A stretch of 64,000 nucleotides of DNA from an uncultured Clostridia bacterium. Lineage in GTDB: Bacteria; Bacillota; Clostridia; Peptostreptococcales; Anaerovoracaceae. The stretch is taken from positions 129,301-193,300 of the forward strand of contig CAKQQT010000001.1 of assembly GCA_934271235.1 (NCBI GenBank). Reading direction: 5' to 3'. This document shows positions 1-64,000 of the stretch, piece after piece. A program made the position numbers and the translations under genes. The notes under the pieces are model-generated. The model did not search any database, had not been told where the DNA came from, and saw only the letters and a program-made list of their open reading frames with translations. Numbering within the stretch: the stretch's first letter is position 1; each line of letters opens with the position of its first letter.

Positions 1-534
1 TTGGTTATCGTCAGCGGCGGCAGTTCACAAGGCAAAAAAGACGCGACCGCGAAGGTGATCCGGAAGCTTGCATCCGCCGGCGTTCTGACGCACGGTATTG
101 CCGTCAAACCGGGAAAACCGACCGTTTCTGGCTTTGACGAACCGACCCGCTGCGCCTTGCTCGGACTGCCGGGACATCCGGTCGCTGCGGCACTTTTGTT
201 TGACCTGCTTGCCGGACGGCTTTGGAAACAGCTCAGCGGGGAAGAAAAGACCGAAAAGCCGAGATTCCTTTACGGGACGCTCAGCATGAACCTGCCGGCA
301 TCGCCGGGAAGGGAAACCTTGCAGTTGGTGCGTGTGTATGAGGAAGATACAGAAGAAACCGAATACGCAGAAAACGCAGAGAGCGCGGGCAGCGGAAAGA
401 CGCTTCGCGTGGTACCGATCCTCGGGAAATCAAGCATGATCCGTACTTTGTCCGAGGCAGACGGATACCTTGTGATGGAGCGCGATGAAGAGGGTCTGAA
501 GCAGGGAGCAATGGTCAAAGTCCAGTTGTTTTAA
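1..534 (+). CDS. moeA: MoeA-type molybdopterin molybdenumtransferase, C-terminal part (5' end outside window)
   Basis: Only the last 177 residues are in the window; a usual MoeA is about 400 residues, so more than half lies upstream and the TTG at base 1 is not the true start. Visible landmarks are the SGGSSQGKKD turn of the molybdopterin-binding domain (residues 5-14), VKPGKP (35-40) and LGLPGHPVAAA (about 54-64), followed by the small C-terminal beta domain. The family inserts molybdate or tungstate into adenylylated molybdopterin in the cytoplasm. A second moeA begins 21 bases downstream on the same strand, so the two are probably co-transcribed. With a tungsten-type oxidoreductase operon facing them, one copy may serve tungsten; that assignment is inference. 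Confidence 0.9.
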   Translation: MVIVSGGSSQGKKDATAKVIRKLASAGVLTHGIAVKPGKPTVSGFDEPTRCALLGLPGHPVAAALLFDLLAGRLWKQLSGEEKTEKPRFLYGTLSMNLPASPGRETLQLVRVYEEDTEETEYAENAESAGSGKTLRVVPILGKSSMIRTLSEADGYLVMERDEEGLKQGAMVKVQLF

Positions 535-555
535 TGAAAGATAGGAAACGAAAAA

Positions 556-2496
556 ATGAAACGTAATTTATACCTAAAAACTACGCCCACGGCAGAGAGT
601 GTCAAGAGATACATGCAGGCTTTGCACGAGGCAGGAAGTCTCACACCGAAAACGGAGCGTGTGAACGTATACGACAGTTTGGGAAGAGTGACCGCGTCTC
701 CTGTGTTCGCCAAATGCTGCTCGCCGCTTTTTAATGCGGCAGCAATGGACGGCATTGCCGTGATCGCCGCGCAGACCGCGAACGCGTCCGAAAGAAACCC
801 TCTGCAGCTGAGACGCGATGTAGATTACCGGCTCGTCGATACCGGGGATCCAATCAAAGCGCCTTATGATGCGGTGATCATGGCGGAAGACCTCATCGAA
901 ATCGATGAAGAAACGGTCGAGATCACGGCTTCTGCCCCAGGCTGGCAGCATGTACGTCCTTTGGGCGAGGATATCGTCGTGGGCGAAATGCTTCTGCCGA
1001 CGAATCACACGATTCGCCCTGTGGATATCGGGGTCCTGCTTGCCGGAGGAATTTTGGAGGCAGAAGTCTTCGCACGACCGAAGATCGGCATCATACCGAC
1101 AGGGAGCGAGATCATTTCGCCCCACGCGACGCCGCGGGAAGGGGAGATCATTGATTCCAACACCGGGATGTTTTCCGCCATGGTGACAGAAGAAGGCGGC
1201 TTACCGACGCGGCAAGCAATCGTGGAGGATGACTATGACAGAATCAAAAACGCGATCCGCAGCACGCTGCAGGATCAGGACATGGTAATCGTCAATGCCG
1301 GATCCAGCGCGGGAACCGAGGACTATACGGTGCATGTGCTGCGCGAAATCGGAGAGGTCGTCATTCACGGCGTTTCCATGAAACCAGGCAAGCCGGTCAT
1401 TTTGGCGATCGTTGACGGAAAAAGCGTGATCGGTCTGCCCGGATACCCTGTCAGCGCCTATTTGGCGTTCCAAAAATTTGTCTCTCCGGTTATCGCCGCA
1501 CTTTCCGGGAGAAAGCAAAAGGAGAGCGGAGGAACGATAAAGGCCGTGCTGTCCAAACGACTGGTGTCATCCCTGAAATATGAGGAATATGTGCGCGTCC
1601 GCGTGGGAAAGGTCGGCGGACGTTTTGTCTGTGCGCCTCTGGCCAGAGGGGCAGGTGCAGCGATGAGTTTGGTGCGCGCGGACGGATTTTGTGTCATTCC
1701 GCAAAATCGGGAAGGCTATGAGGCAGGAGAGATTGTAAACGTGGAGCTGTACAAGGATCCGGAAACACTCGCGAATACATTGGTGTCTGTCGGAAGCCAT
1801 GATCTGATCATCGATTTAATCGGAGACAGGATGGCGGCTTGCTATCCGGGAATGGGTCTTTCAGGGACTCATGTCGGCAGTCTGGGTGGATTGATGGCAT
1901 TGAAGCGCGGAGAAACGACACTGGCGCCGACGCATCTTCTGGACGAAGAAACCGGCGAATATAATGTTGCATACCTGAAGAAACTTTTTGCCGGTGAGGA
2001 GGTCAGCTTGATCAAAGGCGTTCAGAGGATTCAAGGGATTATGATAAAAAAAGGAAATCCTTTGGGCGTCACCGGAATAGAAGATCTGCCAAGACTCAGA
2101 TACATCAACCGTCAGAGGGGTGCCGGTACGCGGGTCCTGCTGGATTATAAACTGAAGCAGATAGGCATATCCCCCCAGACCATCCACGGATATGAAAAAG
2201 AAGCCGCAACCCACATGGCGGTTGCGGCGCTTGTCGCGTCCGAAGAAGCGGACGCAGGTATGGGAATCCGTGCAGCGGCAGAGGCGCTGAATCTGGATTT
2301 TATCGAAATCGGCGTGGAAGACTATGACTTCGCGATTCGTACACAGGATCTAAAGCTTCCGCAGGTCAAAGCCTTCCTGCAGATATTAAGAAGCTCGGAA
2401 TTTCACGAAAAGCTGAAAGAGATCGGCGGTTACGCAGCACCGCATGCCGGGGAGATTAAACATCTTTTCCCTGACAGTAACGAAGCGCTTTTTTGA
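556..2496 (+). CDS. moeA: MoeA fused to a periplasmic-binding-protein-like (PBP) domain
   Basis: 646 residues. Residues 1 to about 400 are a full MoeA: NAGSSAGTEDYT turn, SMKPGKP and GLPGYPVSAY match the metal-insertion site. From about residue 410 to the end is a PBP-like domain of the type seen in molybdate-binding and LysR-effector proteins (SHDLIIDLIGD, then a THLLDEETGEYN segment and INRQRGAGTR). The fusion is known in Clostridia and archaea and may sense or hold oxyanion or cofactor. There is no signal peptide, so it is cytoplasmic. ATG at 556 follows an AGGAAA site. Its last 41 bases overlap the end of the alcohol dehydrogenase gene on the other strand. Confidence 0.9.
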   Translation: MKRNLYLKTTPTAESVKRYMQALHEAGSLTPKTERVNVYDSLGRVTASPVFAKCCSPLFNAAAMDGIAVIAAQTANASERNPLQLRRDVDYRLVDTGDPIKAPYDAVIMAEDLIEIDEETVEITASAPGWQHVRPLGEDIVVGEMLLPTNHTIRPVDIGVLLAGGILEAEVFARPKIGIIPTGSEIISPHATPREGEIIDSNTGMFSAMVTEEGGLPTRQAIVEDDYDRIKNAIRSTLQDQDMVIVNAGSSAGTEDYTVHVLREIGEVVIHGVSMKPGKPVILAIVDGKSVIGLPGYPVSAYLAFQKFVSPVIAALSGRKQKESGGTIKAVLSKRLVSSLKYEEYVRVRVGKVGGRFVCAPLARGAGAAMSLVRADGFCVIPQNREGYEAGEIVNVELYKDPETLANTLVSVGSHDLIIDLIGDRMAACYPGMGLSGTHVGSLGGLMALKRGETTLAPTHLLDEETGEYNVAYLKKLFAGEEVSLIKGVQRIQGIMIKKGNPLGVTGIEDLPRLRYINRQRGAGTRVLLDYKLKQIGISPQTIHGYEKEAATHMAVAALVASEEADAGMGIRAAAEALNLDFIEIGVEDYDFAIRTQDLKLPQVKAFLQILRSSEFHEKLKEIGGYAAPHAGEIKHLFPDSNEALF

Positions 2497-3661
2497 ATTC
2501 CGTATATCCCCAGTAAACCGGCGTCGGGTAAATTGGGTTGCCCTCTTTCATCGCCCAACGGATGATCTGATCTTCATCTTTTTCAGGGATCGGATCAATG
2601 TACTGCGGAATGTCCATTTTTTCCTTTAACTCCTCGATCCAGGAAATGAATTTTTCGGCTTTTTCCGCATCGTCTTTTCCTGTCATACCGCAGACCTCCG
2701 CCAGACGTGCCAGTCGTTCATGAGCGGCAGAACCGAACAGGCGCATCACATGCGGCAGATTGATCGACATTGCAAGGCCGTGCGGTGTTCCGTAAAGACC
2801 GCCGAGGGTGTGACCGATGGCGTGTACATAGCCGACGCAGCCGCGGGTAAACGCGCGTCCCGCGTAGAAAGCCGCTTTTTGCATGTTCTGACGCGCTTCC
2901 AGATCGTTTCCGTCCAAATAGGCCTTATAGAGATTATGGTAAACCAGGCGAACCGCGTCTTCCGCCAGCTTGTTTTCGAGTTTCGAATTATAGGTATGGT
3001 TGGTGTAGGCTTCGACCGCGTGGCACAGCGCGTCCATGCCTGTCGTGGAGGTCACCTTCGGAGGAAGTCCAACCGTCAGCAGCGGATCCAGCACAGCGAA
3101 TTTCGGCATGAGGGAAGTGTCCTGAATGGCTGCCTTGTGGCTGGTTGCGGAATCGGTGATAACCGCTGCCAGCGTTGTTTCTGATCCGGTTCCCGCAGTT
3201 GTCGGAACAGCATAGAACATCGGCAGCTTATGCAGAACCTTAAAAGTGCCCTGAAGCTGCGCAACCGTCTTGTTCGGACGAGCAAGACGCGCGCCGATGC
3301 CTTTCGCACAGTCCATCGGAGAGCCGCCGCCGAATGCGATCATGCAGTCGCAGCCGGAGGCCTTGTATAAGTCGACGCCGTTGTTGACATGGATATCGGT
3401 CGGATTCGGTTCAGCCTTATCGTAGATGGTATACGCGATGCCTTCCTCATCCATAGCTGCGAACAGACCGTTCAACGCGCCGAGCTTCATCAGGACCGCG
3501 TCGGTAACGACAAGTACTTTATGAAAACCGTCTTTTTTGATTCTGGCGGGCAGTTTTTTGATGCAGTCCGGACCCTCCAGGGTTTCCGGCATGCGCCAAG
3601 GCAAAACGGCCATCCCAACCTTAAAACAAGCTTGAAAAATTCGTGCATATATTTTTCCCAT
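2456..3661 (-). CDS. Iron-containing (group III) alcohol dehydrogenase
   Basis: 401 residues, the usual length for the family. The NAD(P)-binding GGGSPMD motif, DALCHAVEAY, and the metal ligands in VGYVHAIGHTLGGLYGTPHG are all present, so the enzyme looks active. It interconverts aldehydes and alcohols with NAD(P)H in the cytoplasm. It lies 105 bases downstream of the ferredoxin gene of the aldehyde oxidoreductase operon and on the same strand. Together they could run acid to aldehyde to alcohol, or the reverse. The ATG at 3661 follows a GAAAGGAAGG site. The 3' end overlaps the convergent moeA-PBP gene by 41 bases, which leaves no room for a conventional terminator between them. Confidence 0.92.
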   Translation of the reverse strand: MGKIYARIFQACFKVGMAVLPWRMPETLEGPDCIKKLPARIKKDGFHKVLVVTDAVLMKLGALNGLFAAMDEEGIAYTIYDKAEPNPTDIHVNNGVDLYKASGCDCMIAFGGGSPMDCAKGIGARLARPNKTVAQLQGTFKVLHKLPMFYAVPTTAGTGSETTLAAVITDSATSHKAAIQDTSLMPKFAVLDPLLTVGLPPKVTSTTGMDALCHAVEAYTNHTYNSKLENKLAEDAVRLVYHNLYKAYLDGNDLEARQNMQKAAFYAGRAFTRGCVGYVHAIGHTLGGLYGTPHGLAMSINLPHVMRLFGSAAHERLARLAEVCGMTGKDDAEKAEKFISWIEELKEKMDIPQYIDPIPEKDEDQIIRWAMKEGNPIYPTPVYWGYTEFKKALRYCQGKDV

Positions 3662-3766
3662 GATACGCCTTCCTTTCTTTGTTATGTATAGCGTTGCTGC
3701 ATGGATACAGCAGCGCTCTGCTGTATAGTTCTCCTGTATTCGCGCTATCTTTCGCGCGCGATACGT

Positions 3767-4180
3767 CTAAAACGTGATCGCCGCGATCGGACAGAGTCGT
3801 GCGCAGATACGACAATCGATACAGTCTTTTTCCTTACCTTCTTTCATGCGGGCAATCGTGTGAATATCACCGTGGAATTTTGCCGGTTCCACCTCAAGAC
3901 AGTCTTTAGGGCAGTTTTCCACGCAAAGACTACAGCCGGCGCAGAGCGCCGCGTCGATTTCAGGTCGTTTCCATTCGGACTTCGGAATTTTTTTGACAGA
4001 ATTTCCGTTATCGTCGAGAATGCAGCCTTTCGCGCAGACCTTGCCGCAGACGCCACAGCTGATGCAACTCCCCGGATTAATATGGTGCCGTTCTTTTAGG
4101 GAACCGGAAATCGCCCCGACAGGGCAGTTTTTCGCACAGAGGGTGCAGCCGATGCATGCTTCTGAAATATAATACGCCAT
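3767..4180 (-). CDS. Polyferredoxin with four [4Fe-4S] motifs
   Basis: 137 residues with four CxxCxxCxxxC motifs, at Cys 9-19, 39-49, 80-90 and 120-130, so up to four [4Fe-4S] clusters. This is the electron-carrying partner commonly found beside aldehyde:ferredoxin oxidoreductases. It starts 16 bases after the MoaD-like gene and precedes the alcohol dehydrogenase gene, so an operon is likely. There is no signal peptide or membrane segment. The ATG at 4180 has an AGAGGAATG upstream site. A role as the physiological electron acceptor or donor of the oxidoreductase is inferred from the neighbourhood. Confidence 0.88.
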   Translation of the reverse strand: MAYYISEACIGCTLCAKNCPVGAISGSLKERHHINPGSCISCGVCGKVCAKGCILDDNGNSVKKIPKSEWKRPEIDAALCAGCSLCVENCPKDCLEVEPAKFHGDIHTIARMKEGKEKDCIDCRICARLCPIAAITF

Positions 4181-4196
4181 GACATTCCTCTCTTTC

Positions 4197-4430
4197 TCAG
4201 CCGCCGCCGGACGGCGACATCAGAACCAACTCGTCACCGTCCTGTAAGGCGGCGGAAAGTTTGCTTTGCTTTCCATTCACCATGAAAATACATCGTTTCA
4301 GGTCCTTTTCATTCCAACCGGTGGCGCGGGAAACAATCTCGCATGCCTCCCTGACGGAAGACACATTGGTCTCCGTTTCCTTGAATCCGGTTTTGAGACG
4401 CAGGACGCCGAACAGTTTGATGCGAACCAT
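4197..4430 (-). CDS. MoaD/ThiS-family sulfur carrier
   Basis: 77 residues with a beta-grasp sequence pattern and the diagnostic C-terminal glycines (SPSGGG). The terminal Gly-Gly is what the partner E1 enzyme adenylates and thiocarboxylates. MoaD provides sulfur for the molybdopterin dithiolene. The gene sits four bases after the aldehyde oxidoreductase gene, an arrangement seen in tungstopterin enzyme operons, so it probably serves this enzyme's cofactor. ATG at 4430 with a GAGGTGAT site. ThiS function in thiamine synthesis cannot be excluded from sequence alone, but the context argues against it. Confidence 0.85.
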   Translation of the reverse strand: MVRIKLFGVLRLKTGFKETETNVSSVREACEIVSRATGWNEKDLKRCIFMVNGKQSKLSAALQDGDELVLMSPSGGG

Positions 4431-4434
4431 ATCA

Positions 4435-6372
4435 TCACCTCTTCTCGATACTGAGTTTCTTTAATGTGCGCGATGTGGGAACGCCGTTCTGATCCCAGCC
4501 ACGTGCGTGATAATAGACTTTTTTCATGCGCTCCAGCGGAACTTTGGTGGTTTCGTCCCGCGGATCCTGCGGGACATCCGTCAGTCTGGACGGTAATGTG
4601 TCATCCTTTGCTGTAATACCGAAGCGGGTATTGATATATCGTTCGAGTGTATAACCACGTTTACCGGCCTTTAGGAAAGATCCGAAAGTCACCGGCATTC
4701 CGGTGACCAGATGCAGTGCCTTTGACTGGTTAAAGATGACCGGAAGGTGGAAGCAAACCACGCGCGGGAACTTGTTTAAGAGTCTGAGTACGCCGCCGAT
4801 ATGCGGTACTGCCGCACAGAAGAGCTTTGCATACCAGCTTTGCGGATTGCTGATCAGCGGCGGCGGGAAAAAGGCGTAGGTGGTAAACAGGCATTGCCCG
4901 CAGGAGGATACCGCCTCCATCAGATCCTGAAAGATGACAGTAAAATCCGGTTTTGCGTGCGGCGTCTGCGGATCGACGTTCAAGGCAAGGCCCTCCACGA
5001 TGATCATATAGCCGCCGTTCAAATGGCAGCCGCCCCGGTTCGAAACTGCATAACCAAGACCTAGCCCGACGGAACGACGCGGTTCATAGGCAGCAAGTTC
5101 CATGCCCTTCGCGTGATTTGCAAATTCCTTGCCGCCGTATTTTTCGGAGCACCAACGGGAGCCGTTTGCAAGTTCGTTTCCGACGCCGCGGCGGTAGGCG
5201 ATATCCTCCCAAAGCGCAGAGATGCCGTCGATGGAACCAAAGCTGAGACCGTTGTCCCACAGCCCTTTTTCGTTTGCTTCCATCGCGTAGCCCAAAGTGC
5301 TGGCAGCGGAAATCGTGTCCATACCCAGTTCATCCAGTTCATAGTTCCATTTGAGAATCGCCGGAAGATCGTGATTCAGGATGCCGCTTCCCAGAAGACC
5401 GAGGGTTTCCAGTTCCGGTCCCTTGACTGCTTTGCCGTCTACCTCTACGGTGCGCGCACACTTAATCGGGCAGCTCAAGCAGCCCTTGTTTACAATATTA
5501 TATTCTTCGGCCAGCGTTTCGCCGCTGACCATGTCAAAGTCATCAAACTGACCGTAATTATAGTTTTTGGTGGAAAGCTGGCCACGCATCTGCATGATGG
5601 ACACCAGCCCTGCAGTTCCCATACGTGGAAGCTGGTCTCCGGTAAGCGGGTGTTTGCGGAGATAGCGGAACCAGGACTTATTTAGTTTGGAAAGCTTCTC
5701 TGGGCATTTGACATTGACGGTGTGATTCCCGGAAACCGTCACTGCTTTTAGGTTTTTCCAGCCCATGACACAGCCAACGCCTCCGCGCCCGGCCAGACGT
5801 TCATTGCTGACGACCGAGGCATAGGATACCAGATTTTCACCGGCAGGACCGATGACAATTTTACCGTTCTTTACCGGCTTGCCATTACCGGTCGTTTCCT
5901 GCAGTTTCGCGTCGAGAAGCGTCTGCGCTTCGCCGGTCATCGTACCCCAGAGATCTCCGGCGTCATGGAGCGTAAAGGTTTCGTTTTGAATTTCAAGCCA
6001 CATAGGGGACGGACTTTTGCCGCGGATGATCAGGGCGTCCAGACCGGCTTTTTTGAGATAGTAGCCAAAATTGCCGCCGCAGTTGGAGGAAGTCAGGATT
6101 CCCGTCAGCGGAGAGAGGGTTGAGATGTTGAAACGGCTGGAACTCGGCGCTCCGGAGCCGGTGAACGGACCGGTCGTGATGACCAGCATATTCTCTTCCG
6201 AAAGCGGCGTAACATCCGGACTTAGACAATCTCCCAGAATTTTCGCCGCCATGGTTTTGCCGCCGAGGAAAAGCCGTCGCTCTCGATCACTCCAGGGGTA
6301 TTCCTGTGTCTGACCGGTACTCAGATCGATCAGCATGACCTTTCCCATGTATCCGCCGTAATTGGTCGCCAT
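4435..6372 (-). CDS. Aldehyde:ferredoxin oxidoreductase (tungstopterin enzyme)
   Basis: 645 residues, typical for the family. The N-terminal domain has LGGKTMAAKIL and TGPFTGSGAPSSSRFN; RLAGRGGVGCVMG (about 193-204) belongs to the cofactor-binding core. Cys 298, 301 and 305 (GCLSCPIKCART) plus Cys 491 or 494 would hold the [4Fe-4S] cluster. NRGGCHLNGGY (446-455) is also conserved. Such enzymes oxidise aldehydes to acids with ferredoxin, or reduce acids. The ATG at 6372 has a strong AAGGAGG site. It heads a four-gene minus-strand operon with the MoaD-like carrier, the polyferredoxin and the alcohol dehydrogenase. Substrate range cannot be read from sequence. Confidence 0.95.
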   Translation of the reverse strand: MATNYGGYMGKVMLIDLSTGQTQEYPWSDRERRLFLGGKTMAAKILGDCLSPDVTPLSEENMLVITTGPFTGSGAPSSSRFNISTLSPLTGILTSSNCGGNFGYYLKKAGLDALIIRGKSPSPMWLEIQNETFTLHDAGDLWGTMTGEAQTLLDAKLQETTGNGKPVKNGKIVIGPAGENLVSYASVVSNERLAGRGGVGCVMGWKNLKAVTVSGNHTVNVKCPEKLSKLNKSWFRYLRKHPLTGDQLPRMGTAGLVSIMQMRGQLSTKNYNYGQFDDFDMVSGETLAEEYNIVNKGCLSCPIKCARTVEVDGKAVKGPELETLGLLGSGILNHDLPAILKWNYELDELGMDTISAASTLGYAMEANEKGLWDNGLSFGSIDGISALWEDIAYRRGVGNELANGSRWCSEKYGGKEFANHAKGMELAAYEPRRSVGLGLGYAVSNRGGCHLNGGYMIIVEGLALNVDPQTPHAKPDFTVIFQDLMEAVSSCGQCLFTTYAFFPPPLISNPQSWYAKLFCAAVPHIGGVLRLLNKFPRVVCFHLPVIFNQSKALHLVTGMPVTFGSFLKAGKRGYTLERYINTRFGITAKDDTLPSRLTDVPQDPRDETTKVPLERMKKVYYHARGWDQNGVPTSRTLKKLSIEKR

Positions 6373-6431
6373 AGAGAACCTCCTTATGTATATCGCGGCA
6401 AGTGCCGCGCGCAGATCAATGATAAAAATAT

Positions 6432-6451
6432 TTTACCACTTTTGTGGAATT
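6432..6451. promoter_or_regulatory. Inverted repeat in the divergent region upstream of the aldehyde oxidoreductase operon
   Basis: TACCACTTTTGTGGAA contains the inverted repeat CCAC-TTTT-GTGG, about 65 bases before the oxidoreductase start codon. On the minus strand it is followed directly by TAAAAT, a possible -10 box, so a protein bound here could control the operon. No regulator gene lies next to it. The assignment as an operator is a guess from position and symmetry. Confidence 0.3.
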
Positions 6452-6627
6452 GTTACTATATTTTTAAGCTAAGTATCATGTATACATATATTGCTATGCA
6501 GACACGACCGCAAAATACGGAAAAAGCTTCTAACCAGCCGATCCTTGTGCTGCAAAAAAGCAAAATAGACAGGTGTGAGAGAGGCTGCCGGCGCATATCT
6601 TGTAACAGGAAGAGGGGGAGGTGTGAT

Positions 6628-7566
6628 ATGGCAGAGTATCTTGTGAACGGTTACGCGTATCCGTCGATCAGCGAGGAAACGCTCGCGTGGTGGCTGCCGC
6701 GGCTGACGTGGCTGTCGGCGTTCAGTTACGGTTTTACGGAGGAGGGGCGTCTGGTGAATCTTGCGGACGAGAATCTGGTGACGGCGGCCAACGCTGCCGG
6801 GGTGCGGCCGATGATGGTGCTGACACCGCTGGACGCGGAGGGCAGATTTAACGACAATATCGCGGCGGCGGTTTTTGAAGATCCCGCGGCACAGACAAAT
6901 CTGATCGACAATATTGAGGCGAATCTGCACGCAAAGAACATGGGCGGTGTGGACTTCGATTTTGAATACATACCGCGGGCATATGCGGCGGATTATGTCG
7001 ATTTGGTCGCGCGGACACAGACGCGGCTTTCGCCGCAGGGATATTTGACGAGCGTGGCGCTGGCGCCTAAGGTGCGCGCAGATCAGCCCGGAGTTCTGTA
7101 CGAGGGGCACGACTACGCGGGCATGGGGCGCGCGGCAGATTACTGCCTGCTGATGACCTATGAATGGGGCTATACGTACGGGGAGCCGATGGCGGTATCG
7201 CCGATCAACCATGTGCGGCGCGTGCTGGAATACGGTCTGACAGAGATTCCGGCAGAGAAGATCCTCATGGGTATGAGCAATTATGGTTACGACTGGGCGA
7301 TGCCGTTTGTGCGGGGCGAGTCAAAGGCTGAGAAACTGACCAATTATCAGGCACAGGCGCGAGCAGAATACTACGGCGTGCCGGTCGAATGGGATGCGAC
7401 CGCGCAGGCGCCGTTCTATACGTATGCGACACCGGCGGGTGTGAAGCACATTGTCTGGTTCGAGAATGAGCGAAGCTGGCAGGCGCGGTTGGAACTGGTT
7501 GCGGAGTACGGACTGGCGGGCGTCAGCATTTGGAATATCATGCACATTTTTTACGGCGGCCTATAG
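6628..7566 (+). CDS. GH18-family glycosyl hydrolase-like protein (YaaH/SleL catalytic-domain type)
   Basis: 312 residues from the ATG at 6628, chosen because AGGGGGAGGTG lies just before it; the frame is open upstream to a TTG at 6442 without a good site. The GH18 active-site strand GGVDFDFEY (about 106-114) keeps the D-x-D-x-E pattern, with Glu as the expected acid. LLMTYEWGY and GVSIWNIMH match later strands of the barrel. It resembles the catalytic part of spore peptidoglycan hydrolases but has no LysM domains and no signal peptide. The target (cortex, chitin-like glycan) is unknown. Confidence 0.82.
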   Translation: MAEYLVNGYAYPSISEETLAWWLPRLTWLSAFSYGFTEEGRLVNLADENLVTAANAAGVRPMMVLTPLDAEGRFNDNIAAAVFEDPAAQTNLIDNIEANLHAKNMGGVDFDFEYIPRAYAADYVDLVARTQTRLSPQGYLTSVALAPKVRADQPGVLYEGHDYAGMGRAADYCLLMTYEWGYTYGEPMAVSPINHVRRVLEYGLTEIPAEKILMGMSNYGYDWAMPFVRGESKAEKLTNYQAQARAEYYGVPVEWDATAQAPFYTYATPAGVKHIVWFENERSWQARLELVAEYGLAGVSIWNIMHIFYGGL

Positions 7567-7581
7567 GAAAGCGCGGATGCG

Positions 7582-7619
7582 GTGCGGATGCGCCCCGCGC
7601 CGCTTGCCGGGATCCGCAC
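7582..7619 (+). terminator. GC-rich hairpin after the GH18-like gene
   Basis: GTGCGGAT (7582-7589) pairs with ATCCGCAC (7612-7619) across a GC-rich loop. It lies 16 bases after the stop codon. There is no U-run after it, so it could be a weak terminator or an RNA-stabilising hairpin. Confidence 0.35.
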
Positions 7620-7637
7620 ATCCGGCCGGATAACTCC

Positions 7638-7666
7638 TTTACAAATCCACAAAATCTTAGTAAAAT
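7638..7666 (+). promoter_or_regulatory. Promoter for the tyrosine recombinase gene
   Basis: TTTACA (7638-7643), a 17-base spacer and TAAAAT (7661-7666), about 38 bases before the GTG start. It matches the sigma-A consensus well in sequence and spacing. Confidence 0.6.
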
Positions 7667-7703
7667 GATAAGATAGGCATCAGACAAGGGAGACAAAGTA
7701 ACG

Positions 7704-8507
7704 GTGGAGAGCAGGACAGACGAATTTAAGAAGCATCTGATGAATTTAGAACGAGCGCCCAGTACCATTGAAAGCTACACCGCAGCGGTAAAAGCCTTTT
7801 TCGGGAAATATGAGGAATTGAACAAAGAAAACATGATCGACTTTAAGCAGCGGCAGATGGGACTGTATAAACCGAAAACGGCGGCTCTCCGATGCGTGGC
7901 CATGAATGTCTATTGTGATTTTGTCGGACGCGCGGACTGCAAAGTGAAAGGGATCAAGCTGCCGAAACGGACATCGGTGGAAAATGTGATCACTCTGCGG
8001 GAATACAAATATTTTCTGGAACGTCTGGCAGAAGATCGTAAATGGAAAGTCTACTACATGGTCAAATTTCTGGCGGCGACCGGATGCCGGGCATCGGAAC
8101 TGACGAAGCTGGAAAAGAGCTGCCTGGAGAGCGGTGAGTTTACCTTGTGGACCAAAGGAAAGATCCGCCGGATCCTGATCCCCAAAAATCTGATCAAGGA
8201 GAGCAAAGACTATTTCGAAACGGTCGATTCGGTATACCTGTTTCCGAATAAATACGGCGGACAGATCTCGACCGGCGGCATCGGCTGTCAGATCAAAAAA
8301 TACGGACGCAAATACGGGATCCGGGAAGAAGTCCTGCACCCGCATGCCTTTCGGCATCTGTTCGCGATCCTTTTCCTGAAACAGAACAAAAATATCGCGC
8401 TTCTTTCGGATATCCTCGGACACGAGAGCCTCAATACGACCGCGATCTATCTCCGCCTGAGCGCGGCGGAGCAGAAAAAGCAGATCGACCGGACGGTAAA
8501 TTGGTAG
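7704..8507 (+). CDS. Tyrosine recombinase / phage-integrase family protein
   Basis: 267 residues starting at GTG. An N-terminal SAM-like DNA-binding domain (about 1-85) precedes the catalytic domain. The full catalytic set is visible: Arg129 (GCRASEL), Lys151 or 153 (TKGKIRR), His214 and Arg217 (HAFRH), His240 (LGHES) and the nucleophile Tyr249 (TAIYLRL). It is therefore probably active. It is shorter than XerC/XerD (about 300), lies alone, and no att site, integron array or phage gene is seen beside it. It might invert a nearby segment or be an orphan integrase; the sequence does not decide. Confidence 0.9.
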   Translation: MESRTDEFKKHLMNLERAPSTIESYTAAVKAFFGKYEELNKENMIDFKQRQMGLYKPKTAALRCVAMNVYCDFVGRADCKVKGIKLPKRTSVENVITLREYKYFLERLAEDRKWKVYYMVKFLAATGCRASELTKLEKSCLESGEFTLWTKGKIRRILIPKNLIKESKDYFETVDSVYLFPNKYGGQISTGGIGCQIKKYGRKYGIREEVLHPHAFRHLFAILFLKQNKNIALLSDILGHESLNTTAIYLRLSAAEQKKQIDRTVNW

Positions 8508-8576
8508 GCGCATGAAGGAAAGCAAGAGAAAGACGCAGAAGAAAAAGACAGAAAACAACAAAGGAGGTATCCTGAA

Positions 8577-9359
8577 ATGATCCAAATTCACGAAGAAAAA
8601 TGTATCCGCTGCCTGCGCTGCGCGGACAAGTGCGTCTGCAGCGCCATTGAGGTGCACGACGGAAAACCGGTGATCAACCGCGCGAAAGGCTGCATCAAAT
8701 GCATGCACTGCGCGATCGCCTGTCCGGAAAACGCCATTACTTACGGGGAACAGCCGGCGATTCTCAGCGAGGAGATGCCGGTTCTGGAAGATACCTTTTC
8801 GGCAGATCTGGAGAATTTCCTTTTGACGAAACGTTCCTACCGCAATTTCAAGTCGGAACCCGTGCCGATGACAGAGATCGAAAGCGCGCTGAACGTGGCG
8901 GCATGGGCACCGAGCGCGAAAAACCAGCACCCGACGAAATATTATGTCGTGAACGGCAAAGCGATCATTGATGAAATGATGGAGATCATCGTGGAGCATC
9001 TCAAAGAAACCGGAGATTGTCCGGAGATCCTGGACGGATTGGAAAGCGGCTGGAACAAGGTGTTCGGCAAAGCGCAGAGCGTGATCATCGCTTATGCCAG
9101 AAACAACGCGAGCCGCCCGGTGGAGGACACGGCCATTGCGCTGACCTATGCGGAAATGGCCCTGCAGGCGCGCGGCATCGGGACTTGCTGGTCGGGTTAT
9201 CTGCAGAGATTCCTGAACAGCTGCGAAAAACTGGCGGCGATGTTCCCGCTGCCGGACAATAACGCCTTTTACGGCTGCATGCTGCTGGGTTATCCGACGG
9301 AGGAGTATTTTTACATCCCGCGGCGTCTGAAATTGGCAGATATCAAAGAGGTAAAATAA
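8577..9359 (+). CDS. Ferredoxin-nitroreductase fusion protein
   Basis: 260 residues. The first 60 carry two [4Fe-4S] motifs (CIRCLRCADKC and CIKCMHCAIACP). The rest is an FMN-dependent nitroreductase fold: KRSYRNFKSEPV near the start, AAWAPSAKNQHPTKYYVV, then ALTYAEMALQARGIGTCWSGY. Such clostridial fusions take electrons from ferredoxin or an internal cluster and reduce nitro groups, quinones or enones; the natural substrate is unknown. An excellent AAAGGAGGT site precedes ATG 8577. The gene follows the recombinase by 69 bases and may share its transcript. Confidence 0.92.
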   Translation: MIQIHEEKCIRCLRCADKCVCSAIEVHDGKPVINRAKGCIKCMHCAIACPENAITYGEQPAILSEEMPVLEDTFSADLENFLLTKRSYRNFKSEPVPMTEIESALNVAAWAPSAKNQHPTKYYVVNGKAIIDEMMEIIVEHLKETGDCPEILDGLESGWNKVFGKAQSVIIAYARNNASRPVEDTAIALTYAEMALQARGIGTCWSGYLQRFLNSCEKLAAMFPLPDNNAFYGCMLLGYPTEEYFYIPRRLKLADIKEVK

Positions 9360-9399
9360 AGGGGCGTACCGGATCGGTACGGAGTACGGAGGACGAGAG

Positions 9400-10536
9400 A
9401 TGGGAGAAAAACCGGATAAGAATTTCAGAAATTATTTGATCTTGGTGATCGTGGGGGTGACACTGTTTGCGGCACTGCAGCATCTTAATCTGGTCGCGGG
9501 AGCGCTGGGAACGATGATCGGTCTGGTCATGCCGCTGATTGCGGGCGGGATCATCGCGTTTATCTTAAACGTTCCGATGAATTTTTTTGAGAAAAAGATT
9601 GAGTGGATGAACGGACGGCATCCGTCAAAGCTTCTGCTGCGCATGAAAAGCGCGCTAAGCCTGATCGTGACCCTGATCTTAGTCATTCTGGCGATCTTCT
9701 TTGTCGGAAAGGTCATCTTTCCGAACATGGTGGAATCCATTAAGAGCATCGCGGCGATCGTCAGCGAAAATTATCCGTCGTGGATCACAACAGCGGAAAG
9801 CTATGGGATCGATATGGGCGGCGTAAAGAATTGGCTGACGGACTTTGACTGGGAAACGCTGCTGCAGCAGATCCGCGATAACAGCGGAGAGATTTTATCG
9901 ACAGCCGGACAGGCGGCAAACAGCGTTTTCGGCGTCGTGGCAAATCTGGGATTCGGCTTGATTTTCGCAATCTATATTCTGCTGAACAAGCGGAAACTGG
10001 GAAGGCAGGCAAAACAGCTGGCCTATGCGTACCTTAAGAAACCGTGGGCGGATGAGGCCTGCGACATCGCGAGCCTGTCCTATAAGACATTTGCGGGCTT
10101 CCTGTCAGGACAGTGCTTGGAGGCTGTGATCCTCGGAATGATGTTCTTCATCACCCTGCTGGTCGGAGGGTTTCCGTACGCAGGCAGCATTTCGGTGATC
10201 ATCGGCTGTATGTCGATCATCCCGTTTGTCGGGGCGTTTATCGGCATGGCCTTCGGCTTCCTGCTGATCGCGGTCATCAGCTTGGAAAAGGCGCTCTGGT
10301 TCTTGGTGGTATTCTTCGTCATCCAGCAGATCGAAGGGCATATCGTTTATCCGAAAGTGGTCGGAACTTCTGTGGGACTGCCTGCACTCTGGACCCTGCT
10401 GGCGGTGGTCGTGGGCGGCAAAGTGTCCGGTATCTTCGGCATTATCCTGTTCATTCCGCTGTTTTCGGTCATCTACGCGCTGGTACGCAGAAGCGTCTAC
10501 AGCCGACTGAAAAAGAAGAACCTTTCGATCGAATAG
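9400..10536 (+). CDS. AI-2E family transporter (PerM/YdiK type membrane protein)
   Basis: 378 residues with about seven to eight hydrophobic segments in the typical pattern: three near the N terminus (about 12-95), a long extracellular loop, then a C-terminal bundle with GFPYAGSISVIIGCMSIIPFVGAF and EGHIVYPKVVG, both family hallmarks. Members export autoinducer-2 or act as Na+/H+ exchangers; many have no known substrate. ATG 9400 follows a GGAGGACGAGAG site. No quorum-sensing gene such as luxS is seen in the window, so the AI-2 label should not be taken literally. Confidence 0.88.
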   Translation: MGEKPDKNFRNYLILVIVGVTLFAALQHLNLVAGALGTMIGLVMPLIAGGIIAFILNVPMNFFEKKIEWMNGRHPSKLLLRMKSALSLIVTLILVILAIFFVGKVIFPNMVESIKSIAAIVSENYPSWITTAESYGIDMGGVKNWLTDFDWETLLQQIRDNSGEILSTAGQAANSVFGVVANLGFGLIFAIYILLNKRKLGRQAKQLAYAYLKKPWADEACDIASLSYKTFAGFLSGQCLEAVILGMMFFITLLVGGFPYAGSISVIIGCMSIIPFVGAFIGMAFGFLLIAVISLEKALWFLVVFFVIQQIEGHIVYPKVVGTSVGLPALWTLLAVVVGGKVSGIFGIILFIPLFSVIYALVRRSVYSRLKKKNLSIE

Positions 10537-10541
10537 GAAAG

Positions 10542-10563
10542 TCGGCTTCGCCGATCAAATTTT
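10542..10563 (+). terminator. Possible terminator after the AI-2E transporter gene
   Basis: TCGGC (10542-10546) pairs with GCCGA (10550-10554) around a TTC loop, followed by TCAAATTTTTAG. The stem is short, so this is a weak candidate. A second perfect hairpin, GGAAATATC with GATATTTCC (10589-10611), lies just beyond it. Confidence 0.45.
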
Positions 10564-10658
10564 TAGCGGTAGACTTTCTTGTTATTCCGGAAATATCAGA
10601 ACGATATTTCCTCTTAATAAAAAGCGCAGAAAAACTTAAAAATATTGCAAAGTTTTTG

Positions 10659-10687
10659 TTGCATTTTATAAAAACCTGTTGTATAAT
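10659..10687 (+). promoter_or_regulatory. Promoter of tRNA-Leu
   Basis: TTGCAT (10659-10664), a 17-base spacer and a perfect TATAAT (10682-10687). Transcription should begin near 10694, about 30 bases before the mature tRNA. Confidence 0.8.
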
Positions 10688-10690
10688 AAT

Positions 10691-10718
10691 GATTGTTCCG
10701 CTGAGGAGCGGAACAATC
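10691..10718 (+). other. Perfect 12-bp hairpin in the tRNA-Leu leader
   Basis: GATTGTTCCGCT (10691-10702) and AGCGGAACAATC (10707-10718) are exact complements around a GAGG loop. The hairpin would occupy the very 5' end of the transcript, or, as DNA, be a palindrome over the start point. Only six bases separate it from the tRNA. It may guide 5' processing or act as an operator. Confidence 0.7.
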
Positions 10719-10724
10719 ACATAT

Positions 10725-10807
10725 GCGGTCATGGCGGAATTGGCAGACGCGCACGGTTCAGGTCCGTGTGGGAGACCATGGGGGTTCGAATCCCTTTGAC
10801 CGCACCA
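10725..10807 (+). tRNA. trnL-CAG: tRNA-Leu, anticodon CAG
   Basis: The acceptor arms GCGGTCA (10725-10731) and TGACCGC (10797-10803) pair fully; the discriminator A and an encoded CCA end at 10807. The anticodon stem CACGG/CCGTG encloses TTCAGGT, giving anticodon CAG for CUG leucine codons. The T loop is TTCGAAT. The extra arm is of the class II type but short for tRNA-Leu. It stands alone, with its own promoter before it and a terminator after it. Confidence 0.93.
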
Positions 10808-10838
10808 AGTAATGCGTCCATTTAGGATGCATGGTTGT

Positions 10839-10873
10839 GAAACCCAGTCTATGACTGGGTTTCAGCGTTTTTT
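10839..10873 (+). terminator. Rho-independent terminator of tRNA-Leu
   Basis: GAAACCCAGTC (10839-10849) pairs perfectly with GACTGGGTTTC (10853-10863) around a TAT loop, followed by AGCG and a T-run. It lies 31 bases after the CCA end. Confidence 0.9.
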
Positions 10874-11167
10874 GACGACGAAACATCGCGTAAATGAATA
10901 TACCGCCTTAGGGATGCAAAACGGTTTTTTTGCGAATTTTGAGATTTGAACCCCCACGGAATCGGGGAAGACGAAAAGCGGAACGAAAACCGAGCGAAAA
11001 AATAAGTATTTTTGAGAAGAAGCAGATAGAAAAGGGTCAAATGAATAATTAAATGCAACAAAAGCGTGCAATTTAGATTACAAAAAATCGTGAAGAAAAA
11101 GATGCATCTGCAACTTCACAATTTTTTTGTATAATGAATATACATCCTGCCGAGAAAGGATACGAAA
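10874..11167. other. About 290 bases without a recognised gene between the tRNA terminator and the IS30 scrap
   Basis: No open frame here looks coding. GTGAAG and CTTCAC (about 11090-11115) bracket a short loop followed by a T-run. TATAAT occurs near 11131 with CTGCAA 16 bases before it, which could be the old promoter of the truncated IS30 transposase downstream. Nothing else is seen. Confidence 0.5.
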
Positions 11168-11232
11168 ATGAAACATCTCACCTATGACGAAAGACTTCAA
11201 ATTCAAAAGGCATTCACTCTGAAAACTTCTTT
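11168..11232 (+). mobile_element. IS30-family transposase remnant (N-terminal codons only)
   Basis: The reading frame from ATG 11168 gives MKHLTYDERLQIQKAF followed by LKTSF, the characteristic start of clostridial IS30-family transposases just before their helix-turn-helix. Similarity stops within about 20-25 codons, where the frame runs antisense into the end of trxB and stops at 11299. An AAAGGATACGAAA site precedes the ATG. Everything downstream of the first helix is missing, so this is a scar. It marks an insertion or deletion event that ended at the 3' edge of trxB. Confidence 0.65.
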
Positions 11233-12155
11233 TGCTGCGATTGCGCAAGGTACGCTTCCGCATAGTGAACGGCTGCCGCACCATCAGCGGCTGCTGTAAT
11301 CACTTGCCGCAGCGCCTTGGTGCGCACATCACCTGCGGCAAAAACACCGGGAAGGTTTGTGCGGGTGGACTCGTCTGCTGCAATATATCCTGCTTGATCC
11401 AGTGTCAGTTCTTTTTCAAACAGTTTGCTGGACGGCGTTCTGCCCACGCTGATAAAAACGCCGTCACAGGAAAGTACGCTTTCTTCGCCGTTCATAGTAT
11501 CCTGAAGGCGGAGACCGGTTAAACGGTCGCCATAAAGAAGAGCTGAAACGGTGCGGTTTTGGCAAAACTCCACATTGGAAGCCGAGAATAAAGATTCATG
11601 GTAGATCTTCGCGGCTCTAAGCGTGTCACGACGATGAATGAGGTAAACTTTCTTTGCAATGCGGGAGAGGATCAAGGCATCCGTTACCGCGGAATTTCCT
11701 CCGCCCACCACTGCTACGACCTTGTCGCGATAAAACGCGCCATCACAAGCGGCGCAGTAGTGTACGCCCCTACCACGCAGCGCCTCCTCACCGGGAATGC
11801 CGAGCGCGCGCGGCATGGCACCGGTCGCGATAACGACAGTATAAGCATGAAAGATTCCTACATCGGTCTTTAGTGTTTTGACAAGAGAAGAAAGCTTTGC
11901 CTCGTATACTTCCGCCGTTTCTGTGACAGCACCGAAGCGTTCCGCGCTTTTTTGCATTTTCTCCCCCAAGAGAAAGCCGTCGATGCCTTCTTCCATCCCG
12001 GGATAATTGTCGATTTTCTCGGTGAGAGCCATTTGTCCGCCTGCGGAGAGTTTTTCAAGCACAAGGGTGGAAAGTCCGCTTCTCGCCGCGTACATGGCAG
12101 CGGTATAGCCGGCAGGGCCGCCGCCAAGTACAATCATATCATATATTTTTTTCAT
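11214..12155 (-). CDS. trxB: Thioredoxin reductase
   Basis: 313 residues, usual length. The FAD-binding GGGPAGYTAA lies at residues 11-20. The redox-active pair is Cys134 and Cys137 in CAACDGAF (most family members have CATC), followed by the second dinucleotide-binding motif VVGGGNSAV, and GVFAAGDV near the end. It reduces thioredoxin with NAD(P)H or reduced ferredoxin, depending on subtype. ATG 12155 has an AAGGAGGGTG site and follows trxA by ten bases, so the two form an operon. The 3' end runs into the IS30 remnant on the opposite strand but the protein keeps a normal length. Confidence 0.95.
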   Translation of the reverse strand: MKKIYDMIVLGGGPAGYTAAMYAARSGLSTLVLEKLSAGGQMALTEKIDNYPGMEEGIDGFLLGEKMQKSAERFGAVTETAEVYEAKLSSLVKTLKTDVGIFHAYTVVIATGAMPRALGIPGEEALRGRGVHYCAACDGAFYRDKVVAVVGGGNSAVTDALILSRIAKKVYLIHRRDTLRAAKIYHESLFSASNVEFCQNRTVSALLYGDRLTGLRLQDTMNGEESVLSCDGVFISVGRTPSSKLFEKELTLDQAGYIAADESTRTNLPGVFAAGDVRTKALRQVITAAADGAAAVHYAEAYLAQSQQKKFSE

Positions 12156-12165
12156 GTCACCCTCC

Positions 12166-12486
12166 TTATTTTTGGAAAGCCATATTTAGAAACGCCTCGA
12201 TTTCTGCTTTGGAGCCGGGAGCGATAATCGAAGCCTCTGCTTTACCATTCCGAAACAGCATCAGTGTGGGGATGGTGTCAATGCCGAGGCGCTCGATGAG
12301 CTGGGGCTCTTCGTCGTAATTGACTTTTCCCGCCGTCAATCGATCTTGGTACTGTGCGGCAACCTTGTCAAAGACCGGCGCGATCCGGCGGCAATAAGGA
12401 CACCACGGCGCCCAAAAATCCAAAAGAACAGGTTTGTCCGCATGTAAAACATCGTTTTCAAAATTGTTTGTTGTAACCGTAATCAT
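12166..12486 (-). CDS. trxA: Thioredoxin with a CPYC active site
   Basis: 106 residues with the thioredoxin fold pattern: DFWAPWCPYC (residues 23-32), the cis-proline TIPTL, and a GSKAEIEAFL C-terminal helix. The active site is Cys29-Pro-Tyr-Cys32, the glutaredoxin motif, rather than the usual thioredoxin CGPC. The flanking Trp-Ala-Pro-Trp is kept. It is the first gene of the trxA-trxB pair; ATG 12486 has an AGCAGGAGGATAC site. Classification as thioredoxin rests on length, the WAPWC context and pairing with trxB. The altered dipeptide should raise its redox potential. Confidence 0.93.
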   Translation of the reverse strand: MITVTTNNFENDVLHADKPVLLDFWAPWCPYCRRIAPVFDKVAAQYQDRLTAGKVNYDEEPQLIERLGIDTIPTLMLFRNGKAEASIIAPGSKAEIEAFLNMAFQK

Positions 12487-12802
12487 TGTATCCTCCTGCT
12501 TGTTAATCTTGGTTTTCTGATAGTTAAAGTATACGTCCGCGGATATAAATTTTTTGTTAAGTCCTTGTACTTGATGTTGATTTTATGCTCTGTCTGAGAA
12601 GGTATACGGAAATTGAAAGGTTTTTTCGGCTTTAGAGCATATCGCTGCCGCGCAAGGAAGATGAACTGAGTTTTGCATATTTTCGCGGACTTGCGAGAAA
12701 GAGCTCGAGCAAGGGATGAAACTCCAAAACAAGGGACGAAAGATGCTTGTCAAACACATGGAAACAGCCATGTATAAAAACAAGATGTATGTGATGGATG
12801 CG

Positions 12803-12830
12803 GACTGCCTGAAAAACGGCAGTCTTTTTT
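12803..12830 (+). terminator. Rho-independent terminator (orphan)
   Basis: GACTGCC (12803-12809) pairs with GGCAGTC (12818-12824) around an eight-base loop and is followed by six Ts. No intact plus-strand gene lies before it, so it probably belonged to a decayed gene. Confidence 0.75.
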
Positions 12831-12860
12831 GTCGTTTCGCAGGGAAAAGTATACACAAAA

Positions 12861-13013
12861 ATGAAAAATGAATCAATTACAGGCTTTTGTGGCAAATGCG
12901 CGACCCGAACGGACGCAGACGAGGCACAGAAGAAGGCTGCCGGCACAAACGACGACATCTTCAGACTGGTTGTGAAGTCCGGTGATAACAACAAGATCAC
13001 AGGACATCAGTGA
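12861..13013 (+). CDS. Small open frame, 50 codons, function unknown
   Basis: ATG to TGA, with a CGKC pair near residues 10-13 and a charged remainder. No clear ribosome site precedes it (only AGGGAAAAG about 20 bases up), and I recognise no family. It starts 30 bases after an orphan terminator and ends 27 bases before another hairpin, which is at least consistent with a small transcription unit. It may equally be a fragment of a decayed gene. Confidence 0.2.
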   Translation: MKNESITGFCGKCATRTDADEAQKKAAGTNDDIFRLVVKSGDNNKITGHQ

Positions 13014-13039
13014 TTTCAGGAACAGAAATTGATGTATAC

Positions 13040-13076
13040 GGGAACTGCAAAGTGGGTGTAAACTTTGCAGTTTCCC
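13040..13076 (+). terminator. Long hairpin, probable terminator
   Basis: GGGAACTGCAAAG (13040-13052) pairs with CTTTGCAGTTTCCC (13063-13076) with a single bulged base, followed by TGTTTAC. The T-run is short. It follows the 50-codon open frame. Confidence 0.6.
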
Positions 13077-13356
13077 TGTTTACAAAGAATTTATGCCCAT
13101 TGTGTTAAACTATGATATTACGAAACACAGGCGACGCTGTTTTAAGCGGGGAAAGGCGGCGTTATCGCACTCGAAGCAGCAGGCGGCAAGGGAGAACCTA
13201 CGCCGCGCACGGAAGCGCAAAATTACATGCCGGCATCCAGGACGCAAACCGAATTTGCTGCGCCATTGGAAGCACAAAAGGCGCAATTTCTTCTTGCTCT
13301 TGAGCCGGTTGTGAATACGACGGAACTGCTATGGTGAGCGCAGCGTCATAAAATCG

Positions 13357-13385
13357 TAAACTTTCTTTCGAAAAAGTTTATTTTT
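13357..13385 (+). terminator. Terminator-like hairpin before the glycolipid operon
   Basis: TAAACTTT (13357-13364) pairs with AAAGTTTA (13373-13380), followed by five Ts. AT-rich stem. It separates the debris region from the operon starting at 13458. Confidence 0.5.
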
Positions 13386-13457
13386 GGCTCGGTACTTTTT
13401 CATTTTTTCCTGTTATGCTAAAAAACAAAGGAAAAACAAACAAGGGGGATTTTGGAT

Positions 13458-14591
13458 ATGAATATTTTGATTTTAAGCGGTCGTTTCGGTATGGGACATA
13501 TCAAGGCCGCCGCCGCGATTGAGGAAAAAGTCAGGGCGCGCGGCGAGCAGGTGCATGTGCAAACCGTTGACTTGGTTTCCTATCTGTTTCCGCATACCTC
13601 AAACAGCATCTATGGCGGATTTCACTTGATGGTCTCGTACTGCGCAGAACTTTACAATATGCTTAACAAAGCCGTTGAGCGAACCGGCGCGGCCCCGCTT
13701 AAAAAAGCCTCCTGCCGCAAAATTCACCGTTTGCTCGCGGAAACAAAGGCTGATCTTATCATCTCCGTATTGCCGATCTGTACGCAGTATTTCGCCGCAT
13801 ATAAACAGATTAGCGGATGTCAGCTTCCGCTTTATACCTATATTACAGATATTCCATTCCACAAGGAATGGTATGCAGATGCTTGCGACCGTTATTTTGT
13901 CGGCGCGCGTTCCACGAAGGAAGCCCTGCTTTTTCAAGGAGTTCCTGCCGAAAGTATCACTGTCTGCGGTATTCCGGTTCTGTCTGCTTTTTGCGAGAGC
14001 AGTCAAAAGAAAGCTCAAATTTCGTGTGCGGACGCTGCGAAAAAACGACTCTTGCTGATGGGCGGCGGTTTTGGACTTTTCCCGCTCCACGAAAAAATAC
14101 TTCTCCGCATGCAGGAACGCAGCGATTGGGAGATTACAGTCATTACAGGGAATAACCGCAGGCTGCGAAAATATCTGCAGCGACATTTTCCGCAGATACA
14201 GGCACTCGGCTTTGTTGATAATGTCTGCGACTATATGCAGCGCGCGGATCTCTTGATCACAAAGCCCGGCGGCATTTCTACCTTCGAGGCAATCGCGGCG
14301 CGCCTTCCGCTCTTTGTGATTGACCCGCTTTTAGAGCAAGAAATCGGAAACGCGCAGTTTATCGAAACAGCAGGGTTTGGTACGGTCATTTGGGGATGCG
14401 GAAGCGCGAAGAAAGCACTCAGCGACGCGAAGGCTGACGAAATTCTTGATCGCATGAGCACACTGCTTTCCAGTCCGCTCGCATTGCGGCAATGCCGGAC
14501 GCGCATGCAAGGGCTGTCGCAAAGCTTTGATTCTTTTTGTCCGCTCGACTATTACAAAGAGGAGGGAAAAAACTATAATGTTGCACTGTAA
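13458..14591 (+). CDS. Processive glycosyltransferase of the MGDG synthase / UgtP type
   Basis: 377 residues from ATG 13458, chosen because AAGGGGGAT lies eight bases before it (a TTG two codons upstream is also in frame). The N-terminal domain starts MNILILSGRFGMGHIKAA, the lipid-acceptor half of GT28-like enzymes; the C-terminal half carries LLLMGGGFGLFP, GFVDNVCDYM and the sugar-nucleotide motif TKPGGISTFEA. Such enzymes add glucose or galactose to diacylglycerol at the inner face of the membrane. It heads a three-gene operon with a polysaccharide deacetylase and a flippase-like membrane protein. The sugar donor and acceptor are not deducible. Confidence 0.88.
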   Translation: MNILILSGRFGMGHIKAAAAIEEKVRARGEQVHVQTVDLVSYLFPHTSNSIYGGFHLMVSYCAELYNMLNKAVERTGAAPLKKASCRKIHRLLAETKADLIISVLPICTQYFAAYKQISGCQLPLYTYITDIPFHKEWYADACDRYFVGARSTKEALLFQGVPAESITVCGIPVLSAFCESSQKKAQISCADAAKKRLLLMGGGFGLFPLHEKILLRMQERSDWEITVITGNNRRLRKYLQRHFPQIQALGFVDNVCDYMQRADLLITKPGGISTFEAIAARLPLFVIDPLLEQEIGNAQFIETAGFGTVIWGCGSAKKALSDAKADEILDRMSTLLSSPLALRQCRTRMQGLSQSFDSFCPLDYYKEEGKNYNVAL

Positions 14592-15291
14592 CGCTAACGA
14601 GAGAAAGCGCATATCCCGACGGCTTTTTTTAAGTTTTGACGATGGTCCAAGTCCGAATTACACTGACACTCTGCTTGATTTGCTCGCGGCGCATCAGATC
14701 CATGCATCCTTTTTTGTTGTCGCGAAATCTGCGGAGAAGAACCCACGCATCATGAAGAAAATGCGATGCGCCGGTCATTTGATCGGCCTGCATTCCGCCG
14801 CGCACGTCAGCGCTTATTTGATGACACCTGCTTATGCGGCGCGGGATTTCCAAAAATCACTGACGATTCTTCATGATCTCGGAATTTCTACGCGATTTTA
14901 CCGCCCGCCTTGGGGACATACCACCCGGTATACCAGGGAGCTTGCGGAAAAATACCGTTTGCAGATTGTTCGCTGGGATGTAATGGCAGGGGATTGGAAG
15001 GCTTTTCGCAGTGCCGGCCGGATCGCGGCCTGCCTGCGCGCGCAGGCTGCACCGGATAAGATCATCTGCCTGCATGACGGACGCGGCCGCAGACATGCAC
15101 CTGCGAGAACCATCGAGGCACTTCGCGAACTTTTGCCGCTTTGGATCGCCGAAGGGTGGCAGTTTGACACCATAGACAAGCTGTATCTGCCGCAAAGCGC
15201 TGCCTGCCGGTATGCGCAGCAGGCGCAGACCGCAGACCTTCCATGCGGTTTGTTAATCCAATCTGAGAGAAGTGAGAGGTGCGGAAGATGA
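14578..15291 (+). CDS. Polysaccharide deacetylase (NodB domain)
   Basis: 237 residues from ATG 14578, which follows AGAGGAGGG and overlaps the preceding gene by 14 bases. NodB motifs are present: LSFDDGPSP (Asp21, Asp22), the zinc site LHSAAH (His72 and His76, where most have HSxxH) and FYRPPWGH (about 108-114), then RWDVMAGDW. It should be a metal-dependent deacetylase of N- or O-acetylated sugars. There is no clear signal peptide, so it may act inside the cell on a lipid-linked sugar made by the neighbouring glycosyltransferase; that link is inference. Confidence 0.87.
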   Translation: MLHCNANERKRISRRLFLSFDDGPSPNYTDTLLDLLAAHQIHASFFVVAKSAEKNPRIMKKMRCAGHLIGLHSAAHVSAYLMTPAYAARDFQKSLTILHDLGISTRFYRPPWGHTTRYTRELAEKYRLQIVRWDVMAGDWKAFRSAGRIAACLRAQAAPDKIICLHDGRGRRHAPARTIEALRELLPLWIAEGWQFDTIDKLYLPQSAACRYAQQAQTADLPCGLLIQSERSERCGR

Positions 15292-16337
15292 AAAAGACGC
15301 GTTATGTTCTGTTCCCGCTGCTAGTCGCTCTCACTTTCTGGATCATTTTGCGTGAAAGCAGCCTCACGCAAATTTTCAACTGTCTGCGAACCTGCAGTCC
15401 TTCCGCGTTAGCCGCGGCCATCGGCTGCATGGTCGTCTTTGTGCTCTGCGAAGCGGCTAACCTGCAGCGCTGCTTGCGCCTGACCGGACGCTCGCCACAA
15501 ACGTGCGCGGAAACAGTGTTTTCTGACAGCAAAAGGGCGCGCGTTCGTTTCAGCAAGCAGGCGCTTCCTTACGCGTTGACCGGGTTTTTCTTCAGCGGCA
15601 TCACGCCCTTTGCCTCCGGCGGTCAGCCCATGCAGCTTTATCACATGCACAAAGACGGTATTTCGGCAGCGCGCGGCGCTGCTGCTTTAGCTATGGAACT
15701 GGCTTCCTTCCAAGCGGCGGCTGTCACCATCGCGGCCATCGGCTTACTGCGGTTTCATGCGCTTATCCTGCAAACCTCCGGTTTTGCGGGTGCCTTCCTC
15801 CTGTTTGGCTTTGCCGTTAATCTTAGTCTGCTGGTCCTGCTTCTGTGCGCGATCCTGTCCCCACGCCTCCTTGCGCGGGCAAGCGCTCTGATTGCCGGCT
15901 TGCTGCAAAAACTGCGTGCTTGCAAAGCCGCGCGTCTGCACGCAGCAACAGGCAGATGGGTAGAAGACTACCAAAACTGTGCCGCCTGTCTGCGTGATAT
16001 GCCCGGAGAAGCCGTGCTGCTCTTTCTCACATCCCTGCTGCAGCTTGCCGCCCTGCATTCCATTCCTTACTGGGTTTCTTTGAGTCTCGGCATGCAGCAG
16101 GTCAGCCTTCCGCAAATGCTTTCCATACAGGCCGTTCTTTTCCTGTTCGTGTCCGTGATTCCGCTTCCGGGCGGCGCGGGTGCGGGAGAAGGTGGATTTC
16201 TGCTGCTTTTTGCCTCGATCTTTTCCGGCGGCTATTTACAAAGCGCTATGCTGCTCAGCCGTTTCGCGAGCTTTTATTTGCCGCTGCTGCTCAGCGGACT
16301 TTTTCTGTGGATTCAAAACTTGAGAAACAGCCGGTGA
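15288..16337 (+). CDS. Lysylphosphatidylglycerol synthase TM-region family (YbhN/UPF0104) membrane protein
   Basis: 349 residues from ATG 15288, which overlaps the deacetylase stop as ATGA and follows GAGAGGTG. There are about eight hydrophobic segments. The family signatures GITPFASGGQPMQLY (about 105-119) and PLPGGAGAGEGGF (near 297-309) are clear. It has only the membrane half of MprF-like proteins, without the cytoplasmic aminoacyltransferase domain, so a role in moving a modified lipid across the membrane is more likely than lipid lysylation. Third gene of the glycolipid operon; a terminator follows. Confidence 0.88.
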   Translation: MKKTRYVLFPLLVALTFWIILRESSLTQIFNCLRTCSPSALAAAIGCMVVFVLCEAANLQRCLRLTGRSPQTCAETVFSDSKRARVRFSKQALPYALTGFFFSGITPFASGGQPMQLYHMHKDGISAARGAAALAMELASFQAAAVTIAAIGLLRFHALILQTSGFAGAFLLFGFAVNLSLLVLLLCAILSPRLLARASALIAGLLQKLRACKAARLHAATGRWVEDYQNCAACLRDMPGEAVLLFLTSLLQLAALHSIPYWVSLSLGMQQVSLPQMLSIQAVLFLFVSVIPLPGGAGAGEGGFLLLFASIFSGGYLQSAMLLSRFASFYLPLLLSGLFLWIQNLRNSR

Positions 16338-16343
16338 GAATCG

Positions 16344-16378
16344 TCTTTCCGGTTTAAAGCAGAGCGGGAAGATTTTTT
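16344..16378 (+). terminator. Terminator of the glycolipid operon
   Basis: TCTTTCCG (16344-16351) pairs with CGGGAAGA (16365-16372) with one G-U pair, followed by six Ts. It begins seven bases after the stop codon. Confidence 0.75.
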
Positions 16379-16443
16379 CAAATATTTCTGATTTTTGTAA
16401 CGTTTTCGCTTTTTGTGACTCTAATGAATAAAAGGAGAAGCGC

Positions 16444-16587
16444 ATGAACGAATTTGAGAAGCTTTGTCAACAGAATCAGGAAACGGTATACCGTGCGGAC
16501 GCGGCACATTTTATGGACAGGCTGTGCGAAAAAGAGCAGGTGATGCAGATCCACCGGACGCTGCATGCCCTGAAGGAATGCTCATAG
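16444..16587 (+). CDS. Small protein, 47 residues, function unknown
   Basis: Starts MNEFEKLCQQNQETVY and ends LHALKECS. An AAAAGGAGAAG site lies directly before the ATG, which argues that it is or was translated. It is largely helical in composition, with no membrane segment. It lies between two terminators, so it may be an independent transcript. It could be a truncated remnant; I recognise no family. Confidence 0.45.
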   Translation: MNEFEKLCQQNQETVYRADAAHFMDRLCEKEQVMQIHRTLHALKECS

Positions 16588-16694
16588 TCAATAAAGAAGC
16601 AGAGACAGATTTTCAGAAGCGGCTATCGATAATGAGCCGCAGAGTATAACAAGATCAGCCCGTCCCGCAATTCCGTATAGCATGAAAAAACCAA

Positions 16695-16760
16695 AGCAGG
16701 CAACCACAATCAATGCTTATATTTATACAGTCCATTGACAGTGCTTGCCTGTTTTGTTTT
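16695..16760. terminator. Possible bidirectional terminator
   Basis: CAGGCAA (near 16695) is complementary to TTGCCTG (near 16747) across a long loop. T-rich sequence follows on the plus strand (TTTTGTTTT), and on the minus strand the stem is followed by CTTTGGTTTTTT. It could end the small plus-strand gene and the minus-strand membrane protein gene. Confidence 0.4.
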
Positions 16761-16837
16761 ATGACAGACAAAGATGAAATACCCGGAAGGAACTAATCTA
16801 CAATCACTTTTTGCGTTCTTATCAGAAAGAACAGTTT

Positions 16838-17152
16838 CTATCGCGGCTTTTTGCAGAATATGCCATAAATTACCCAAGCCATTCCGATACCTACTCCAGC
16901 AAATGCGCCTATAATTGCCAGGAAAATGGCTATGAGCTGCTGAGCAGAAATATAGAAATTTGTATCATCCCAAATGAAGCCTGTAAGCACCAGCAAGATA
17001 AACAGGACATATATTCCTAATAAATATAATGGAATCAGCTTAATGTAAAGGTGTACTATATTCATGCACAACAGAAACTGAATAATGAAAGCACCAACCG
17101 CAATAGCGAAGCTAATGTATAGCAGAGTACCTTGAGATTCAATTAACGACAT
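16838..17152 (-). CDS. Small integral membrane protein, unknown
   Basis: 104 residues from the ATG at 17152, chosen because AGGAGGTGG stands five bases before it. Three to four hydrophobic segments are evident (about 8-28, 35-60 and 75-97). The start lies inside the last codons of the TetR gene, a 14-base overlap that suggests translational coupling. No family recognised. Being coupled to a TetR regulator, it may be part of the response to the same ligand, or regulate its membrane partner. Confidence 0.7.
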   Translation of the reverse strand: MSLIESQGTLLYISFAIAVGAFIIQFLLCMNIVHLYIKLIPLYLLGIYVLFILLVLTGFIWDDTNFYISAQQLIAIFLAIIGAFAGVGIGMAWVIYGIFCKKPR

Positions 17153-17741
17153 ACGAACCACCTCCTATTTTATTATCCTGCGTTTTTTTGACATACGTGG
17201 TTACGGCATTGTCGATATTGGTGATCATAGCCGTCATCGCCTCTATGGACAGATCAAAATCGTTCTCGCACCAGTGCCTGATGAGAGCAAAGCAGCCCTG
17301 CACATGATAGCGTATGGTAAAATCCAGCTCTTTGCTTATGCAGTCCACACCCAGCATTCTTTGCCAGTAGCACCTGCAGGATTCGTGAAACTCTTCCGTC
17401 AGCAAATGAATGACAGAGTAACTGTTTTCACCTATAAATAAAAGCCGGCTGAGGCTTTGGTGCTCATATACGTATTCTGTCAGCAGCCTGTAGCATTCCG
17501 CGAGATTCAGATGATAATCCTTTTCGATAATACTGTGAATTTCCGAAATAAGATCTTCTTCCATTCTGTGATAGAGGTGATAGATATCCATATAGTGCGC
17601 GTAAAATGTGGATCTGTGAATATCCGCCTTGTCCGTCAGCTCCTTTACCGAAATGGTGTGAAGGGGTTTTTCCGTAAGAAGCATGGCAAAACATTCTCTG
17701 AGAATTCGGTCTGTACGTTTAAATCTTCTGTCTTCCGTCAT
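17139..17741 (-). CDS. TetR/AcrR-family transcriptional regulator
   Basis: 200 residues from ATG 17741, preferred over an in-frame GTG nine bases up because that GTG lies in the AGGAGGTG ribosome site. The N-terminal helix-turn-helix is plain: TDRILRECFAMLLTEKPL, then SVKELTDKADIHRSTFYAHY (about 28-47). The ligand domain is of the short clostridial type. It is divergent from the permease-amidohydrolase operon; the gap between them holds a repeated ten-base element likely to be its operator. Expected role: repressor of the divergent operon and of itself. Confidence 0.9.
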   Translation of the reverse strand: MTEDRRFKRTDRILRECFAMLLTEKPLHTISVKELTDKADIHRSTFYAHYMDIYHLYHRMEEDLISEIHSIIEKDYHLNLAECYRLLTEYVYEHQSLSRLLFIGENSYSVIHLLTEEFHESCRCYWQRMLGVDCISKELDFTIRYHVQGCFALIRHWCENDFDLSIEAMTAMITNIDNAVTTYVKKTQDNKIGGGSYVVN

Positions 17742-17755
17742 TTTCAGCACCTCCT

Positions 17756-17795
17756 GTTAGACAACATGATAATAGATAGATGTCGGTTAGTCAAC
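17756..17795. promoter_or_regulatory. Candidate TetR operator: GTTAG[A/T]CAAC repeated
   Basis: GTTAGACAAC at 17756-17765 (inside TGTT-AGAC-AACA) and GTTAGTCAAC at 17786-17795 differ by one base. Their starts are 30 bases apart, close to three helical turns. They lie at the TetR gene start and upstream of the divergent permease promoter. Position and repeat structure suggest paired regulator sites. Confidence 0.5.
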
Positions 17796-17816
17796 ACCTA
17801 CAGCGTTTATTGCACG

Positions 17817-17845
17817 TGGAAAATAAGCGGAAAAAACAATATAAT
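17817..17845 (+). promoter_or_regulatory. Promoter of the permease-amidohydrolase operon
   Basis: TGGAAA (17817-17822), 17-base spacer, TATAAT (17840-17845). About 45 bases before the ATG at 17890, which has a TTGGAGGTAC site. Confidence 0.6.
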
Positions 17846-17889
17846 AAAAATAGATATCGTTAACACATTTATTATTTGGAGGTACTTAT

Positions 17890-19032
17890 ATGAAGAATTC
17901 AGAACTTACGGTATGGGAAAGTACCTGTATCATTACCGGCTACGGAGTTGGCGGCGGTGTCATGAGCATGCCGTATCTTGCGGAGAAAAACGGGATTTTT
18001 CTTTCCTTTGCGATTCTTGCCGCGGCACTTGCCGCAAGCTATGTGCTTCATCTTATGATTGCCGATCTCGCGCTGAAAAGCGACAATGGCGGGCAGATTA
18101 TTGCCTGCATATCAAGATTTCTGTTTCGAGGAAAACTGAAGCTACCGCTTACGATCACATTTTTTGTCCTTATGGCGCTTATCTTATGCACGAATCTGGC
18201 TGCCTATATTGCGGGAGCCAGTGAAATTATGGTGGATCTGCTTCCGATTTCACCGATAGCCGCGGATCTTATATTCTATGCGGCGGCCGCGTCTGTCGTG
18301 CTGTTTGGACTGAAAGCTGTCGGCGTAAGCGAAAAAATTGCCGTTACCGTAATCTTTATTCTCATAGGCATACTTGCGGTTTCCTCCTTTACAGCAATCC
18401 GTAATCCTCTGCCTGTTTCGGGAAGTTCTCTGAACGCCGCGCTTGCTTTCTTTGGTATGGCGATGTTTGCGCTGTCCGCGTTCTTCTCCATCCCGCAGGC
18501 GGTGGAAGGCCTCGGAAAAGACAGAAAAAAAATTAAAAAAGCTGTTTTCTTTGGCCTTTTCAATAACTTTATTCTCATAATCGTGATTTCTGTCTGCGCG
18601 CTTATGGCGTCAACGGAGATTACGGAAGTCGCGATGGTCGGATGGAGCCGCGGAATCGGCGCATGGGCGCAAATCATAGGCGGGGTGTTTACAATTCTTG
18701 CAATGCTGACAACCTACTGGTCCATCTCACTTGCCCTCGGTTCCATCGTGCAGGAGCAGTTCGGATTCAATACAAAAGTCTGCTGGCTTCTCGCGACGCT
18801 GCCTTCACTCTGTCTGGCCCTGTTCAATTTGGGAGGCTTTCTGGAATTTATGAGAATGGCCGGCGGTTTGATTGCCATCATCGTTGCGGTTATGGTGGTT
18901 CCGGCTTACAAAAATGCAAGAGCGGAAGTTGAGGGGACCATTCTTGGAAAGATTGACACTGCCGCTGTGGAGGCTCTGATCATCATCGCGTATATCCTCA
19001 TGGGCGTAGGAAGCGTGGTGAGTATATCATGA
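17890..19032 (+). CDS. Amino acid permease of the aromatic / HAAAP-like type
   Basis: 380 residues with about eleven hydrophobic segments. The start ITGYGVGGGVMSMPYLAEKNG corresponds to the glycine-rich first helix of amino acid/proton symporters, and AFFGMAMFALSAFFSIPQAVEGLGKDRKKIKKAVFFG resembles the Trp/Tyr permease group in its middle section (only its position, about residues 185-220, is used here). It is divergent from the TetR gene and overlaps the amidohydrolase by four bases, so it probably imports that enzyme's substrate or a precursor. The exact substrate is unknown; polar amino acid derivatives are plausible. Confidence 0.75.
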   Translation: MKNSELTVWESTCIITGYGVGGGVMSMPYLAEKNGIFLSFAILAAALAASYVLHLMIADLALKSDNGGQIIACISRFLFRGKLKLPLTITFFVLMALILCTNLAAYIAGASEIMVDLLPISPIAADLIFYAAAASVVLFGLKAVGVSEKIAVTVIFILIGILAVSSFTAIRNPLPVSGSSLNAALAFFGMAMFALSAFFSIPQAVEGLGKDRKKIKKAVFFGLFNNFILIIVISVCALMASTEITEVAMVGWSRGIGAWAQIIGGVFTILAMLTTYWSISLALGSIVQEQFGFNTKVCWLLATLPSLCLALFNLGGFLEFMRMAGGLIAIIVAVMVVPAYKNARAEVEGTILGKIDTAAVEALIIIAYILMGVGSVVSIS

Positions 19033-20612
19033 AAAAAATTCTTTTCTGTGACGGGATTTTCCACTCAGGGAAAAGTGAATACGATACTTTTGCATATATG
19101 ACTGTTGAAAACGGAATCATCACCGGCACCTATCACAAAAGGCCCGCAGGAAAATACACCGAAGAAATATCTCTCGGCGGTCAGCATGTCTACCCCTGCC
19201 TGATAGACGGGCATATTCACATGCTCTTTACGATTGCTGCCATGGCCATGGGATTCAATATCTGCGAAATTACCGATGAGGGCGTCGTGCCGTCTGACAT
19301 CAGAGGTGTGGAGAAGAAGATCAGAAGCTATGCGGCTTCCCAAAAAAAAGACGCCGTCATAGCGGCTCACAATTATGTACTTTCTGCCATCGATGAGATC
19401 AGGCTTCCGACAAAGGACGAACTGGACGACTGGGCAGGCGGCAGACCGATTGTCGTCTACAATATCGACGGTCACTGCAGTTCCATGTCAACGGCAATGC
19501 TTGAGAAAATAGGCATAGATCCGGACGACCACGACGGCGTTCTTTCCGGTGAGGCCCACGAAAGGATTCAAGGAACCCTCACAGATGTCATTGCGTCTTC
19601 CATCACCCTGCGAAAGCTGGCTAAGGGTATCGCGGAATTTCAGAACAAAGCCGCGGCATATGGTATAAACATCGTAGGCGCCCTCGAAGGCAACGGCGAC
19701 TCGAAAGAAGACAGAACCACATCACTTATTGTAAAGCTGGCAAGACATTTTGACATTGGCGTTCGCTTCTATTTCCAGTATATCGACATAAGCAAGGCCG
19801 AAAAGTTCGCAAAGTACCAGAAAAATCTCCGAATCGGAGGATGCGGAGACTGGGAAATGGATGGCGCCACAGGCTCGCACAGCGCGGCCTTTCGCGTACC
19901 CTTTCTCGATACAGGCGAAACAGCGCCCTGTTACTACACGCAGGAGCAGGTGGATCAGGCAGTGCTTGAGGCTGACAGGAAAGGCTATCAGATCGCAAGC
20001 CATGCCATAGGAGAGGCCGCCATAGAGCGCCTGATAGAAGCGCTGGACAAAACAGAATCCGGACGGCTTCACCGAATTGAGCACTGTGAATTCCATTCCG
20101 ACGATTCTCTTGAGAAGCTGAAAAAGCGCAGATATGCTGTCATGATGCAGCCGGGATACGCATGGATCGACAAAAGGTATCTTCACACATATACTCGTTT
20201 TCTTCCAGAAGAAATTGTAAAACGGTTGAAATTTAAAACGCTCTATGACGCAGGAATCTGTCTGTGCGGCTCAAGCGACTCACCTGTGCAGGACTTGAAC
20301 CCTTACCTTCAGATGATGGGCATGGTGGATTTCTATACTCCTGAGGAATCCGTCACCGCATTCGAGGCGTTCCGAACCTATACCTCCAATGCGGCAAAGG
20401 CAATTCTGGAAGACGACGAGTACGGAACGCTTGAAACCGGAAAGCATGCGGACTTTTTTATCGCGGACAAAAACTTTTTTGAGCTTGACGCAGACGGTGT
20501 CAGAGATTTCAGACCGTCAAAGACCTATTACGGCGGTAAACCGTATCGGGAAAAAAACGGTTCAGTACCTGAACTGATAAAAATGATGATGACAAAAGGA
20601 CACAAAGTATAG
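19029..20612 (+). CDS. Amidohydrolase of the YtcJ / amidohydrolase-3 family
   Basis: 527 residues. Metal-site motifs are present: LIDGHIHM (His-x-His), SHAIGEAAIERL, RIEHCEFHS and GSSDSPVQDLNPY, with the closing beta sandwich at residues 450-515 (GTLETGKHADFFIAD). The family hydrolyses amide or ester bonds of small molecules in the cytoplasm; substrates are mostly undetermined. The start overlaps the permease stop (ATGA), which implies one operon under the divergent TetR regulator. Together they look like an uptake-and-hydrolysis pair. Confidence 0.88.
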   Translation: MKKILFCDGIFHSGKSEYDTFAYMTVENGIITGTYHKRPAGKYTEEISLGGQHVYPCLIDGHIHMLFTIAAMAMGFNICEITDEGVVPSDIRGVEKKIRSYAASQKKDAVIAAHNYVLSAIDEIRLPTKDELDDWAGGRPIVVYNIDGHCSSMSTAMLEKIGIDPDDHDGVLSGEAHERIQGTLTDVIASSITLRKLAKGIAEFQNKAAAYGINIVGALEGNGDSKEDRTTSLIVKLARHFDIGVRFYFQYIDISKAEKFAKYQKNLRIGGCGDWEMDGATGSHSAAFRVPFLDTGETAPCYYTQEQVDQAVLEADRKGYQIASHAIGEAAIERLIEALDKTESGRLHRIEHCEFHSDDSLEKLKKRRYAVMMQPGYAWIDKRYLHTYTRFLPEEIVKRLKFKTLYDAGICLCGSSDSPVQDLNPYLQMMGMVDFYTPEESVTAFEAFRTYTSNAAKAILEDDEYGTLETGKHADFFIADKNFFELDADGVRDFRPSKTYYGGKPYREKNGSVPELIKMMMTKGHKV

Positions 20613-20790
20613 ACTGCGGCATTACCGATGAAAGGCATACATATTTTTCAAAAAGTTATCCCAAATCTTTGGCAAAATGCGCTTCCCGTCGTTGGAGGCA
20701 GCAGAGGGAGAAATACGCAGCTTTACGGATAATTCGCTGTCCGCTCATTCTGTACCATTGGAATCTCAAAAAAATGTCTATTGAAAGGGC

Positions 20791-20820
20791 TTGACATTGT
20801 AGGAAGGTGAAAGGGATAAT
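20791..20820 (+). promoter_or_regulatory. Promoter of the VanZ-family gene
   Basis: A perfect TTGACA (20791-20796), 18-base spacer and GATAAT (20815-20820), about 88 bases before the start codon. The rest of the 295-base gap after the amidohydrolase shows no gene. Confidence 0.65.
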
Positions 20821-20907
20821 AAAAATGTCCAAAAATCCTTGTGGTTAAATAATAGAACAACTGGGTAACGGAAATATTGCGCACAGTGAGTATAGGAGGA
20901 CAAGTTT

Positions 20908-21504
20908 ATGTTATTGATAGAAGATATTTTGCTGATTGGCTTTTTTCCTCTGATAATTGGCATATCCATCGCGCTTCTTCTAAGGAAACGGACTTTTGGA
21001 ATCATGTTTTGGAGTTTCTTTTATATTTACATCATCATGGTGCTTGGCTTAACATTGTTTCCGCTGCCGTATCAAGAAGTAGAAAGCATGTATCCGGCAC
21101 CTAATAACTTGATTCCGTTTCAAAGTATTGGTTCTATGCTTCAGCGGGGCATATCCTATACTGCGCTTGTGCAAATTGGAGGAAATGTGATGATTGCAAT
21201 ACCATATGGATTGCTTCTTTACATCCTAAGCTGCAAGAAGGGAATACAGAGACTTTTGGCGGCACTTGGGTTTCCTTTAACCATAGAGCTTCTTCAGCTA
21301 CTTGTTGGAAAAATCATTGGTTTGAACTATCGTTCCTTTGATATTGATGATATCCTGCTGAATACCATAGGAGTATACGTAGGAATTCTTTGTGGCTATA
21401 TGATCTTGAAACCATGGAAAGAAAGAATTCTTGCAGGGTTATTTACCAAAAAACCACAAAGCAAAAGCTCGGAAGAAAGAGATCATTTCGCAAGCGAAAC
21501 GTAA
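20908..21504 (+). CDS. VanZ-family membrane protein
   Basis: 198 residues with about five hydrophobic segments. The VanZ pattern is seen in LTLFPLPYQE, NLIPFQSI and IELLQLLVGKIIGLNYRSFDIDD (the latter at roughly 125-147), followed by the last helix. VanZ proteins lower teicoplanin binding in enterococci; most chromosomal copies have no proven role. AGGAGGACAAG precedes ATG 20908. It stands alone behind its own promoter. No other glycopeptide-resistance gene is seen, so no resistance is implied. Confidence 0.85.
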   Translation: MLLIEDILLIGFFPLIIGISIALLLRKRTFGIMFWSFFYIYIIMVLGLTLFPLPYQEVESMYPAPNNLIPFQSIGSMLQRGISYTALVQIGGNVMIAIPYGLLLYILSCKKGIQRLLAALGFPLTIELLQLLVGKIIGLNYRSFDIDDILLNTIGVYVGILCGYMILKPWKERILAGLFTKKPQSKSSEERDHFASET

Positions 21505-21616
21505 GAAAAAGCTTCAAAACATTGAAATACTCCCTGTGAAGCAGGAAATGAAAGTGCGACAGTTATCCCATAAAATGATCATTCGTCCCCGCAGGATCTT
21601 TTTCGCATGAAAAAAA

Positions 21617-21645
21617 TTGCTTTTCACTGCGGCGCATGGTATGAT
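21617..21645 (+). promoter_or_regulatory. Promoter upstream of the ABC/ECF transport operon
   Basis: TTGCTT (21617-21622), 17-base spacer, TATGAT (21640-21645). A 12-bp A/T-flanked hairpin (TTTTTAAGGCTC with GAGCCTTAAAAA, about 21677-21703) and a perfect palindrome follow within the leader. Confidence 0.55.
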
Positions 21646-21710
21646 GATATACGCGGAGAGAAAGCGCTGCGCAGGTTTTTAAGGCTCGTTTGAGCCTTAA
21701 AAAAATAGAA

Positions 21711-21734
21711 ATTAGTTAGCATATGCTAACTAAT
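21711..21734. promoter_or_regulatory. Perfect 24-bp palindrome, DtxR/IdeR-like operator
   Basis: The half ATTAGTTAGCAT is followed directly by its exact complement ATGCTAACTAAT. The TTAG...CTAA ends and internal TTAGC/GCTAA resemble the DtxR/IdeR box (TTAGGTTAG-C-CTAACCTAA is the known consensus). It lies 64 bases before the start of the first ABC transporter gene. A metal-dependent repressor of the DtxR/MntR family is the best guess; no such regulator gene is in the window. Confidence 0.65.
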
Positions 21735-21797
21735 GTAATCTATCTCCATGACGAAAGTTTCACATCGCAGTACATTTTTCAGAAAGGATCACGAAAT

Positions 21798-23591
21798 ATG
21801 AACAAACAGAAAAAAGCAAAACAGTCGCCGGTGCTGGGCAGGCTGCTGGAATACGGCGGCGGATATCAGAAGCTGTCCCTGCTGGGCTGCGGGCTGTCCG
21901 GCGTTTCGGCGGCGATCGGGATATTCCCGTATGTCTTTGTCTGGTACGCCGCCAGGGGTATTCTCACTCCGGAGGGTGGTGTCCCGGAAGGGCTTGCACG
22001 CTATGGCTGGTACGCCCTGATCGCGGCAATTCTGAGTGCCGGAAGCTACTTTGCCGGGCTCATGTGTACGCACCTTGCGGCTTTTCGTGTAGCAACGAAT
22101 ATGCGAAAAATGGCGGTTGCCCACTTGGTGGAGCTGCCTTTGGGGTATTTTAACGCCAATCTCACAGGGAGGCTGCGTAAGCAGATCGACGATAACGCTG
22201 CGATGACTGAGACGCTGCTGGCACACACCATTCCCGACGCGGTGGGAGGAATCGTAACACCGGTGCTGGCGGTGGGGCTGCTCTTTGTCTTTGACTGGCG
22301 CATGGGGCTGGCTTGCTTGATTCCTATGGTCATCGGTTTGCTGCTTTTGATGAGCATGATGACAGGCACCAGTATGAAATTCTTTGAGGAATACCAGAGG
22401 GCAGGAGAACGCATTTCCGCTGAAGCCACAGAGTATGTCCGAGGGATTCCGGTGGTGAAGGTATTTCAACAGACGGTGTTCTCCTTCAAGAACTTTCATG
22501 ACGCAATCCTCAGCTACCGCGACCTTGCCAGCAGCTATTCCATGACATGCCGCATGCCCTACACCTTGTTTACGGTGGTTATGAATTCCATGTTTCTGCT
22601 TCTGATGCCACTGGGGATGCTTCTCATCGGCGGTGCGGCAAATGGGTGGGCAGTGCTGGCCGACCTGGTATTTTACATTTTCTTCGCACCGCAGCTCGCC
22701 TTCATGATGGAGCGGTTGATGTATGCGGTCAACGCAAAGATGGAGGCCGCCGAAGCGGTGAAGAAGTTAGAGGCGATCCTGAAGGAATCGCCGCTTCCCG
22801 AGCCGGTACCAGCCGGCAGAAAAAGCCCTGCAGACAGCAGTATTTCCTTTGACAATGTCACCTTTACCTATGACGGTGCTGCCAGACCGGCGCTTATGAA
22901 CGTTCACTTTCATCTGCCACAAGGCGCTGCTTACGCACTGGTTGGCCCGTCGGGCGGCGGCAAGTCCACCATCGCAAGGCTGATTCCGCGCTTCTTTGAC
23001 GTGCAGGAAGGCGCCGTATTGGTGGGTGGACAGGATGTGCGAAGCATCCCTGCCGCTGAGCTGATGGAACAGATTTCCTTTGTTTTTCAGGAAGTCCACC
23101 TGTTCAAAAAAAGCATCCGCGACAACATCCGTGCCGCCAGACCGAATGCCACGGAGGAGGAGATCCTGCGCGCGGCGCAGCTGGCGCAGTGCGGCGACAT
23201 TCTTGAAAAGATTCCGGGCGGGCTTGATGCTGTGATCGGTGCAAAGGGCGTCTATCTTTCTGGCGGCGAGATGCAGCGCATCGCGCTGGCGCGTGCGATC
23301 CTGAAAGACGCGCCTATCGTGGTACTGGATGAAGCTAGCTCTTTTGCCGACCCCGAGAACGAGGTGAAGATACAGAAAGCTTTCGAGGTACTGATGAAGG
23401 GAAAGACTGTTTTGATGATTGCCCACCGTCTGTCCACAGTACGCAGGATGGATCGGATTCTGGTTATCAAAAAAGGTGTCGTCGTCGAGGAAGGGAAACA
23501 CGACGAGCTGATTGAAAAGGGCGGCGTCTATGCCTCCATGTGGGAGGAATACCAGAGCGCCGCGCAGTGGAAAGTAGGAGGTGAAGCATGA
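21798..23591 (+). CDS. ABC transporter half, fused membrane and ATPase domains (first of a pair)
   Basis: 597 residues from ATG 21798, which has an AGAAAGGATC site; the frame is open 25 codons further up without one. The N-terminal 320 residues hold six membrane helices; the ATPase domain has Walker A GPSGGGKST, signature LSGGEMQRIALARA, Walker B IVVLDEASS and IAHRLSTV. Its partner follows with an ATGA overlap, so they should form a heterodimer. Pairs like this beside an ECF module resemble the YbtP/YbtQ-type transporters that import metal-siderophore complexes. Export of a small molecule remains possible. Confidence 0.9.
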   Translation: MNKQKKAKQSPVLGRLLEYGGGYQKLSLLGCGLSGVSAAIGIFPYVFVWYAARGILTPEGGVPEGLARYGWYALIAAILSAGSYFAGLMCTHLAAFRVATNMRKMAVAHLVELPLGYFNANLTGRLRKQIDDNAAMTETLLAHTIPDAVGGIVTPVLAVGLLFVFDWRMGLACLIPMVIGLLLLMSMMTGTSMKFFEEYQRAGERISAEATEYVRGIPVVKVFQQTVFSFKNFHDAILSYRDLASSYSMTCRMPYTLFTVVMNSMFLLLMPLGMLLIGGAANGWAVLADLVFYIFFAPQLAFMMERLMYAVNAKMEAAEAVKKLEAILKESPLPEPVPAGRKSPADSSISFDNVTFTYDGAARPALMNVHFHLPQGAAYALVGPSGGGKSTIARLIPRFFDVQEGAVLVGGQDVRSIPAAELMEQISFVFQEVHLFKKSIRDNIRAARPNATEEEILRAAQLAQCGDILEKIPGGLDAVIGAKGVYLSGGEMQRIALARAILKDAPIVVLDEASSFADPENEVKIQKAFEVLMKGKTVLMIAHRLSTVRRMDRILVIKKGVVVEEGKHDELIEKGGVYASMWEEYQSAAQWKVGGEA

Positions 23592-25330
23592 TCAAACGTA
23601 TCAGTAAAAAATATGCTATGACGAAGAAAGGCGCAAAAGACTATGTGGCTGCAGTGTTCTGGTCTGTATTGGTAAACATCAGCAAAATGCTGCCCGTGGG
23701 CGTGCTTGCCGCGGCACTCTCCGGCATCACGCAAGCGCTGACAGACGGCACAGATCCAAGGACGGGACTTACACGCTTTATCATGACAGGCATCCTTGCA
23801 CTTCTTGCGCTTTTTGTGACCTTTCTGATCCAGTACAGAGCCTTATACGACGCGACCTATCGAGAGAGTGCCAACCGACGCATCCGGATAGCCGAGGTAT
23901 TGCGCCGGCTTCCGCTTTCTTTCTTCGGAAAACGGGATCTGACCGACCTTACCACCACCATCATGGCAGATACGGAGACACTGGAAAAGGCGTTTTCCCA
24001 CTTTTATCCCGCCATGTACGGCGCGCTGATCTCCACGACCATGGTTGCCGCCGGTATGCTGATCTATGACTGGCGGATGGCGCTCGCGCTCTTGTGGGTG
24101 GTGCCGGTCTCTCTCCTTGCGATCTATCTCTGCCGGCGATTGGAAAAGCGGCATATAAAAAAAGGTCTCACTACCCGCCGCGCGGCAACCGATGCCATGC
24201 AGGAGGTGCTGGAGTGTGCCCCGGAGATTAAGGCGTGCAACCGAAAAGAAATGTATCTTGCCGAACTGAACCACAAGTTGGATGAGGCGGAACGAGACAA
24301 CATCCGCGGCGAACTGTTCACAGGTTCTGTGATTACGGCGGCACAGTCCTTCTTAAAACTAGGCATTGCCACAACCGTCCTCACAGGCGTGATTCTGATG
24401 AGCAGCGGCAGTTTGACGATGATCCCGTTCCTGCTCTTTCTCATCGCCGCTACACGGATTTATGATCCTATCGGCTCCATGTTTGCCAACATGGCTGCGG
24501 TATTCGCCTGCGAGGTACGCATCGAGCGCATGAAGGAGATTGAGAATGAAAAACGCATGACCGGCCTCACCAAGTACCGTCCCGACGGTTATGACATCAG
24601 CTTTGAGCATGTGACCTTTGCCTACAGAGAAAACGAGGATGTGCTCAAAGATGTTTCCTTTACGGCAAAGCAGGGGCAGGTGACGGCGTTGGTCGGGCCA
24701 TCCGGCGGAGGAAAGTCCACAGCCGCCAGGTTGGCGGCTCGATTTTGGGATCCATCCGAGGGCACGGTGCGGTTGGGCGGCGTGGACGTTTCCACAGTGG
24801 ACGCAGAGGCACTGCTTGAAAAGTATGCCATCGTATTTCAGGATGTGGTACTCTTTGCCGATACCGTGATGGAAAATATCCGCATCGGCAGACGGGGAGC
24901 CACCGATGCGGAGGTTCTTGCTGCAGCGAAGGCGGCGCAGTGCGACGCTTTCATCTCGGGACTTCCGGACGGCTATCATACACTGATCGGAGAAAACGGA
25001 TCACGACTCTCCGGCGGCGAACGGCAGCGCATCTCCATTGCCCGCGCCATTTTGAAGGACGCGCCGGTGATTCTGCTGGATGAAGCAACCGCCTCGCTGG
25101 ATGTGGAAAACGAGACAGCGGTGCAGGCGGCGTTGTCCGGACTCATTCAGGATAAGACGGTGCTCATCATCGCCCACCGCATGCGCACTGTCATGCATGC
25201 GGACCAGATTGTTCTGCTTTCCGGCGGGCGTGTGACAGAGATAGGAAGACCTGCTGATCTGCTGGAAAAGAACGGCCTGTTCCGTCACATGGCGCAGCTG
25301 CAAAGTGAGAGCATGGAGTGGATGGCGTAG
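23588..25330 (+). CDS. ABC transporter half, fused membrane and ATPase domains (second of a pair)
   Basis: 580 residues, starting in the ATGA overlap with the preceding gene. Six membrane helices occupy about 1-310; the ATPase domain has GPSGGGKSTAARLAARF, the signature LSGGERQRISIARA, VILLDEATASLD and IAHRMRTV. The Walker B is followed by Glu (LLDEA), so this site should hydrolyse ATP. It forms a heterodimer with the upstream protein by gene context. A 68-base gap separates it from the ECF S component gene. Confidence 0.9.
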   Translation: MIKRISKKYAMTKKGAKDYVAAVFWSVLVNISKMLPVGVLAAALSGITQALTDGTDPRTGLTRFIMTGILALLALFVTFLIQYRALYDATYRESANRRIRIAEVLRRLPLSFFGKRDLTDLTTTIMADTETLEKAFSHFYPAMYGALISTTMVAAGMLIYDWRMALALLWVVPVSLLAIYLCRRLEKRHIKKGLTTRRAATDAMQEVLECAPEIKACNRKEMYLAELNHKLDEAERDNIRGELFTGSVITAAQSFLKLGIATTVLTGVILMSSGSLTMIPFLLFLIAATRIYDPIGSMFANMAAVFACEVRIERMKEIENEKRMTGLTKYRPDGYDISFEHVTFAYRENEDVLKDVSFTAKQGQVTALVGPSGGGKSTAARLAARFWDPSEGTVRLGGVDVSTVDAEALLEKYAIVFQDVVLFADTVMENIRIGRRGATDAEVLAAAKAAQCDAFISGLPDGYHTLIGENGSRLSGGERQRISIARAILKDAPVILLDEATASLDVENETAVQAALSGLIQDKTVLIIAHRMRTVMHADQIVLLSGGRVTEIGRPADLLEKNGLFRHMAQLQSESMEWMA

Positions 25331-25398
25331 CAAAACAACACCGGAAATGGTATGCCGCATGCTATTTTAGAAAAAAATCAGAGAATATGGAGGAGTTT

Positions 25399-26001
25399 AT
25401 GAAAGAAATAAAGAAATGGTCTGTCAAAGATGTCATTACGACGGTACTGCTTTCGGCGGTGCTGATTGTGATACAGCTTCTTGTGAATATGGTTTGTATG
25501 GTCAACGATTTTGTAAGCATGGTACTGTCCGTAGGGATTGCCGCTTTTCTCTGCGCACCGGTCTACATGCTCATGGTCAGCCGGATCGGAAAGCGGTTTG
25601 TGACATTGACCTATATGACGCTTCTCGGCGCAATTTTTTTCCTGATGGGCAACTGGTTTTTGCTTCCCTATTTTATCGTCGTGGGCTTTCTCTGTGAGGC
25701 GATTCTGTGGAAACAGGGCTCCTGCGACAATTCCAATCGCATGACGGCCTCCTGGACGGCGGCAAGCTTTTTGTACAACGGGATCAATCTGCTGCCCATC
25801 TGGTTCTTTTGGGATACCTACTATGATTTCGCGATTTCAAGCGGCATGGAACAGAGCTACATCGAGTCCTATGTGCGTTACTACACCACATACAGCTGGA
25901 TTGCCTTTATTCTGCTGTTTACGACGCTGATGGGCTTTTTGGGCTGCATGCTCGGCAGGCATCTGATCCACAGACATTTTAAGAAAGCAGGTGTTCTATG
26001 A
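25399..26001 (+). CDS. ECF transporter S component, MptE/TIGR02185-like
   Basis: 200 residues from ATG 25399, chosen for the TATGGAGGAG site just before it; an upstream in-frame ATG at 25318 overlaps the preceding gene and has none. Five to six membrane segments, starting KKWSVKDVITTVLLSAVL and including the FLMGNWFLLPYFIVVGFLCEAI section, match the Trep_Strep family of S components. S components bind the substrate and dock onto the T/A module encoded next door. The ligand of this family is not established; the setting suggests a metal chelate or siderophore. Confidence 0.8.
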   Translation: MKEIKKWSVKDVITTVLLSAVLIVIQLLVNMVCMVNDFVSMVLSVGIAAFLCAPVYMLMVSRIGKRFVTLTYMTLLGAIFFLMGNWFLLPYFIVVGFLCEAILWKQGSCDNSNRMTASWTAASFLYNGINLLPIWFFWDTYYDFAISSGMEQSYIESYVRYYTTYSWIAFILLFTTLMGFLGCMLGRHLIHRHFKKAGVL

Positions 26002-26696
26002 GAGCGGATGCGTCCTTTGCGGTACCGGTCAAACTGTGGGCACTGCTGTGCGTGTTTGTCGGAGTGAATCTGGGTAATGACGTGCTTCTGAGCTGTATTA
26101 TGACCGGCTGGGCGTTTCTTTATCTTCTCTTGCAGCAGCACTTTCGCCTTGCCGCATCGTATGGATGCTTTTACCTGGTGCTGGCACTGCTGCTGTATGG
26201 CATCCGCTTTCATGGACTGCACATGCCAATCTTCTCAGAATTCTATGTTTTGATGTTTTGGAAGCTGTCGCCGATATTTCTGCTGTCATGGGATCTGATT
26301 ACGACCCCGCCGGGAATGCTCTCTGCTTTTTTTACCCGTGTCCACATGCCCACATCTGTCATTCTCGGGCTGCTTGTCCTTTTTCGCTTCTTTCCGACCA
26401 TGCGGGCGGAGCTGAGGAGCGTGGGCAGGGCGATGAAAAACAGAGGGCTGACTAGGACAGGGCAGCTGCTGGCGCATCCCATACGAAGCATGGAATATGT
26501 TATGACACCGTTTCTCCTCAGAACATTGCAGCTTGCGGATCAGCTGTCTGTTTCTGCCGTTGCAAGAGGAGCGGAGCACCCGGGCGCGCGCGGCAGCTAT
26601 TATGAGAAAAAGATCAAGCTGCGGGAATACATCGTGGCTGCCGCATGGACACTGGCCACGGCAGCCTATTTGATTCTGGAAAGGGGCATGATATGA
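25998..26696 (+). CDS. ECF transporter T component (EcfT/CbiQ family)
   Basis: 232 residues. Membrane helices occupy the first 115 residues, and the coupling helices carry SVGRAMKNRGLTR and SVSAVARGAEHPGARGSYY, the Ala-Arg-Gly type motifs of T components that touch the ATPases. ATGA overlap with the S component gene and another with the ATPase gene make a tight S-T-A operon. It transmits ATP-driven movement to the S component in the membrane. Confidence 0.88.
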   Translation: MRADASFAVPVKLWALLCVFVGVNLGNDVLLSCIMTGWAFLYLLLQQHFRLAASYGCFYLVLALLLYGIRFHGLHMPIFSEFYVLMFWKLSPIFLLSWDLITTPPGMLSAFFTRVHMPTSVILGLLVLFRFFPTMRAELRSVGRAMKNRGLTRTGQLLAHPIRSMEYVMTPFLLRTLQLADQLSVSAVARGAEHPGARGSYYEKKIKLREYIVAAAWTLATAAYLILERGMI

Positions 26697-28132
26697 TTGA
26701 GTTTTTGAACACCTCTTTTCGATATGAGCATTCAGGCAGAGGCGTCTCCGACATCTCCTTTTTGGTAAAGAGCGGCGAGTGTGTCGTGCTGACAGGGATC
26801 TCCGGCTGCGGAAAGACCACTGTAACAAGGCTCGTCAATGGACTTGCACCGTCTTATTATCCCGGTGTTTTCAGCGGAAGCGTGAGGATTGACGGCAAAG
26901 AGATATCCGGCCTTTCCACATGGGAGATCGGGAGATTGGCGGGAAGCGTTTTTCAGGATCCGAAAAGTCAGTTCTTTTCCTCCGAGCTTGCGGGCGAAGT
27001 CGCTTTTGCCTGCGAGAACTACGGATTATCCAGTCAGGAGATTCGGAGGCGGACAGACGACGCCATAGAAGAAATGACACTTTCCTATTTGAGAGACAGA
27101 CCGCTCGATGCCATTTCAAGCGGAGAAAAACAGCGGACGGCGATTGCTTCTGTATATGCTATGAAACCAAAAGTTCTTGTGTGCGACGAGCCGACTGCCA
27201 ACCTCGATGCTGCAGGAACAAGACAGCTCGCGCGAACGCTGAACGAATTAAAGGCACAGGGATATACCCTGCTCATCGCGGAGCACCGGATCGGCTGGCT
27301 CATGGAGATCGCGGACCGGTTTTTGTATCTGCGGGACGGAAAAATAGAGCGCGCATATGCCCCAAAGGACTTACTTCTTCTGCCGGAGGCGGATATGCTT
27401 CGCATGGGTCTGCGCGCGCCGCATAGGAGAAAGCAAGTTTCTCTTCCTTCCGTGCCGGACGAAAGTCCGTCTGTTTTAAAGGCAGCAGGGATCTCAAAAA
27501 AAATACGCAAAGAAACTATTTTGGATGAAGTTTCGCTATCCTTTCCCAAAGGCAAAATAACCGCGATAACGGGACAAAACGGCGCGGGAAAAACCACGCT
27601 TGCGCAGATTCTCTGCGGGCTGGTAAAGCAGACAAGGGGACAAATCCTGCTAGAGGGTAAAAACACAAGACCGGCAGGCCGCCTGAGAGAAATCTATTAC
27701 TGCGGGAATGATACGGGAACGCAGTTTTTTACAGCGAGCGCATGGGAGGAACTGCTGCTGCAGAGCGGCTTTACAGAAAACAGAAAAGAGCGCGCCGCGC
27801 ATCTACTGAAGGAGTTCGGGCTTTATGCGTATAGGGATACACACCCATCTGCCATGTCCGGCGGTCAAAAGCAGCGGCTGGCCATAGCCTGCGCTATCTT
27901 TTCGGAGCGCGGGATTCTGATCCTTGACGAACCAACCAGTGGTCTTGATGGAAAGAACATGCGGCTGATTGCGGAGAAATTGAAAAAGGCAGCAAGAAGC
28001 GGCAGAACCGTTTTGGTAATCACGCATGATGCCGAATTCATCGACGCCTGCTGTGATCATGTTGTAAAAATCAAGGGAAAATCCGAACGAGAAGGCAGAC
28101 AGATACACAGACTGCGGCAGCTTAGCCCATAA
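26693..28132 (+). CDS. ECF transporter double ATPase
   Basis: 479 residues from ATG 26693 (overlapping the T gene stop as ATGA). Two ABC domains in one chain: the first has GISGCGKTTV, SSGEKQRTAIASV and VLVCDEPTANLD; the second GQNGAGKTTL, SGGQKQRLAIACA and LILDEPTSGLD. In most ECF systems the two ATPases are separate (EcfA1/EcfA2); the fused form is a known variant. The second domain has a short Q-loop region. Its end overlaps the convergent tryptophanase-like gene by 11 bases. Confidence 0.9.
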   Translation: MIEFLNTSFRYEHSGRGVSDISFLVKSGECVVLTGISGCGKTTVTRLVNGLAPSYYPGVFSGSVRIDGKEISGLSTWEIGRLAGSVFQDPKSQFFSSELAGEVAFACENYGLSSQEIRRRTDDAIEEMTLSYLRDRPLDAISSGEKQRTAIASVYAMKPKVLVCDEPTANLDAAGTRQLARTLNELKAQGYTLLIAEHRIGWLMEIADRFLYLRDGKIERAYAPKDLLLLPEADMLRMGLRAPHRRKQVSLPSVPDESPSVLKAAGISKKIRKETILDEVSLSFPKGKITAITGQNGAGKTTLAQILCGLVKQTRGQILLEGKNTRPAGRLREIYYCGNDTGTQFFTASAWEELLLQSGFTENRKERAAHLLKEFGLYAYRDTHPSAMSGGQKQRLAIACAIFSERGILILDEPTSGLDGKNMRLIAEKLKKAARSGRTVLVITHDAEFIDACCDHVVKIKGKSEREGRQIHRLRQLSP

Positions 28133-29528
28133 ATTGACGATTCGTCCCAGGCAGAGGCTCCAGCTCTACCGTAAAGTGGCGCAGGATCGGTGCCTCTTTG
28201 ATAATTCTGAATCCCGGGTATTCCTCGGCATGGTCACGAACATATATGATGGTTTCCGCAACAAATTCGATTTGTGACTGAGTCATGACACGCCGCGGCA
28301 TACATAACCGACACCATTCATTACTCGCTCTTTGCTGCTTGTGGGTGTCCGGATCTCGATCAAGACAAAGCGATCCGATATCACAACCGCGAATGCCCCC
28401 TTCAAGGAATAATGCGACGGCCACAGCCTGTGCAGGAAACTGATCCCATGCAAGATGCGGCATCATAACGCCGCAGTCAATATAAATACCATGACCGCCA
28501 ACGGGATATTGGATCGGGATTCCTGCATCATGCAGCAGTTCACCCAAATACTGTACTTGCCCGACACGATAGCGCAGCCATGCCTCTTCAATTCCCTCAT
28601 AAAGACCAACAGCCAAGGCTGCAATGTCACGTCCGGAAAGTCCCCCATAGCTTAGGAATCCTTCCAGCGGAATTGTTTTTAACCTGACTTTGTTCATCAA
28701 GGATTCATCCTCTCGAATTCCTATCAGGCCTCCCATGTTAACAACCGCGTCTTTTTTTGCAGACATTGTAAATGCGTCAGCGCAGGCAAATACCTCCTGT
28801 ATGATCTCCTGGATAGATTTATTCTCATATCCTGCCTCACGCGCTTTGATGAAATAGGCATTCTCCGCGAAACGCGCGGCGTCGATCACAAACGGAATGC
28901 CGTATTTTTTGGCGATTTCTCCGGTTTCTCGCAGATTGGCAGCTGAAACAGGCTGCCCGCCGGCAGAATTGTTTGTAATGGTCATCAGAATCATTTTGAC
29001 CTTATCCGCGCCCTTTTCGATAATCGTCTGCTCCAGTTTTGTCACATCCATGTTTCCTTTAAACGGGGCATCAAGAAAAATGTCCGCAGCCTCCGAACAG
29101 GCACAATTGATGGGACGTGCGCCGGTCATAACCACGTGACCATGTGTTGTATCAAAAAAAGTATTCGCAATCGCAAAGTCTCCGGGGCCCATCAGACAGC
29201 CGAACAGCACCTTTTCGGCCGCGCGCCCTTGATGAACAGGCTGCGCATACCGATAGCCAAAAATATCCTGTACCGCCGCGCAGACTTCCTTATAGCCTCT
29301 GGCTCCGCCATAGGATTCATCCGCAGTCATCATAGCAGCCCATTGCCTGTCACTCATGGCGCCGGTACCTGAGTCGGTCAGCATATCCATAGAAACATAT
29401 TCGGAAGGAATGCCGAACATATTGTAGTGTGCCTCCTTGATGACTTCCAGCCGTTCCTCACGTGTGGTTTGTTTGAGCATTTCTACCATTTTAATCTTAA
29501 ACGGTTCCATTACGTACTTCATTGGCAT
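28122..29528 (-). CDS. Tryptophanase-like beta-eliminating lyase (PLP enzyme)
   Basis: 468 residues, the length of tryptophanase (TnaA) and tyrosine phenol-lyase. LTDSGTGAMSDRQWAAMM, HQGRAAEK, NNSAGGQPVS, DAARFAENAYFIK and MSAKKD (PLP lysine probably Lys259) are conserved. Two points favour the tryptophanase side: FFDTTHGH matches TnaA FFDTTQGH, and the Arg that marks tyrosine phenol-lyase (MER) is replaced in GGIRGCDIGSL. The enzyme cleaves a beta-substituted amino acid to pyruvate, ammonia and the leaving group. Its neighbours are not indole genes, so another substrate is possible. ATG 29528 has AAAGGAGGA. Confidence 0.85.
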   Translation of the reverse strand: MPMKYVMEPFKIKMVEMLKQTTREERLEVIKEAHYNMFGIPSEYVSMDMLTDSGTGAMSDRQWAAMMTADESYGGARGYKEVCAAVQDIFGYRYAQPVHQGRAAEKVLFGCLMGPGDFAIANTFFDTTHGHVVMTGARPINCACSEAADIFLDAPFKGNMDVTKLEQTIIEKGADKVKMILMTITNNSAGGQPVSAANLRETGEIAKKYGIPFVIDAARFAENAYFIKAREAGYENKSIQEIIQEVFACADAFTMSAKKDAVVNMGGLIGIREDESLMNKVRLKTIPLEGFLSYGGLSGRDIAALAVGLYEGIEEAWLRYRVGQVQYLGELLHDAGIPIQYPVGGHGIYIDCGVMMPHLAWDQFPAQAVAVALFLEGGIRGCDIGSLCLDRDPDTHKQQRASNEWCRLCMPRRVMTQSQIEFVAETIIYVRDHAEEYPGFRIIKEAPILRHFTVELEPLPGTNRQFMG

Positions 29529-29600
29529 TGATGATTCCTCCTTTTCAGAATGATGGATGAATGATCCGGCTGATTCTGCCGTTTCTCCTGCTTTGTGATT

Positions 29601-29629
29601 ATCGTATCATCCCAAAAAGAACGTGTCAA
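29601..29629 (-). promoter_or_regulatory. Promoter of the tryptophanase-like gene
   Basis: On the minus strand TTGACA (complement of 29624-29629), a 17-base spacer and TACGAT (complement of 29601-29606). The start point would be about 65 bases before the ATG. Confidence 0.75.
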
Positions 29630-29647
29630 TTTGCTTTTTGATGCAGT

Positions 29648-29661
29648 CCATGCCGGCATGG
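29648..29661. promoter_or_regulatory. 14-bp perfect palindrome upstream of the tryptophanase-like promoter
   Basis: CCATGCCGGCATGG reads the same on both strands and lies 19 bases upstream of the -35 box. That is a usual place for an activator. No binding protein can be named. Confidence 0.4.
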
Positions 29662-29760
29662 CAGAGAGAAGCATCCGCAGTCTCTCACAGAAAGCGCTTC
29701 TTTGTTTTTGTGTTACAAAAGAGATGATATAAATTTGTCCACGCGCCCATTCCCACATAG

Positions 29761-29791
29761 AGGCGCATCTGTTATTCTTTTTTTGAAAGAA
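29761..29791 (+). promoter_or_regulatory. Shared promoter element, copy 1 (AGGCGCAT-N9-TTTTTTTGAAAGAA)
   Basis: AGGCGCAT at 29761-29768 and TTTTTTTGAAAGAA at 29778-29791 recur with identical spacing upstream of the NCS1 permease gene (32327-32357). Both copies lie 49-58 bases before a start codon, and both are preceded by TTTGTCC. The likely user is the PucR regulator encoded between the two genes. The rest of the 312-base gap to 29840 holds only the promoters listed here. Confidence 0.55.
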
Positions 29792-29840
29792 ACTTGTATT
29801 TTCGAAGCGCGTATCGCGCATAAAACTCAGGAGGCGTAAA

Positions 29841-30569
29841 ATGAAGATAAAACTGCTGATTCCGGCGACAGGAATCCCGGAAACGGTATTTCAGGAAATT
29901 CATGTTTTTTTAAACAACTATGCAGAGAACGATTGTCAAATCGTGTTTGAATCCCTGCGTTACGGATTTCCATCTGTTGAAAACGAACTCTCCGGGATGG
30001 TAAACGGCGCGCAGGCGGCAATGCAGGTACAGCATCAGCCCGCAGACATACAAGGGCTGCTGATCGACTGCTTTGATGACCCTGCGCTGTATCCATGCCG
30101 CGAAATGCTTCCGATACCTGTTGTAGGATCCTATCATGCTGCAATTTGTACGGCCCTGCAGTGCGGAGAGCGCATTGGCATCATTACGACAGATGAAGCG
30201 GGCATCCTCAATGAGGAAAAGAAAGCGAGAGAAAACGGATGTGCGGAGCGCGTTGTTTCTATCCGTGCGTTGGATGTTTCTGTAGCGGAAATCATTTCGA
30301 ACCGGCAAAAGGTTTTGAAGGCCTTAACAGCGCTTTGCGTCCGCATGGTCAGAGAAGACAGAGTCAGCTGCATCTGTCTGGGCTGCACCGCCATGTTTTC
30401 GATTTATGAGGATCTGCGTCGGAATTTGGCGGAAGCAGAGATTTCGGTTTCTGTCATCGAACCGACCGTAAACGCGATGCTGACCCTGCAAAATATGATA
30501 AAAATGAACTTGACTACCCATGTTCCGGGGAAAATCAGCTTTGAAGGACTGACGTGGATACAAGAATAG
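29841..30569 (+). CDS. Asp/Glu/hydantoin racemase family protein
   Basis: 242 residues. The two catalytic-type cysteines expected in this fold are present in LLIDCFDDPALYPC (about Cys75) and CICLGCTAMF (about Cys184). Members racemise amino acids or 5-substituted hydantoins, or decarboxylate arylmalonates, without a cofactor. CAGGAGGCG precedes ATG 29841. It converges on pucR with a 13-base gap and carries the same promoter element as the permease operon, so it belongs to the PucR island. It is only distantly similar to the second racemase-like gene at 52043. Confidence 0.82.
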   Translation: MKIKLLIPATGIPETVFQEIHVFLNNYAENDCQIVFESLRYGFPSVENELSGMVNGAQAAMQVQHQPADIQGLLIDCFDDPALYPCREMLPIPVVGSYHAAICTALQCGERIGIITTDEAGILNEEKKARENGCAERVVSIRALDVSVAEIISNRQKVLKALTALCVRMVREDRVSCICLGCTAMFSIYEDLRRNLAEAEISVSVIEPTVNAMLTLQNMIKMNLTTHVPGKISFEGLTWIQE

Positions 30570-30582
30570 CTTTTTTAAGCAC

Positions 30583-32193
30583 TCAACTTACAGAATACAG
30601 TCTGTAGTAACCGCTCAGGCGCTGCATGAAGTGCAGATCTGCGGGATTGCCGAGCCGGACTTGCAGTAGGTTATGAACCTTATTCAGCCGGTATTTCACG
30701 GTATTGCGGTGCAGATACATCGCTTGGGCGGTTTCTGTGATGCGACAGTCCGCGTCAAGATAGTAGAACGTCAGTGTCCGGAGAAGACTTTCCGCGTCGG
30801 GCAGCTTTTTCAGCGTTTCGATGGCAGCGTCAAATATTTGCTTTTGTGGATCCTCCGCGGCAAAAAGCTGCGCGCAGTCGGAGACGAAGAGCAAATCCGC
30901 GTAGCTCAGACAGGGCTTTTTAGGGAAAACCTGTTCTGCTTGTATGTGGAACCGTTCGTACAGACGAAGCATTGCTTTCATCTGATGATACTGCGCGGGC
31001 AGCCATGCGGCAGAGCCGGCTGCGGCTCTGACGAGTTCGCGGAAGTCAGAGAGAAAAGACGCATGGGCGGACGTGTCGGCATCAAACTGCAGGAAGATTA
31101 CAAAATAGTCATCATACGCGTTGAGCAGGGCAGGATAACGGTTCTGCTGGATAAAATCACTGAGAATTCGGCGAAGCTTCAAACGCTCACTGATCACAGT
31201 GCTGATTTCACTGCCGCAAGAAGCCGGATGCACACACAAGAGCGTATTGAATTTGGTAATTTCAACATGATATTTTTGTGCAAGCGCTGAAATCTGCTCT
31301 TGATCGCCATGCATGACAGCATCGACGAGACAGCTGTCTGCCATTTCATTTTCATCCAGTGCCCATAATTCTGCCATAAGCTGGATCAGATCTGCGATCT
31401 GCCGGGCGTCCTGCAGCGAAAACCGACTGCTCTCATCCATCAAGTAAAGAAAAGAGTGCCGGAATTTGTAGGATAAAAAGCGAACGCGAAAAAGCAGAAC
31501 AACATGTCCGAGATATTCGGAAACGACCATCTCGTCTTCCTCATCACCCCCGGAAGAACCGGCATGAAACAAATCCATGATATCGGACAGGGAAATCCGG
31601 TTGGAAACCGGCCAGGAAGACTGCAGCGTATTTAAATGCGATGCGTCAGAAATCAGGATCGTTGTTCTGGTAGTATCGCTCGCGATCTTCAAAAGGTTTG
31701 CGAGCGTTCGCCGACTTTCCGGAAGTCCCGACAACGATACAGCAAGACTGTTGTAAAAATTAAGCGCCGAAGCTCGATCCTTAAACAGCAGATCTGAGAC
31801 GTCACGGATGGCTTCGCTGTAGCGGAAGTCTACCTTTCCGGGCGGCATGAGGATCAGCGGGAATCCGAGCTCGTCCGCGACGGCAAGCACCTGCGGATCA
31901 AGCTTTTTCATAACGATCCCGACATAGTAAATAATCAGCCCGACATCTCCGATTCCGGACAGGTGCCGGATCAGGCGGCATTGCGCGGGAACATCGTCGG
32001 CGATGCCGGCAAAGGATGTCAGACAGATTTCAAAGTTATTGATGGTATCTTCCATAGTGGCAATCTGTCTGTCGCTGGTGATTTCCAAAACCGAAATATT
32101 ATTGACAATGCGGGAGAGCCCTTTTTCGCCTGCCGCAACGACTCCTTCACGCAGAGCCGGAAGCTTTAAACAATCGGATACGGTAATACTCAT
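30583..32193 (-). CDS. PucR-family transcriptional regulator
   Basis: 536 residues from ATG 32193; an in-frame GTG at 32202 lies within the GAGAGGGGGTG ribosome site. The N-terminal sensory domain begins ITVSDCLKLPALREGVV and contains FEICLTSFAG, as in PucR proteins of purine catabolism. The C-terminal helix-turn-helix is YYLDADCRITETAQAMYLHRN followed by TVKYRLNKV (about 487-520). These regulators usually activate purine, allantoin, GABA or proline use genes. It sits between two genes with the same promoter element and is divergent from the permease. Confidence 0.9.
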   Translation of the reverse strand: MSITVSDCLKLPALREGVVAAGEKGLSRIVNNISVLEITSDRQIATMEDTINNFEICLTSFAGIADDVPAQCRLIRHLSGIGDVGLIIYYVGIVMKKLDPQVLAVADELGFPLILMPPGKVDFRYSEAIRDVSDLLFKDRASALNFYNSLAVSLSGLPESRRTLANLLKIASDTTRTTILISDASHLNTLQSSWPVSNRISLSDIMDLFHAGSSGGDEEDEMVVSEYLGHVVLLFRVRFLSYKFRHSFLYLMDESSRFSLQDARQIADLIQLMAELWALDENEMADSCLVDAVMHGDQEQISALAQKYHVEITKFNTLLCVHPASCGSEISTVISERLKLRRILSDFIQQNRYPALLNAYDDYFVIFLQFDADTSAHASFLSDFRELVRAAAGSAAWLPAQYHQMKAMLRLYERFHIQAEQVFPKKPCLSYADLLFVSDCAQLFAAEDPQKQIFDAAIETLKKLPDAESLLRTLTFYYLDADCRITETAQAMYLHRNTVKYRLNKVHNLLQVRLGNPADLHFMQRLSGYYRLYSVS

Positions 32194-32326
32194 GGGATGC
32201 ACCCCCTCTCTGTTTCACTATAGCATAAAATTCGACCTGATACACAAGAAAATTGGGGATTTTCTTCGTTTTTCCCGCATAGAACACATATTTTTGTCCG
32301 GCTGCACAAAAGGTATGTCTGAAAAT

Positions 32327-32357
32327 AGGCGCATGGGATAATGTTTTTTTGAAAGAA
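32327..32357 (+). promoter_or_regulatory. Shared promoter element, copy 2 (AGGCGCAT-N9-TTTTTTTGAAAGAA)
   Basis: AGGCGCAT (32327-32334), nine bases, TTTTTTTGAAAGAA (32344-32357). A TATACT that could be the -10 box lies at 32364-32369, without a recognisable -35, so activation by a bound regulator is plausible. Match to copy 1 at 29761 is exact in both blocks and in spacing. Confidence 0.55.
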
Positions 32358-32415
32358 CTTTTATATACTGGAACAAAGAGAAACTATACAGACATCACAG
32401 TTAGGAGGTAGAATC

Positions 32416-33693
32416 ATGGCAAAATTTAAAGATCTTGAAGTCGAAAATATCACACTGGAAGCCGTTCCGCCGGAAGAAAAAAAGAGCTGGCTGACAATCG
32501 CTTTTATCTGGGCAGGGCAGGTGGTATGCGTACCGGCACTGCTGTGCGGCGCGCTGATTGCATCCGGACTTACATTCAAAGAGTCTTTTCTTGCAATGGT
32601 CATCGGCTACGGCATCAGCGTTGTACTGATGATGCTGATTGCGACGCAGGCAGCATACACCGGCAGACCTTCCGTCATTGCGGTCACACGCGCGCTGGGA
32701 ACCAGAGGTTCGCAGCTCTCGGTTTCGCTGGTACTGGCGATTTCCATGGTCGGATGGTTCGCATACAATAATATCGTATGCGCGGAATCTTTTGTATCGC
32801 TGCTCAAAACAGCAAATGTTGATTTTCCTGTTTCGGCAGCTTGCATCATTTTGGGCGCGCTGATGCTTCTGACCGCATTCTTCGGAATCGGTCTGACAAA
32901 ATTCCTCAACATTGTAGGTGTTCCGCTGCTGCTGCTTTTTATGATCTACGCCATCGTCGTCGCCCTAAAAGGAAACGGTGTGGAAACACTGATGAACTAT
33001 GTACCGGAAGAGCCGATTTCCATGACTACGGGTATCACCATTTCTGTTGGCGGATTTATTGCGGGCGCCGCAACCTGCGGCGACTATAACCGCTACAGTA
33101 AAGATGCCGTGAGTGCGGTTCTGTCCAGCCTTTTCGGGATTATCCCGCTGGGCGTCGGCGCACTGCTGTGCGGCGCGGTGCTTGCAATCACGACCGGAAA
33201 TTACGACATCACGGTGATGTTCGCTAATGTCGGAATGCCGATCATCGGTTTATTGGTTCTGATTCTCGCGACATGGACGACCAATGTCGGCAATGCCTAT
33301 TCGGCAGGCATTGACCTTGTGAACATACTCAAACTCAAAGATGACAAACGGGCACTTGTGACGCTGATCGCCGGAATTGTCGGCATTCTTCTTTCTCTGG
33401 GTGGCATTGTCTACTACTTCGTGAACTTCCTCTCGATGCTGAGCTATCTGATCTCACCGATCTGTGCGATTCTGGTGGCAGACTACTGGATCATGGGGAA
33501 AGGGAAGTACGAGAACTGGGAACCGTTTGAGGGCGTCAACTGGCTCGGCATCATTGCATGGCTTGCCGGCGCGGTCATCACCTACTTTGATACCTTTTTT
33601 GTTCCGGAGATCATCGGCATCATCGGCGCGATGATCATCTACACACTGCTTTGCAAGCTTGTGAAGAATCCAAAGATCAATCCGTTCGCGTAA
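32416..33693 (+). CDS. NCS1-family permease (CodB/Mhp1 type)
   Basis: 425 residues with twelve membrane segments. Landmarks include WLTIAFIWAGQVVCVPALL at the first helix, GRPSVIAVTRALGTRGSQ, AGAATCGDYNRYSKD in the middle loop, and ISPICAILVADYWIMGKGKYENW near the end. NCS1 carriers import cytosine, allantoin, uracil, hydantoins or thiamine, usually with Na+ or H+. The next genes encode a DUF917 protein and a dipeptidase, so a hydantoin- or imidazole-type solute is more likely here than cytosine; that is inference. TTAGGAGGTAG precedes the ATG. Confidence 0.9.
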   Translation: MAKFKDLEVENITLEAVPPEEKKSWLTIAFIWAGQVVCVPALLCGALIASGLTFKESFLAMVIGYGISVVLMMLIATQAAYTGRPSVIAVTRALGTRGSQLSVSLVLAISMVGWFAYNNIVCAESFVSLLKTANVDFPVSAACIILGALMLLTAFFGIGLTKFLNIVGVPLLLLFMIYAIVVALKGNGVETLMNYVPEEPISMTTGITISVGGFIAGAATCGDYNRYSKDAVSAVLSSLFGIIPLGVGALLCGAVLAITTGNYDITVMFANVGMPIIGLLVLILATWTTNVGNAYSAGIDLVNILKLKDDKRALVTLIAGIVGILLSLGGIVYYFVNFLSMLSYLISPICAILVADYWIMGKGKYENWEPFEGVNWLGIIAWLAGAVITYFDTFFVPEIIGIIGAMIIYTLLCKLVKNPKINPFA

Positions 33694-33724
33694 CTGCTGC
33701 GCATGCGGAGAACAGGAGGAAAAA

Positions 33725-34891
33725 ATGAAGAATAATTTGCAATCATTAAACCTTGAAAATTTGAAAAATATTGTGGTCGGTTCAACCTTTTTTGGCGGCG
33801 GCGGCGGTGGATCGCGCGAAGAAGGCGACGCGCTTGTGGAGCTGATGAAAGAAGAAGGCGGCTCCGGGCTTGAAATTCCGCTCGTGCAGGTTTCGCAAAT
33901 GGAAACAAAAAAAGACGGACGCGAAGTTGTTTCTACGATGGTGGCAGCGCTCGGCTCCCCGACTGCCACAAAGGGAAAAACCTTTGTGGATGAAGCGCAA
34001 AACGCAGTGGAAGGTATGATCAGAGAAGCAAAAAACAGCAAAAAGGAACTGGTCTATATCTATTCCGGCGAACAAGGCGGCGGCAACACGATGCTTCCGA
34101 TTTATGTTGCCTATAAAAAAGGCATGCCGCTCCTTGACGTTGACGGCAACGGCAGAGCCGTACCTGCGATGGACACCGGTCTGCAGCCGATTCACGGCGT
34201 ACCGACAAGTCCCGTCGTACTTGCAAGCGAAGCCGGAGACACAATCGTCGGAACGACGAAGGATCCTTTGGACTGCAAAGCTTGTGAGCAGATCGCCAGA
34301 TATTTATGCCAGGCCTATGACCAGGGGATCGGGTTCGCGGCGTGGATGATGAACAAAGAGCAGCATGAGGCAGCCAGCGCAGTAGGGCAGCTTTCAGAAT
34401 CCGATGCGGTCGGCGAAATTTTCCGCAATCAAAAGAGTGAAGAAGTGCTGGATGCGCTTGCGAACTATTTTGAGCGTGAAAACAGAGCGTTTTGTGTTCT
34501 TTGTAAAAAAGGCGTCATCGAAAAAATCGAAATGGATGCCTCCGGCGGGTTTGACAGGGGGTTCACATGGATTACAGGTGATGACGGAACAACATGGAAA
34601 GTATTATTCCAAAATGAGAATCTGGTTGCTTATCAGGGAGAAGATCTTGCTGCCGCGACGGTTCCCGGAATAATTACTTTGATTGACCTTGCCGACAAAG
34701 AAACACAAAAAGCAATGCCGGTGTCAAATACAGAGACCTATCCGGGACAATGCGTGGCGCTCGTTTATGTGGAACCGCCGGCAGGCTGGAGCAGCATACC
34801 GCAGGGTTACACTTGCTGGAACGAGATTTTGATCAGCGCCGGATACTGCGAGGTCGGTAAACAGGTGATTCCGAAGGGAGCTGATGCGTAA
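33725..34891 (+). CDS. DUF917 / S-methyl-thiohydantoin desulfurase-like protein
   Basis: 388 residues. The glycine-rich GSTFFGGGGGGSREEGDALVE near residue 19 and AALGSPTATKG, YSGEQGGGNTMLPIYVA and DGNGRAVPAM are hallmarks of DUF917, now linked in Pfam naming to S-methyl-thiohydantoin desulfurase. The C-terminal half (from about 270) is the matching beta domain. It lies between the NCS1 permease and the dipeptidase in one operon (31 bases after one, sharing a base with the next). Ring desulfuration or hydrolysis of a hydantoin-like compound is the likely job. Subunits of this kind also resemble hydantoinase/oxoprolinase partners. Confidence 0.82.
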   Translation: MKNNLQSLNLENLKNIVVGSTFFGGGGGGSREEGDALVELMKEEGGSGLEIPLVQVSQMETKKDGREVVSTMVAALGSPTATKGKTFVDEAQNAVEGMIREAKNSKKELVYIYSGEQGGGNTMLPIYVAYKKGMPLLDVDGNGRAVPAMDTGLQPIHGVPTSPVVLASEAGDTIVGTTKDPLDCKACEQIARYLCQAYDQGIGFAAWMMNKEQHEAASAVGQLSESDAVGEIFRNQKSEEVLDALANYFERENRAFCVLCKKGVIEKIEMDASGGFDRGFTWITGDDGTTWKVLFQNENLVAYQGEDLAAATVPGIITLIDLADKETQKAMPVSNTETYPGQCVALVYVEPPAGWSSIPQGYTCWNEILISAGYCEVGKQVIPKGADA

Positions 34892-36348
34892 TGGGAACAC
34901 TTTCTTCTTTAAATCCGGAAAAGGTCTTTGCGTTTTTCGAGAAAATCTGCAGCATCCCACACGGTTCAGGAAACTGCGCAGCGCTTTCCGCTTTTATTGC
35001 TGATTTTGCAAAGCAGAGGAGGCTGGATTTCGCTGTGGACGCCGAACAGAATATTCTGATTCGAAAGCCGGCTTCTCCGGGCTACGAAAACTATGAAACG
35101 CTCATTTTGCAGGGACATTTGGATATGGTCTGCGAAAAGGAGCCGGAACTGGAGTTTGATTTCGCGAAAGATGCCATTCAGCCTTATATTGATGGAGACG
35201 ATATCAAGGCGCGAGGAACATCGCTCGGCGGCGACAATGGCATTGCCATCGCCATGATGCTTGCGATCCTCGATGATGACACGCTGCATCATCCGCAGCT
35301 TGAAATGCTGATGACCGTAGATGAGGAAACGAGCATGGCCGGTGCTTTCGGCTTTGACTGCGCCCGGCTGCGCGGACACCGCCTGATCAATCTGGATTCG
35401 GAATACGAGGGTGTTCTGATGTGCAGCTGCGCCGGCGGGGTGGATGTTGTGTGCAATCTCCCGGTTCTGCGGGAAGAGAAAGAAGGCTGCCGGCTTACCT
35501 TGACAGTCGCGCATCTGCGCGGCGGACATTCCGGTGTTGAAATTGATAAAGGCAGAGCCAATGCAAACATCCTTATGGGCAGACTTCTCTTCAGGCTTCA
35601 AAACGAACTGCCGCTGGGAATCGCCGAATACTACGGCGGCAGTCGTGTGAATGCGATTGCTTCTCATGCAGAAGCGGAGCTTTTGATTGAAAAAAGCAGA
35701 CTTACGGAATACGAGGAGCATATAAAGCAAATGGAAGCCATCTTTCGCAAGGAATATCACGCTTCAGATCCGGATATTTCCGTAAACCTGAAATTATCTG
35801 AAAGCGGATGCTTATCCGTTTTGGACGAAGCTTCTGCGGCACGCATGATATCGTTGCTTCTGATCTTGCCGGACGGAATGCAGGAAATGAGCGCGGAAAT
35901 GCCCGGATTGGTGCAGACCTCCTGCAATTTAGGCGCTGCATCCCTTCAGGAATCGGCATTTACCTTTACAAGCAGTATTCGCAGCTGTATGGAAACCAAA
36001 AAAATGATGCTGGCAGAAAAAATCATGCGGATCGTAGTGCTGACAGGCGGCAGCGCCGCTTTGGATGGAGATTATCCGGGTTGGAGCTACCAGCCCGATT
36101 CACTGCTAAAAGAAACCTTGATCAATGCTTATCAAAAGGTTTGCGGAATCAAAGCTTCGGCGGAAGCCGTTCATGCCGGGATGGAGTGCGGCATTTTTGC
36201 AGCCGGCATTCCAAATCTGGACTGTGTATCCATCGGTCCGACGATGGGGGATGTTCATACTCCGCAGGAGCATTTGAGCATTTCTTCTGTACAAAGAACA
36301 TGGAAAGTGCTTCTTACAGCACTCGAAGACGCAAGATATTTGCAATAA
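34891..36348 (+). CDS. pepD: Aminoacyl-histidine dipeptidase (PepD, M20 family)
   Basis: 485 residues, normal for PepD. Zinc-site motifs are complete: LQGHLDMVCEK (His and Asp), GGDNGIAIAMML, MTVDEETSMAGA (catalytic Glu) and LINLDSEYEG, with His in the C-terminal GPTMGDVHTPQEHLS. The insertion domain is at about 190-380. It cleaves Xaa-His dipeptides such as carnosine. TAATG overlap with the DUF917 gene makes it part of the PucR island, so its real substrate could be a histidine- or imidazole-derived peptide. Confidence 0.92.
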   Translation: MGTLSSLNPEKVFAFFEKICSIPHGSGNCAALSAFIADFAKQRRLDFAVDAEQNILIRKPASPGYENYETLILQGHLDMVCEKEPELEFDFAKDAIQPYIDGDDIKARGTSLGGDNGIAIAMMLAILDDDTLHHPQLEMLMTVDEETSMAGAFGFDCARLRGHRLINLDSEYEGVLMCSCAGGVDVVCNLPVLREEKEGCRLTLTVAHLRGGHSGVEIDKGRANANILMGRLLFRLQNELPLGIAEYYGGSRVNAIASHAEAELLIEKSRLTEYEEHIKQMEAIFRKEYHASDPDISVNLKLSESGCLSVLDEASAARMISLLLILPDGMQEMSAEMPGLVQTSCNLGAASLQESAFTFTSSIRSCMETKKMMLAEKIMRIVVLTGGSAALDGDYPGWSYQPDSLLKETLINAYQKVCGIKASAEAVHAGMECGIFAAGIPNLDCVSIGPTMGDVHTPQEHLSISSVQRTWKVLLTALEDARYLQ

Positions 36349-36353
36349 TCCAA

Positions 36354-36384
36354 TGGGCAGGGTCCGAAAAAACGGCCCTGCCCA
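36354..36384 (+). terminator. Strong hairpin after pepD
   Basis: TGGGCAGGG (36354-36362) pairs with CCCTGCCCA (36376-36384), and inside it CCG pairs with CGG around AAAAAA, with one bulged T. The stem is very stable but no T-run follows. It may be a terminator or protect the mRNA end. Confidence 0.6.
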
Positions 36385-36510
36385 GTCACAACTATTTACT
36401 GAACTTCTATCAGTTTTTTAGGTCTACACAAAATTTGAAATGATCTTTTGAAATGATCGCATCAGGTTTCATGCTTACCCAAAACGTGCAGCAGTCACAT
36501 AGCGTGCAGA

Positions 36511-38415
36511 TTAGATTGCGCGGCGCTGCTTAGAATCAGAATCTTGAGATGCGCTTGAAATCCTCTCGGATTCTTGACGAGAAAGCCAGGCAGTGTTTTT
36601 TTCGATTATATCTCCGGATACCGCGTCAATCTTGTAGGAATATGCGCATTTGTCGGTATGGAACTCCAGAATGTAGCATGGCTTGCCCTGATTGCGGCTG
36701 AGCTCCTCCCTGGTGAAAACAATCTTCTGATCCGCATCATGCAGACCGGCATCAGTGAGCGCGATCTTCTTTGCCTCATCCAAAGAGATGAATTCCGGTG
36801 TGCTGATATCTTCCTGTTGTTTTTCTAATATACCACCCAGCACCGCGTTAATGCGGTAAGTCCACCGCGTCCGCGCGTCGGCAAAGACGAGGCGGTAGTA
36901 AGGCGTTTTGATGCCGCCGTCTACCAAAGTTGCTTCGAGGAAGGTGACTTTGTCTTTGCAGCCAGCATCATCAATCGCGATCTTCTTCGCGGTGGTAAGC
37001 AGGATATATTCTCTCGCGTAGATAATCTCGCCGCTCTTTGCGTCAATTTGGTAGAAGTAGCTGTTCGTTCCGGTATAAAATTCGAGGAAATAGCATGGTT
37101 TGCCTTGATTGCGGCTAAGTTCCTCTCTGGTAAATACAATCTTCTGCGCAGTTTCATTCAGTTTGGCATCAGTGAGCGCGATCTTCCTAGCATCCTCTAA
37201 AGAGATGAACTTCGCGGGATCAGGTGCCGAGGCAGCGATCTCTTTTTGCTTTTTTTCAATCACAATGCCCAGCACCGCGTTAATGCGGTAAGTCCACTGG
37301 ATCTGCGTGTCAGCAAAGACAAGGCGGTAGTAAGGGCTTTTGATGCCGCCGTCTACCAACGTTTCCTCAGTGAAGGTGACCCTGTTCTTACAACCTGCAT
37401 CGTCAATCGCGATCTTCTTCGCGGTGGTAAGCAGGATATATTCTCTCGCGTAGATAATCTCGCCGCTCTTTGCGTCAATTTGATAGAAGTAGCTGTTTGT
37501 TCCGGTATAGAATTCGAGGAAATAGCATGGCTTGCCCTGATTGCGGCTAAGCTCCTCTCTGGTAAAGACAATCTTCTGCGCAGCTTCGTTCAGTTTGGCA
37601 TCTTTGAGCGCGATCTTTTTTGCTTCCTCTAAAGAGATGAACTTCGCAGGGTCAGTTTGCAAGGTGCTGCCTTCTGCCTCATTCGCTTCCAATGTGTCGC
37701 CTTCTGATGTGTATGAAGCAACGCTCTCAGCCTGCTGAAGCTTCAGCAGTTCATCCAGCGGCATGCGGGCAACATCCTCTGTCGGCAGACCGGTTTGGTC
37801 TGCCGCGTTAAGAATCCAGTCAGCCTTTCCGGAGGAAACATGGAATTTCTCCGCAAGGTTTGCGATTTCGGCGCTTTTCGCTGCATCAGATTGATCCTCC
37901 GAAGGAGCGTGAAAAATCAGCGTGCCGACAGCTTCGATCGGCTCCAGCGCTTCCTGAATTTCCGCGGAGAGAACAGCTTTTCGTTCTGTGTCCGCATTCA
38001 GCTGCGAATCAAAGGAAATCAAAACGGTCGCCTCGCCGTCCGCAAGATAACCGCAGACTTCGTAGGCAGTCATCGTGCGTGTCAGAGCTGTCTGAACGCT
38101 CTGTTTTTTTAAAACAACATCGCGAAGGGCGTTTTCCGCGTCGTCGTTCAAAAAGCGGACATCTTTGACGAGCCCGTTTTTGGCGATCGTGTAGGCAACG
38201 CTTGGATTTACATCCATCGTAAAGGTTCCCGCTTCTGCCTGGCTGCGGATCATGTTTGTCATGATGCCGGTGCAGAAAACCAAGGTCAGGCAAGCGGCGA
38301 TGAGACCCAATTTCCTCCGGCTGTGTTTTTTTTCGCCGCGCGTTTCGCGTTCCGCGTCAGCGATCAGTTTGTCGTCGATGTTTCCGATTGCACGGAGAAG
38401 AACTTCGTTTTTCAT
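36511..38415 (-). CDS. Membrane anti-sigma factor with RsgI-like domain and tandem PepSY repeats
   Basis: 634 residues. A cytoplasmic N-terminal part (1-35), one membrane segment (about 36-56), then an RsgI-like region starting TFTMDVNPSVAYTI (64-77). Outside the membrane follow about five PepSY-type domains as two almost identical 141-144-residue units (255-398 and 399-539) and a half unit (540-611). It starts in an ATGA overlap with the sigma factor gene, so it is the cognate anti-sigma factor. PepSY domains often inhibit peptidases or sense outside signals. What it senses is unknown. Confidence 0.87.
   Translation of the reverse strand: MKNEVLLRAIGNIDDKLIADAERETRGEKKHSRRKLGLIAACLTLVFCTGIMTNMIRSQAEAGTFTMDVNPSVAYTIAKNGLVKDVRFLNDDAENALRDVVLKKQSVQTALTRTMTAYEVCGYLADGEATVLISFDSQLNADTERKAVLSAEIQEALEPIEAVGTLIFHAPSEDQSDAAKSAEIANLAEKFHVSSGKADWILNAADQTGLPTEDVARMPLDELLKLQQAESVASYTSEGDTLEANEAEGSTLQTDPAKFISLEEAKKIALKDAKLNEAAQKIVFTREELSRNQGKPCYFLEFYTGTNSYFYQIDAKSGEIIYAREYILLTTAKKIAIDDAGCKNRVTFTEETLVDGGIKSPYYRLVFADTQIQWTYRINAVLGIVIEKKQKEIAASAPDPAKFISLEDARKIALTDAKLNETAQKIVFTREELSRNQGKPCYFLEFYTGTNSYFYQIDAKSGEIIYAREYILLTTAKKIAIDDAGCKDKVTFLEATLVDGGIKTPYYRLVFADARTRWTYRINAVLGGILEKQQEDISTPEFISLDEAKKIALTDAGLHDADQKIVFTREELSRNQGKPCYILEFHTDKCAYSYKIDAVSGDIIEKNTAWLSRQESERISSASQDSDSKQRRAI
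36799..37653 (-). repeat. Tandem duplication of about 425 bases inside the anti-sigma gene
   Basis: Unit 1 spans 37222-37653 and unit 2 36799-37221; a half unit continues to 36583. Long stretches, such as the part coding for residues 281-342 and 425-486, are almost identical in DNA as well as protein, which points to a recent duplication or gene conversion. Confidence 0.85.
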
Positions 38416-38972
38416 AGCGTGATACCCTCCTTTTCTAAAAAAATTCTTAATTCATTTCGCATACGGAATAGCAAAGACGCCACCTTGCTCTCGCTCATTC
38501 CATATGCGTCCGCGATATCCCGTATCGCGTGCAGATGCCAGTATCGGCGAACAAAGATATTACGGTTTCGCCGGGGCTTTGCGTACAGGAAACGGTCAAT
38601 GGCGGCAGCCAGTTCGGTTTCCTCGATCGCTCGCTCCACATCCCCCTCCGCGGGGACGCAGGCTTCTAACTCGGACAGCGCAAGCGCGACCTGTCCATGA
38701 CCGCGTTTTTGGGCGGTGCAGTGCTTATAACGGTTAAGCGCGAGGTTGCGCGTGATTTTTCCCAGATAGATCGATAAACGGTTTGGACGCTGCGGCGGAA
38801 TTGTGTTCCATGCGCTGAGGTAGGTATCATTGGCGCATTCTTCCGCGTCGTCGCTGCTATGCAGGATGTTGTACGCGATCGCGTGGCAGTAGTTCCCGTA
38901 TTTTTCGGCGGTGGCGGCGATCGCGCTTTCGCTGCGCGACCAGTATAAACCTATAATCTCGTGGTCATTCAT
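38412..38972 (-). CDS. ECF-type sigma factor
   Basis: 186 residues from ATG 38972, with an AAGGGAGGT site; an upstream in-frame start lacks one. Region 2 is seen in AYNILHSSDDAEECANDTYL (about 32-51) with WNTIP and the DNA-melting segment; region 4 in AIRDIADAYGMSESKVASLL (about 148-167). The overlap with the anti-sigma gene fits the standard sigma/anti-sigma pair released by an envelope or extracellular signal. Target promoters are not evident in the window. Confidence 0.92.
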   Translation of the reverse strand: MNDHEIIGLYWSRSESAIAATAEKYGNYCHAIAYNILHSSDDAEECANDTYLSAWNTIPPQRPNRLSIYLGKITRNLALNRYKHCTAQKRGHGQVALALSELEACVPAEGDVERAIEETELAAAIDRFLYAKPRRNRNIFVRRYWHLHAIRDIADAYGMSESKVASLLFRMRNELRIFLEKEGITL

Positions 38973-39293
38973 GGCAACCTCCCTTCCGTCTGTAAAAAGG
39001 CCTTTCACTTATATAGACAACAAAAATCGTTTTTTATTGCGCAAGAAGGAAAACTTTTTTGCGTAATTTTTTTTTGAATTAATTATATCATATGGGAGCA
39101 GTGCGTGCTACCGCTATAAAAAAGGATGCAAGACGGCAGATTCGGTTCAGAGAAGCTGCCCTGCTTGATTCCGTCTGCTCGTCTTCACCACAAACGACAT
39201 CTAGCCCACAAATCGTCATTTCGTCCCTGTTTTGTTCTTTTCATGTAAAAAAAGGGTAAAATAAGGGAAACACGAAGAAAAGGAGGAACGCTT
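38973..39293. other. Divergent non-coding region between the sigma factor gene and the acyl-CoA dehydrogenase fusion gene
   Basis: 321 bases with no gene. On the minus strand TATAAT (complement of 39082-39087) could be the -10 box of the sigma operon, with a poor -35. An imperfect inverted repeat, ATTGCGCAA with TTGCGTAAT, lies near 39038-39069. On the plus strand TTGTTC (39232) and TAAAAT (39257) are 19 bases apart and may serve the fusion gene, which has AAGGAGGAACG before its ATG. Confidence 0.4.
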
Positions 39294-41207
39294 ATGCTAT
39301 TTCAGACAACCAGAGGACAGGAAGCACTGCGGGCGCAGATCCGCCAATTCGCGGAGGAAGAAATCAGACCGCAGGCTTTCTTGATGGATCAGAACAATGA
39401 ATTCCCGGAGGAGGCGATCCGTAAACTGGGTGAGCGCGGGTGGATGGGACTTCCGTATCCGGCCGAGTATGGCGGCGCCGGGCTTGACGTCATGAGTTAC
39501 GCGATTGCGGTAGAGGAACTTGCCCGTGTTGACGGCGGCGCGGGTGTCATCCTGTCGGCGCATGTTTCACTTGGCTCCTGGCCGATCTTTGCGTTCGGAA
39601 CAGAAGAACAGAAACGTAAATATCTCGTGCCGCTGGCAAAAGGAGAAAAAATCGGCGCATTCGGACTGACCGAGCCGAATGCCGGATCAGATGCCGGCGG
39701 GACGGAAACGACAGCGATCGACAAAGGAGACCACTGGCTGCTCAACGGCGGTAAAATATTTATCACCAACGCGCCGAAAGCGGATACTTATGTCGTTTTC
39801 GCGGTGACAACGCCGGATATCGGAACCAGAGGAATTTCAGCGTTCATTGTTGAAAGAGGATGGAAAGGATTCACTTTTGGTGATCATTACGATAAAATGG
39901 GCATTCGCTCTTCCGCTACTGCGGAGTTGATTTTTAATAATGTCCGTGTCCCGAAGGAAAATATGCTCGGCAAAGAAGGGGAAGGCTTCAAAATCGCTAT
40001 GGCGACACTGGACGGCGGCCGTATCGGCATCGCAGCACAAGCTCTCGGCATCGCGCAGGGCGCATTTGAACACGCCCTTGCCTACGCGAAAGAGCGCGTA
40101 CAGTTCGGCAAACCGATCGGCGCGCAGCAGATCATTTCCTTTAAACTGGCAGATATGGCGACAAAACTGCGCTGCGCGCGTTATTTGATTTATTCGGCGG
40201 CAGAACTGAAGGAACAGCATCAACCTTACGGGATGGAATCCGCGATGGCCAAAATGTACGCGTCGGATATCGCGCTGGAGGTGACTAACGATGCCCTGCA
40301 GATTTTTGGCGGATCGGGATTCCTCAAGGGAATGGAGGTCGAACGGGCGTACCGCGACGCAAAAATCACGACGATCTATGAGGGAACCAACGAGATTCAG
40401 CGCGTGGTCATCGCATCACATCTCCTTGGAAAAATCACGCGCGAGCGCAGTGGAGAGAGCCGTTCGGCAGCAAAAAAACCGGCACCGATCACAGGCATCC
40501 GCAAGAAGATGATTTTTGCAGATGGCGACGCGAAGGAACAGGTGGAAGCATTGGTCGCGGCACTCAAAAAAGACGGCTATGACTTTAGCGTAGGGATTCC
40601 GGCGGACACGCCGATCTCGCAGGCTGAGCGGGTAGTCTCCGCAGGGAAAGGCATCGGCGAAAAGAAAAATATGAAGCTGATCGAAGCGCTTGCCGAAGCT
40701 GCCGGCGCGGCTATCGGATCTTCCAGACCGGTCGCGGAAACCCTCAAATATCTTCCTCTGAACCGGTATGTGGGCATGTCCGGCCAGAAATTCAGAGGTA
40801 ATTTATATATTGCCTGCGGAATTTCCGGGGCAGCGCAGCACCTCAAGGGCATTAAAGACGCGTCCACGATCGTCGCAATCAATCAGAACGGCAACGCGCC
40901 GATTTTTAAAAATTGCGATTACGGTATTGTCGGCAATCTCATGGAGGTTCTTCCGCTGCTCACGGAGGCCTTGGGAACAGAACCAAAAGAACCGGCACCT
41001 CCGATGGTCAAGATGAAGCGTCCGCAGCCACCGAAGCCGGAACCGATCGGTGCGGCTTACATCTGCAGCGGCTGCGGTTATGAATATGATCCGGCGCAGG
41101 GTGACGAAGCAGCCGAGATCCCACCGGAAACCCTCTTTGAACAGCTGCCGGCGGATTGGGTGTGTCCGGAATGCGGCGAGGACAAAGAGCAGTTCATCAA
41201 AGCATAA
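39294..41207 (+). CDS. Three-domain fusion: acyl-CoA dehydrogenase, EtfA FAD domain, rubredoxin
   Basis: 637 residues. Residues 1 to about 380 are an acyl-CoA dehydrogenase with [15 protein letters not shown], the C-terminal [12 protein letters not shown] (catalytic Glu expected) and FAD-binding [11 protein letters not shown]. Residues about 395-563 match the C-terminal FAD domain of EtfA ([49 protein letters not shown]); the EtfA N-terminal half and EtfB are absent. A proline-rich linker leads to a rubredoxin (589-637) with two CxxC pairs (CSGC, CPEC). Electrons could run from substrate through two flavins to rubredoxin within one chain. The next gene encodes a flavodiiron protein. Confidence 0.93.
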
Positions 41208-41237
41208 AAAACGGAATCGAGAAAGGAGAAAAGAATC

Positions 41238-42503
41238 ATGTATTGTGTACGAAAAGTAACGGAGGACTTATATTGGGTCGGCGCGAACGACCACCGCTTG
41301 ACTTTGTTTGAAAACTGCTTCCCGATTCCGAGAGGAGTCAGCTACAACGCGTATTGTCTGCTCGACGAAAAGACCGTCCTTTTTGATACGGTTGACTGGT
41401 CCGCGTGCAGACAGTTTCTGGAAAACTTAGAATATGTGCTGCATGGACGTCCGCTGGATTATCTGGTCGTCAACCATCTGGAGCCGGATCACGCGGCTTG
41501 TATCGAGGAAGTGCTTTTGCGCTATCCGGAGGTCACGATCGTCAGCAATGAAAAAGCTTTTCTGATGATGCGCCAGTTCGGCTTCGCTGTCGACGCGCAT
41601 ACCTGCGTGGAAGTCAAGGAAGGCGATACGCTTTGCTTCGGCAGACATACCATCACCTTTGTTTTCGCGCCAATGATCCACTGGCCGGAGGCGATGGTCA
41701 GTTTCGATCTCACGGATGGCGTCCTGTTTTCGGCTGACGCGTTCGGAACCTTCGGAGCGTTGGACGGCAAACTGTTCGCGGATGAGGTGGATTTTGACCG
41801 CGACTGGCTTGATGACGCGAGACGTTATCTGACCAATATCGTAGGGAAATACGGTCCGCACATTCAAGTTCTGCTCGGCAAGGCAGCAGGCATCTTGGAT
41901 CAGATTCGCTATATCTGTCCGCTCCACGGTCCGGTTTGGCGTGATGATCTGGCGTATTTTATTCAAAAATATGATCTGTGGAGCCGCTATGAGCCTGAAA
42001 CGGAGGGCGTGCTGATCATCTACGCGTCGATGTACGGGAATACGGAGGCCGCGGCACAGGCTTTGGCGGCGAAGCTTTGCGATAAAGGCATGAACCGTGT
42101 GGCAGTTTATGATGTTTCCTCAACCCACAAATCCCAACTGATTTCGGAGACCTTCAAATACAGTCATGTGGTGCTGGCATCCGTCACCTATAATCTGGGA
42201 ATCTATCCGGCGATTCACGACTATCTGATGGATCTGAAAGCGTTAAATGTGCAGAATCGTACTTTCGCGCTGATCGAGAATGGTTCCTGGGCGGTAAAAT
42301 CCGGCGATCTGATGCAGGAATTCCTGGACGGACAGCTCAAACGCATGACTGTCCTTACTGAACGCCTGTCGATGGCTTCCGCGCTGTCTGCGGATAAGGC
42401 CGGTGAGGTCGAAGCGCTGGCTGACGCGATTTTGGAATCCATGCAGCACTGGGTGTTAGGATCGTTGTCAGTGAAGGACAATTGCTTTTGTGGCAGTGCA
42501 TAG
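41238..42503 (+). CDS. A-type flavoprotein / flavodiiron protein (O2 or NO reductase)
   Basis: 421 residues. The beta-lactamase-like domain carries the diiron ligands HLEPDHAACIEE (His80, Glu82, Asp84, His85), His in PMIHWPE, Asp in FSADAFG and His in PLHGPVWR. The flavodoxin domain follows (IIYASMYGNTEAAAQALA, about 255-400). These enzymes reduce O2 to water or NO to N2O, taking electrons from rubredoxin. It starts 30 bases after the fusion gene whose C terminus is a rubredoxin, so an operon and direct electron transfer are likely. GAAAGGAGAA precedes the ATG. Confidence 0.93.
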   Translation: MYCVRKVTEDLYWVGANDHRLTLFENCFPIPRGVSYNAYCLLDEKTVLFDTVDWSACRQFLENLEYVLHGRPLDYLVVNHLEPDHAACIEEVLLRYPEVTIVSNEKAFLMMRQFGFAVDAHTCVEVKEGDTLCFGRHTITFVFAPMIHWPEAMVSFDLTDGVLFSADAFGTFGALDGKLFADEVDFDRDWLDDARRYLTNIVGKYGPHIQVLLGKAAGILDQIRYICPLHGPVWRDDLAYFIQKYDLWSRYEPETEGVLIIYASMYGNTEAAAQALAAKLCDKGMNRVAVYDVSSTHKSQLISETFKYSHVVLASVTYNLGIYPAIHDYLMDLKALNVQNRTFALIENGSWAVKSGDLMQEFLDGQLKRMTVLTERLSMASALSADKAGEVEALADAILESMQHWVLGSLSVKDNCFCGSA

Positions 42504-42817
42504 CTATCACAGGAAGAATGCTCTCACTCGATTTTGATACAGAAGGGTAAAAAAGATATCTGAAAGTTTAAAAAAAGACCCTTTATCATGAAAAAAACTA
42601 AACCAAAGGTCAATTTTTTTTTGCATGTGTGAATGATATACTGAAAAAAATGTAGAGTTAAGAAACTGAAGACAAGAGAGACTTAGCAAGGTTGAATATC
42701 ATTTTGCGATGCTGCAGGACGTTGATGTTGATGTCAAGATAAGAAAGGAGGAGAAAAAAGGACTGCAGGTCGATTAAAGAGGTAAAAGTAATTATAAAAT
42801 TATTAGGGAGGTAAAAA
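42504..42817 (+). promoter_or_regulatory. Upstream region of the NhaC operon with a conserved regulatory block (copy A)
   Basis: Within this 314-base gap, AAGGGTAA (42543-42550), ACTAAAC (42597-42603) with GGTCAAT after it, and TATACTGAAA (42637-42646) recur upstream of the 47995 operon with spacings of 54 against 55 and 40 against 40. TATACT is a good -10 box without a clear -35, so an activator at ACTAAAC is plausible. The remaining 150 bases to the start codon form a long leader with no open frame. Confidence 0.6.
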
Positions 42818-44365
42818 ATGGAAGTTGATTATGGTATATTATGCTTAATTCCACCAATTGTCACCATAGTGCTTGCACTTGTCACAAAGCAGACGATTTT
42901 ATCATTATTTGTAGGTGTTTGGGTAGGCTCCACAATCGTCCAAGGCTGGAATCCGATTACCGGTCTTATTCAGGTCTTTCCGGACTACATCATCCCATCT
43001 TTAGGAAGTTCTTACAATGCTGGTATCATCTTGTTAGTAACACTTGCCGGCGGTATGATCATCATGCTGAGAGAAACAGGCGGTGCTTATGCCTTCGCGA
43101 AGAAGCTGTCAAAAAAGATTGATACTCCGGCGAAAGGTCAGGTCTTAACAAGCATCTCCGCACTGGCATTTTGCTATACGGAACCTTGCCTGATTCTGGG
43201 AACCATCATGCGTCCGGTAACCGATGCGGTCAGAATATCCAGAGCGAAATTAGCTTATATCCTTGACTCACTTGGATGCAACTTAGCGTCCTTCTCCCCG
43301 ATCAGCAGCTACGGCCCGTTCATCGCAGGTCTGGTTGCTACCGAAATCGCTGCAGCAGGTCTGCATGACAGCGAATGGGGCGTATGGGCAGGCATGCTGA
43401 AATACAATATGTATGCATTATTTGCAATCCTTACGGTATTCATCGTAGCATTCGGTGACATCAACTTTGGCGCAATGCATACAGAAGAAATGCGTGCAAG
43501 AAAAGAAGGCAAATTATTAGCAGACGGCGTACAGCCGCTGACTCCGGAAAAAGTTGTAAATTTCCCGGAAGGCTATAAACCAACGATCACTTGCTTCGTA
43601 ATTCCACTGGCGACCTTGTTTGCAGTTCTGTTCGGCGTGATTTTCTGGACAGGCGATATCGCTGCAAACGGATTCACAGGATGTTTCAGAAATTCTAACA
43701 TCACATTGGCGATTATTATGGCTTTTGTTATGACCGGTGTTGCTGCCGGTGCAGTCGGATGCGTGAAAGGTCTCTGGAAGCCGCTGAAAGCGTTCAATAC
43801 ATTTGTTGATGGTATGATCGAACTGATCAACGTACCGTTTATCCTGGTATGCGCATGGTCTCTGGGAAGTGTTGTTTCCAACATGAACACCGGCACGTTC
43901 CTAGCTCATGTGGTAGAGCAGTACCTGACCGCAGGCTTGGTTCCGGGACTGATCTTCTTGGTAGGTGCGCTGATTTCCTTTGCAACCGGTTCTTCATGGG
44001 GTACTTGGTCACTGCTGATGCCGATCGCATTCCCGATGGCAGTACAGTTTGGAATCCCGGAAGCTTATATTGTTGGCTGCGTAATTTCCAGCGGTCTGTT
44101 CGGTGACCAGTGTTCGCCGATTTCTGACACAACTATTTTGTCCTCTACAGGCGCGAGCTGTAACCATATCGTGCACGTTATGACACAGCTTCCTTATGGC
44201 GTAACCGTTGGTGTATCTGCATTTATCGGATACTTTTTTGGCGGACTGACCGGACAGTATATAGCAAGTATTGCGGTCACTGCAGTCGTTCTGGTTGTAG
44301 CACTGATTGCGTTGAAATTTATCTCATCTAGGAAAGATGATAAAAAAGCACCGGCAGTAGCATAA
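42818..44365 (+). CDS. NhaC-family Na+/H+ antiporter-like transporter
   Basis: 515 residues and about eleven to twelve membrane segments. Family landmarks include LSLFVGVWVGSTIVQGWNP near the start, FATGSSWGTWSLLMPIAFPMA (about 387-407) and GLFGDQCSPISDTTILSSTGASCNH. NhaC members exchange Na+ for H+, or act as malate-lactate or amino acid antiporters. Its place at the head of a run with an amidohydrolase and sharing a regulatory block with the hydantoinase operon suggests organic solute transport rather than pH control. GGGAGGTAAAAA precedes ATG 42818. Confidence 0.88.
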   Translation: MEVDYGILCLIPPIVTIVLALVTKQTILSLFVGVWVGSTIVQGWNPITGLIQVFPDYIIPSLGSSYNAGIILLVTLAGGMIIMLRETGGAYAFAKKLSKKIDTPAKGQVLTSISALAFCYTEPCLILGTIMRPVTDAVRISRAKLAYILDSLGCNLASFSPISSYGPFIAGLVATEIAAAGLHDSEWGVWAGMLKYNMYALFAILTVFIVAFGDINFGAMHTEEMRARKEGKLLADGVQPLTPEKVVNFPEGYKPTITCFVIPLATLFAVLFGVIFWTGDIAANGFTGCFRNSNITLAIIMAFVMTGVAAGAVGCVKGLWKPLKAFNTFVDGMIELINVPFILVCAWSLGSVVSNMNTGTFLAHVVEQYLTAGLVPGLIFLVGALISFATGSSWGTWSLLMPIAFPMAVQFGIPEAYIVGCVISSGLFGDQCSPISDTTILSSTGASCNHIVHVMTQLPYGVTVGVSAFIGYFFGGLTGQYIASIAVTAVVLVVALIALKFISSRKDDKKAPAVA

Positions 44366-44487
44366 GGCGGATGCAATGCAAGAACAATCACGATAAGATA
44401 ATATGAACCTAGTTTAAATTTATGAATGATTGCAGAAATGCGGTGGATGTATGCGCCACTGCTTCTGCAGTCACAAAAGGAGAAAAA

Positions 44488-45909
44488 ATGAAAAAAGTTG
44501 ATATGATCGTAAAGGCTCCTTATATTTATACGATGCAGGGAGAGGGCGTAGGCTGTAAAGAAAATATGGCAATGATCGTTGATGGCAGTAAAATCATCGA
44601 TTTAGTACCAGCAGAAGAAGCAGAAAAAATGTATCAGGCAGAGGAATTGCTGAATATGGAGCATCATGCTATTTTTCCGGGCTTTATTGATGGACATATG
44701 CATACATCCGATAATTTATTCCGAGGATTGGCGCAGGATACGAACAGTTGGATGATGTTTGGTCTGCAGCCGTTCGCAAATGCGGGCGAATGGAACGAAA
44801 GAGTTTCAGCAGGCAGATTGGCAATTGTTGAGGCAATTAAAGCCGGAACCACAACACTTGGCGACTACCATTATAATATGGAAGATACCTGCAAATTTAT
44901 AGAAAAGACCGGTGCGAGAGGAAACATCACCCAGATGATTCGTTCCGCAAAACAAAGAGTTTATAAGCCGGGCGAGTTGTATGAGTTTGTTGACGAAGAC
45001 GGAGAGAAAAATCTGAAAGAAAATATGGAGCTGTATGACAAATGGCATAATAAGGGTGGCCGTTTCCGTATTCTTTTCGGACCGCAGGGTGCAGACTTTG
45101 TATCACCGGAACTTCTGTTAAAAATCCAGAAAGTTGCGAAAGAAAGAAAAACAAAGATCCACATGCATGTACAGCAGGGTGACAGAGAGACCTATCAGAT
45201 TGAAAAAAGATATGGTAAGCGTCCGACCGCGTTCCTGCAGGAACTCGGTTATTTGGACAGCACGTTGATCGCAGTGCATCTGACGGACTGCAATGCAGAA
45301 GAGGCGGCGATCATCGGCAGATCCGGCGCAGGTATGATCGTCAACCCGGCTTCTATCGCCATTATTGACGGTATCGTATGCCCGAGCATGGAATTCCAGC
45401 AGGCAGGCGGCAATGTCGCTTTAGGTTCCGACCAGGCGCCGGGCAACAACTGCCACAATATCATTCATGAGATGAAGAATGTTTGTCTGTTCAACAAGAT
45501 TAAATACGGAAATCCGGAAGTTATGCCGGCTTGGCGCGCGCTGAGGATGGCAACCATTGAGGGGGCAAAGGCCGTCGGCGTTGATGATATCGTTGGCTCT
45601 TTGGAAATCGGAAAGCAAGCTGACTTTATCGCCATCGATCTGAGAAGCATTTCCATGATGCCGGTGTATACCTACCCGATGAGAAACATCGTTCCGAATC
45701 TGGTATACAGTGCAAGAGGAAACGAAGTTGTCCTGTCTGTAGTAGCAGGAAAGGTCATTATGAAAGACCAAAAGCTTGTACACATTGATGAAGAAGAAAT
45801 CAAAGATGAAGTCGAAAAACTTCCGGAAAACGTAGGCAAGAGAGCCGAAAAGGAATTCTTTGAAATCAACGGCACAAATGCGCAGTTCATGAGAGAAGGA
45901 AAACTGTAG
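44488..45909 (+). CDS. Amidohydrolase of the SsnA/TRZ/ATZ (aminohydrolase) type
   Basis: 473 residues from ATG 44488, after AAAAGGAG; an in-frame ATG at 44422 lacks a site. All metal-site elements are present: FIDGHMHTSDNLFRG (His-x-His), IHMHVQQGD, AVHLTDCNAEE and LGSDQAPGNN. Members deaminate or dechlorinate guanine, cytosine, triazines, S-adenosylhomocysteine and similar rings. The gene lies 122 bases after the transporter gene. Given the hydantoin genes downstream, an N-heterocycle or amidine is a reasonable substrate class. An acidic tail of about 40 residues follows the fold. Confidence 0.9.
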   Translation: MKKVDMIVKAPYIYTMQGEGVGCKENMAMIVDGSKIIDLVPAEEAEKMYQAEELLNMEHHAIFPGFIDGHMHTSDNLFRGLAQDTNSWMMFGLQPFANAGEWNERVSAGRLAIVEAIKAGTTTLGDYHYNMEDTCKFIEKTGARGNITQMIRSAKQRVYKPGELYEFVDEDGEKNLKENMELYDKWHNKGGRFRILFGPQGADFVSPELLLKIQKVAKERKTKIHMHVQQGDRETYQIEKRYGKRPTAFLQELGYLDSTLIAVHLTDCNAEEAAIIGRSGAGMIVNPASIAIIDGIVCPSMEFQQAGGNVALGSDQAPGNNCHNIIHEMKNVCLFNKIKYGNPEVMPAWRALRMATIEGAKAVGVDDIVGSLEIGKQADFIAIDLRSISMMPVYTYPMRNIVPNLVYSARGNEVVLSVVAGKVIMKDQKLVHIDEEEIKDEVEKLPENVGKRAEKEFFEINGTNAQFMREGKL

Positions 45910-45983
45910 ATTCAAACTCCTTATTTATTAATACTTAACCAAGAGCAATCCGAAGGGTCGTGTAAAATGAAAGGAAGATAGAC

Positions 45984-46829
45984 GTGTTCGCACTTGCAAT
46001 GACCATTGTATCACATTCACTCGTAATCTTTGCCATGCGGTTTACGGAAGCACATAACGGAAACCGCTATGCAGCGACGGTCAGCACTTTTGTAGTTTGT
46101 GCCATCATTTCGTTTTGTATGATGGACAGCCACCTGCTGTTTCAAAACAACAGAGATTACTATTTTGCACTCGGTATGGGCATTTACAACAGTGTCTGTA
46201 TGACGATGGGAATGGTCATCAGCCGGTTGAGCACCGGCATCAACGGAACGCCGATATCGACAACCTTTAATCGTTTGGGCATTCTGATCCCGACCCTGTT
46301 CTCCGTCTTTGTATTTGGAGAAAGACCAGGAATTTTACAAATGGTCGGGATTGCTCTTGCTGTTACCTCCATCATTTATATTAACTCCGGTAAAGGATCA
46401 ATGAGTCAAAACCATATCCAGTCTATGAAGTTACTGCTGATCTTGCTTGCAGTGGGAGGACTGATCGATCTGAACACAAAGATTTATGAAAGATATGGAA
46501 ATCCGGAATTAAATGACTATTTTGTTTTTGTCACCTTTTTTTTCTGCATTTTGGTTAGTTTGACGATCATGCTGACACAAGACAGAAAATTCGATAAGGG
46601 TGATGTGATGATCGGCGCGATGACAGGTATTCCAAATACCTTTATCCTTTATTTCAGCCTGAAAGCGGTTGAAAAACTGCCGGCATACATTGTTTTCCCC
46701 GGCTGCAGCGCCGGCGTCATTCTGCTTGTGAATATCGTAAACCTTTTGGTTTTCAAAGAGGAAATCAATAAAGAAGAAAAAAGATCAACCGTGCTGATCG
46801 CAATCGCTTTGATCCTGATTAATATCTAA
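45984..46829 (+). CDS. DMT-superfamily (EamA-like) transporter
   Basis: 281 residues from GTG 45984, with GAAAGGAAG ahead of it. About nine to ten membrane segments in two halves: TFNRLGILIPTLFSVFVFGERPG ends the first half (about 93-115) and VNLLVFKEEINKEEKRS the second, the usual EamA repeats. It sits between an amidohydrolase and a regulator gene. It may export a by-product or import a metabolite; direction is not deducible. Confidence 0.78.
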   Translation: MFALAMTIVSHSLVIFAMRFTEAHNGNRYAATVSTFVVCAIISFCMMDSHLLFQNNRDYYFALGMGIYNSVCMTMGMVISRLSTGINGTPISTTFNRLGILIPTLFSVFVFGERPGILQMVGIALAVTSIIYINSGKGSMSQNHIQSMKLLLILLAVGGLIDLNTKIYERYGNPELNDYFVFVTFFFCILVSLTIMLTQDRKFDKGDVMIGAMTGIPNTFILYFSLKAVEKLPAYIVFPGCSAGVILLVNIVNLLVFKEEINKEEKRSTVLIAIALILINI

Positions 46830-46908
46830 AAATGCTATAGCACCTATTAAGATTGGAATTCCTGCAAGCTGTCCTCTCAAAGATACATCTTTATCGAAAA
46901 ACACCGAA
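46826..46908 (-). pseudogene. Possible transporter 3' fragment in reverse orientation
   Basis: The minus strand reads SVFFDKDVSLRGQLAGIPI followed by LIGAIAFLDI, which resembles the last helix region of an EamA-type transporter. There is no start and the frame fades upstream. It overlaps only the stop of the DMT gene. It could be a scrap of a rearranged copy or a chance open frame. Confidence 0.3.
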
Positions 46909-46985
46909 GGAAAGTCCGGAGTATTTCGTAGACAAACGGGAAAAAACCATTTATACATTTATAATAAAGCAAAGAGGTGATAGAC

Positions 46986-47768
46986 ATGGCTTTTTTGGAA
47001 GAAAATGAATGGATGATGCTCAATGAAATCGTTTATAACATTTCTTATATCTATTCCTTTGATGAGATGCGAAGACAGACGTTAATCTGGCTGAAAATGT
47101 TGCTTGGATTTGACGGAGCGGTTTTTTCAATTGTGAAAGAAGATGAGTTGAAAGACTCGGTATGCGAAGGCTTCAAAGAAAATGATCCGCGCCATTTCGA
47201 AAAGCTGTTTAATCATGAAAATCCCATGAAATGGATTATTATGAACGGTCGCGCGAATGCATACAGTCAAAGCGAAATGCTGACACAGGAGTCTTTCGAA
47301 AAAACCGACATTTACAAAAAGCATTATTTGATTGAAAATTTCAGGTATAGCATCGGGATGAATATTGTGTTCAAAGATGAAGTTATTGGGCATTTGCAGT
47401 TCTTTCGCAAAAGAGAGTCCGGCGACTTCTCAAAGAGAGAACTGTTCATTATGGATCAGTTAGAGAAGCATTTGGCCTATCGCTTGTCTTATGAAGCAAA
47501 AAAGGGCGACAGCAGGTATTTCTACGCAAAGGGATATCAGGAAAAAATCAATCGTGATTTTGGATTGACAGCAAGAGAAGCAGAAATCCTTGAATATGCA
47601 GTAAAAGGATACAGTAATGTAGCAATTGCAGAGAATATGCAAATAAGTGTGAATACAGTAAAAAAACATTTCCACAGCATGTATGAAAAAATGAACGTTA
47701 AAAACAGAGTTCAATTGCTGCAGAGTTTGCCGCTGTCCACTGATAAGATTAATTTTGACGAATTATAA
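46986..47768 (+). CDS. LuxR-type regulator with N-terminal GAF-like sensor
   Basis: 260 residues from ATG 46986, following AGAGGTGA; a GTG three codons earlier lies in that site. The first 160 residues look like a GAF-type sensor (MLLGFDGAVFSIVKEDEL, IGMNIVFKDEVIGHLQFFR). The C-terminal helix-turn-helix is LTAREAEILEYAVKGYSN with VAIAENMQISVNTVKKHF (about 188-225). It lies exactly between the two operons that share a regulatory block, which makes it the prime candidate for their control. A terminator follows. Confidence 0.9.
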   Translation: MAFLEENEWMMLNEIVYNISYIYSFDEMRRQTLIWLKMLLGFDGAVFSIVKEDELKDSVCEGFKENDPRHFEKLFNHENPMKWIIMNGRANAYSQSEMLTQESFEKTDIYKKHYLIENFRYSIGMNIVFKDEVIGHLQFFRKRESGDFSKRELFIMDQLEKHLAYRLSYEAKKGDSRYFYAKGYQEKINRDFGLTAREAEILEYAVKGYSNVAIAENMQISVNTVKKHFHSMYEKMNVKNRVQLLQSLPLSTDKINFDEL

Positions 47769-47773
47769 GGAAG

Positions 47774-47812
47774 TCACTGCGCCGATCAAATTTTCGGCGG
47801 GTGATTTTTTTT
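47774..47812 (+). terminator. Rho-independent terminator after the LuxR-type gene
   Basis: TCAC (47774-47777) and GTGA (47801-47804), then CGCCGA (47780-47785) and TCGGCG (47794-47799), form a bulged stem followed by eight Ts. It isolates the regulator gene from the next operon. Confidence 0.85.
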
Positions 47813-47840
47813 GTCTGTTTTGCCTTTGAATATAAAACAA

Positions 47841-47945
47841 AAGGGTAAGAAAAATAACGAAAAGTTCTATAAAAGGAAAGGCTGTTTCCAAGAAAACTAA
47901 ACTATGGTTCAATATCATTTGAGAGTTCTAATTGTTATACTGAAA
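47841..47945 (+). promoter_or_regulatory. Regulatory block copy B, upstream of the aldolase-hydantoinase operon
   Basis: AAGGGTAA (47841-47848), ACTAAAC followed by GGTTCAAT (47896-47913) and TATACTGAAA (47936-47945) match copy A at 42543-42646 in order and almost exactly in spacing. TATACT would be the -10 box, about 55 bases before the ATG at 47995. Confidence 0.65.
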
Positions 47946-47994
47946 GAAACAAAGCCGATATTGACAATCAGAATGGAACCAGGAGATTAGTATT

Positions 47995-48648
47995 ATGTTG
48001 ATGGAAGAAAGAATTAGAGAAGCAGGTATTGTGCCTGTCGTAAAATTGGAAGAAATTGAAAAGGCAACGTCTCTCGCAGCAGCGCTGCGAGATGGAGGAA
48101 TCAATTGCGCGGAGGTGACTTTCCGCGCGGCAAAAGCGGAATATGTGATGGATAGGATACGCAGCCGTTTCACGGATATGCTGGTGGGCGCAGGAACCGT
48201 ACTTTCGTTGCAGGAGGCAAAGCGTGCAGTGGATGGAGGAGCAGAATTTCTCGTCAGTCCGGGATTTGACGAGAGAATTGTTGATTTTGCATTAGCAAAT
48301 GATGTGCTGCCATTACCAGGATGTGTGACACCGACTGAAATACAGTACGCAATTGCAAAAGGGTTGAGAGCAGTGAAATTTTTTCCCGCGGCACAGTACG
48401 GCGGTTTAAAAACAATCAAGGCATTAGCAGGACCGTTTGCGCAGGTTCGATTTATGCCAACTGGAGGAATTTCGCTTGAGAATCTTGCAGAATATCTGCA
48501 AGAAAAAAGCGTTTTGGCCTGTGGAGGAACCTTCATGGTAAAAGATGCGTTTCTCTTAGAATCTGATTGGGAAAAAGTAACGGATTTTAGCAGACAGGCC
48601 ACTGAAATTGTAAGAAAGACACGTAAACAGGAGGATAATGAAAAATGA
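47995..48648 (+). CDS. eda: KDPG/KHG aldolase
   Basis: 217 residues. The class I aldolase motifs are there: AALRDGGINCAEVTFR (catalytic Glu), GAGTVLSLQEAKRA, LPGCVTP and the Schiff-base lysine in GLRAVKFFPA (about residue 126). It cleaves 2-keto-3-deoxy-6-phosphogluconate or 4-hydroxy-2-oxoglutarate to pyruvate plus an aldehyde. CCAGGAGAT precedes the ATG. It is the first gene of a six-gene operon that continues through a sugar-acid kinase, an aminotransferase and hydantoin-cleaving enzymes. Confidence 0.93.
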   Translation: MLMEERIREAGIVPVVKLEEIEKATSLAAALRDGGINCAEVTFRAAKAEYVMDRIRSRFTDMLVGAGTVLSLQEAKRAVDGGAEFLVSPGFDERIVDFALANDVLPLPGCVTPTEIQYAIAKGLRAVKFFPAAQYGGLKTIKALAGPFAQVRFMPTGGISLENLAEYLQEKSVLACGGTFMVKDAFLLESDWEKVTDFSRQATEIVRKTRKQEDNEK

Positions 48649-49667
48649 AAAAAATTGTGACATTTGGAGAAATTATGTTACGACTGGCGCCGAAGGGATA
48701 TTTGAGATTTCTGCAGGAACCGGAATTTGAGGCAACTTTTGGCGGAGGAGAAGCGAACGTGGCGGTTTCGCTTGCAAACTTCGGAGCAGATGTCACATTT
48801 ATTACAAAGCTTCCGCAGAATGATATTGGCGAAGCGGCAGTCAGAGACCTGCGCAAATATGGGGTAGATACTTCCATGATTACTCGAGGCGGTAATCGCG
48901 TGGGTATTTACTATCTGGAGAAAGGCGCCTCTCAGCGTCCTTCCAAGGTTATTTATGACAGAGCATGGTCCTCCATCTCCCAAGCTGTGGAAGAAGACTT
49001 TAACTGGAATGAAATCTTTGCAGATGCGCAATGGTTTCATTTTACCGGGATTACACCGGCGCTTGGAAAAAATGTTGCCAGAATTTGTATGGAGGCTGTA
49101 AAAGTAGCGAAGCGGCAAGGACTGACTGTCAGCTGTGATTTGAACTACCGTAAAAATCTTTGGACAACCGAAGAGGCGGGTCAGACCATGGGAGAACTCA
49201 TGCAATATGTAGATGTTTGCATTGCAAATGAAGAAGATGCAGAAAAAGTATTTGGTATTCATGCAGAAGGAACAGACGTCACAAAGGGAAGTCTTTCAAA
49301 GGAAGGTTATGTGCAGGTAGCTCAAAAACTGAAAGACCGCTTTGGATTCAAGTATGTCACAATTACCTTGAGAACCAGTATCTCTGCAAGCGACAATAAG
49401 TGGGCGGCAATGCTTTACAACGGAAAAGAAAGCTTTTTCTCAAAAGAATATACGGTGCATATCGTAGATCGTGTTGGCGGCGGAGACAGCTTTGGGGCCG
49501 GATTGATCTACAGTATGGTCAGCGATATGCAAGATCAGGAATGCCTTGAATTTGCGGTAGCGGCCTCCTGTCTGAAACACAGTATCGAGGGTGATTTTAA
49601 TAGAGTAACAGTAAAGGAAGTGCTTTCACTTGCTGGCGGAGACGGATCCGGAAGGGTACAGAGGTAG
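48645..49667 (+). CDS. kdgK: 2-keto-3-deoxygluconate kinase (PfkB family)
   Basis: 340 residues, starting in an ATGA overlap with the aldolase gene. TFGEIMLRLAPKGY and FGGGEANVAVSLANFG are the N-terminal sugar-binding motifs; the signature DRVGGGDSFGAGLIYS (near 280-295) carries the catalytic Asp. The family phosphorylates 2-keto-3-deoxygluconate or related acids, giving the substrate of the preceding aldolase. Length and motifs fit KdgK best, although other PfkB sugar kinases look alike. Confidence 0.88.
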   Translation: MKKIVTFGEIMLRLAPKGYLRFLQEPEFEATFGGGEANVAVSLANFGADVTFITKLPQNDIGEAAVRDLRKYGVDTSMITRGGNRVGIYYLEKGASQRPSKVIYDRAWSSISQAVEEDFNWNEIFADAQWFHFTGITPALGKNVARICMEAVKVAKRQGLTVSCDLNYRKNLWTTEEAGQTMGELMQYVDVCIANEEDAEKVFGIHAEGTDVTKGSLSKEGYVQVAQKLKDRFGFKYVTITLRTSISASDNKWAAMLYNGKESFFSKEYTVHIVDRVGGGDSFGAGLIYSMVSDMQDQECLEFAVAASCLKHSIEGDFNRVTVKEVLSLAGGDGSGRVQR

Positions 49668-49671
49668 CGAA

Positions 49672-50844
49672 ATGAAGATGATTGCGGATAATACAGCGAA
49701 TATTCAATATTCAAAAATCAGAAAAATGTTCAACAAAGCTCTCCAATATGAAAACCCAATCAATTTTACTATCGGAGAACCGGATTTTATCGCTTCGGAT
49801 CATGTGGCAGCGGCTGCGTGCAAAGCAATTTTGGAAGGAAAAAGCAAGTACAGCGAAAATGCGGGAATCAAACCACTCAGGGAAGCGATCAGCAGATATC
49901 TGAAGCAGGAGATTGGTATGTGTTATTCACCGGAGTATGAGATTACAGTCAATGTCGGAGCCATGAATTCAATTTTCGAAGGATTGAAAGCAGTTATCGA
50001 TTCGAATGATGAGGTGATTGTGATCGAGCCATGCTGGACCAATTATATTCAGCAGATTCAGATGTGTGGCGGTAAGCCGGTTAGCGTTTGTGCAGATCTC
50101 GAAAACGATTTTTCTTTGGATATTGACGCAATTCGGAATGCAATTACAAAAAAGACGAAGTTAATTATCATCAATTCCCCGTGTAACCCTACTGGAACGG
50201 TACTTGACAGGAAAATGCTTGCGAAACTGGCTGAACTTGTGAATGAGAATGATCTCCTCGTAATCAGTGATGAGGTTTATAAACATATTTTGTTTGATGA
50301 TAATACTTTTACAAGTATTTCAACATTCCCGGGTATGCGAGAGCGCACTTTGGTGGTAGATAGCTTTTCTAAGACCTTTGCCATGACCGGTTTTCGTGTT
50401 GGATATGCGGCAGGGCCTTCTGAATGGGTGAAAAACATCACAAAACTGCAGGAAAACGTAACCGCATGTGCGGCGATGCCGTGTCAATATGCAGCATTGG
50501 CGGCATTGGAGGGTACGCGTGAGCATTTGTACTATATGGTAGAAAGCTATCGGAAGAGAAGGGACTATTTAGCGGAACGTATTGCAAAGATGCCGCTTTT
50601 AAAGTATAACAAATCAAAAGGAACTTTCTATGCATTCTTGTCGATCAAAGAAACAGGCATGAGCAGCGAAGCATTCGCTGAAAAACTGCTTGAGGAAGAA
50701 CAGGTGGTAGTTGTTCCTGGAAATGCTTTTGGAGATTACGGGGAAGGATATATTCGCATCTCTTTTGCGTCCGCCATGGAGAATATTAGAATTGGCATGG
50801 ATCGCTTGGAGGCGTTCATGCAGCGAATCGCGGAAAGCAGATAG
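49672..50844 (+). CDS. PLP-dependent aminotransferase, class I/II
   Basis: 390 residues from ATG 49672, four bases after the kinase stop and behind AGAGGT. Landmarks: NFTIGEPDF, KYSENAGIKPLREAI, INSPCNPTGT, DEVYKHI and the PLP-lysine motif VDSFSKTFAMTGFRVGY (about 225-241), then Arg in YIRISFA. It converts an amino acid to the 2-oxo acid. Between a keto-acid kinase and a carbamoylase, it is well placed to turn the amino acid released from an N-carbamoyl compound into the keto acid that is then phosphorylated. The amino acid itself is unknown. Confidence 0.93.
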   Translation: MKMIADNTANIQYSKIRKMFNKALQYENPINFTIGEPDFIASDHVAAAACKAILEGKSKYSENAGIKPLREAISRYLKQEIGMCYSPEYEITVNVGAMNSIFEGLKAVIDSNDEVIVIEPCWTNYIQQIQMCGGKPVSVCADLENDFSLDIDAIRNAITKKTKLIIINSPCNPTGTVLDRKMLAKLAELVNENDLLVISDEVYKHILFDDNTFTSISTFPGMRERTLVVDSFSKTFAMTGFRVGYAAGPSEWVKNITKLQENVTACAAMPCQYAALAALEGTREHLYYMVESYRKRRDYLAERIAKMPLLKYNKSKGTFYAFLSIKETGMSSEAFAEKLLEEEQVVVVPGNAFGDYGEGYIRISFASAMENIRIGMDRLEAFMQRIAESR

Positions 50845-50853
50845 AGGTGGGAT

Positions 50854-52053
50854 ATGGGAATTCAGACAGAAAGGTTGCTTCGAGATTTGAAAAATCTTGG
50901 GCAAATCGGCTATGAAGAGGGAAAAGGCGTTTTTCGCATGGCTTACAGTACGGCTTTCCTGGAAGGCAGAGCCTTCGTAAAAAAAAGAATGGAAGAAGCC
51001 GGATTACAGACTTCCATAGATGCTGTCGGAAATCTTATCGGGATTCTTCCCGGTTCTGGAAAAGAGAGCAGAAGAATTGCAATCGGTTCACATATTGATA
51101 CTGTACCCGGTGGCGGCATTTATGATGGTGCGCTCGGAGTGATAGCAGGCATTGAGATTGTACGAGCATTACAAGAGGAAGGATACCAAAACAGACATCC
51201 GATTGAAATCATTGCATTTAATGAAGAAGAGGGAAATGTCATCGGAGGAACCTTTGGAAGTAAAGCGTTTGCAGGTGCTGCACTGGAGGAAGCAATGATG
51301 CAGCCGATGCGGGAACATAAGATCACAAAAGCAGACTTTCAAAGTTGTAAAAGAAACGGAAAAGCGTATGAAGCCTATTTGGAGTATCATATCGAACAGG
51401 GTGGTATTTTAGAAAAAGAAGAAAAACAGATTGGCATTGTAAAAGGAATTTTTGGAATCCTACGGTATCGGGCATTTGTTTCCGGTTTTGCAAACCATGC
51501 GGGCAGTACGCCGATGCATTTGCGCGATGATGCTATGGAAAAAGCTTGCCGCATGATCTGTGATCTGATGGATACAGTCAGAAAAAGCAGTGATACAATG
51601 GTCTGCACTGTCGGAACCATACACTTGGAACCAGGAGCCGTAAATGTCATTCCGGGAAAAGTGGAATTTATCATTGAACTTAGAGACAGAGATATGATAC
51701 AGATGAGAAGTTTGATTGAAGCATTCTGGAGAAAATGGAAGACTGCAGGGCTGACTTTACAGGAGTATATAACACAACCTGAGACGCGATGTGATGACAG
51801 ACTTTATTCGCTGGCAAAAAAGCTTGCAGAAGAGAGACAGGAAAATTATCTGTCCATGTATAGCGGTGCCGGACATGATTTGATAAATACATCTATGTTG
51901 ATGCCTTCGATGTTGGTATTTGTACCAAGCATAGGTGGGATCAGCCACAGATATGAGGAATATTCAAAACCGGAGGACATCAACGCAGGGACAGAATTCA
52001 TGCTTAGCATGCTAAAAAAAATTGATGCAGGAGGATACGGATATGAAGATTAA
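50854..52053 (+). CDS. N-carbamoyl-amino acid hydrolase / allantoate-amidohydrolase-like M20 enzyme
   Basis: 399 residues. Binuclear metal motifs: GSHIDTVPGGGIYDGALGVIA (His, Asp), FNEEEGN (catalytic Glu, metal Glu), EYHIEQGGILE (His), and the final GAGHD with a later His in GGISHRYEEYS. The family (HyuC, AllC, beta-ureidopropionase) removes the carbamoyl group from N-carbamoyl-L-amino acids or ureido acids, releasing CO2 and ammonia. It directly precedes the hydantoin racemase and hydantoinase genes, which supports carbamoylase activity. Confidence 0.92.
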   Translation: MGIQTERLLRDLKNLGQIGYEEGKGVFRMAYSTAFLEGRAFVKKRMEEAGLQTSIDAVGNLIGILPGSGKESRRIAIGSHIDTVPGGGIYDGALGVIAGIEIVRALQEEGYQNRHPIEIIAFNEEEGNVIGGTFGSKAFAGAALEEAMMQPMREHKITKADFQSCKRNGKAYEAYLEYHIEQGGILEKEEKQIGIVKGIFGILRYRAFVSGFANHAGSTPMHLRDDAMEKACRMICDLMDTVRKSSDTMVCTVGTIHLEPGAVNVIPGKVEFIIELRDRDMIQMRSLIEAFWRKWKTAGLTLQEYITQPETRCDDRLYSLAKKLAEERQENYLSMYSGAGHDLINTSMLMPSMLVFVPSIGGISHRYEEYSKPEDINAGTEFMLSMLKKIDAGGYGYED

Positions 52054-52792
52054 GCTAATTAACCCTAACACGACCCTTTCCATGACAGACAGCATTCGTA
52101 AAATGGCGGAGACTGTTGCCGATCTCGGAACCGAGATTCTGGCAGTCAGCCCGGCAAGCGGTCCGGAAAGCATTGAATGCTATGTGGATGAATATCTTGC
52201 TGTTCCGGGTGTCGTGCAGGAAGTCATCAAAGGTGATCTTGAAGAAGGTGTGGATGCATATGTGATCGCCTGTTTTGGAGATCCAGGGCTTCAGGCAGCG
52301 CGGGAAGTGACAGAAAAACCGGTTGTCGGTATTTGTGAAGCTGCAGTTACGATGGCAAAAATGCTTGCGCCATATTTCAGCGTGGTATCTGTGCTTGATC
52401 GTTCCCGTAAAGTTACGGAGGATATCATTACAGCTTATGGCGCAGAGCACTTTTGTCGGTCGATTCGAAGCACAGGTCTGTCAGTCTTGGAATTTGGAAA
52501 TAATCCGGAGAAGGGACTCGAAGCATTGGCTATGCAGGGGAAACAAGCGGTAGAAGAAGATGGAGCTGAGTGTATCTTGCTCGGCTGCGCAGGGTTTGTT
52601 GACTTTTTGGATACATTGCGTGATAGACTTGGTGTACCGGTTCTTGATGGGGTATCTCCTGCAGTGAAACTTGCGGAGTCAATGGTGAAACTTGGATTAA
52701 AAACCAGCAAAAACAATACATGGAAGCAACCTGAGAGAAAAGAAATTAAAGGATTCGAAGGCATTGTTTCCGTTGAAAGACTTTTTAGATAA
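52043..52792 (+). CDS. Hydantoin racemase (Asp/Glu racemase family)
   Basis: 249 residues from ATG 52043, with an AGGAGGATACG site and an 11-base overlap with the carbamoylase gene. INPNTTLSMTDSIRK is the family start; the two catalytic cysteines are in VIACFGDPGLQAAR and CILLGCAGFVDFL. HyuE-type enzymes interconvert D- and L-5-substituted hydantoins so that both isomers can be used. Its position between carbamoylase and hydantoinase is the classic hyu arrangement. Confidence 0.9.
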   Translation: MKIKLINPNTTLSMTDSIRKMAETVADLGTEILAVSPASGPESIECYVDEYLAVPGVVQEVIKGDLEEGVDAYVIACFGDPGLQAAREVTEKPVVGICEAAVTMAKMLAPYFSVVSVLDRSRKVTEDIITAYGAEHFCRSIRSTGLSVLEFGNNPEKGLEALAMQGKQAVEEDGAECILLGCAGFVDFLDTLRDRLGVPVLDGVSPAVKLAESMVKLGLKTSKNNTWKQPERKEIKGFEGIVSVERLFR

Positions 52793-52806
52793 ACAAGGAG
52801 TGGAAA

Positions 52807-54210
52807 ATGAAAGTACTTGTAAAAAGTGGATGGATTATTACAGACAGCAATGAATTTCAGGGAGATATTCTGATTGAAGATGAAAAAATTACGGCTATCG
52901 GAACGAAAATTGAAGAAAATGTTGATATGACCATTGACGCCTCCGGCAAATATGTGATGCCGGGCGGCGTTGATCAGCATACACATTTTTCAGCATTATG
53001 CAACGTGGGCGATAAGGATACGGCAGGATACGAAACGACAGACGCTGCGATTGTAGGAGGGACAACAACAATTGTTGATTTTGCACCGCAGGATCCTGAT
53101 GTCGGACTGTTGGACTCTATAGACTATCGTATCAATGTGCGTGCAAAAGGCAAAGCATGTGTAGATTTTTCTCTGCATGCAATGGTGACAAGCTTGATGG
53201 ATAGCATCTTTGACGAGATTCAATATTTTCCGGAGAAAGGAATTTCCAATATCAAAATTTTTATGGCATATAACGGTTCACGTATGCATACCGATGACGG
53301 ATCTTTCTTTAGAATTCTGGAAGAAGCAAAGAAAGTAGGGGCGACTGTATTTGTACATGCGGAAAGTGGAGAAATCATCAATTTTTTACGAGAAGAATGT
53401 GTCAAGAAGGGGCAGCTTTCACCGAAATATCATTATATCTCTCGGCCTCCTTACACCGAGGCTGAGGGCGTGCATCGTGCGGCATATTTAGCGGGTAAGG
53501 CCGGAACACCGCTTTACGTTGCGCATGTGACCTCTAGAGAAGCCCTGCAGGAAATCATAGAGGCGAAGGGAAATGGCATCAATATCAATGGAGAAACCTG
53601 TACGCATTATCTTACAACCACGAAGGAAGTGCTTGATAATCCGGACTTCAACGAAGCGGCAAAATATGTATGTTCACCGGCGCTTCGGGATCAAGAGGAT
53701 ATCGATGCGCTTTGGGAAGCTTTGAATAGCGGTATTCTAACCGCAATTTCCTCGGATCATTGCGGTATTGACGTTGCGGAACTGAAACAGGCAGGTCGAG
53801 ACAATTTCACAAATATTCCGAATGGTTCTCCGGGTGCAGGGGATCGTTTCCATATGATTTGGACGAATGGTGTTGCCAACGGGAAAATTTCTAAACAAAA
53901 ATTTGTGGAACTGATTTCGACAAAGCCTGCGAAAATTAATGGGATTTATCCTCGTAAAGGAGCAATATTGGTTGGCTCCGATGCAGATATTGTCATTTTT
54001 GATCCGGAATATCGCGGTATCGTTCGATTGGAAGATAATCCGAATGGAGTAGATTATAATGTCTATGAGGGTCGAAAACAGATCGGTAGAGTCGATACGG
54101 TGCTGCTTCGCGGACATGTTGCTGTGGAAGGCGGAAAGTTCGTAGGCAATTATGGTATGGGAGAATTCATTCCTGCAAAAATGTATGCAGCATGCTATAC
54201 CGGAATATAA
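52807..54210 (+). CDS. Dihydropyrimidinase / hydantoinase
   Basis: 467 residues. The zinc-site residues are all visible: GGVDQHTHFS (His-x-His), the carboxylated lysine in NIKIFMAYNGS, VFVHAESGE, YVAHVTSREAL and ISSDHCG (Asp). The motif order matches D-hydantoinase and dihydropyrimidinase. It opens a hydantoin or dihydropyrimidine ring to an N-carbamoyl acid in the cytoplasm. AACAAGGAGTGG precedes the ATG. It is the last gene of the operon; no terminator hairpin is seen, and transposon debris begins soon after. Confidence 0.93.
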   Translation: MKVLVKSGWIITDSNEFQGDILIEDEKITAIGTKIEENVDMTIDASGKYVMPGGVDQHTHFSALCNVGDKDTAGYETTDAAIVGGTTTIVDFAPQDPDVGLLDSIDYRINVRAKGKACVDFSLHAMVTSLMDSIFDEIQYFPEKGISNIKIFMAYNGSRMHTDDGSFFRILEEAKKVGATVFVHAESGEIINFLREECVKKGQLSPKYHYISRPPYTEAEGVHRAAYLAGKAGTPLYVAHVTSREALQEIIEAKGNGININGETCTHYLTTTKEVLDNPDFNEAAKYVCSPALRDQEDIDALWEALNSGILTAISSDHCGIDVAELKQAGRDNFTNIPNGSPGAGDRFHMIWTNGVANGKISKQKFVELISTKPAKINGIYPRKGAILVGSDADIVIFDPEYRGIVRLEDNPNGVDYNVYEGRKQIGRVDTVLLRGHVAVEGGKFVGNYGMGEFIPAKMYAACYTGI

Positions 54211-54395
54211 TTTTCATCACGATTTTTTTGTTACCGCGTCAACTCGAACGAGATGACTGCACTGCCAGGCTGGGGACGCAAACAAACACCAATGCAGTCG
54301 GATTGGATAAGCGCGACGTGCAGTATAATGGTCCTGCTTATCAAGGCACTTGTTCGAGAATTTTATCATGAATTTTAACGACTGTTCGGGATGCT

Positions 54396-54505
54396 TCAAT
54401 ATGCTACATCCCATTTTGATTCCGTTTGGGAGTTGTTATAATAGATACTGTCCGGCGTAGCGTAATCATGAGTCATATGCGGTCTTTCGCTGTTGTACTC
54501 TCTGC
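54396..54505 (-). mobile_element. IS3/IS481-type transposase remnant (C-terminal end)
   Basis: The minus strand reads EYNSERPHMTHDYATPDSI and then on to a TGA at 54396-54398. This is the well-known end of DDE integrase-core transposases (YN-ERPH-x-GY-TP). No more of the element is present: upstream the frame is lost where it meets the AlbA_2 remnant. It lies 186 bases after the hydantoinase gene. The rest of the 54211-54395 gap shows no gene and may be the old right end of the element. Confidence 0.7.
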
Positions 54506-54519
54506 GGCATGGCAGACAG

Positions 54520-54827
54520 CCAGATTTCAGTCAAACCTGAAAGCGGAAGCATTCACTTTTAGAGAAAATTCAGTTGTGGTAACAATCCCGCATCAAAAGA
54601 TTAAAAAGATTGGGAAAAAAGTTGGGATTAAAAAGGAATTAAATTCAAGAAGACAAGGGATTATAACCGAAATGAGAGACAATCCGAATATCACGACCAG
54701 TGAATTGCATCAAATCTTGGGAATCAGTGAAACAGCAGCAGAAAATAATTTTGCCTTCTTAAAAGCAAATGGATATGTAGAAAGAGTTGGTTCTAAAAAG
54801 ACTGGTTATTGGAAAGTGCTTGGGTAA
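54520..54827 (+). pseudogene. 3' remnant of an AlbA_2/Schlafen-type ATP-binding protein gene
   Basis: About the last 100 codons of a protein whose end is FTFRENSVVVTIPHQKI, a lysine-rich linker and a winged helix (ITTSELHQILGISETAAENN, then FLKANGYVERVGSKKTGYW). This layout is typical for the C terminus of AlbA_2-domain DNA-binding proteins of 400-500 residues. An open frame runs on from 54426, but its first 30-35 codons are antisense to the transposase remnant and not homologous. The insertion has therefore removed the front of the gene. Confidence 0.65.
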
Positions 54828-54835
54828 GCTCTTCC

Positions 54836-54864
54836 TTGCTTTTCCGCGGATATTTGGATATAAT
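54836..54864 (+). promoter_or_regulatory. Promoter of the MalT-like regulator gene
   Basis: TTGCTT (54836-54841), 17-base spacer, perfect TATAAT (54859-54864), 38 bases before the ATG. AGGAGAGCATC is the ribosome site. Confidence 0.75.
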
Positions 54865-54902
54865 GGAAGCTATAAAACAGGATTCATGCGGAGGAGAGCA
54901 TC

Positions 54903-57383
54903 ATGCCAAAACCAAAATGGAATTTGAATACCATTTACATATCCGAGCGCCTGCAGGAGAGTCTGCGGCCGGTTTCTCGCTGCCAACTGACGACGGTGGT
55001 GGCGCCGATGGGCTACGGCAAAACAACGGCCGTGAACTGGTATCTGGAGGAACGCGCGAAAACAGAGCTTCTGCGGGTCGTCCGTGTCAGCGTGTATTCC
55101 GATAATCTCGCGATCTTCTGGAAAAGCGTGCAGGATGCTTTTTCGCGAGCGGGGTTTGACTTTCTGGACGATTATGTCTGTCCGAGCGATGCCGCCGGCG
55201 GCGGATTGCTGATCGATACGATCTGCCATGAGCTGGGAGGAGAAACTTCCTGCTATATTTTCATCGATGACTTCCATCTGCTGACAGACAGCCGAGCTTC
55301 CGCATTTCTCTGCAAACTGGCAAACCGCCTGCCCGGCAATGTGCATCTGCTCGTAGCCAGCCGTGATCGGTTCCTGCCGGCCGCGGAGACGGTCCGGCTG
55401 GGCGGCAAGGTCTATCAGATCGGGACCGAGCAGCTGCGGCTGAACCATACCGAACTGGCTGTTTACGCGCATCGGTGCGGAACGGAGCTTTCGGACGAAC
55501 AAGTCGATTCGCTGCTTTATTCCAGCGAGGGCTGGTTTTCGGCAGTCTATCTGAACCTGCGGACGCTTTCCGAGTGCGGGGCGCTGCCGGATCGGAATTC
55601 CGATATTTATACGATGTTTACCGCTGCCATGATCGATCCGCTTCCGGAAAAACAGCGGGAATTTCTGGCGGTCATGGGACTTGCGGATGAATTTACCGTG
55701 GAGATGGCGCGCTATGTGACGGAGAACGAAGACGCAGAGCGGCTGCTTTCCGTGCTGACCGCACAGAACGCGTTTGTAAAATGCCTGCCGGACGGCGTGA
55801 CCTACCGCTTTCACCACATGATGAAAGCGTGCGCAGAACGTACATTTCTGACATTGGAGACAGAGAAGCAAAAGACCTATCGGGCGCGGTTCGGACTCTG
55901 GTACGAGGACAACCGGCAATATCTCCACGCGATGTCTGCTTATCGAAAGAGCGAGGATTATGACGCGCTGCTGCGCATTGTCCAAAAAGACGCCGGCATC
56001 CTGCTCTCCTTGCTGAACCCGCAGAAGGTGCTCGACGGCATCGGCGAATGCCCGGAATCCGTACTGAAAGAGCATCCGCTGGCGATCCTGGTGCTGATGC
56101 GCAGCATGTTTAACTGGCGGCAGATCCCGAAGATGATGGAGATGAAAGGCTTGCTGATGGCTGCCATCGCGGAGCATCCGGAACTGTCCGCGCAGGAACG
56201 CGGCAATCTGCTGGGAGAATGCGATCTCATCCAGAGTTTTCTCTGCTATAATGATATCAGCGCGATGAGCCGCCTGCACCGCAGCGCCAGCAGTCAGATG
56301 TCCCGTCCCGCCATCAGTATCCACAAGAGCGGCGGCTGGACATTCGGATCTCCGTCGGTATTGATGATGTTTTACCGGGCGCCGGGCGAACTTGCCGGCG
56401 AGCTTGCCGAAATGGACGAGTGCATGCCGCATTATTACAAGATCACCGACGGTCACGGACAGGGCGCGGAAAAGATCATGCGGGCAGAAGCGGCGTTCAT
56501 GCAGGGCCGTTTCACGGACGCGCACATAGAACTGGAAAGCGCTTACGCGCAGATCGAAGGAAACGGACAGGAAAACATGGCGCTTTGCTGTGACTTCTTG
56601 GCACGGCGGCTTTCGCTGTGCACAGATATTGAGCTTCGAGCGACCTTTGAGCAGAGCTACGCGGCGCTGCTGCGGCATCATAATGCAGCCTGGATCAATA
56701 TCTGGAACGCTGCCGCTGCTTATTATCACGCGCTGACGGGACAAACGGATCGGATCCCGCCGATCTTTGCGGAACACCGGTTATCTTCGGTCAACCTTCT
56801 CGCGCCGGGCAAACCGATGATGGAGATGATCGAAAATCAGGTATACCTTGCACAGGGCGCTTACGCCAAGGTGATCGGCCGCAGCGAGGGACAGCTGGCT
56901 GTGTGCGGCGGAATGCACTATGCGCTGGTCGCGCTGCATGTCCGGATCCAGACGGCCGCGGCCTATGAAAGGCTGGGAAAACATGAGGAGGCCAGAGCGT
57001 GGCTTGCGCAGGCGCTCTCAGATGCGGAACCGGATGGGTTTGTGATGCCTTTCGTGGAGAACTACCGCTATCTGGAGCCGCTCTTATCCGAGCAGCTGCA
57101 GGGAGATCTGATCGCGCGGATCCGAGAACTGGGTGAAGCGAGAGCGCAAAGGCAGGCCGGAGCCGCACGAGCGGCGGCGTTCGCGGCCTTGACGGATCGG
57201 GAATACCAGATCGTCTGCCTGATGGCACAGCGGCTGTCAAACCGGGAGGTCGCGGAGAAACTGTTCCTTTCCGAGGGCAGTGTAAAGCAGTATGTGAAGC
57301 AGATCTACGCCAAGCTTCATATCGAAGGGGACACAAGGACCAAACGAAAGCGTCTTTCCGACCTTCTGGAGGCAAATACTTAA
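54903..57383 (+). CDS. Large ATP-binding LuxR regulator (LAL/MalT-like)
   Basis: 826 residues. The P-loop is APMGYGKTTAV (about 34-44), Walker B CYIFIDDFHLL (about 116-126). A long helical, TPR-like middle (about 330-740) precedes the C-terminal LuxR helix-turn-helix LTDREYQIVCLMAQRLSNRE, then VAEKLFLSEGSVKQYV (about 759-795). MalT-like proteins are ATP-dependent activators triggered by a small ligand. The next genes, 100 bases downstream on the same strand, encode lipoproteins and membrane proteins that it may control. Confidence 0.9.
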   Translation: MPKPKWNLNTIYISERLQESLRPVSRCQLTTVVAPMGYGKTTAVNWYLEERAKTELLRVVRVSVYSDNLAIFWKSVQDAFSRAGFDFLDDYVCPSDAAGGGLLIDTICHELGGETSCYIFIDDFHLLTDSRASAFLCKLANRLPGNVHLLVASRDRFLPAAETVRLGGKVYQIGTEQLRLNHTELAVYAHRCGTELSDEQVDSLLYSSEGWFSAVYLNLRTLSECGALPDRNSDIYTMFTAAMIDPLPEKQREFLAVMGLADEFTVEMARYVTENEDAERLLSVLTAQNAFVKCLPDGVTYRFHHMMKACAERTFLTLETEKQKTYRARFGLWYEDNRQYLHAMSAYRKSEDYDALLRIVQKDAGILLSLLNPQKVLDGIGECPESVLKEHPLAILVLMRSMFNWRQIPKMMEMKGLLMAAIAEHPELSAQERGNLLGECDLIQSFLCYNDISAMSRLHRSASSQMSRPAISIHKSGGWTFGSPSVLMMFYRAPGELAGELAEMDECMPHYYKITDGHGQGAEKIMRAEAAFMQGRFTDAHIELESAYAQIEGNGQENMALCCDFLARRLSLCTDIELRATFEQSYAALLRHHNAAWINIWNAAAAYYHALTGQTDRIPPIFAEHRLSSVNLLAPGKPMMEMIENQVYLAQGAYAKVIGRSEGQLAVCGGMHYALVALHVRIQTAAAYERLGKHEEARAWLAQALSDAEPDGFVMPFVENYRYLEPLLSEQLQGDLIARIRELGEARAQRQAGAARAAAFAALTDREYQIVCLMAQRLSNREVAEKLFLSEGSVKQYVKQIYAKLHIEGDTRTKRKRLSDLLEANT

Positions 57384-57406
57384 CCATTGGTGAATAGTTT
57401 TTTTAT

Positions 57407-57443
57407 AAAAGTCACGGTACAATATCGGTACAGTGACTTTTTG
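57407..57443 (+). terminator. Hairpin between the MalT-like gene and the lipoprotein array
   Basis: AAAAGTCAC (57407-57415) pairs with GTGACTTTT (57433-57441), followed by TTG. The loop contains CGGTACA twice (57415 and 57426), 11 bases apart. It may be a terminator; the repeated element may also be a regulator site for the next operon. Confidence 0.55.
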
Positions 57444-57483
57444 TTATGCACACATTTGTTCATAGGAAAAGGAGGAGAATGGT

Positions 57484-58434
57484 TTGAAAAAAAGAAAGAG
57501 GATTTTAAAAACGACGCTGCTGCTTCTGCTCTGTATCGCGCTTGCGGTCCTGACCGGCTGCGGCGGGACCACCGGCGGCGAGACGGAAGAAGATATCCGG
57601 TTGGATCCGGCCGAACTGACGGAAGAAAACAGCTTTCCGATCCGGATCGTAAACGCAAGCGGACGTTCCGTCGGGACGATCGAATTTTCGTGGTACGGCG
57701 ATGCGGGTGAATGCTACCTGGATGTGTTGGGCAGCGGAGATACTCTGGAAGCGGATGAAGTCCTGGACACCAGGATCCAGCCGACAGACGGATCGTATTT
57801 TGTCCAGACCTGCGCAGCAGATGAGGGAGAAGAACAGATCAGCTATCTGGTCCTGTACGGCCCGGATGTGAAGGAAGGAAGCGTGCTCGTGCTGCTTCCG
57901 GATGATGAGCAGGAGGTGCAGATCCTGTTTGATGCCGGAACGGACGCACAGGAAGCTGAGAAAAAAGCGCTTGCGGACTATCAGGCGGCATCGGAAGGAA
58001 AGCCTCTGCCTTCCGAGGAGGAGACCGGCGGACTGTCTGCCGAGGAGATCGCGGCAGCTGCAGCGAAGCTGGGATACGAATCTCTCGGCGAAATGCGCAC
58101 CAAGCAGCATGAATATCTCGACTCGAACGATCCGGTCAGCCAGGGCATCGAGGGATATTGGTATCCGGACGGCGACCGTGAGAGCACGGAATACTTCTCG
58201 ATCTACAACGGGACCCTTTACTTCTATGAATTTGATCCGGAACAAGGCGATGTACAGACCGGAATGCTGAACCTCAGCTTAAGACATTCCGGAACGGTTA
58301 CCACCAGCGGCGGGACAACTTTCGAATACAGCAAATGCGGAAGCGGACCGCTTCGGACCTCAAATGACATGGAAAAAGACACCATCGTCTTTGACGGCGA
58401 CCGTGATACGGTGTATTACTGGAGATTACAGTAA
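57484..58434 (+). CDS. Lipoprotein 1, unknown function
   Basis: 316 residues starting at TTG 57484 behind AAGGAGGAG. A basic N terminus, a hydrophobic stretch and the lipobox LTGC (Cys26) mark an exported lipoprotein. The mature part is very acidic, with a beta-rich domain at about 40-150, a helical linker rich in Glu and Ala (about 155-205), and a C-terminal beta domain that contains GYWYPDGDREST. I recognise no family. First of four lipoproteins between the MalT-like regulator and LemA. Confidence 0.8.
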   Translation: MKKRKRILKTTLLLLLCIALAVLTGCGGTTGGETEEDIRLDPAELTEENSFPIRIVNASGRSVGTIEFSWYGDAGECYLDVLGSGDTLEADEVLDTRIQPTDGSYFVQTCAADEGEEQISYLVLYGPDVKEGSVLVLLPDDEQEVQILFDAGTDAQEAEKKALADYQAASEGKPLPSEEETGGLSAEEIAAAAAKLGYESLGEMRTKQHEYLDSNDPVSQGIEGYWYPDGDRESTEYFSIYNGTLYFYEFDPEQGDVQTGMLNLSLRHSGTVTTSGGTTFEYSKCGSGPLRTSNDMEKDTIVFDGDRDTVYYWRLQ

Positions 58435-58459
58435 CCTGTAACGGAAAAGGAGGAATTAT

Positions 58460-58714
58460 GTGGAACGAAAGTATATTTTAGCGGTAAAGCCGTTAGACGA
58501 GCACATCCTGCAGGTCGATTTTATATCCGGCAGCCGTCTGCTTTTGGATCTGAAGCCCTATCTGGATAAGATCCGCTTTCGGCCTCTGCTGGATCCGCAG
58601 GTATGGAGCAGTGCCGTGACAAACGGGATCTTCGTCCGCTTCGGCAATGTGGAACTGAGCCACGACGAGATCTTATCCATGGCAGAACAGGAAAATCAGC
58701 CTCGAAATGCTTAA
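58460..58714 (+). CDS. DUF2442-like small protein
   Basis: 84 residues from GTG 58460, since the ATG two bases earlier stops after seven codons; GGAGGAATT is the ribosome site. The sequence pattern (FISGSRLLLDLKPYLD, then FRPLLDPQVW and FGNVELSHDEIL) matches DUF2442, a family of small cytoplasmic proteins often found near toxin-antitoxin or mobile genes. No partner toxin is visible beside it. Its place inside a lipoprotein array is odd. Confidence 0.7.
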   Translation: MERKYILAVKPLDEHILQVDFISGSRLLLDLKPYLDKIRFRPLLDPQVWSSAVTNGIFVRFGNVELSHDEILSMAEQENQPRNA

Positions 58715-58752
58715 AAATGAAGAAGAGCATGAGAAGATAAAGGAGAAAAACG

Positions 58753-59478
58753 ATGAAAAATTGGAAGAAATTAATAACCTTGGTATTGGCACTGGTTCTT
58801 TGCTTGAGCATTTCCGCCTGCGGCGGCGACAGCGGAGACGGCGGAGAAACCGCCGACGCGCCGGCAGTTCTGGAAGATTATGCTTACGACAGCGCGGCCG
58901 ATGCTTCCGGCTATGATGCTTATATCGGAAACTGGGTCGGCACCGGTGACGCGGAGGATGATACGCTAGAGGTCACAACCACAGACGGCGGCATGTATTT
59001 TACGATCTACTATATCAATGATATAAAAGCCAGCGGCGCGGCACAGAATGTACCGGAATATGACTGCATCTACTTCTTCAATGATTTTGACGGAAGCGCT
59101 TATCAGGTCACCTTCGACGCGGACGGTCAGATGAACATCAATTCGTTCGGCACCTTTGCGATGATGGGCTCCGAGAACGGATCGGATGACGAAAATACAG
59201 GCGACAGTGATGTTTCCCTGCTCGGCATGTGGTATCAGGACGGAGATGAAAACGCGGAAAGCCGCATTGAATTTGACGACAGCGGTAATTGGTCCTTGTA
59301 CGAAGTGCAGGACGGCGATTATGCCGAAGTAGACTACGGCACGCTCAGCAGCACTGCGGAAGAGGGCATGTACAACGCCGTTTCCGACGCGTATGAAGAC
59401 GTAAGCTACGATCTGTATCTGGCAGATACGAACACCTTCTACTGGGGCGGTGAAAACGATTGCTATCAGAGGATCTAA
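58753..59478 (+). CDS. Lipoprotein 2, lipocalin-like domain
   Basis: 241 residues with lipobox ISAC (Cys23). Two similar beta-rich halves follow, each opening with a Gly-x-Trp turn (YIGNWVGTGDAED and LLGMWYQDGDENAE) as in lipocalin-like META/DUF-type domains. The protein is strongly acidic. AAAGGAGAAAAACG precedes the ATG. Function unknown; probably extracellular and membrane-anchored. Confidence 0.8.
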   Translation: MKNWKKLITLVLALVLCLSISACGGDSGDGGETADAPAVLEDYAYDSAADASGYDAYIGNWVGTGDAEDDTLEVTTTDGGMYFTIYYINDIKASGAAQNVPEYDCIYFFNDFDGSAYQVTFDADGQMNINSFGTFAMMGSENGSDDENTGDSDVSLLGMWYQDGDENAESRIEFDDSGNWSLYEVQDGDYAEVDYGTLSSTAEEGMYNAVSDAYEDVSYDLYLADTNTFYWGGENDCYQRI

Positions 59479-59508
59479 GGGGAGACCTGCGAAAGAAAAG
59501 GGAAAACG

Positions 59509-60252
59509 ATGAAGAGGATAGATTGGAAAAGAGGAAGATGTCTTTTATCCCTTGCGTCAGCACTGATCCTTTGTCTGTGTCTGACTGCCTGCGGAAGTCC
59601 TGCCGGACCGGCAGAGGACGAAGCCGATGACGAACTGCTCGTGAGCGATATGGCATCCCTCGACGGCGTATGGAGCAGCGATGACGGTCGGTCGGTACTC
59701 TATTTTGACAGTGCGGACGGCTGCTATCTGTATCATTCGCCTTACGGGTCGACCGGGCGCGGCGCGCTTTCGGACGAGAGCGGCAAACCGATGGTCGACT
59801 TCTGCGGCTTCCTGTATGACATTTACCTGAACGATGACGGCGTGCTGCAGCTGGACCGGAACGGATCGGACGGCGGGAAAACACCGGATCTTTCCGGAGA
59901 ACACTTCCGCCGCGATGACGAAACGCAGATCGCGGAATGGCAGCTTGCGGATCTTGACGGGATCTGGCAGAACGAAGCCGGTGAGACCATTGCCATTGAC
60001 GCGGCAAGCAGGGAGTACAGCGCCTGCTCGCCGGATTACGCTTCGAGCGGCACGATCGGCGACGACGAGGATGGCAGAGGACCTTATCTTTTTGACAACG
60101 GGAACAGAGCCTATCTTTGCCCGGCGGCTGACAGCGGCAGCTTTACGATCACAAACGGCTTCGGCACGCGTTACAGCGAGGACGGCCATTTTGACGGTGT
60201 TTTTTACCGCTGCGAGGATGCCGCGGACCGGCTGGACGACTGCGGCAGCTGA
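59509..60252 (+). CDS. Lipoprotein 3, lipocalin-like domain
   Basis: 247 residues with an arginine-rich N terminus and lipobox LTAC (Cys28). Two Gly-x-Trp openings (LDGVWSSDDGR and LDGIWQNEAGE) begin two small beta domains, the same design as lipoprotein 2. The 30-base gap to the previous gene points to one transcript. No family recognised. Confidence 0.8.
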   Translation: MKRIDWKRGRCLLSLASALILCLCLTACGSPAGPAEDEADDELLVSDMASLDGVWSSDDGRSVLYFDSADGCYLYHSPYGSTGRGALSDESGKPMVDFCGFLYDIYLNDDGVLQLDRNGSDGGKTPDLSGEHFRRDDETQIAEWQLADLDGIWQNEAGETIAIDAASREYSACSPDYASSGTIGDDEDGRGPYLFDNGNRAYLCPAADSGSFTITNGFGTRYSEDGHFDGVFYRCEDAADRLDDCGS

Positions 60253-60284
60253 GAGGGACCGCCGCCCGATGAGAGGAGAACGGT

Positions 60285-61010
60285 ATGAAAAAAACGAAAA
60301 AGTTAGGACTTTTGATCCTTGCGATGCTGCTGTGCCTTGGCATGACAGCCTGCAGCGGACCGGAGGACGAGGACGAAGATGTGATCGCCGGGGATGACTG
60401 GCGGACCTACGGTCTTGTAGTCGGCAGCGGAACCATCACCCGCGACGGGGAAAACGCGGATGTACTGGTCACCGTGGATGAAGAGAGCGCGGCGTTCTTT
60501 TGGGACGAACCGACGCAGGTCCTGTATGACAGTGTGGATTTTCCGATGGCGATCCCGGATGCCAAGGAGGCTTTCAGCGAGATCTCCTTTGAGGATCTGG
60601 ACGGCGACGGGGAAAGCGATGTGCGGATCCGCTTCGCGCATGAAAACGGCGACACGACGGAACTTGCCTGGACTTGGGATCCGGCCGGACAGTACGTTTT
60701 CCGGGAAGATCTCTCCGACGCGGCGATCAGCGCCGGGAACCTGGAGGATTATGTAGGCCTTTGGGAATATGTCGGCCGGAACCTGTGGCTGCGCATTCAC
60801 GAAGACGCGACTTGGGAATTCATCAACAGCGAAGAGGATGTCAACGAGTACGGTACGCTGTGGGTGGATGCGGCCGGGATCACGCTCCACTTTGACGGCA
60901 GCGGCGACGTGCTGCAGCTTGTGCGCGCGGCAGACGGAAGCTTGGTGGATCGTGTGAACGACGGTACGCTGCGCCCGGTGGACAATATGCAGATCCGCAG
61001 GATGCGATAG
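60285..61010 (+). CDS. Lipoprotein 4, lipocalin-like domain
   Basis: 241 residues with lipobox MTAC (Cys23) and an acidic stretch right after it. The central part holds SFEDLDGDGESDVRIRF, which resembles a calcium-binding DxDxDGxxD loop (about 101-112). The C-terminal domain opens VGLWEYVGRN and ends in basic residues. Same layout as its neighbours, 32 bases after the previous gene. It may bind Ca2+; not proven. Confidence 0.8.
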   Translation: MKKTKKLGLLILAMLLCLGMTACSGPEDEDEDVIAGDDWRTYGLVVGSGTITRDGENADVLVTVDEESAAFFWDEPTQVLYDSVDFPMAIPDAKEAFSEISFEDLDGDGESDVRIRFAHENGDTTELAWTWDPAGQYVFREDLSDAAISAGNLEDYVGLWEYVGRNLWLRIHEDATWEFINSEEDVNEYGTLWVDAAGITLHFDGSGDVLQLVRAADGSLVDRVNDGTLRPVDNMQIRRMR

Positions 61011-61023
61011 AGAGGAAGAAAAC

Positions 61024-61965
61024 ATGAAAAAGAAAGAAACAGAATCTGATACGGGCCGCAGCAGAAAAATGTCCGACGCACAGCTGTCAAAGAAACTCGG
61101 ATCCTATCAGAAGCAGGTGCGCATTTGGAAGTACGTCGGTCTGGTCGGCATACTGGGCGGTTTGATCGCTTACTTTGCGGTGCAGGACACTGCGCTCAAG
61201 GTGATCCTGGTCATGGTGCTGTTTGGCGGCGGTATCTGCTGTGCGATTTTTGCGAGCGGCAGCGCCCAGAAAAAACTCAAAGCCCTGATGCAGGAGCAAA
61301 TGGGAGACTTCTTCAGCAGTGAACTGCGAAAGACATTCGGGCCTGACCTGCATACGGAAAAAATGCGGATCGATCAGCCGTTTTTGGAATCGATGGATCT
61401 GCTGACCGGCCAGTGGGAAGAATGTGAGATCGAGAATCTCCACGAGGGCAGCCACCGCGGCACGCATTTTTCCGCGGCTAACGTGCGGCTGGACCATGTC
61501 TATCAGCGAGACACGCCGCAAGATGGATACGAAACCTGTAGGGAGATGGTCTTCAAGGGACTTGTCCTGCGCTGTGAAACGCGTATCCAGGCGCCGTCGG
61601 TCATCAACGTCCACGCGCGGTCGGATAGCAGTCCGCGGGGGATCCTGACGGACAATGAAGCGTTTAACCGCCGCTTTTGTATTGCGGCGGAGCCGGAGGC
61701 AGATGCGTTTTACCTCCTTACGCCGCAGTTTATGGAGTTCCTTACACAGTTCGAAGAGCTCATAGAGGGAAAACTGTCGGGATTCCGCTGGGAGCGGGAT
61801 GTTTTCACCCTTGCGTTGGAAACGGATTATGGCTTTGCCGCAGTTGCAAGCAATGTGGACCTGAGCGATCTTGACGCGCTCCGCAGCAGTTATATCCATT
61901 CCCTGCAGGCAATGGGAGAGACGCTCGATATCCTGTTGGAAAATATAGCCCTTTTTAAGGGATAG
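61024..61965 (+). CDS. DUF3137-like membrane protein 1
   Basis: 313 residues. Two adjacent membrane segments (about 38-55 and 58-78), then a soluble domain with MVFKGLVLRCET, NEAFNRRFCIAAEPEADAFYLLTPQ (about 220-244; a DUF3137 hallmark) and a final helix. Paralogous to the gene at 62573, with LemA between them. The function of DUF3137 is unknown; LemA and DUF3137 genes are often neighbours. GAGAGGAAGAAAAC precedes the ATG, 13 bases after lipoprotein 4. Confidence 0.8.
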   Translation: MKKKETESDTGRSRKMSDAQLSKKLGSYQKQVRIWKYVGLVGILGGLIAYFAVQDTALKVILVMVLFGGGICCAIFASGSAQKKLKALMQEQMGDFFSSELRKTFGPDLHTEKMRIDQPFLESMDLLTGQWEECEIENLHEGSHRGTHFSAANVRLDHVYQRDTPQDGYETCREMVFKGLVLRCETRIQAPSVINVHARSDSSPRGILTDNEAFNRRFCIAAEPEADAFYLLTPQFMEFLTQFEELIEGKLSGFRWERDVFTLALETDYGFAAVASNVDLSDLDALRSSYIHSLQAMGETLDILLENIALFKG

Positions 61966-61991
61966 AACGAAAGGAAGAGAGGAACCAAAAT

Positions 61992-62525
61992 ATGATCATA
62001 GCTGTCATTCTTCTGATCGCAGTGCTCCTGGTCGTTATCTGGGGCATCAGTACGGTCAATGGTTTTAAGAAAAAAGAGATCCGCGTGCAGGAGGGGCTTT
62101 CCGGCGTGGAAGTAGCGCTGACCAAGCGATACGATATGCTGACCAAACTGCTCGATACCGCGAAAAGCTATATCGCGCATGAGAACGAGGTGTTTTCCAA
62201 GGTCATTGAGCTGCGGCGCGGCATGAGTATCGACGAGATGAACACCGCGCAGCGGCAGATGGACAATCTCAGCGGCAGATTTTTTGCGGTGGCAGAGGGC
62301 TATCCGGAACTGCGTTCCAGCGACGTTTTTGTGGAGCTGCAGCGGGGGATCCGCGACGCGGAAGAACATCTGCAGGCGGCACGGCGTCTGTACAACACCA
62401 GCGTTACCGCTTACAATACCGCGATCGTCATGTTCCCGGCCAAGCTGCTGGCAGGCGATCGTCAGCCGAAAGAGTTTTTCGCCGCGGATGAGGCAAAGCG
62501 CGAAGATGTGAAGATGACGATCTGA
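61992..62525 (+). CDS. lemA: LemA family protein
   Basis: 177 residues. An N-terminal membrane helix (3-20) and a helical bundle with NGFKKKEIRVQEGLSGVEVAL (23-43 region), KRYDMLTKLLDTAKSY and YNTSVTAYNTAIVMFPAKLLAG close to the end, the standard LemA pattern. LemA proteins are anchored in the cytoplasmic membrane with the bundle outside; their role is unclear, possibly in envelope maintenance. It is flanked by two DUF3137-like genes, which suggests a complex of the three. Confidence 0.93.
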   Translation: MIIAVILLIAVLLVVIWGISTVNGFKKKEIRVQEGLSGVEVALTKRYDMLTKLLDTAKSYIAHENEVFSKVIELRRGMSIDEMNTAQRQMDNLSGRFFAVAEGYPELRSSDVFVELQRGIRDAEEHLQAARRLYNTSVTAYNTAIVMFPAKLLAGDRQPKEFFAADEAKREDVKMTI

Positions 62526-62572
62526 GAAAACGATCGTATCAAAAAAAGTAGAAAGAAAGGTGGATTTTCGTT

Positions 62573-63487
62573 ATGGAAGAAAAGCAGAACTTGACAAATG
62601 AACAATTAGAGGCTGCACTCAGCAGCAGCCGCAGCAAAGCGACTGTTTTCAAGATCGTGACCTACGGAGGAGGGCTTGCGGCGATCTGTATGTTCGCGAT
62701 CGGGCTGATCCCGGTCGCCATCATCTGCCTGATCCTTGCGCTGGTAGGCGGCTATCAGCTTTCCAAAAACACGGAGAAGATCAAAAAACTGCTCAGTGAA
62801 AATATCGTCAGCAGTGTGCTGAACGAAGTGTTTGACAATGTCGAGTACAACGCGTTTGGCCGGATCAGTGATGAAACGCTGGAAAGCGCGGGCATGGTAT
62901 TTCCGTTTTCTCATGAGAGCATGCGCGGAAGCGACTATGTGAAAGGTACTTACAAAGGCTTGAACGTGGAACTGAGCGATGTGGAGCTCATCCATGTGAC
63001 CGATTATTATGACGAAGAACTCGAACAGTGGAAGCAGACGGAAGAAAAGGTATTCCAGGGACAATGGCTCGTATGCGATTTCGGCAAGGAACTCGTCGGA
63101 GAAGTCCATCTTTCCGAGGGTGGGCGGAAACTGCGCAAACAGCACAAAAACGACAGCGTGGAGATGGAGAATGCTGCGTTCAACGATCGTTTCCTCGTTA
63201 CCGCGGAAAATGCGGAGGAGGCCTATTACGTTCTCACGCCGCACATGATGGAGTACATCCTCAGCATGGCCGGCAAGAGCGGCGGAGACGTCTATCTGTC
63301 ATTCCTGCGCGGCGGCAAGCTGCATGTTGCGGTCCAGACCGGAAAGGACTTCTTCGAATTGGGCAAAAGCGCGGCAAAGGTGGAAGAACTGCGTCAAAAA
63401 TTCCTGCGTGAACTCCACTGGTTCACCGACATCATCGATGAACTTCGTGTAGAAGAAACGCTCTATAAAAAGGAGAACAACGCATGA
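62573..63487 (+). CDS. DUF3137-like membrane protein 2
   Basis: 304 residues with two membrane segments (about 24-62) and a soluble domain that holds KVFQGQWLVCDF, ENAAFNDRFLVTAENAEEAYYVLTPHMME (about 199-227) and VYLSFLRGGKLHVAV. It is clearly paralogous to the 61024 gene in layout and motifs. AGAAAGGTGG precedes the ATG. It overlaps the last small gene by four bases. Likely a partner of LemA in the membrane; no activity is known. Confidence 0.82.
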   Translation: MEEKQNLTNEQLEAALSSSRSKATVFKIVTYGGGLAAICMFAIGLIPVAIICLILALVGGYQLSKNTEKIKKLLSENIVSSVLNEVFDNVEYNAFGRISDETLESAGMVFPFSHESMRGSDYVKGTYKGLNVELSDVELIHVTDYYDEELEQWKQTEEKVFQGQWLVCDFGKELVGEVHLSEGGRKLRKQHKNDSVEMENAAFNDRFLVTAENAEEAYYVLTPHMMEYILSMAGKSGGDVYLSFLRGGKLHVAVQTGKDFFELGKSAAKVEELRQKFLRELHWFTDIIDELRVEETLYKKENNA

Positions 63488-63684
63488 CACTGGGAACCGC
63501 AGGTTTACTGCTGCTATTGGCAGCCGCGGGTATCTGGCTGAGCGCGCGATACCTGCGCGCGAAAAAAACGCTGCGGATCGTCTGCATCGCGGTCCTGTCC
63601 CTGCTTGCGCTGCTTTGCATCGTCTACATCGGTTTGACGCTGCTTTTTGTGGATGCGGTTCAAAACCAACCGCCCGCAGCGTAA
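63484..63684 (+). CDS. Small membrane protein, unknown
   Basis: 66 residues with two hydrophobic segments (3-20 and about 33-55) joined by a basic loop (ARYLRAKKTLR). It starts in an ATGA overlap with the DUF3137-like gene, so it is translationally coupled and probably part of the same membrane assembly. No family recognised. It ends the array; a hairpin follows 27 bases later. Confidence 0.7.
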   Translation: MTLGTAGLLLLLAAAGIWLSARYLRAKKTLRIVCIAVLSLLALLCIVYIGLTLLFVDAVQNQPPAA

Positions 63685-63710
63685 AACACATCAAAACATG
63701 TCTTTTCAAA

Positions 63711-63776
63711 TTCGAGCAGAGGCCGCCGGTCGGTCCCTGCTCGAATGTTTTGCGGCGGATGCTTTTGCGGCATCCG
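63711..63776 (+). terminator. Double hairpin ending the lipoprotein-LemA operon
   Basis: TTCGAGCAG (63711-63719) pairs with CTGCTCGAA (63737-63745), followed by TGTTTTG. A second stem, CGGATGC (63756-63762) with GCATCCG (63770-63776), follows with TTATTT after it. Together they should terminate transcription. Confidence 0.7.
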
Positions 63777-64000
63777 TTATTTGAAATGTTTGATAAAAAC
63801 TTACAGTTGCAATTAGGCGATGGGTCAAGTACAATTATCTTAAATACAAGGTGTCCAAAGGGAAAAATTCCCGAAACGTTTATGGCTTTTTACAACTTTG
63901 TAAATACAGGGGAAGTAGATGAAAAAGACGAGTTTGTGAAGTACCTTGGTGAGCGAGTTGAAGAGGCCAACGAAGATGAGGAGGTTGACCGCATTATGAC
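63777..64000 (+). pseudogene. Rpn-family (PD-(D/E)XK) recombination-promoting nuclease, truncated fragment
   Basis: The frame through ATG 63786 reads MFDKNLQLQLGDGSSTIILN and later ETFMAFYNFVNTGEVDEKDE with KYLGERVEEAN, which is the C-terminal third of Rpn/PDDEXK_2-type transposase-like nucleases. The catalytic N-terminal domain is missing: immediately upstream lie the operon's terminator hairpins. There is no ribosome site. The frame runs off the end of the window, so how much follows is unknown. Confidence 0.65.

What the first reader, a model, noticed from the sequence alone, without database searches (positions are those of the whole stretch)
47995..54210. Operon joining hydantoin ring opening to a keto-deoxy sugar acid pathway
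Six tightly packed genes encode KDPG/KHG aldolase, KDG kinase, aminotransferase, N-carbamoylase, hydantoin racemase and hydantoinase. Hydantoin genes and Entner-Doudoroff-type genes each form known sets, but together they spell a full route: hydantoin to N-carbamoyl amino acid, to amino acid, to 2-keto acid, to phosphorylated keto-deoxy acid, to pyruvate plus a phospho-aldehyde. That predicts a substrate with a polyhydroxyalkyl side chain on the hydantoin, or a ureido sugar acid. I know of no described pathway of this form. The steps are family-level knowledge; the order and substrate are inference.
Basis: partly seen in the sequence, partly recalled or inferred. Interest (0 to 1): 0.78.

Follow-up and report, generated by a model that had tools for sequence, protein, structure and literature searches.

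The report
Hydantoin operon feeding sugar-acid breakdown
A bacterium related to animal-gut species carries a conserved gene set that appears to open a ring-shaped, sugar-bearing nitrogen compound and turn it into pyruvate, perhaps a way of eating the sugar-damaged arginine that forms in heated food.

Summary
In detail: six complete, tightly spaced genes (47995-54210, gaps -11 to +14 nt) encode KDPG/KHG aldolase, KDG kinase, aminotransferase, M20 carbamoylase, hydantoin racemase and D-hydantoinase. All six recur in 7 of 8 related loci, in two gene orders, with a differently derived aldolase in one lineage. No UxaC, UxuA or KduI was found in five genomes with the cluster (G001-G005), and no KDG kinase outside it; Sedimentibacter keeps a second kinase in a separate uronate region. 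I propose it cuts arginine hydroimidazolones (glycation products): 3DG-H would give ornithine plus 5-(2,3,4-trihydroxybutyl)hydantoin, which the six enzymes would turn exactly into KDG, then pyruvate and glyceraldehyde-3-phosphate. The core route is well supported by gene context (about 0.75); the glycation substrate is inference (about 0.4). No activity is shown. My paper searches listed no such pathway.

The parts
42818..44365 (+). NhaC-type Na+/H+ antiporter family transporter, proposed importer (or substrate/amine antiporter)
   Evidence: PF03553, 167 bits. Next to the amidohydrolase here and in L004, L008, L035, L040, L041, L043, L044 (62-79%) and L053 (42%)
44488..45909 (+). TRZ/ATZ-type amidohydrolase (COG0402-like; the longer ORF starts at 44422); proposed to release an amine from a 2-amino-imidazol-4-one and make the hydantoin
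   Evidence: PF01979, 163 bits; best NCBIfam model 289 of 540 bits. Orthologue in 7 of 7 cluster genomes. Metal ligands H70 H72 H227 H264 D315 invariant in 21 rows; Q230 replaces the usual Glu. AlphaFold model pLDDT 91; nearest folds are adenosine deaminases, AtzA, isocytosine deaminase Vcz and TrzN
45984..46829 (+). EamA-type transporter, possible exporter
   Evidence: PF00892, 43 bits; also beside the amidohydrolase in L035 (64%), L038 (44%) and L043 (34%)
46977..47768 (+). LuxR-type regulator, likely controls the six-gene operon
   Evidence: PF00196; 56-67% identical gene directly before the set in L001, L002, L003, L008, and in L004 several genes before it
47995..48648 (+). KDPG/KHG aldolase
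   Evidence: TIGR01182 234 bits, PF01081; aligned to KDPG aldolases, with the FFPA and PTGGI segments present
48645..49667 (+). 2-keto-3-deoxygluconate (KDG) kinase, PfkB family
   Evidence: PF00294; 2afb KDG kinase 412 bits over residues 3-340; NCBIfam KDG kinase models below cut-off
49672..50844 (+). class I/II PLP aminotransferase
   Evidence: PF00155, 231 bits; start taken at the ATG at 49672, 4 nt after the kinase stop
50854..52053 (+). M20-type N-carbamoyl amino acid amidohydrolase
   Evidence: TIGR01879 331 bits (cut-off 204); nearest solved chain 3n5f L-N-carbamoylase, 233 bits
52043..52792 (+). hydantoin/allantoin racemase family (PF01177)
   Evidence: PF01177 187 bits; nearest solved chains are a putative hydantoin racemase 3qvj and allantoin racemase 5lfd
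52807..54210 (+). D-hydantoinase/dihydropyrimidinase
   Evidence: TIGR02033 490 bits (cut-off 393); nearest solved chain D-hydantoinase 1nfg

Best explanation
The operon and its upstream neighbours form a catabolic pathway for a hydantoin that carries a 3-deoxy-sugar side chain. Most likely source: arginine-derived glycation products (hydroimidazolones), above all 3DG-H, the adduct of arginine with 3-deoxyglucosone. Proposed steps: (1) uptake by the NhaC-type transporter (an Opp-type ABC system in some relatives); (2) the TRZ/ATZ-type amidohydrolase hydrolyses the exocyclic C-N bond, giving ornithine and 5-(2,3,4-trihydroxybutyl)hydantoin; (3) racemase plus hydantoinase open the ring, the racemase handling a C5 centre that forms without enzyme control; (4) the M20 carbamoylase gives 2-amino-3-deoxyhexonate; (5) the aminotransferase gives KDG; (6) KDG kinase and KDPG aldolase give pyruvate and glyceraldehyde-3-phosphate. 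Shown here: gene families, operon spacing, conservation, and absence of detected uronate enzymes in several hosts. Inferred: every reaction, the order and the substrate. Confidence below is for the whole, substrate included; for steps 3-6 on some polyhydroxyalkyl hydantoin I would say about 0.75.
For: Family assignments. All six genes in 7 of 8 loci, two orders; the aldolase of L004-L006 belongs to another lineage than the window's (starred branches force at least 2 changes) while the hydantoinases of L004-L006 stay 81-82% like the window's, so the function rather than the gene was kept. In the order sample, hydantoinases at least 75% identical occur in 4 of 297 genomes, and 3 of these 4 have the kinase/aldolase beside them (G002, G003, G004; not G210). 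No UxaC, KduI or UxuA in G001-G005; one ILVD_EDD gene each, of 557-568 aa; no KDG kinase outside the cluster in G001-G005 at E 1e-30; G007 has a second kinase on its uronate contig. Amidohydrolase orthologue in 7 of 7 cluster genomes searched, and beside complete hydantoinase-racemase-M20 sets in 6 of 20 amidohydrolase genomes of the order sample. 3DG-H1 is N-delta-(5-hydro-5-(2,3,4-trihydroxybutyl)-4-imidazolon-2-yl)ornithine (passages of PMC5751160 and PMC9029922); the atoms balance step by step to KDG. Ornithine aminomutase in 18 of 20 amidohydrolase genomes against 185 of 297 overall (hypergeometric p 0.005, kinship not corrected).
Against: No activity, expression or growth data. The amidohydrolase has an invariant Gln (Q230) where the aligned deaminases have a Glu, so its chemistry may differ. 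13 of 20 amidohydrolase genomes show no hydantoin gene (E 1e-12) in the stretches read, so it may have another main role. Of the divergent sets beside it, the ring-opening enzymes of L048 and L053 pass the allantoinase cut-off (TIGR03178 370 and 377 bits, cut-off 358) and not the D-hydantoinase one, and a second amidohydrolase in L053 is a dihydroorotase: there the link may be to allantoin. G210 and G006 keep the hydantoin set without kinase/aldolase, so the set also serves other substrates. In the window the amidohydrolase is probably on another transcription unit than the six genes (226 nt gap after luxR). Genome-wide, KDG kinase and hydantoinase are not associated in the order (5 genomes with both, p 0.64). 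Genomes are partly MAGs, so absence may be incompleteness; the window's own genome is not held, nor L001's. One G001 contig carries a strong enolase-superfamily match.
Confidence: 0.4

Rival explanations
1. The hydantoin is the real input, not a hydroimidazolone: a 5-(polyhydroxyalkyl)hydantoin or ureido sugar acid from another source (for example urea plus 3-deoxyglucosone) is imported and degraded by the six enzymes alone; the amidohydrolase belongs to another pathway.
For: The six genes are complete by themselves. The amidohydrolase is probably on a separate unit, and 13 of 20 genomes with it show no hydantoin gene in the stretches read.
Against: The amidohydrolase is in 7 of 7 cluster genomes and sits beside several divergent hydantoinase-type sets.
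Confidence: 0.22
2. Two unrelated jobs share one operon: a hydantoin-to-amino-acid module (for example for MG-H1, giving alanine) and a KDG/KDPG module that works on KDG from uronates or sugar acids.
For: Close KDG kinases are widespread in the order (54 of 297 genomes); in 12 other places that I read, 10 had an aldolase beside the kinase and none a hydantoin gene. G006 and G210 have the hydantoin set without them.
Against: No UxaC, KduI or UxuA found in G001-G005; separate second kinase in G007; the pairing survives rearrangement and aldolase replacement.
Confidence: 0.2
3. A purine/allantoin pathway: allantoinase, allantoate amidohydrolase and allantoin racemase, with the KHG/KDPG aldolase handling glyoxylate.
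For: The racemase's nearest solved relatives include allantoin racemase 5lfd; the best-scoring NCBIfam model of the M20 protein is named allantoate amidohydrolase (362 of 399 bits, below cut-off); two divergent sets beside the amidohydrolase (L048, L053) pass the allantoinase cut-off.
Against: For the window itself: allantoinase TIGR03178 260 bits against cut-off 358, AllC TIGR03176 246 against 598, while D-hydantoinase TIGR02033 passes. It needs no KDG kinase or aminotransferase of this kind.
Confidence: 0.1
4. Dihydropyrimidine (uracil/thymine) degradation by dihydropyrimidinase and a beta-ureidopropionase-like M20 enzyme.
For: TIGR02033 covers dihydropyrimidinases.
Against: No dihydropyrimidine dehydrogenase among the 30 window proteins scanned with Pfam (not all window genes); racemase, KDG kinase and aldolase have no role; nearest solved M20 chain is an L-N-carbamoylase.
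Confidence: 0.05

Closest known systems
Hydantoin utilisation (hyu) clusters: D-hydantoinase, N-carbamoylase, hydantoin racemase (set recalled)
   Same: The same three enzyme families, in one tight operon
   Different: Here an aminotransferase, KDG kinase and KDPG aldolase continue the route, and an amidohydrolase/transporter pair stands upstream
Lower uronate / semi-phosphorylative Entner-Doudoroff branch (KDG kinase + KDPG aldolase)
   Same: The same two enzymes; kinase close to T. maritima KDG kinase
   Different: No UxaC, UxuA or KduI among the window proteins scanned with Pfam (30), or found in genomes G001-G005
Ergothioneine utilisation (Ert) pathway
   Same: Hydantoin-5-propionate amidohydrolase and N-carbamyl-L-glutamate amidohydrolase do the analogous two steps (NCBIfam ErtD, ErtE models)
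   Different: Scores far below the Ert cut-offs (211 of 650; 333 of 520 bits)
Amadori-product catabolism (frl/gfr: fructoselysine kinase and deglycase)
   Same: Bacterial recovery of sugar carbon and amino acid from glycated amino acids (PMC12735817 passages)
   Different: Those act on lysine Amadori products; this would act on arginine hydroimidazolones by different enzymes
TRZ/ATZ-type (COG0402) amidohydrolases: AtzA, TrzN, MTA/SAH and isocytosine deaminases
   Same: Fold and metal ligands
   Different: 20-29% identity to these in the fold search; conserved Gln in place of the HxxE Glu, and no Glu aligned at the WPxE position of the five aligned deaminase-type chains

Membership tests
Hydantoin utilisation cluster | D-hydantoinase above curated cut-off | tested here: met
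   TIGR02033 490.5 bits, cut-off 393.25
Hydantoin utilisation cluster | N-carbamoylase of the hydantoinase/carbamoylase family | tested here: met
   TIGR01879 330.7 bits, cut-off 204
Hydantoin utilisation cluster | hydantoin racemase family gene adjacent | tested here: met
   PF01177 187.4 bits, cut-off 31; overlaps the M20 gene by 11 nt. Allantoin racemases are in the same family
Hydantoin utilisation cluster | hydantoin hydrolysis in vitro | not testable with these tools
   needs enzyme assays
Lower Entner-Doudoroff branch (KDG to pyruvate + G3P) | KDPG aldolase above cut-off | tested here: met
   TIGR01182 234 bits, cut-off 156
Lower Entner-Doudoroff branch (KDG to pyruvate + G3P) | KDG kinase | tested here: inconclusive
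   412 bits to the solved KDG kinase 2afb, but no NCBIfam KDG-kinase model reaches its cut-off; activity not tested
Uronate degradation | UxaC, UxuA or KduI with the kinase/aldolase | tested here: not met
   none of the three in G001-G005; all three in G007 but on another contig than the hydantoin cluster; UxuA alone in G006. Window's own genome not held
Allantoin degradation | allantoinase and allantoate deiminase above cut-off | tested here: not met
   window: TIGR03178 260 of 358 bits; TIGR03176 246 of 598 bits
Ergothioneine utilisation (Ert) | ErtD and ErtE above cut-off | tested here: not met
   NF058539 211.5 of 650; NF058540 332.5 of 520
MTA/SAH (adenosine) deaminase, for the amidohydrolase | catalytic HxxE Glu and the WPxE Glu present in the aligned deaminases | tested here: not met
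   Q230 invariant in 21 rows and no Glu aligned at the WPxE position; the roles of the two Glu are recalled
Arginine-hydroimidazolone (AGE) catabolism (proposed) | release of ornithine and a 5-substituted hydantoin by the amidohydrolase | not testable with these tools
   proposed from context and chemistry; ornithine aminomutase in 18 of 20 amidohydrolase genomes is only suggestive

The most novel reading that the evidence does not exclude
The amidohydrolase subfamily is a hydroimidazolone hydrolase, the shared entry step of a family of clostridial pathways that consume arginine-derived glycation products. It releases ornithine and a hydantoin; hydantoinase, racemase and carbamoylase open the ring; and the downstream module is matched to the side chain: aminotransferase + KDG kinase + KDPG aldolase for 3DG-H (window), an ammonia-lyase with RidA for a beta-hydroxy side chain (L035), or no sugar module for simple side chains such as MG-H1 (G210, L007).
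Probability: 0.3. Interest if true: 0.9.

Novelty: new variant of a known kind. Interest (0 to 1): 0.72.

Why it matters
If the core reading holds, it is a catabolic route that joins hydantoin chemistry to sugar-acid chemistry, and it gives a natural substrate for at least one hydantoinase/racemase/carbamoylase set, enzymes much used in industry (recalled). If the substrate is a glycated arginine, it names candidate genes for microbial removal of hydroimidazolones. In the passages I read, a 2025 review describes bacterial pathways for fructoselysine, breakdown of carboxymethyllysine and growth of gut isolates on methylglyoxal-modified protein; its one mention each of hydroimidazolone and MG-H1 is in a figure legend on formation (PMC12735817, 12 of 23 places shown). 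It is directly testable with a few purified enzymes and defined substrates.

Tried and rejected
Own-genome search: not possible, no whole genome is held. Promoter and terminator scan of 42400-55000: 28 promoter-like sites against 25.0 expected, 12 terminator-like against 11.2, so no information. Genome-wide co-occurrence of amidohydrolase and KDG kinase: 10 of 20 against 54 of 297, p 8e-4, but mostly in different loci and not corrected for kinship, so I do not rest on it; amidohydrolase with hydantoinase at E 1e-120: 5 of 20 against 29 of 297, p 0.03; KDG kinase with hydantoinase: 5, p 0.64, so no genome-wide association, only a clade-specific cluster. Kinase tree (18 rows; L002 and L063 left out): a single origin of the cluster kinases is not ruled out (1 change, weak support 53/83), unlike the aldolase; two of 17 aldolase rows (L065, L072) were dropped before that tree because my stretch held a stop, and L002 was not included. 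Allantoin and Ert readings of the window's genes fail model cut-offs; the pyrimidine reading was set aside on gene content. Enolase-superfamily search (PF13378) is noisy, since weak matches in frames of about 420 aa are probably enolase itself (recalled); G001 and G006 have strong matches. Paper searches: hydroimidazolone + hydantoinase 0, trihydroxybutyl + hydantoin 0, hydantoinase + 2-keto-3-deoxygluconate 3 (synthetic-chemistry or assay papers by title and abstract start), hydroimidazolone + amidohydrolase 1 (unrelated by title and abstract start), Emergencia + advanced glycation 11 (none relevant by title); broader searches were seen as listings, some capped (20 of 48, 20 of 60, 12 of 32). 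Only open-licence PMC papers were searched. An adenosine-type deaminase activity of the amidohydrolase is not excluded by assay, only made unlikely by residues.

Changed on re-check: I had overlooked that the ring-opening enzymes of L048 and L053 pass the allantoinase cut-off; I therefore lowered the main reading from 0.45 to 0.4 and the bold reading from 0.35 to 0.3, and raised the allantoin rival from 0.08 to 0.1 and the hydantoin-as-input rival from 0.2 to 0.22.

Full report
OBSERVATION. Their spacing is -4, +4, +9, -11 and +14 nt. All six pass a Pfam gathering score; aldolase, carbamoylase and hydantoinase also pass NCBIfam cut-offs. The kinase passes no NCBIfam KDG-kinase cut-off but matches the T. 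maritima KDG kinase 2afb over its whole length at 412 bits. The M20 enzyme is nearer to an L-N-carbamoylase (3n5f, 233 bits) than to allantoate amidohydrolase (1z2l, 179 bits) among solved chains, although its top NCBIfam model, below cut-off, is named allantoate amidohydrolase. None of the 25 NCBIfam models shown for the aminotransferase (of 94) reached its cut-off, so its substrate is open.

CONSERVATION. One scan of genome contigs with the carbamoylase gave 8 loci, all of them kept. All eight hold carbamoylase, racemase, hydantoinase and aminotransferase; seven (L001-L006, L008) also hold KDG kinase and aldolase. Caveats: the scan reaches close relatives of this one carbamoylase only; L002 ends inside the hydantoinase and its kinase is split between two frames; L007 lacks kinase and aldolase, and its genome G006 has no KDG kinase at E 1e-30. 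The order is the window's in L001, L002, L003 and L008 (L008 has one extra membrane protein gene), but in L004-L006 it is carbamoylase, racemase, hydantoinase, kinase, aldolase, aminotransferase. There the hydantoinase is 81-82% identical to the window's but the kinase only 52% and the aldolase 46%. In a tree of 15 aldolases the L004-L006 genes lie apart from the window's, and well-supported branches force at least two changes of the cluster label; for the kinase a single origin is not ruled out. A search that did not start from the carbamoylase agrees: in 297 genomes of the order, hydantoinases at least 75% identical occur in four, of which G002, G003 and G004 have kinase and aldolase beside them and G210 does not. 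Pairing kept through rearrangement and through replacement of the aldolase argues that the combined function is selected.

IS IT A STRAY URONATE PAIR? In the same 297 genomes close KDG kinases occur in 54. I read 12 of these places outside hydantoin clusters: 10 have an aldolase beside the kinase and none a hydantoin gene (E 1e-10). So the enzyme pair is ordinary in itself. But the genomes with the combined cluster differ: G001-G005 have no match for UxaC, KduI or UxuA. In G002-G005 the cluster kinase is the only KDG kinase found at E 1e-30, and in G001 the two matches are the two pieces of the split cluster gene. Each of G001-G005 has one ILVD_EDD gene, of 557-568 aa, the size I recall for dihydroxyacid dehydratase. 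G007 (Sedimentibacter saalensis) has UxaC, UxuA and KduI with a 61% kinase on contig C12, and a second, 73% kinase in the hydantoin cluster on C10. These are partly draft genomes, so absences are suggestive. One G001 contig and G006 carry a strong enolase-superfamily match. L001's genome was not held.

THE MISSED PARTNER. Upstream of the operon lie an NhaC-type transporter, a TRZ/ATZ-type amidohydrolase, an EamA transporter and a LuxR regulator. An orthologue of the amidohydrolase (66-79% identity; in G005 and G001 pieces at contig ends) is in 7 of 7 cluster genomes. Other long homologues there are 30% or less; short local matches reach 40%, and two short 57-63% pieces lie at contig ends. In G002 it lies at the end of a cluster that runs LuxR, aldolase, kinase, aminotransferase, carbamoylase, racemase, hydantoinase, sigma-54-type activator, Opp-type ABC genes, three divergent amidohydrolases, a solute-binding protein, amidohydrolase. 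In the order sample 20 of 297 genomes have it at E 1e-140. I compared stretches of 6.5 to 19.5 kb around it in all 20 (blast at E 1e-12; the printed gene list was cut): complete racemase-carbamoylase-hydantoinase sets accompany it in 6 (G002, G003, G004, G079, G210, G263), G127 shows only a hydantoinase fragment, and 13 show none, some on short contigs. The sets in G079, G263 and the second G210 place are only 26-57% like the window's, so the association has recurred with different sets. Against a simple reading, the ring-opening enzymes of G079 (L048) and of the second G210 place (L053) pass the allantoinase cut-off and not the D-hydantoinase one, and a neighbour in L053 is a dihydroorotase; the G263 enzyme passes the D-hydantoinase cut-off. 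Allantoin is itself a hydantoin, so a common ring chemistry remains possible. The recurring association is the best evidence that the product of the amidohydrolase is a hydantoin; the 13 genomes without such a set are the best evidence that this is not its only role. Among 21 core rows the five metal ligands are invariant, and so is Q230 at the place of the Glu found in the five aligned solved chains. A confident model (pLDDT 91) has adenosine deaminases, AtzA, isocytosine deaminase and TrzN as nearest solved folds. Several TrzN entries in that list are E241Q mutants; that this Glu is the counterpart of Q230 is recalled, not computed.

MECHANISM PROPOSED. What natural compound would a ring-amine hydrolase turn into a hydantoin that ends as a keto-deoxy sugar acid? 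3-Deoxyglucosone and arginine form 3DG-H1, N-delta-(5-hydro-5-(2,3,4-trihydroxybutyl)-4-imidazolon-2-yl)ornithine (passages of PMC5751160 and PMC9029922). Hydrolysis of its exocyclic C-N bond gives ornithine and 5-(2,3,4-trihydroxybutyl)hydantoin. Ring opening, decarbamoylation and transamination then give C6H10O6, the formula of KDG, with atoms balanced at each step. PMC9029922 gives the trihydroxybutyl group of a related adduct as (2S,3R), which would map on the (4S,5R) centres of KDG (the KDG descriptors are recalled). The C5 centre of such adducts forms without an enzyme, which would explain the racemase. Ornithine aminomutase, a sign of ornithine fermentation, is in 18 of 20 amidohydrolase genomes against 185 of 297 in the sample, without correction for kinship. 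In L035 a different hydantoin set is followed by RidA and a threonine-ammonia-lyase-like enzyme instead of kinase and aldolase, and G210 has the set with no sugar module beside it, as expected if the downstream part is matched to the side chain. All reactions remain inference.

KNOWN OR NEW. The parts are known families; hyu clusters, the lower Entner-Doudoroff branch and Ert ergothioneine genes each share some steps, and the allantoin and Ert readings of the window's genes fail curated cut-offs. Ten paper searches in an open-licence library listed no paper that, by title and abstract start, describes this combination or hydroimidazolone catabolic genes; several lists were capped. I read passages of three papers and the outline and abstract of one (not relevant); the rest I saw only as listings. 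The review PMC12735817, in the passages seen, treats fructoselysine/glucoselysine systems, carboxymethyllysine breakdown and isolates grown on methylglyoxal-modified protein; its single mentions of hydroimidazolone and MG-H1 are in a figure legend. I rate it a new variant of a known kind, with a bolder reading stated separately.

Noticed in passing
window 30583-36348: A second hydantoin-like neighbourhood: PucR-type regulator (minus strand), NCS1 cytosine/purine/allantoin-type permease, an S-methylthiohydantoin-desulfurase-like protein (PF06032; far below the NCBIfam cut-off), and an M20 peptidase.
   Followed up: partly
window 57484-61010: Four successive ORFs (57484, 58753, 59509, 60285) start with lipoprotein-like signal sequences; perhaps a tandem family of small secreted lipoproteins of unknown role (by eye).
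   Followed up: no
window 44488-45909, homologue list: Proteins 82-83% identical to the amidohydrolase are named as Emergencia timonensis by their sources; whether that species has the six-gene set was not tested.
   Followed up: no
L049, L050, L051 (G013, G025, G037): The amidohydrolase (60-62% like the window's) is followed by a glyoxalase-fold protein and, after one more gene, an agmatinase-family gene; both scanned in L049 only, which again hints at guanidino or dicarbonyl chemistry.
   Followed up: partly
L036 (G231), L054 (G006): Tandem copies of the amidohydrolase, the first cut off by the contig start.
   Followed up: no
L001:3415-5253 (minus strand): An Amidohydro_3 protein with a lipoprotein-like N-terminus lies near the cluster, possibly an extracytoplasmic hydrolase.
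   Followed up: no
L008:8172-8837, L004:3697-4371, L040:17698-18354: A membrane-protein-like gene of about 220 aa travels with the cluster in three genomes; the L008 copy has no Pfam match.
   Followed up: no
L041:5689-5853: Only a short hydantoinase fragment (67% identity) is found before the activator, transporter and amidohydrolase in G127, which looks like loss of the hydantoin set.
   Followed up: no
L004:14384-15343, L005, L006: The KDPG aldolase ORF of these clusters is 319 aa long; in the L004 copy the last 110 or so residues have no Pfam match.
   Followed up: no
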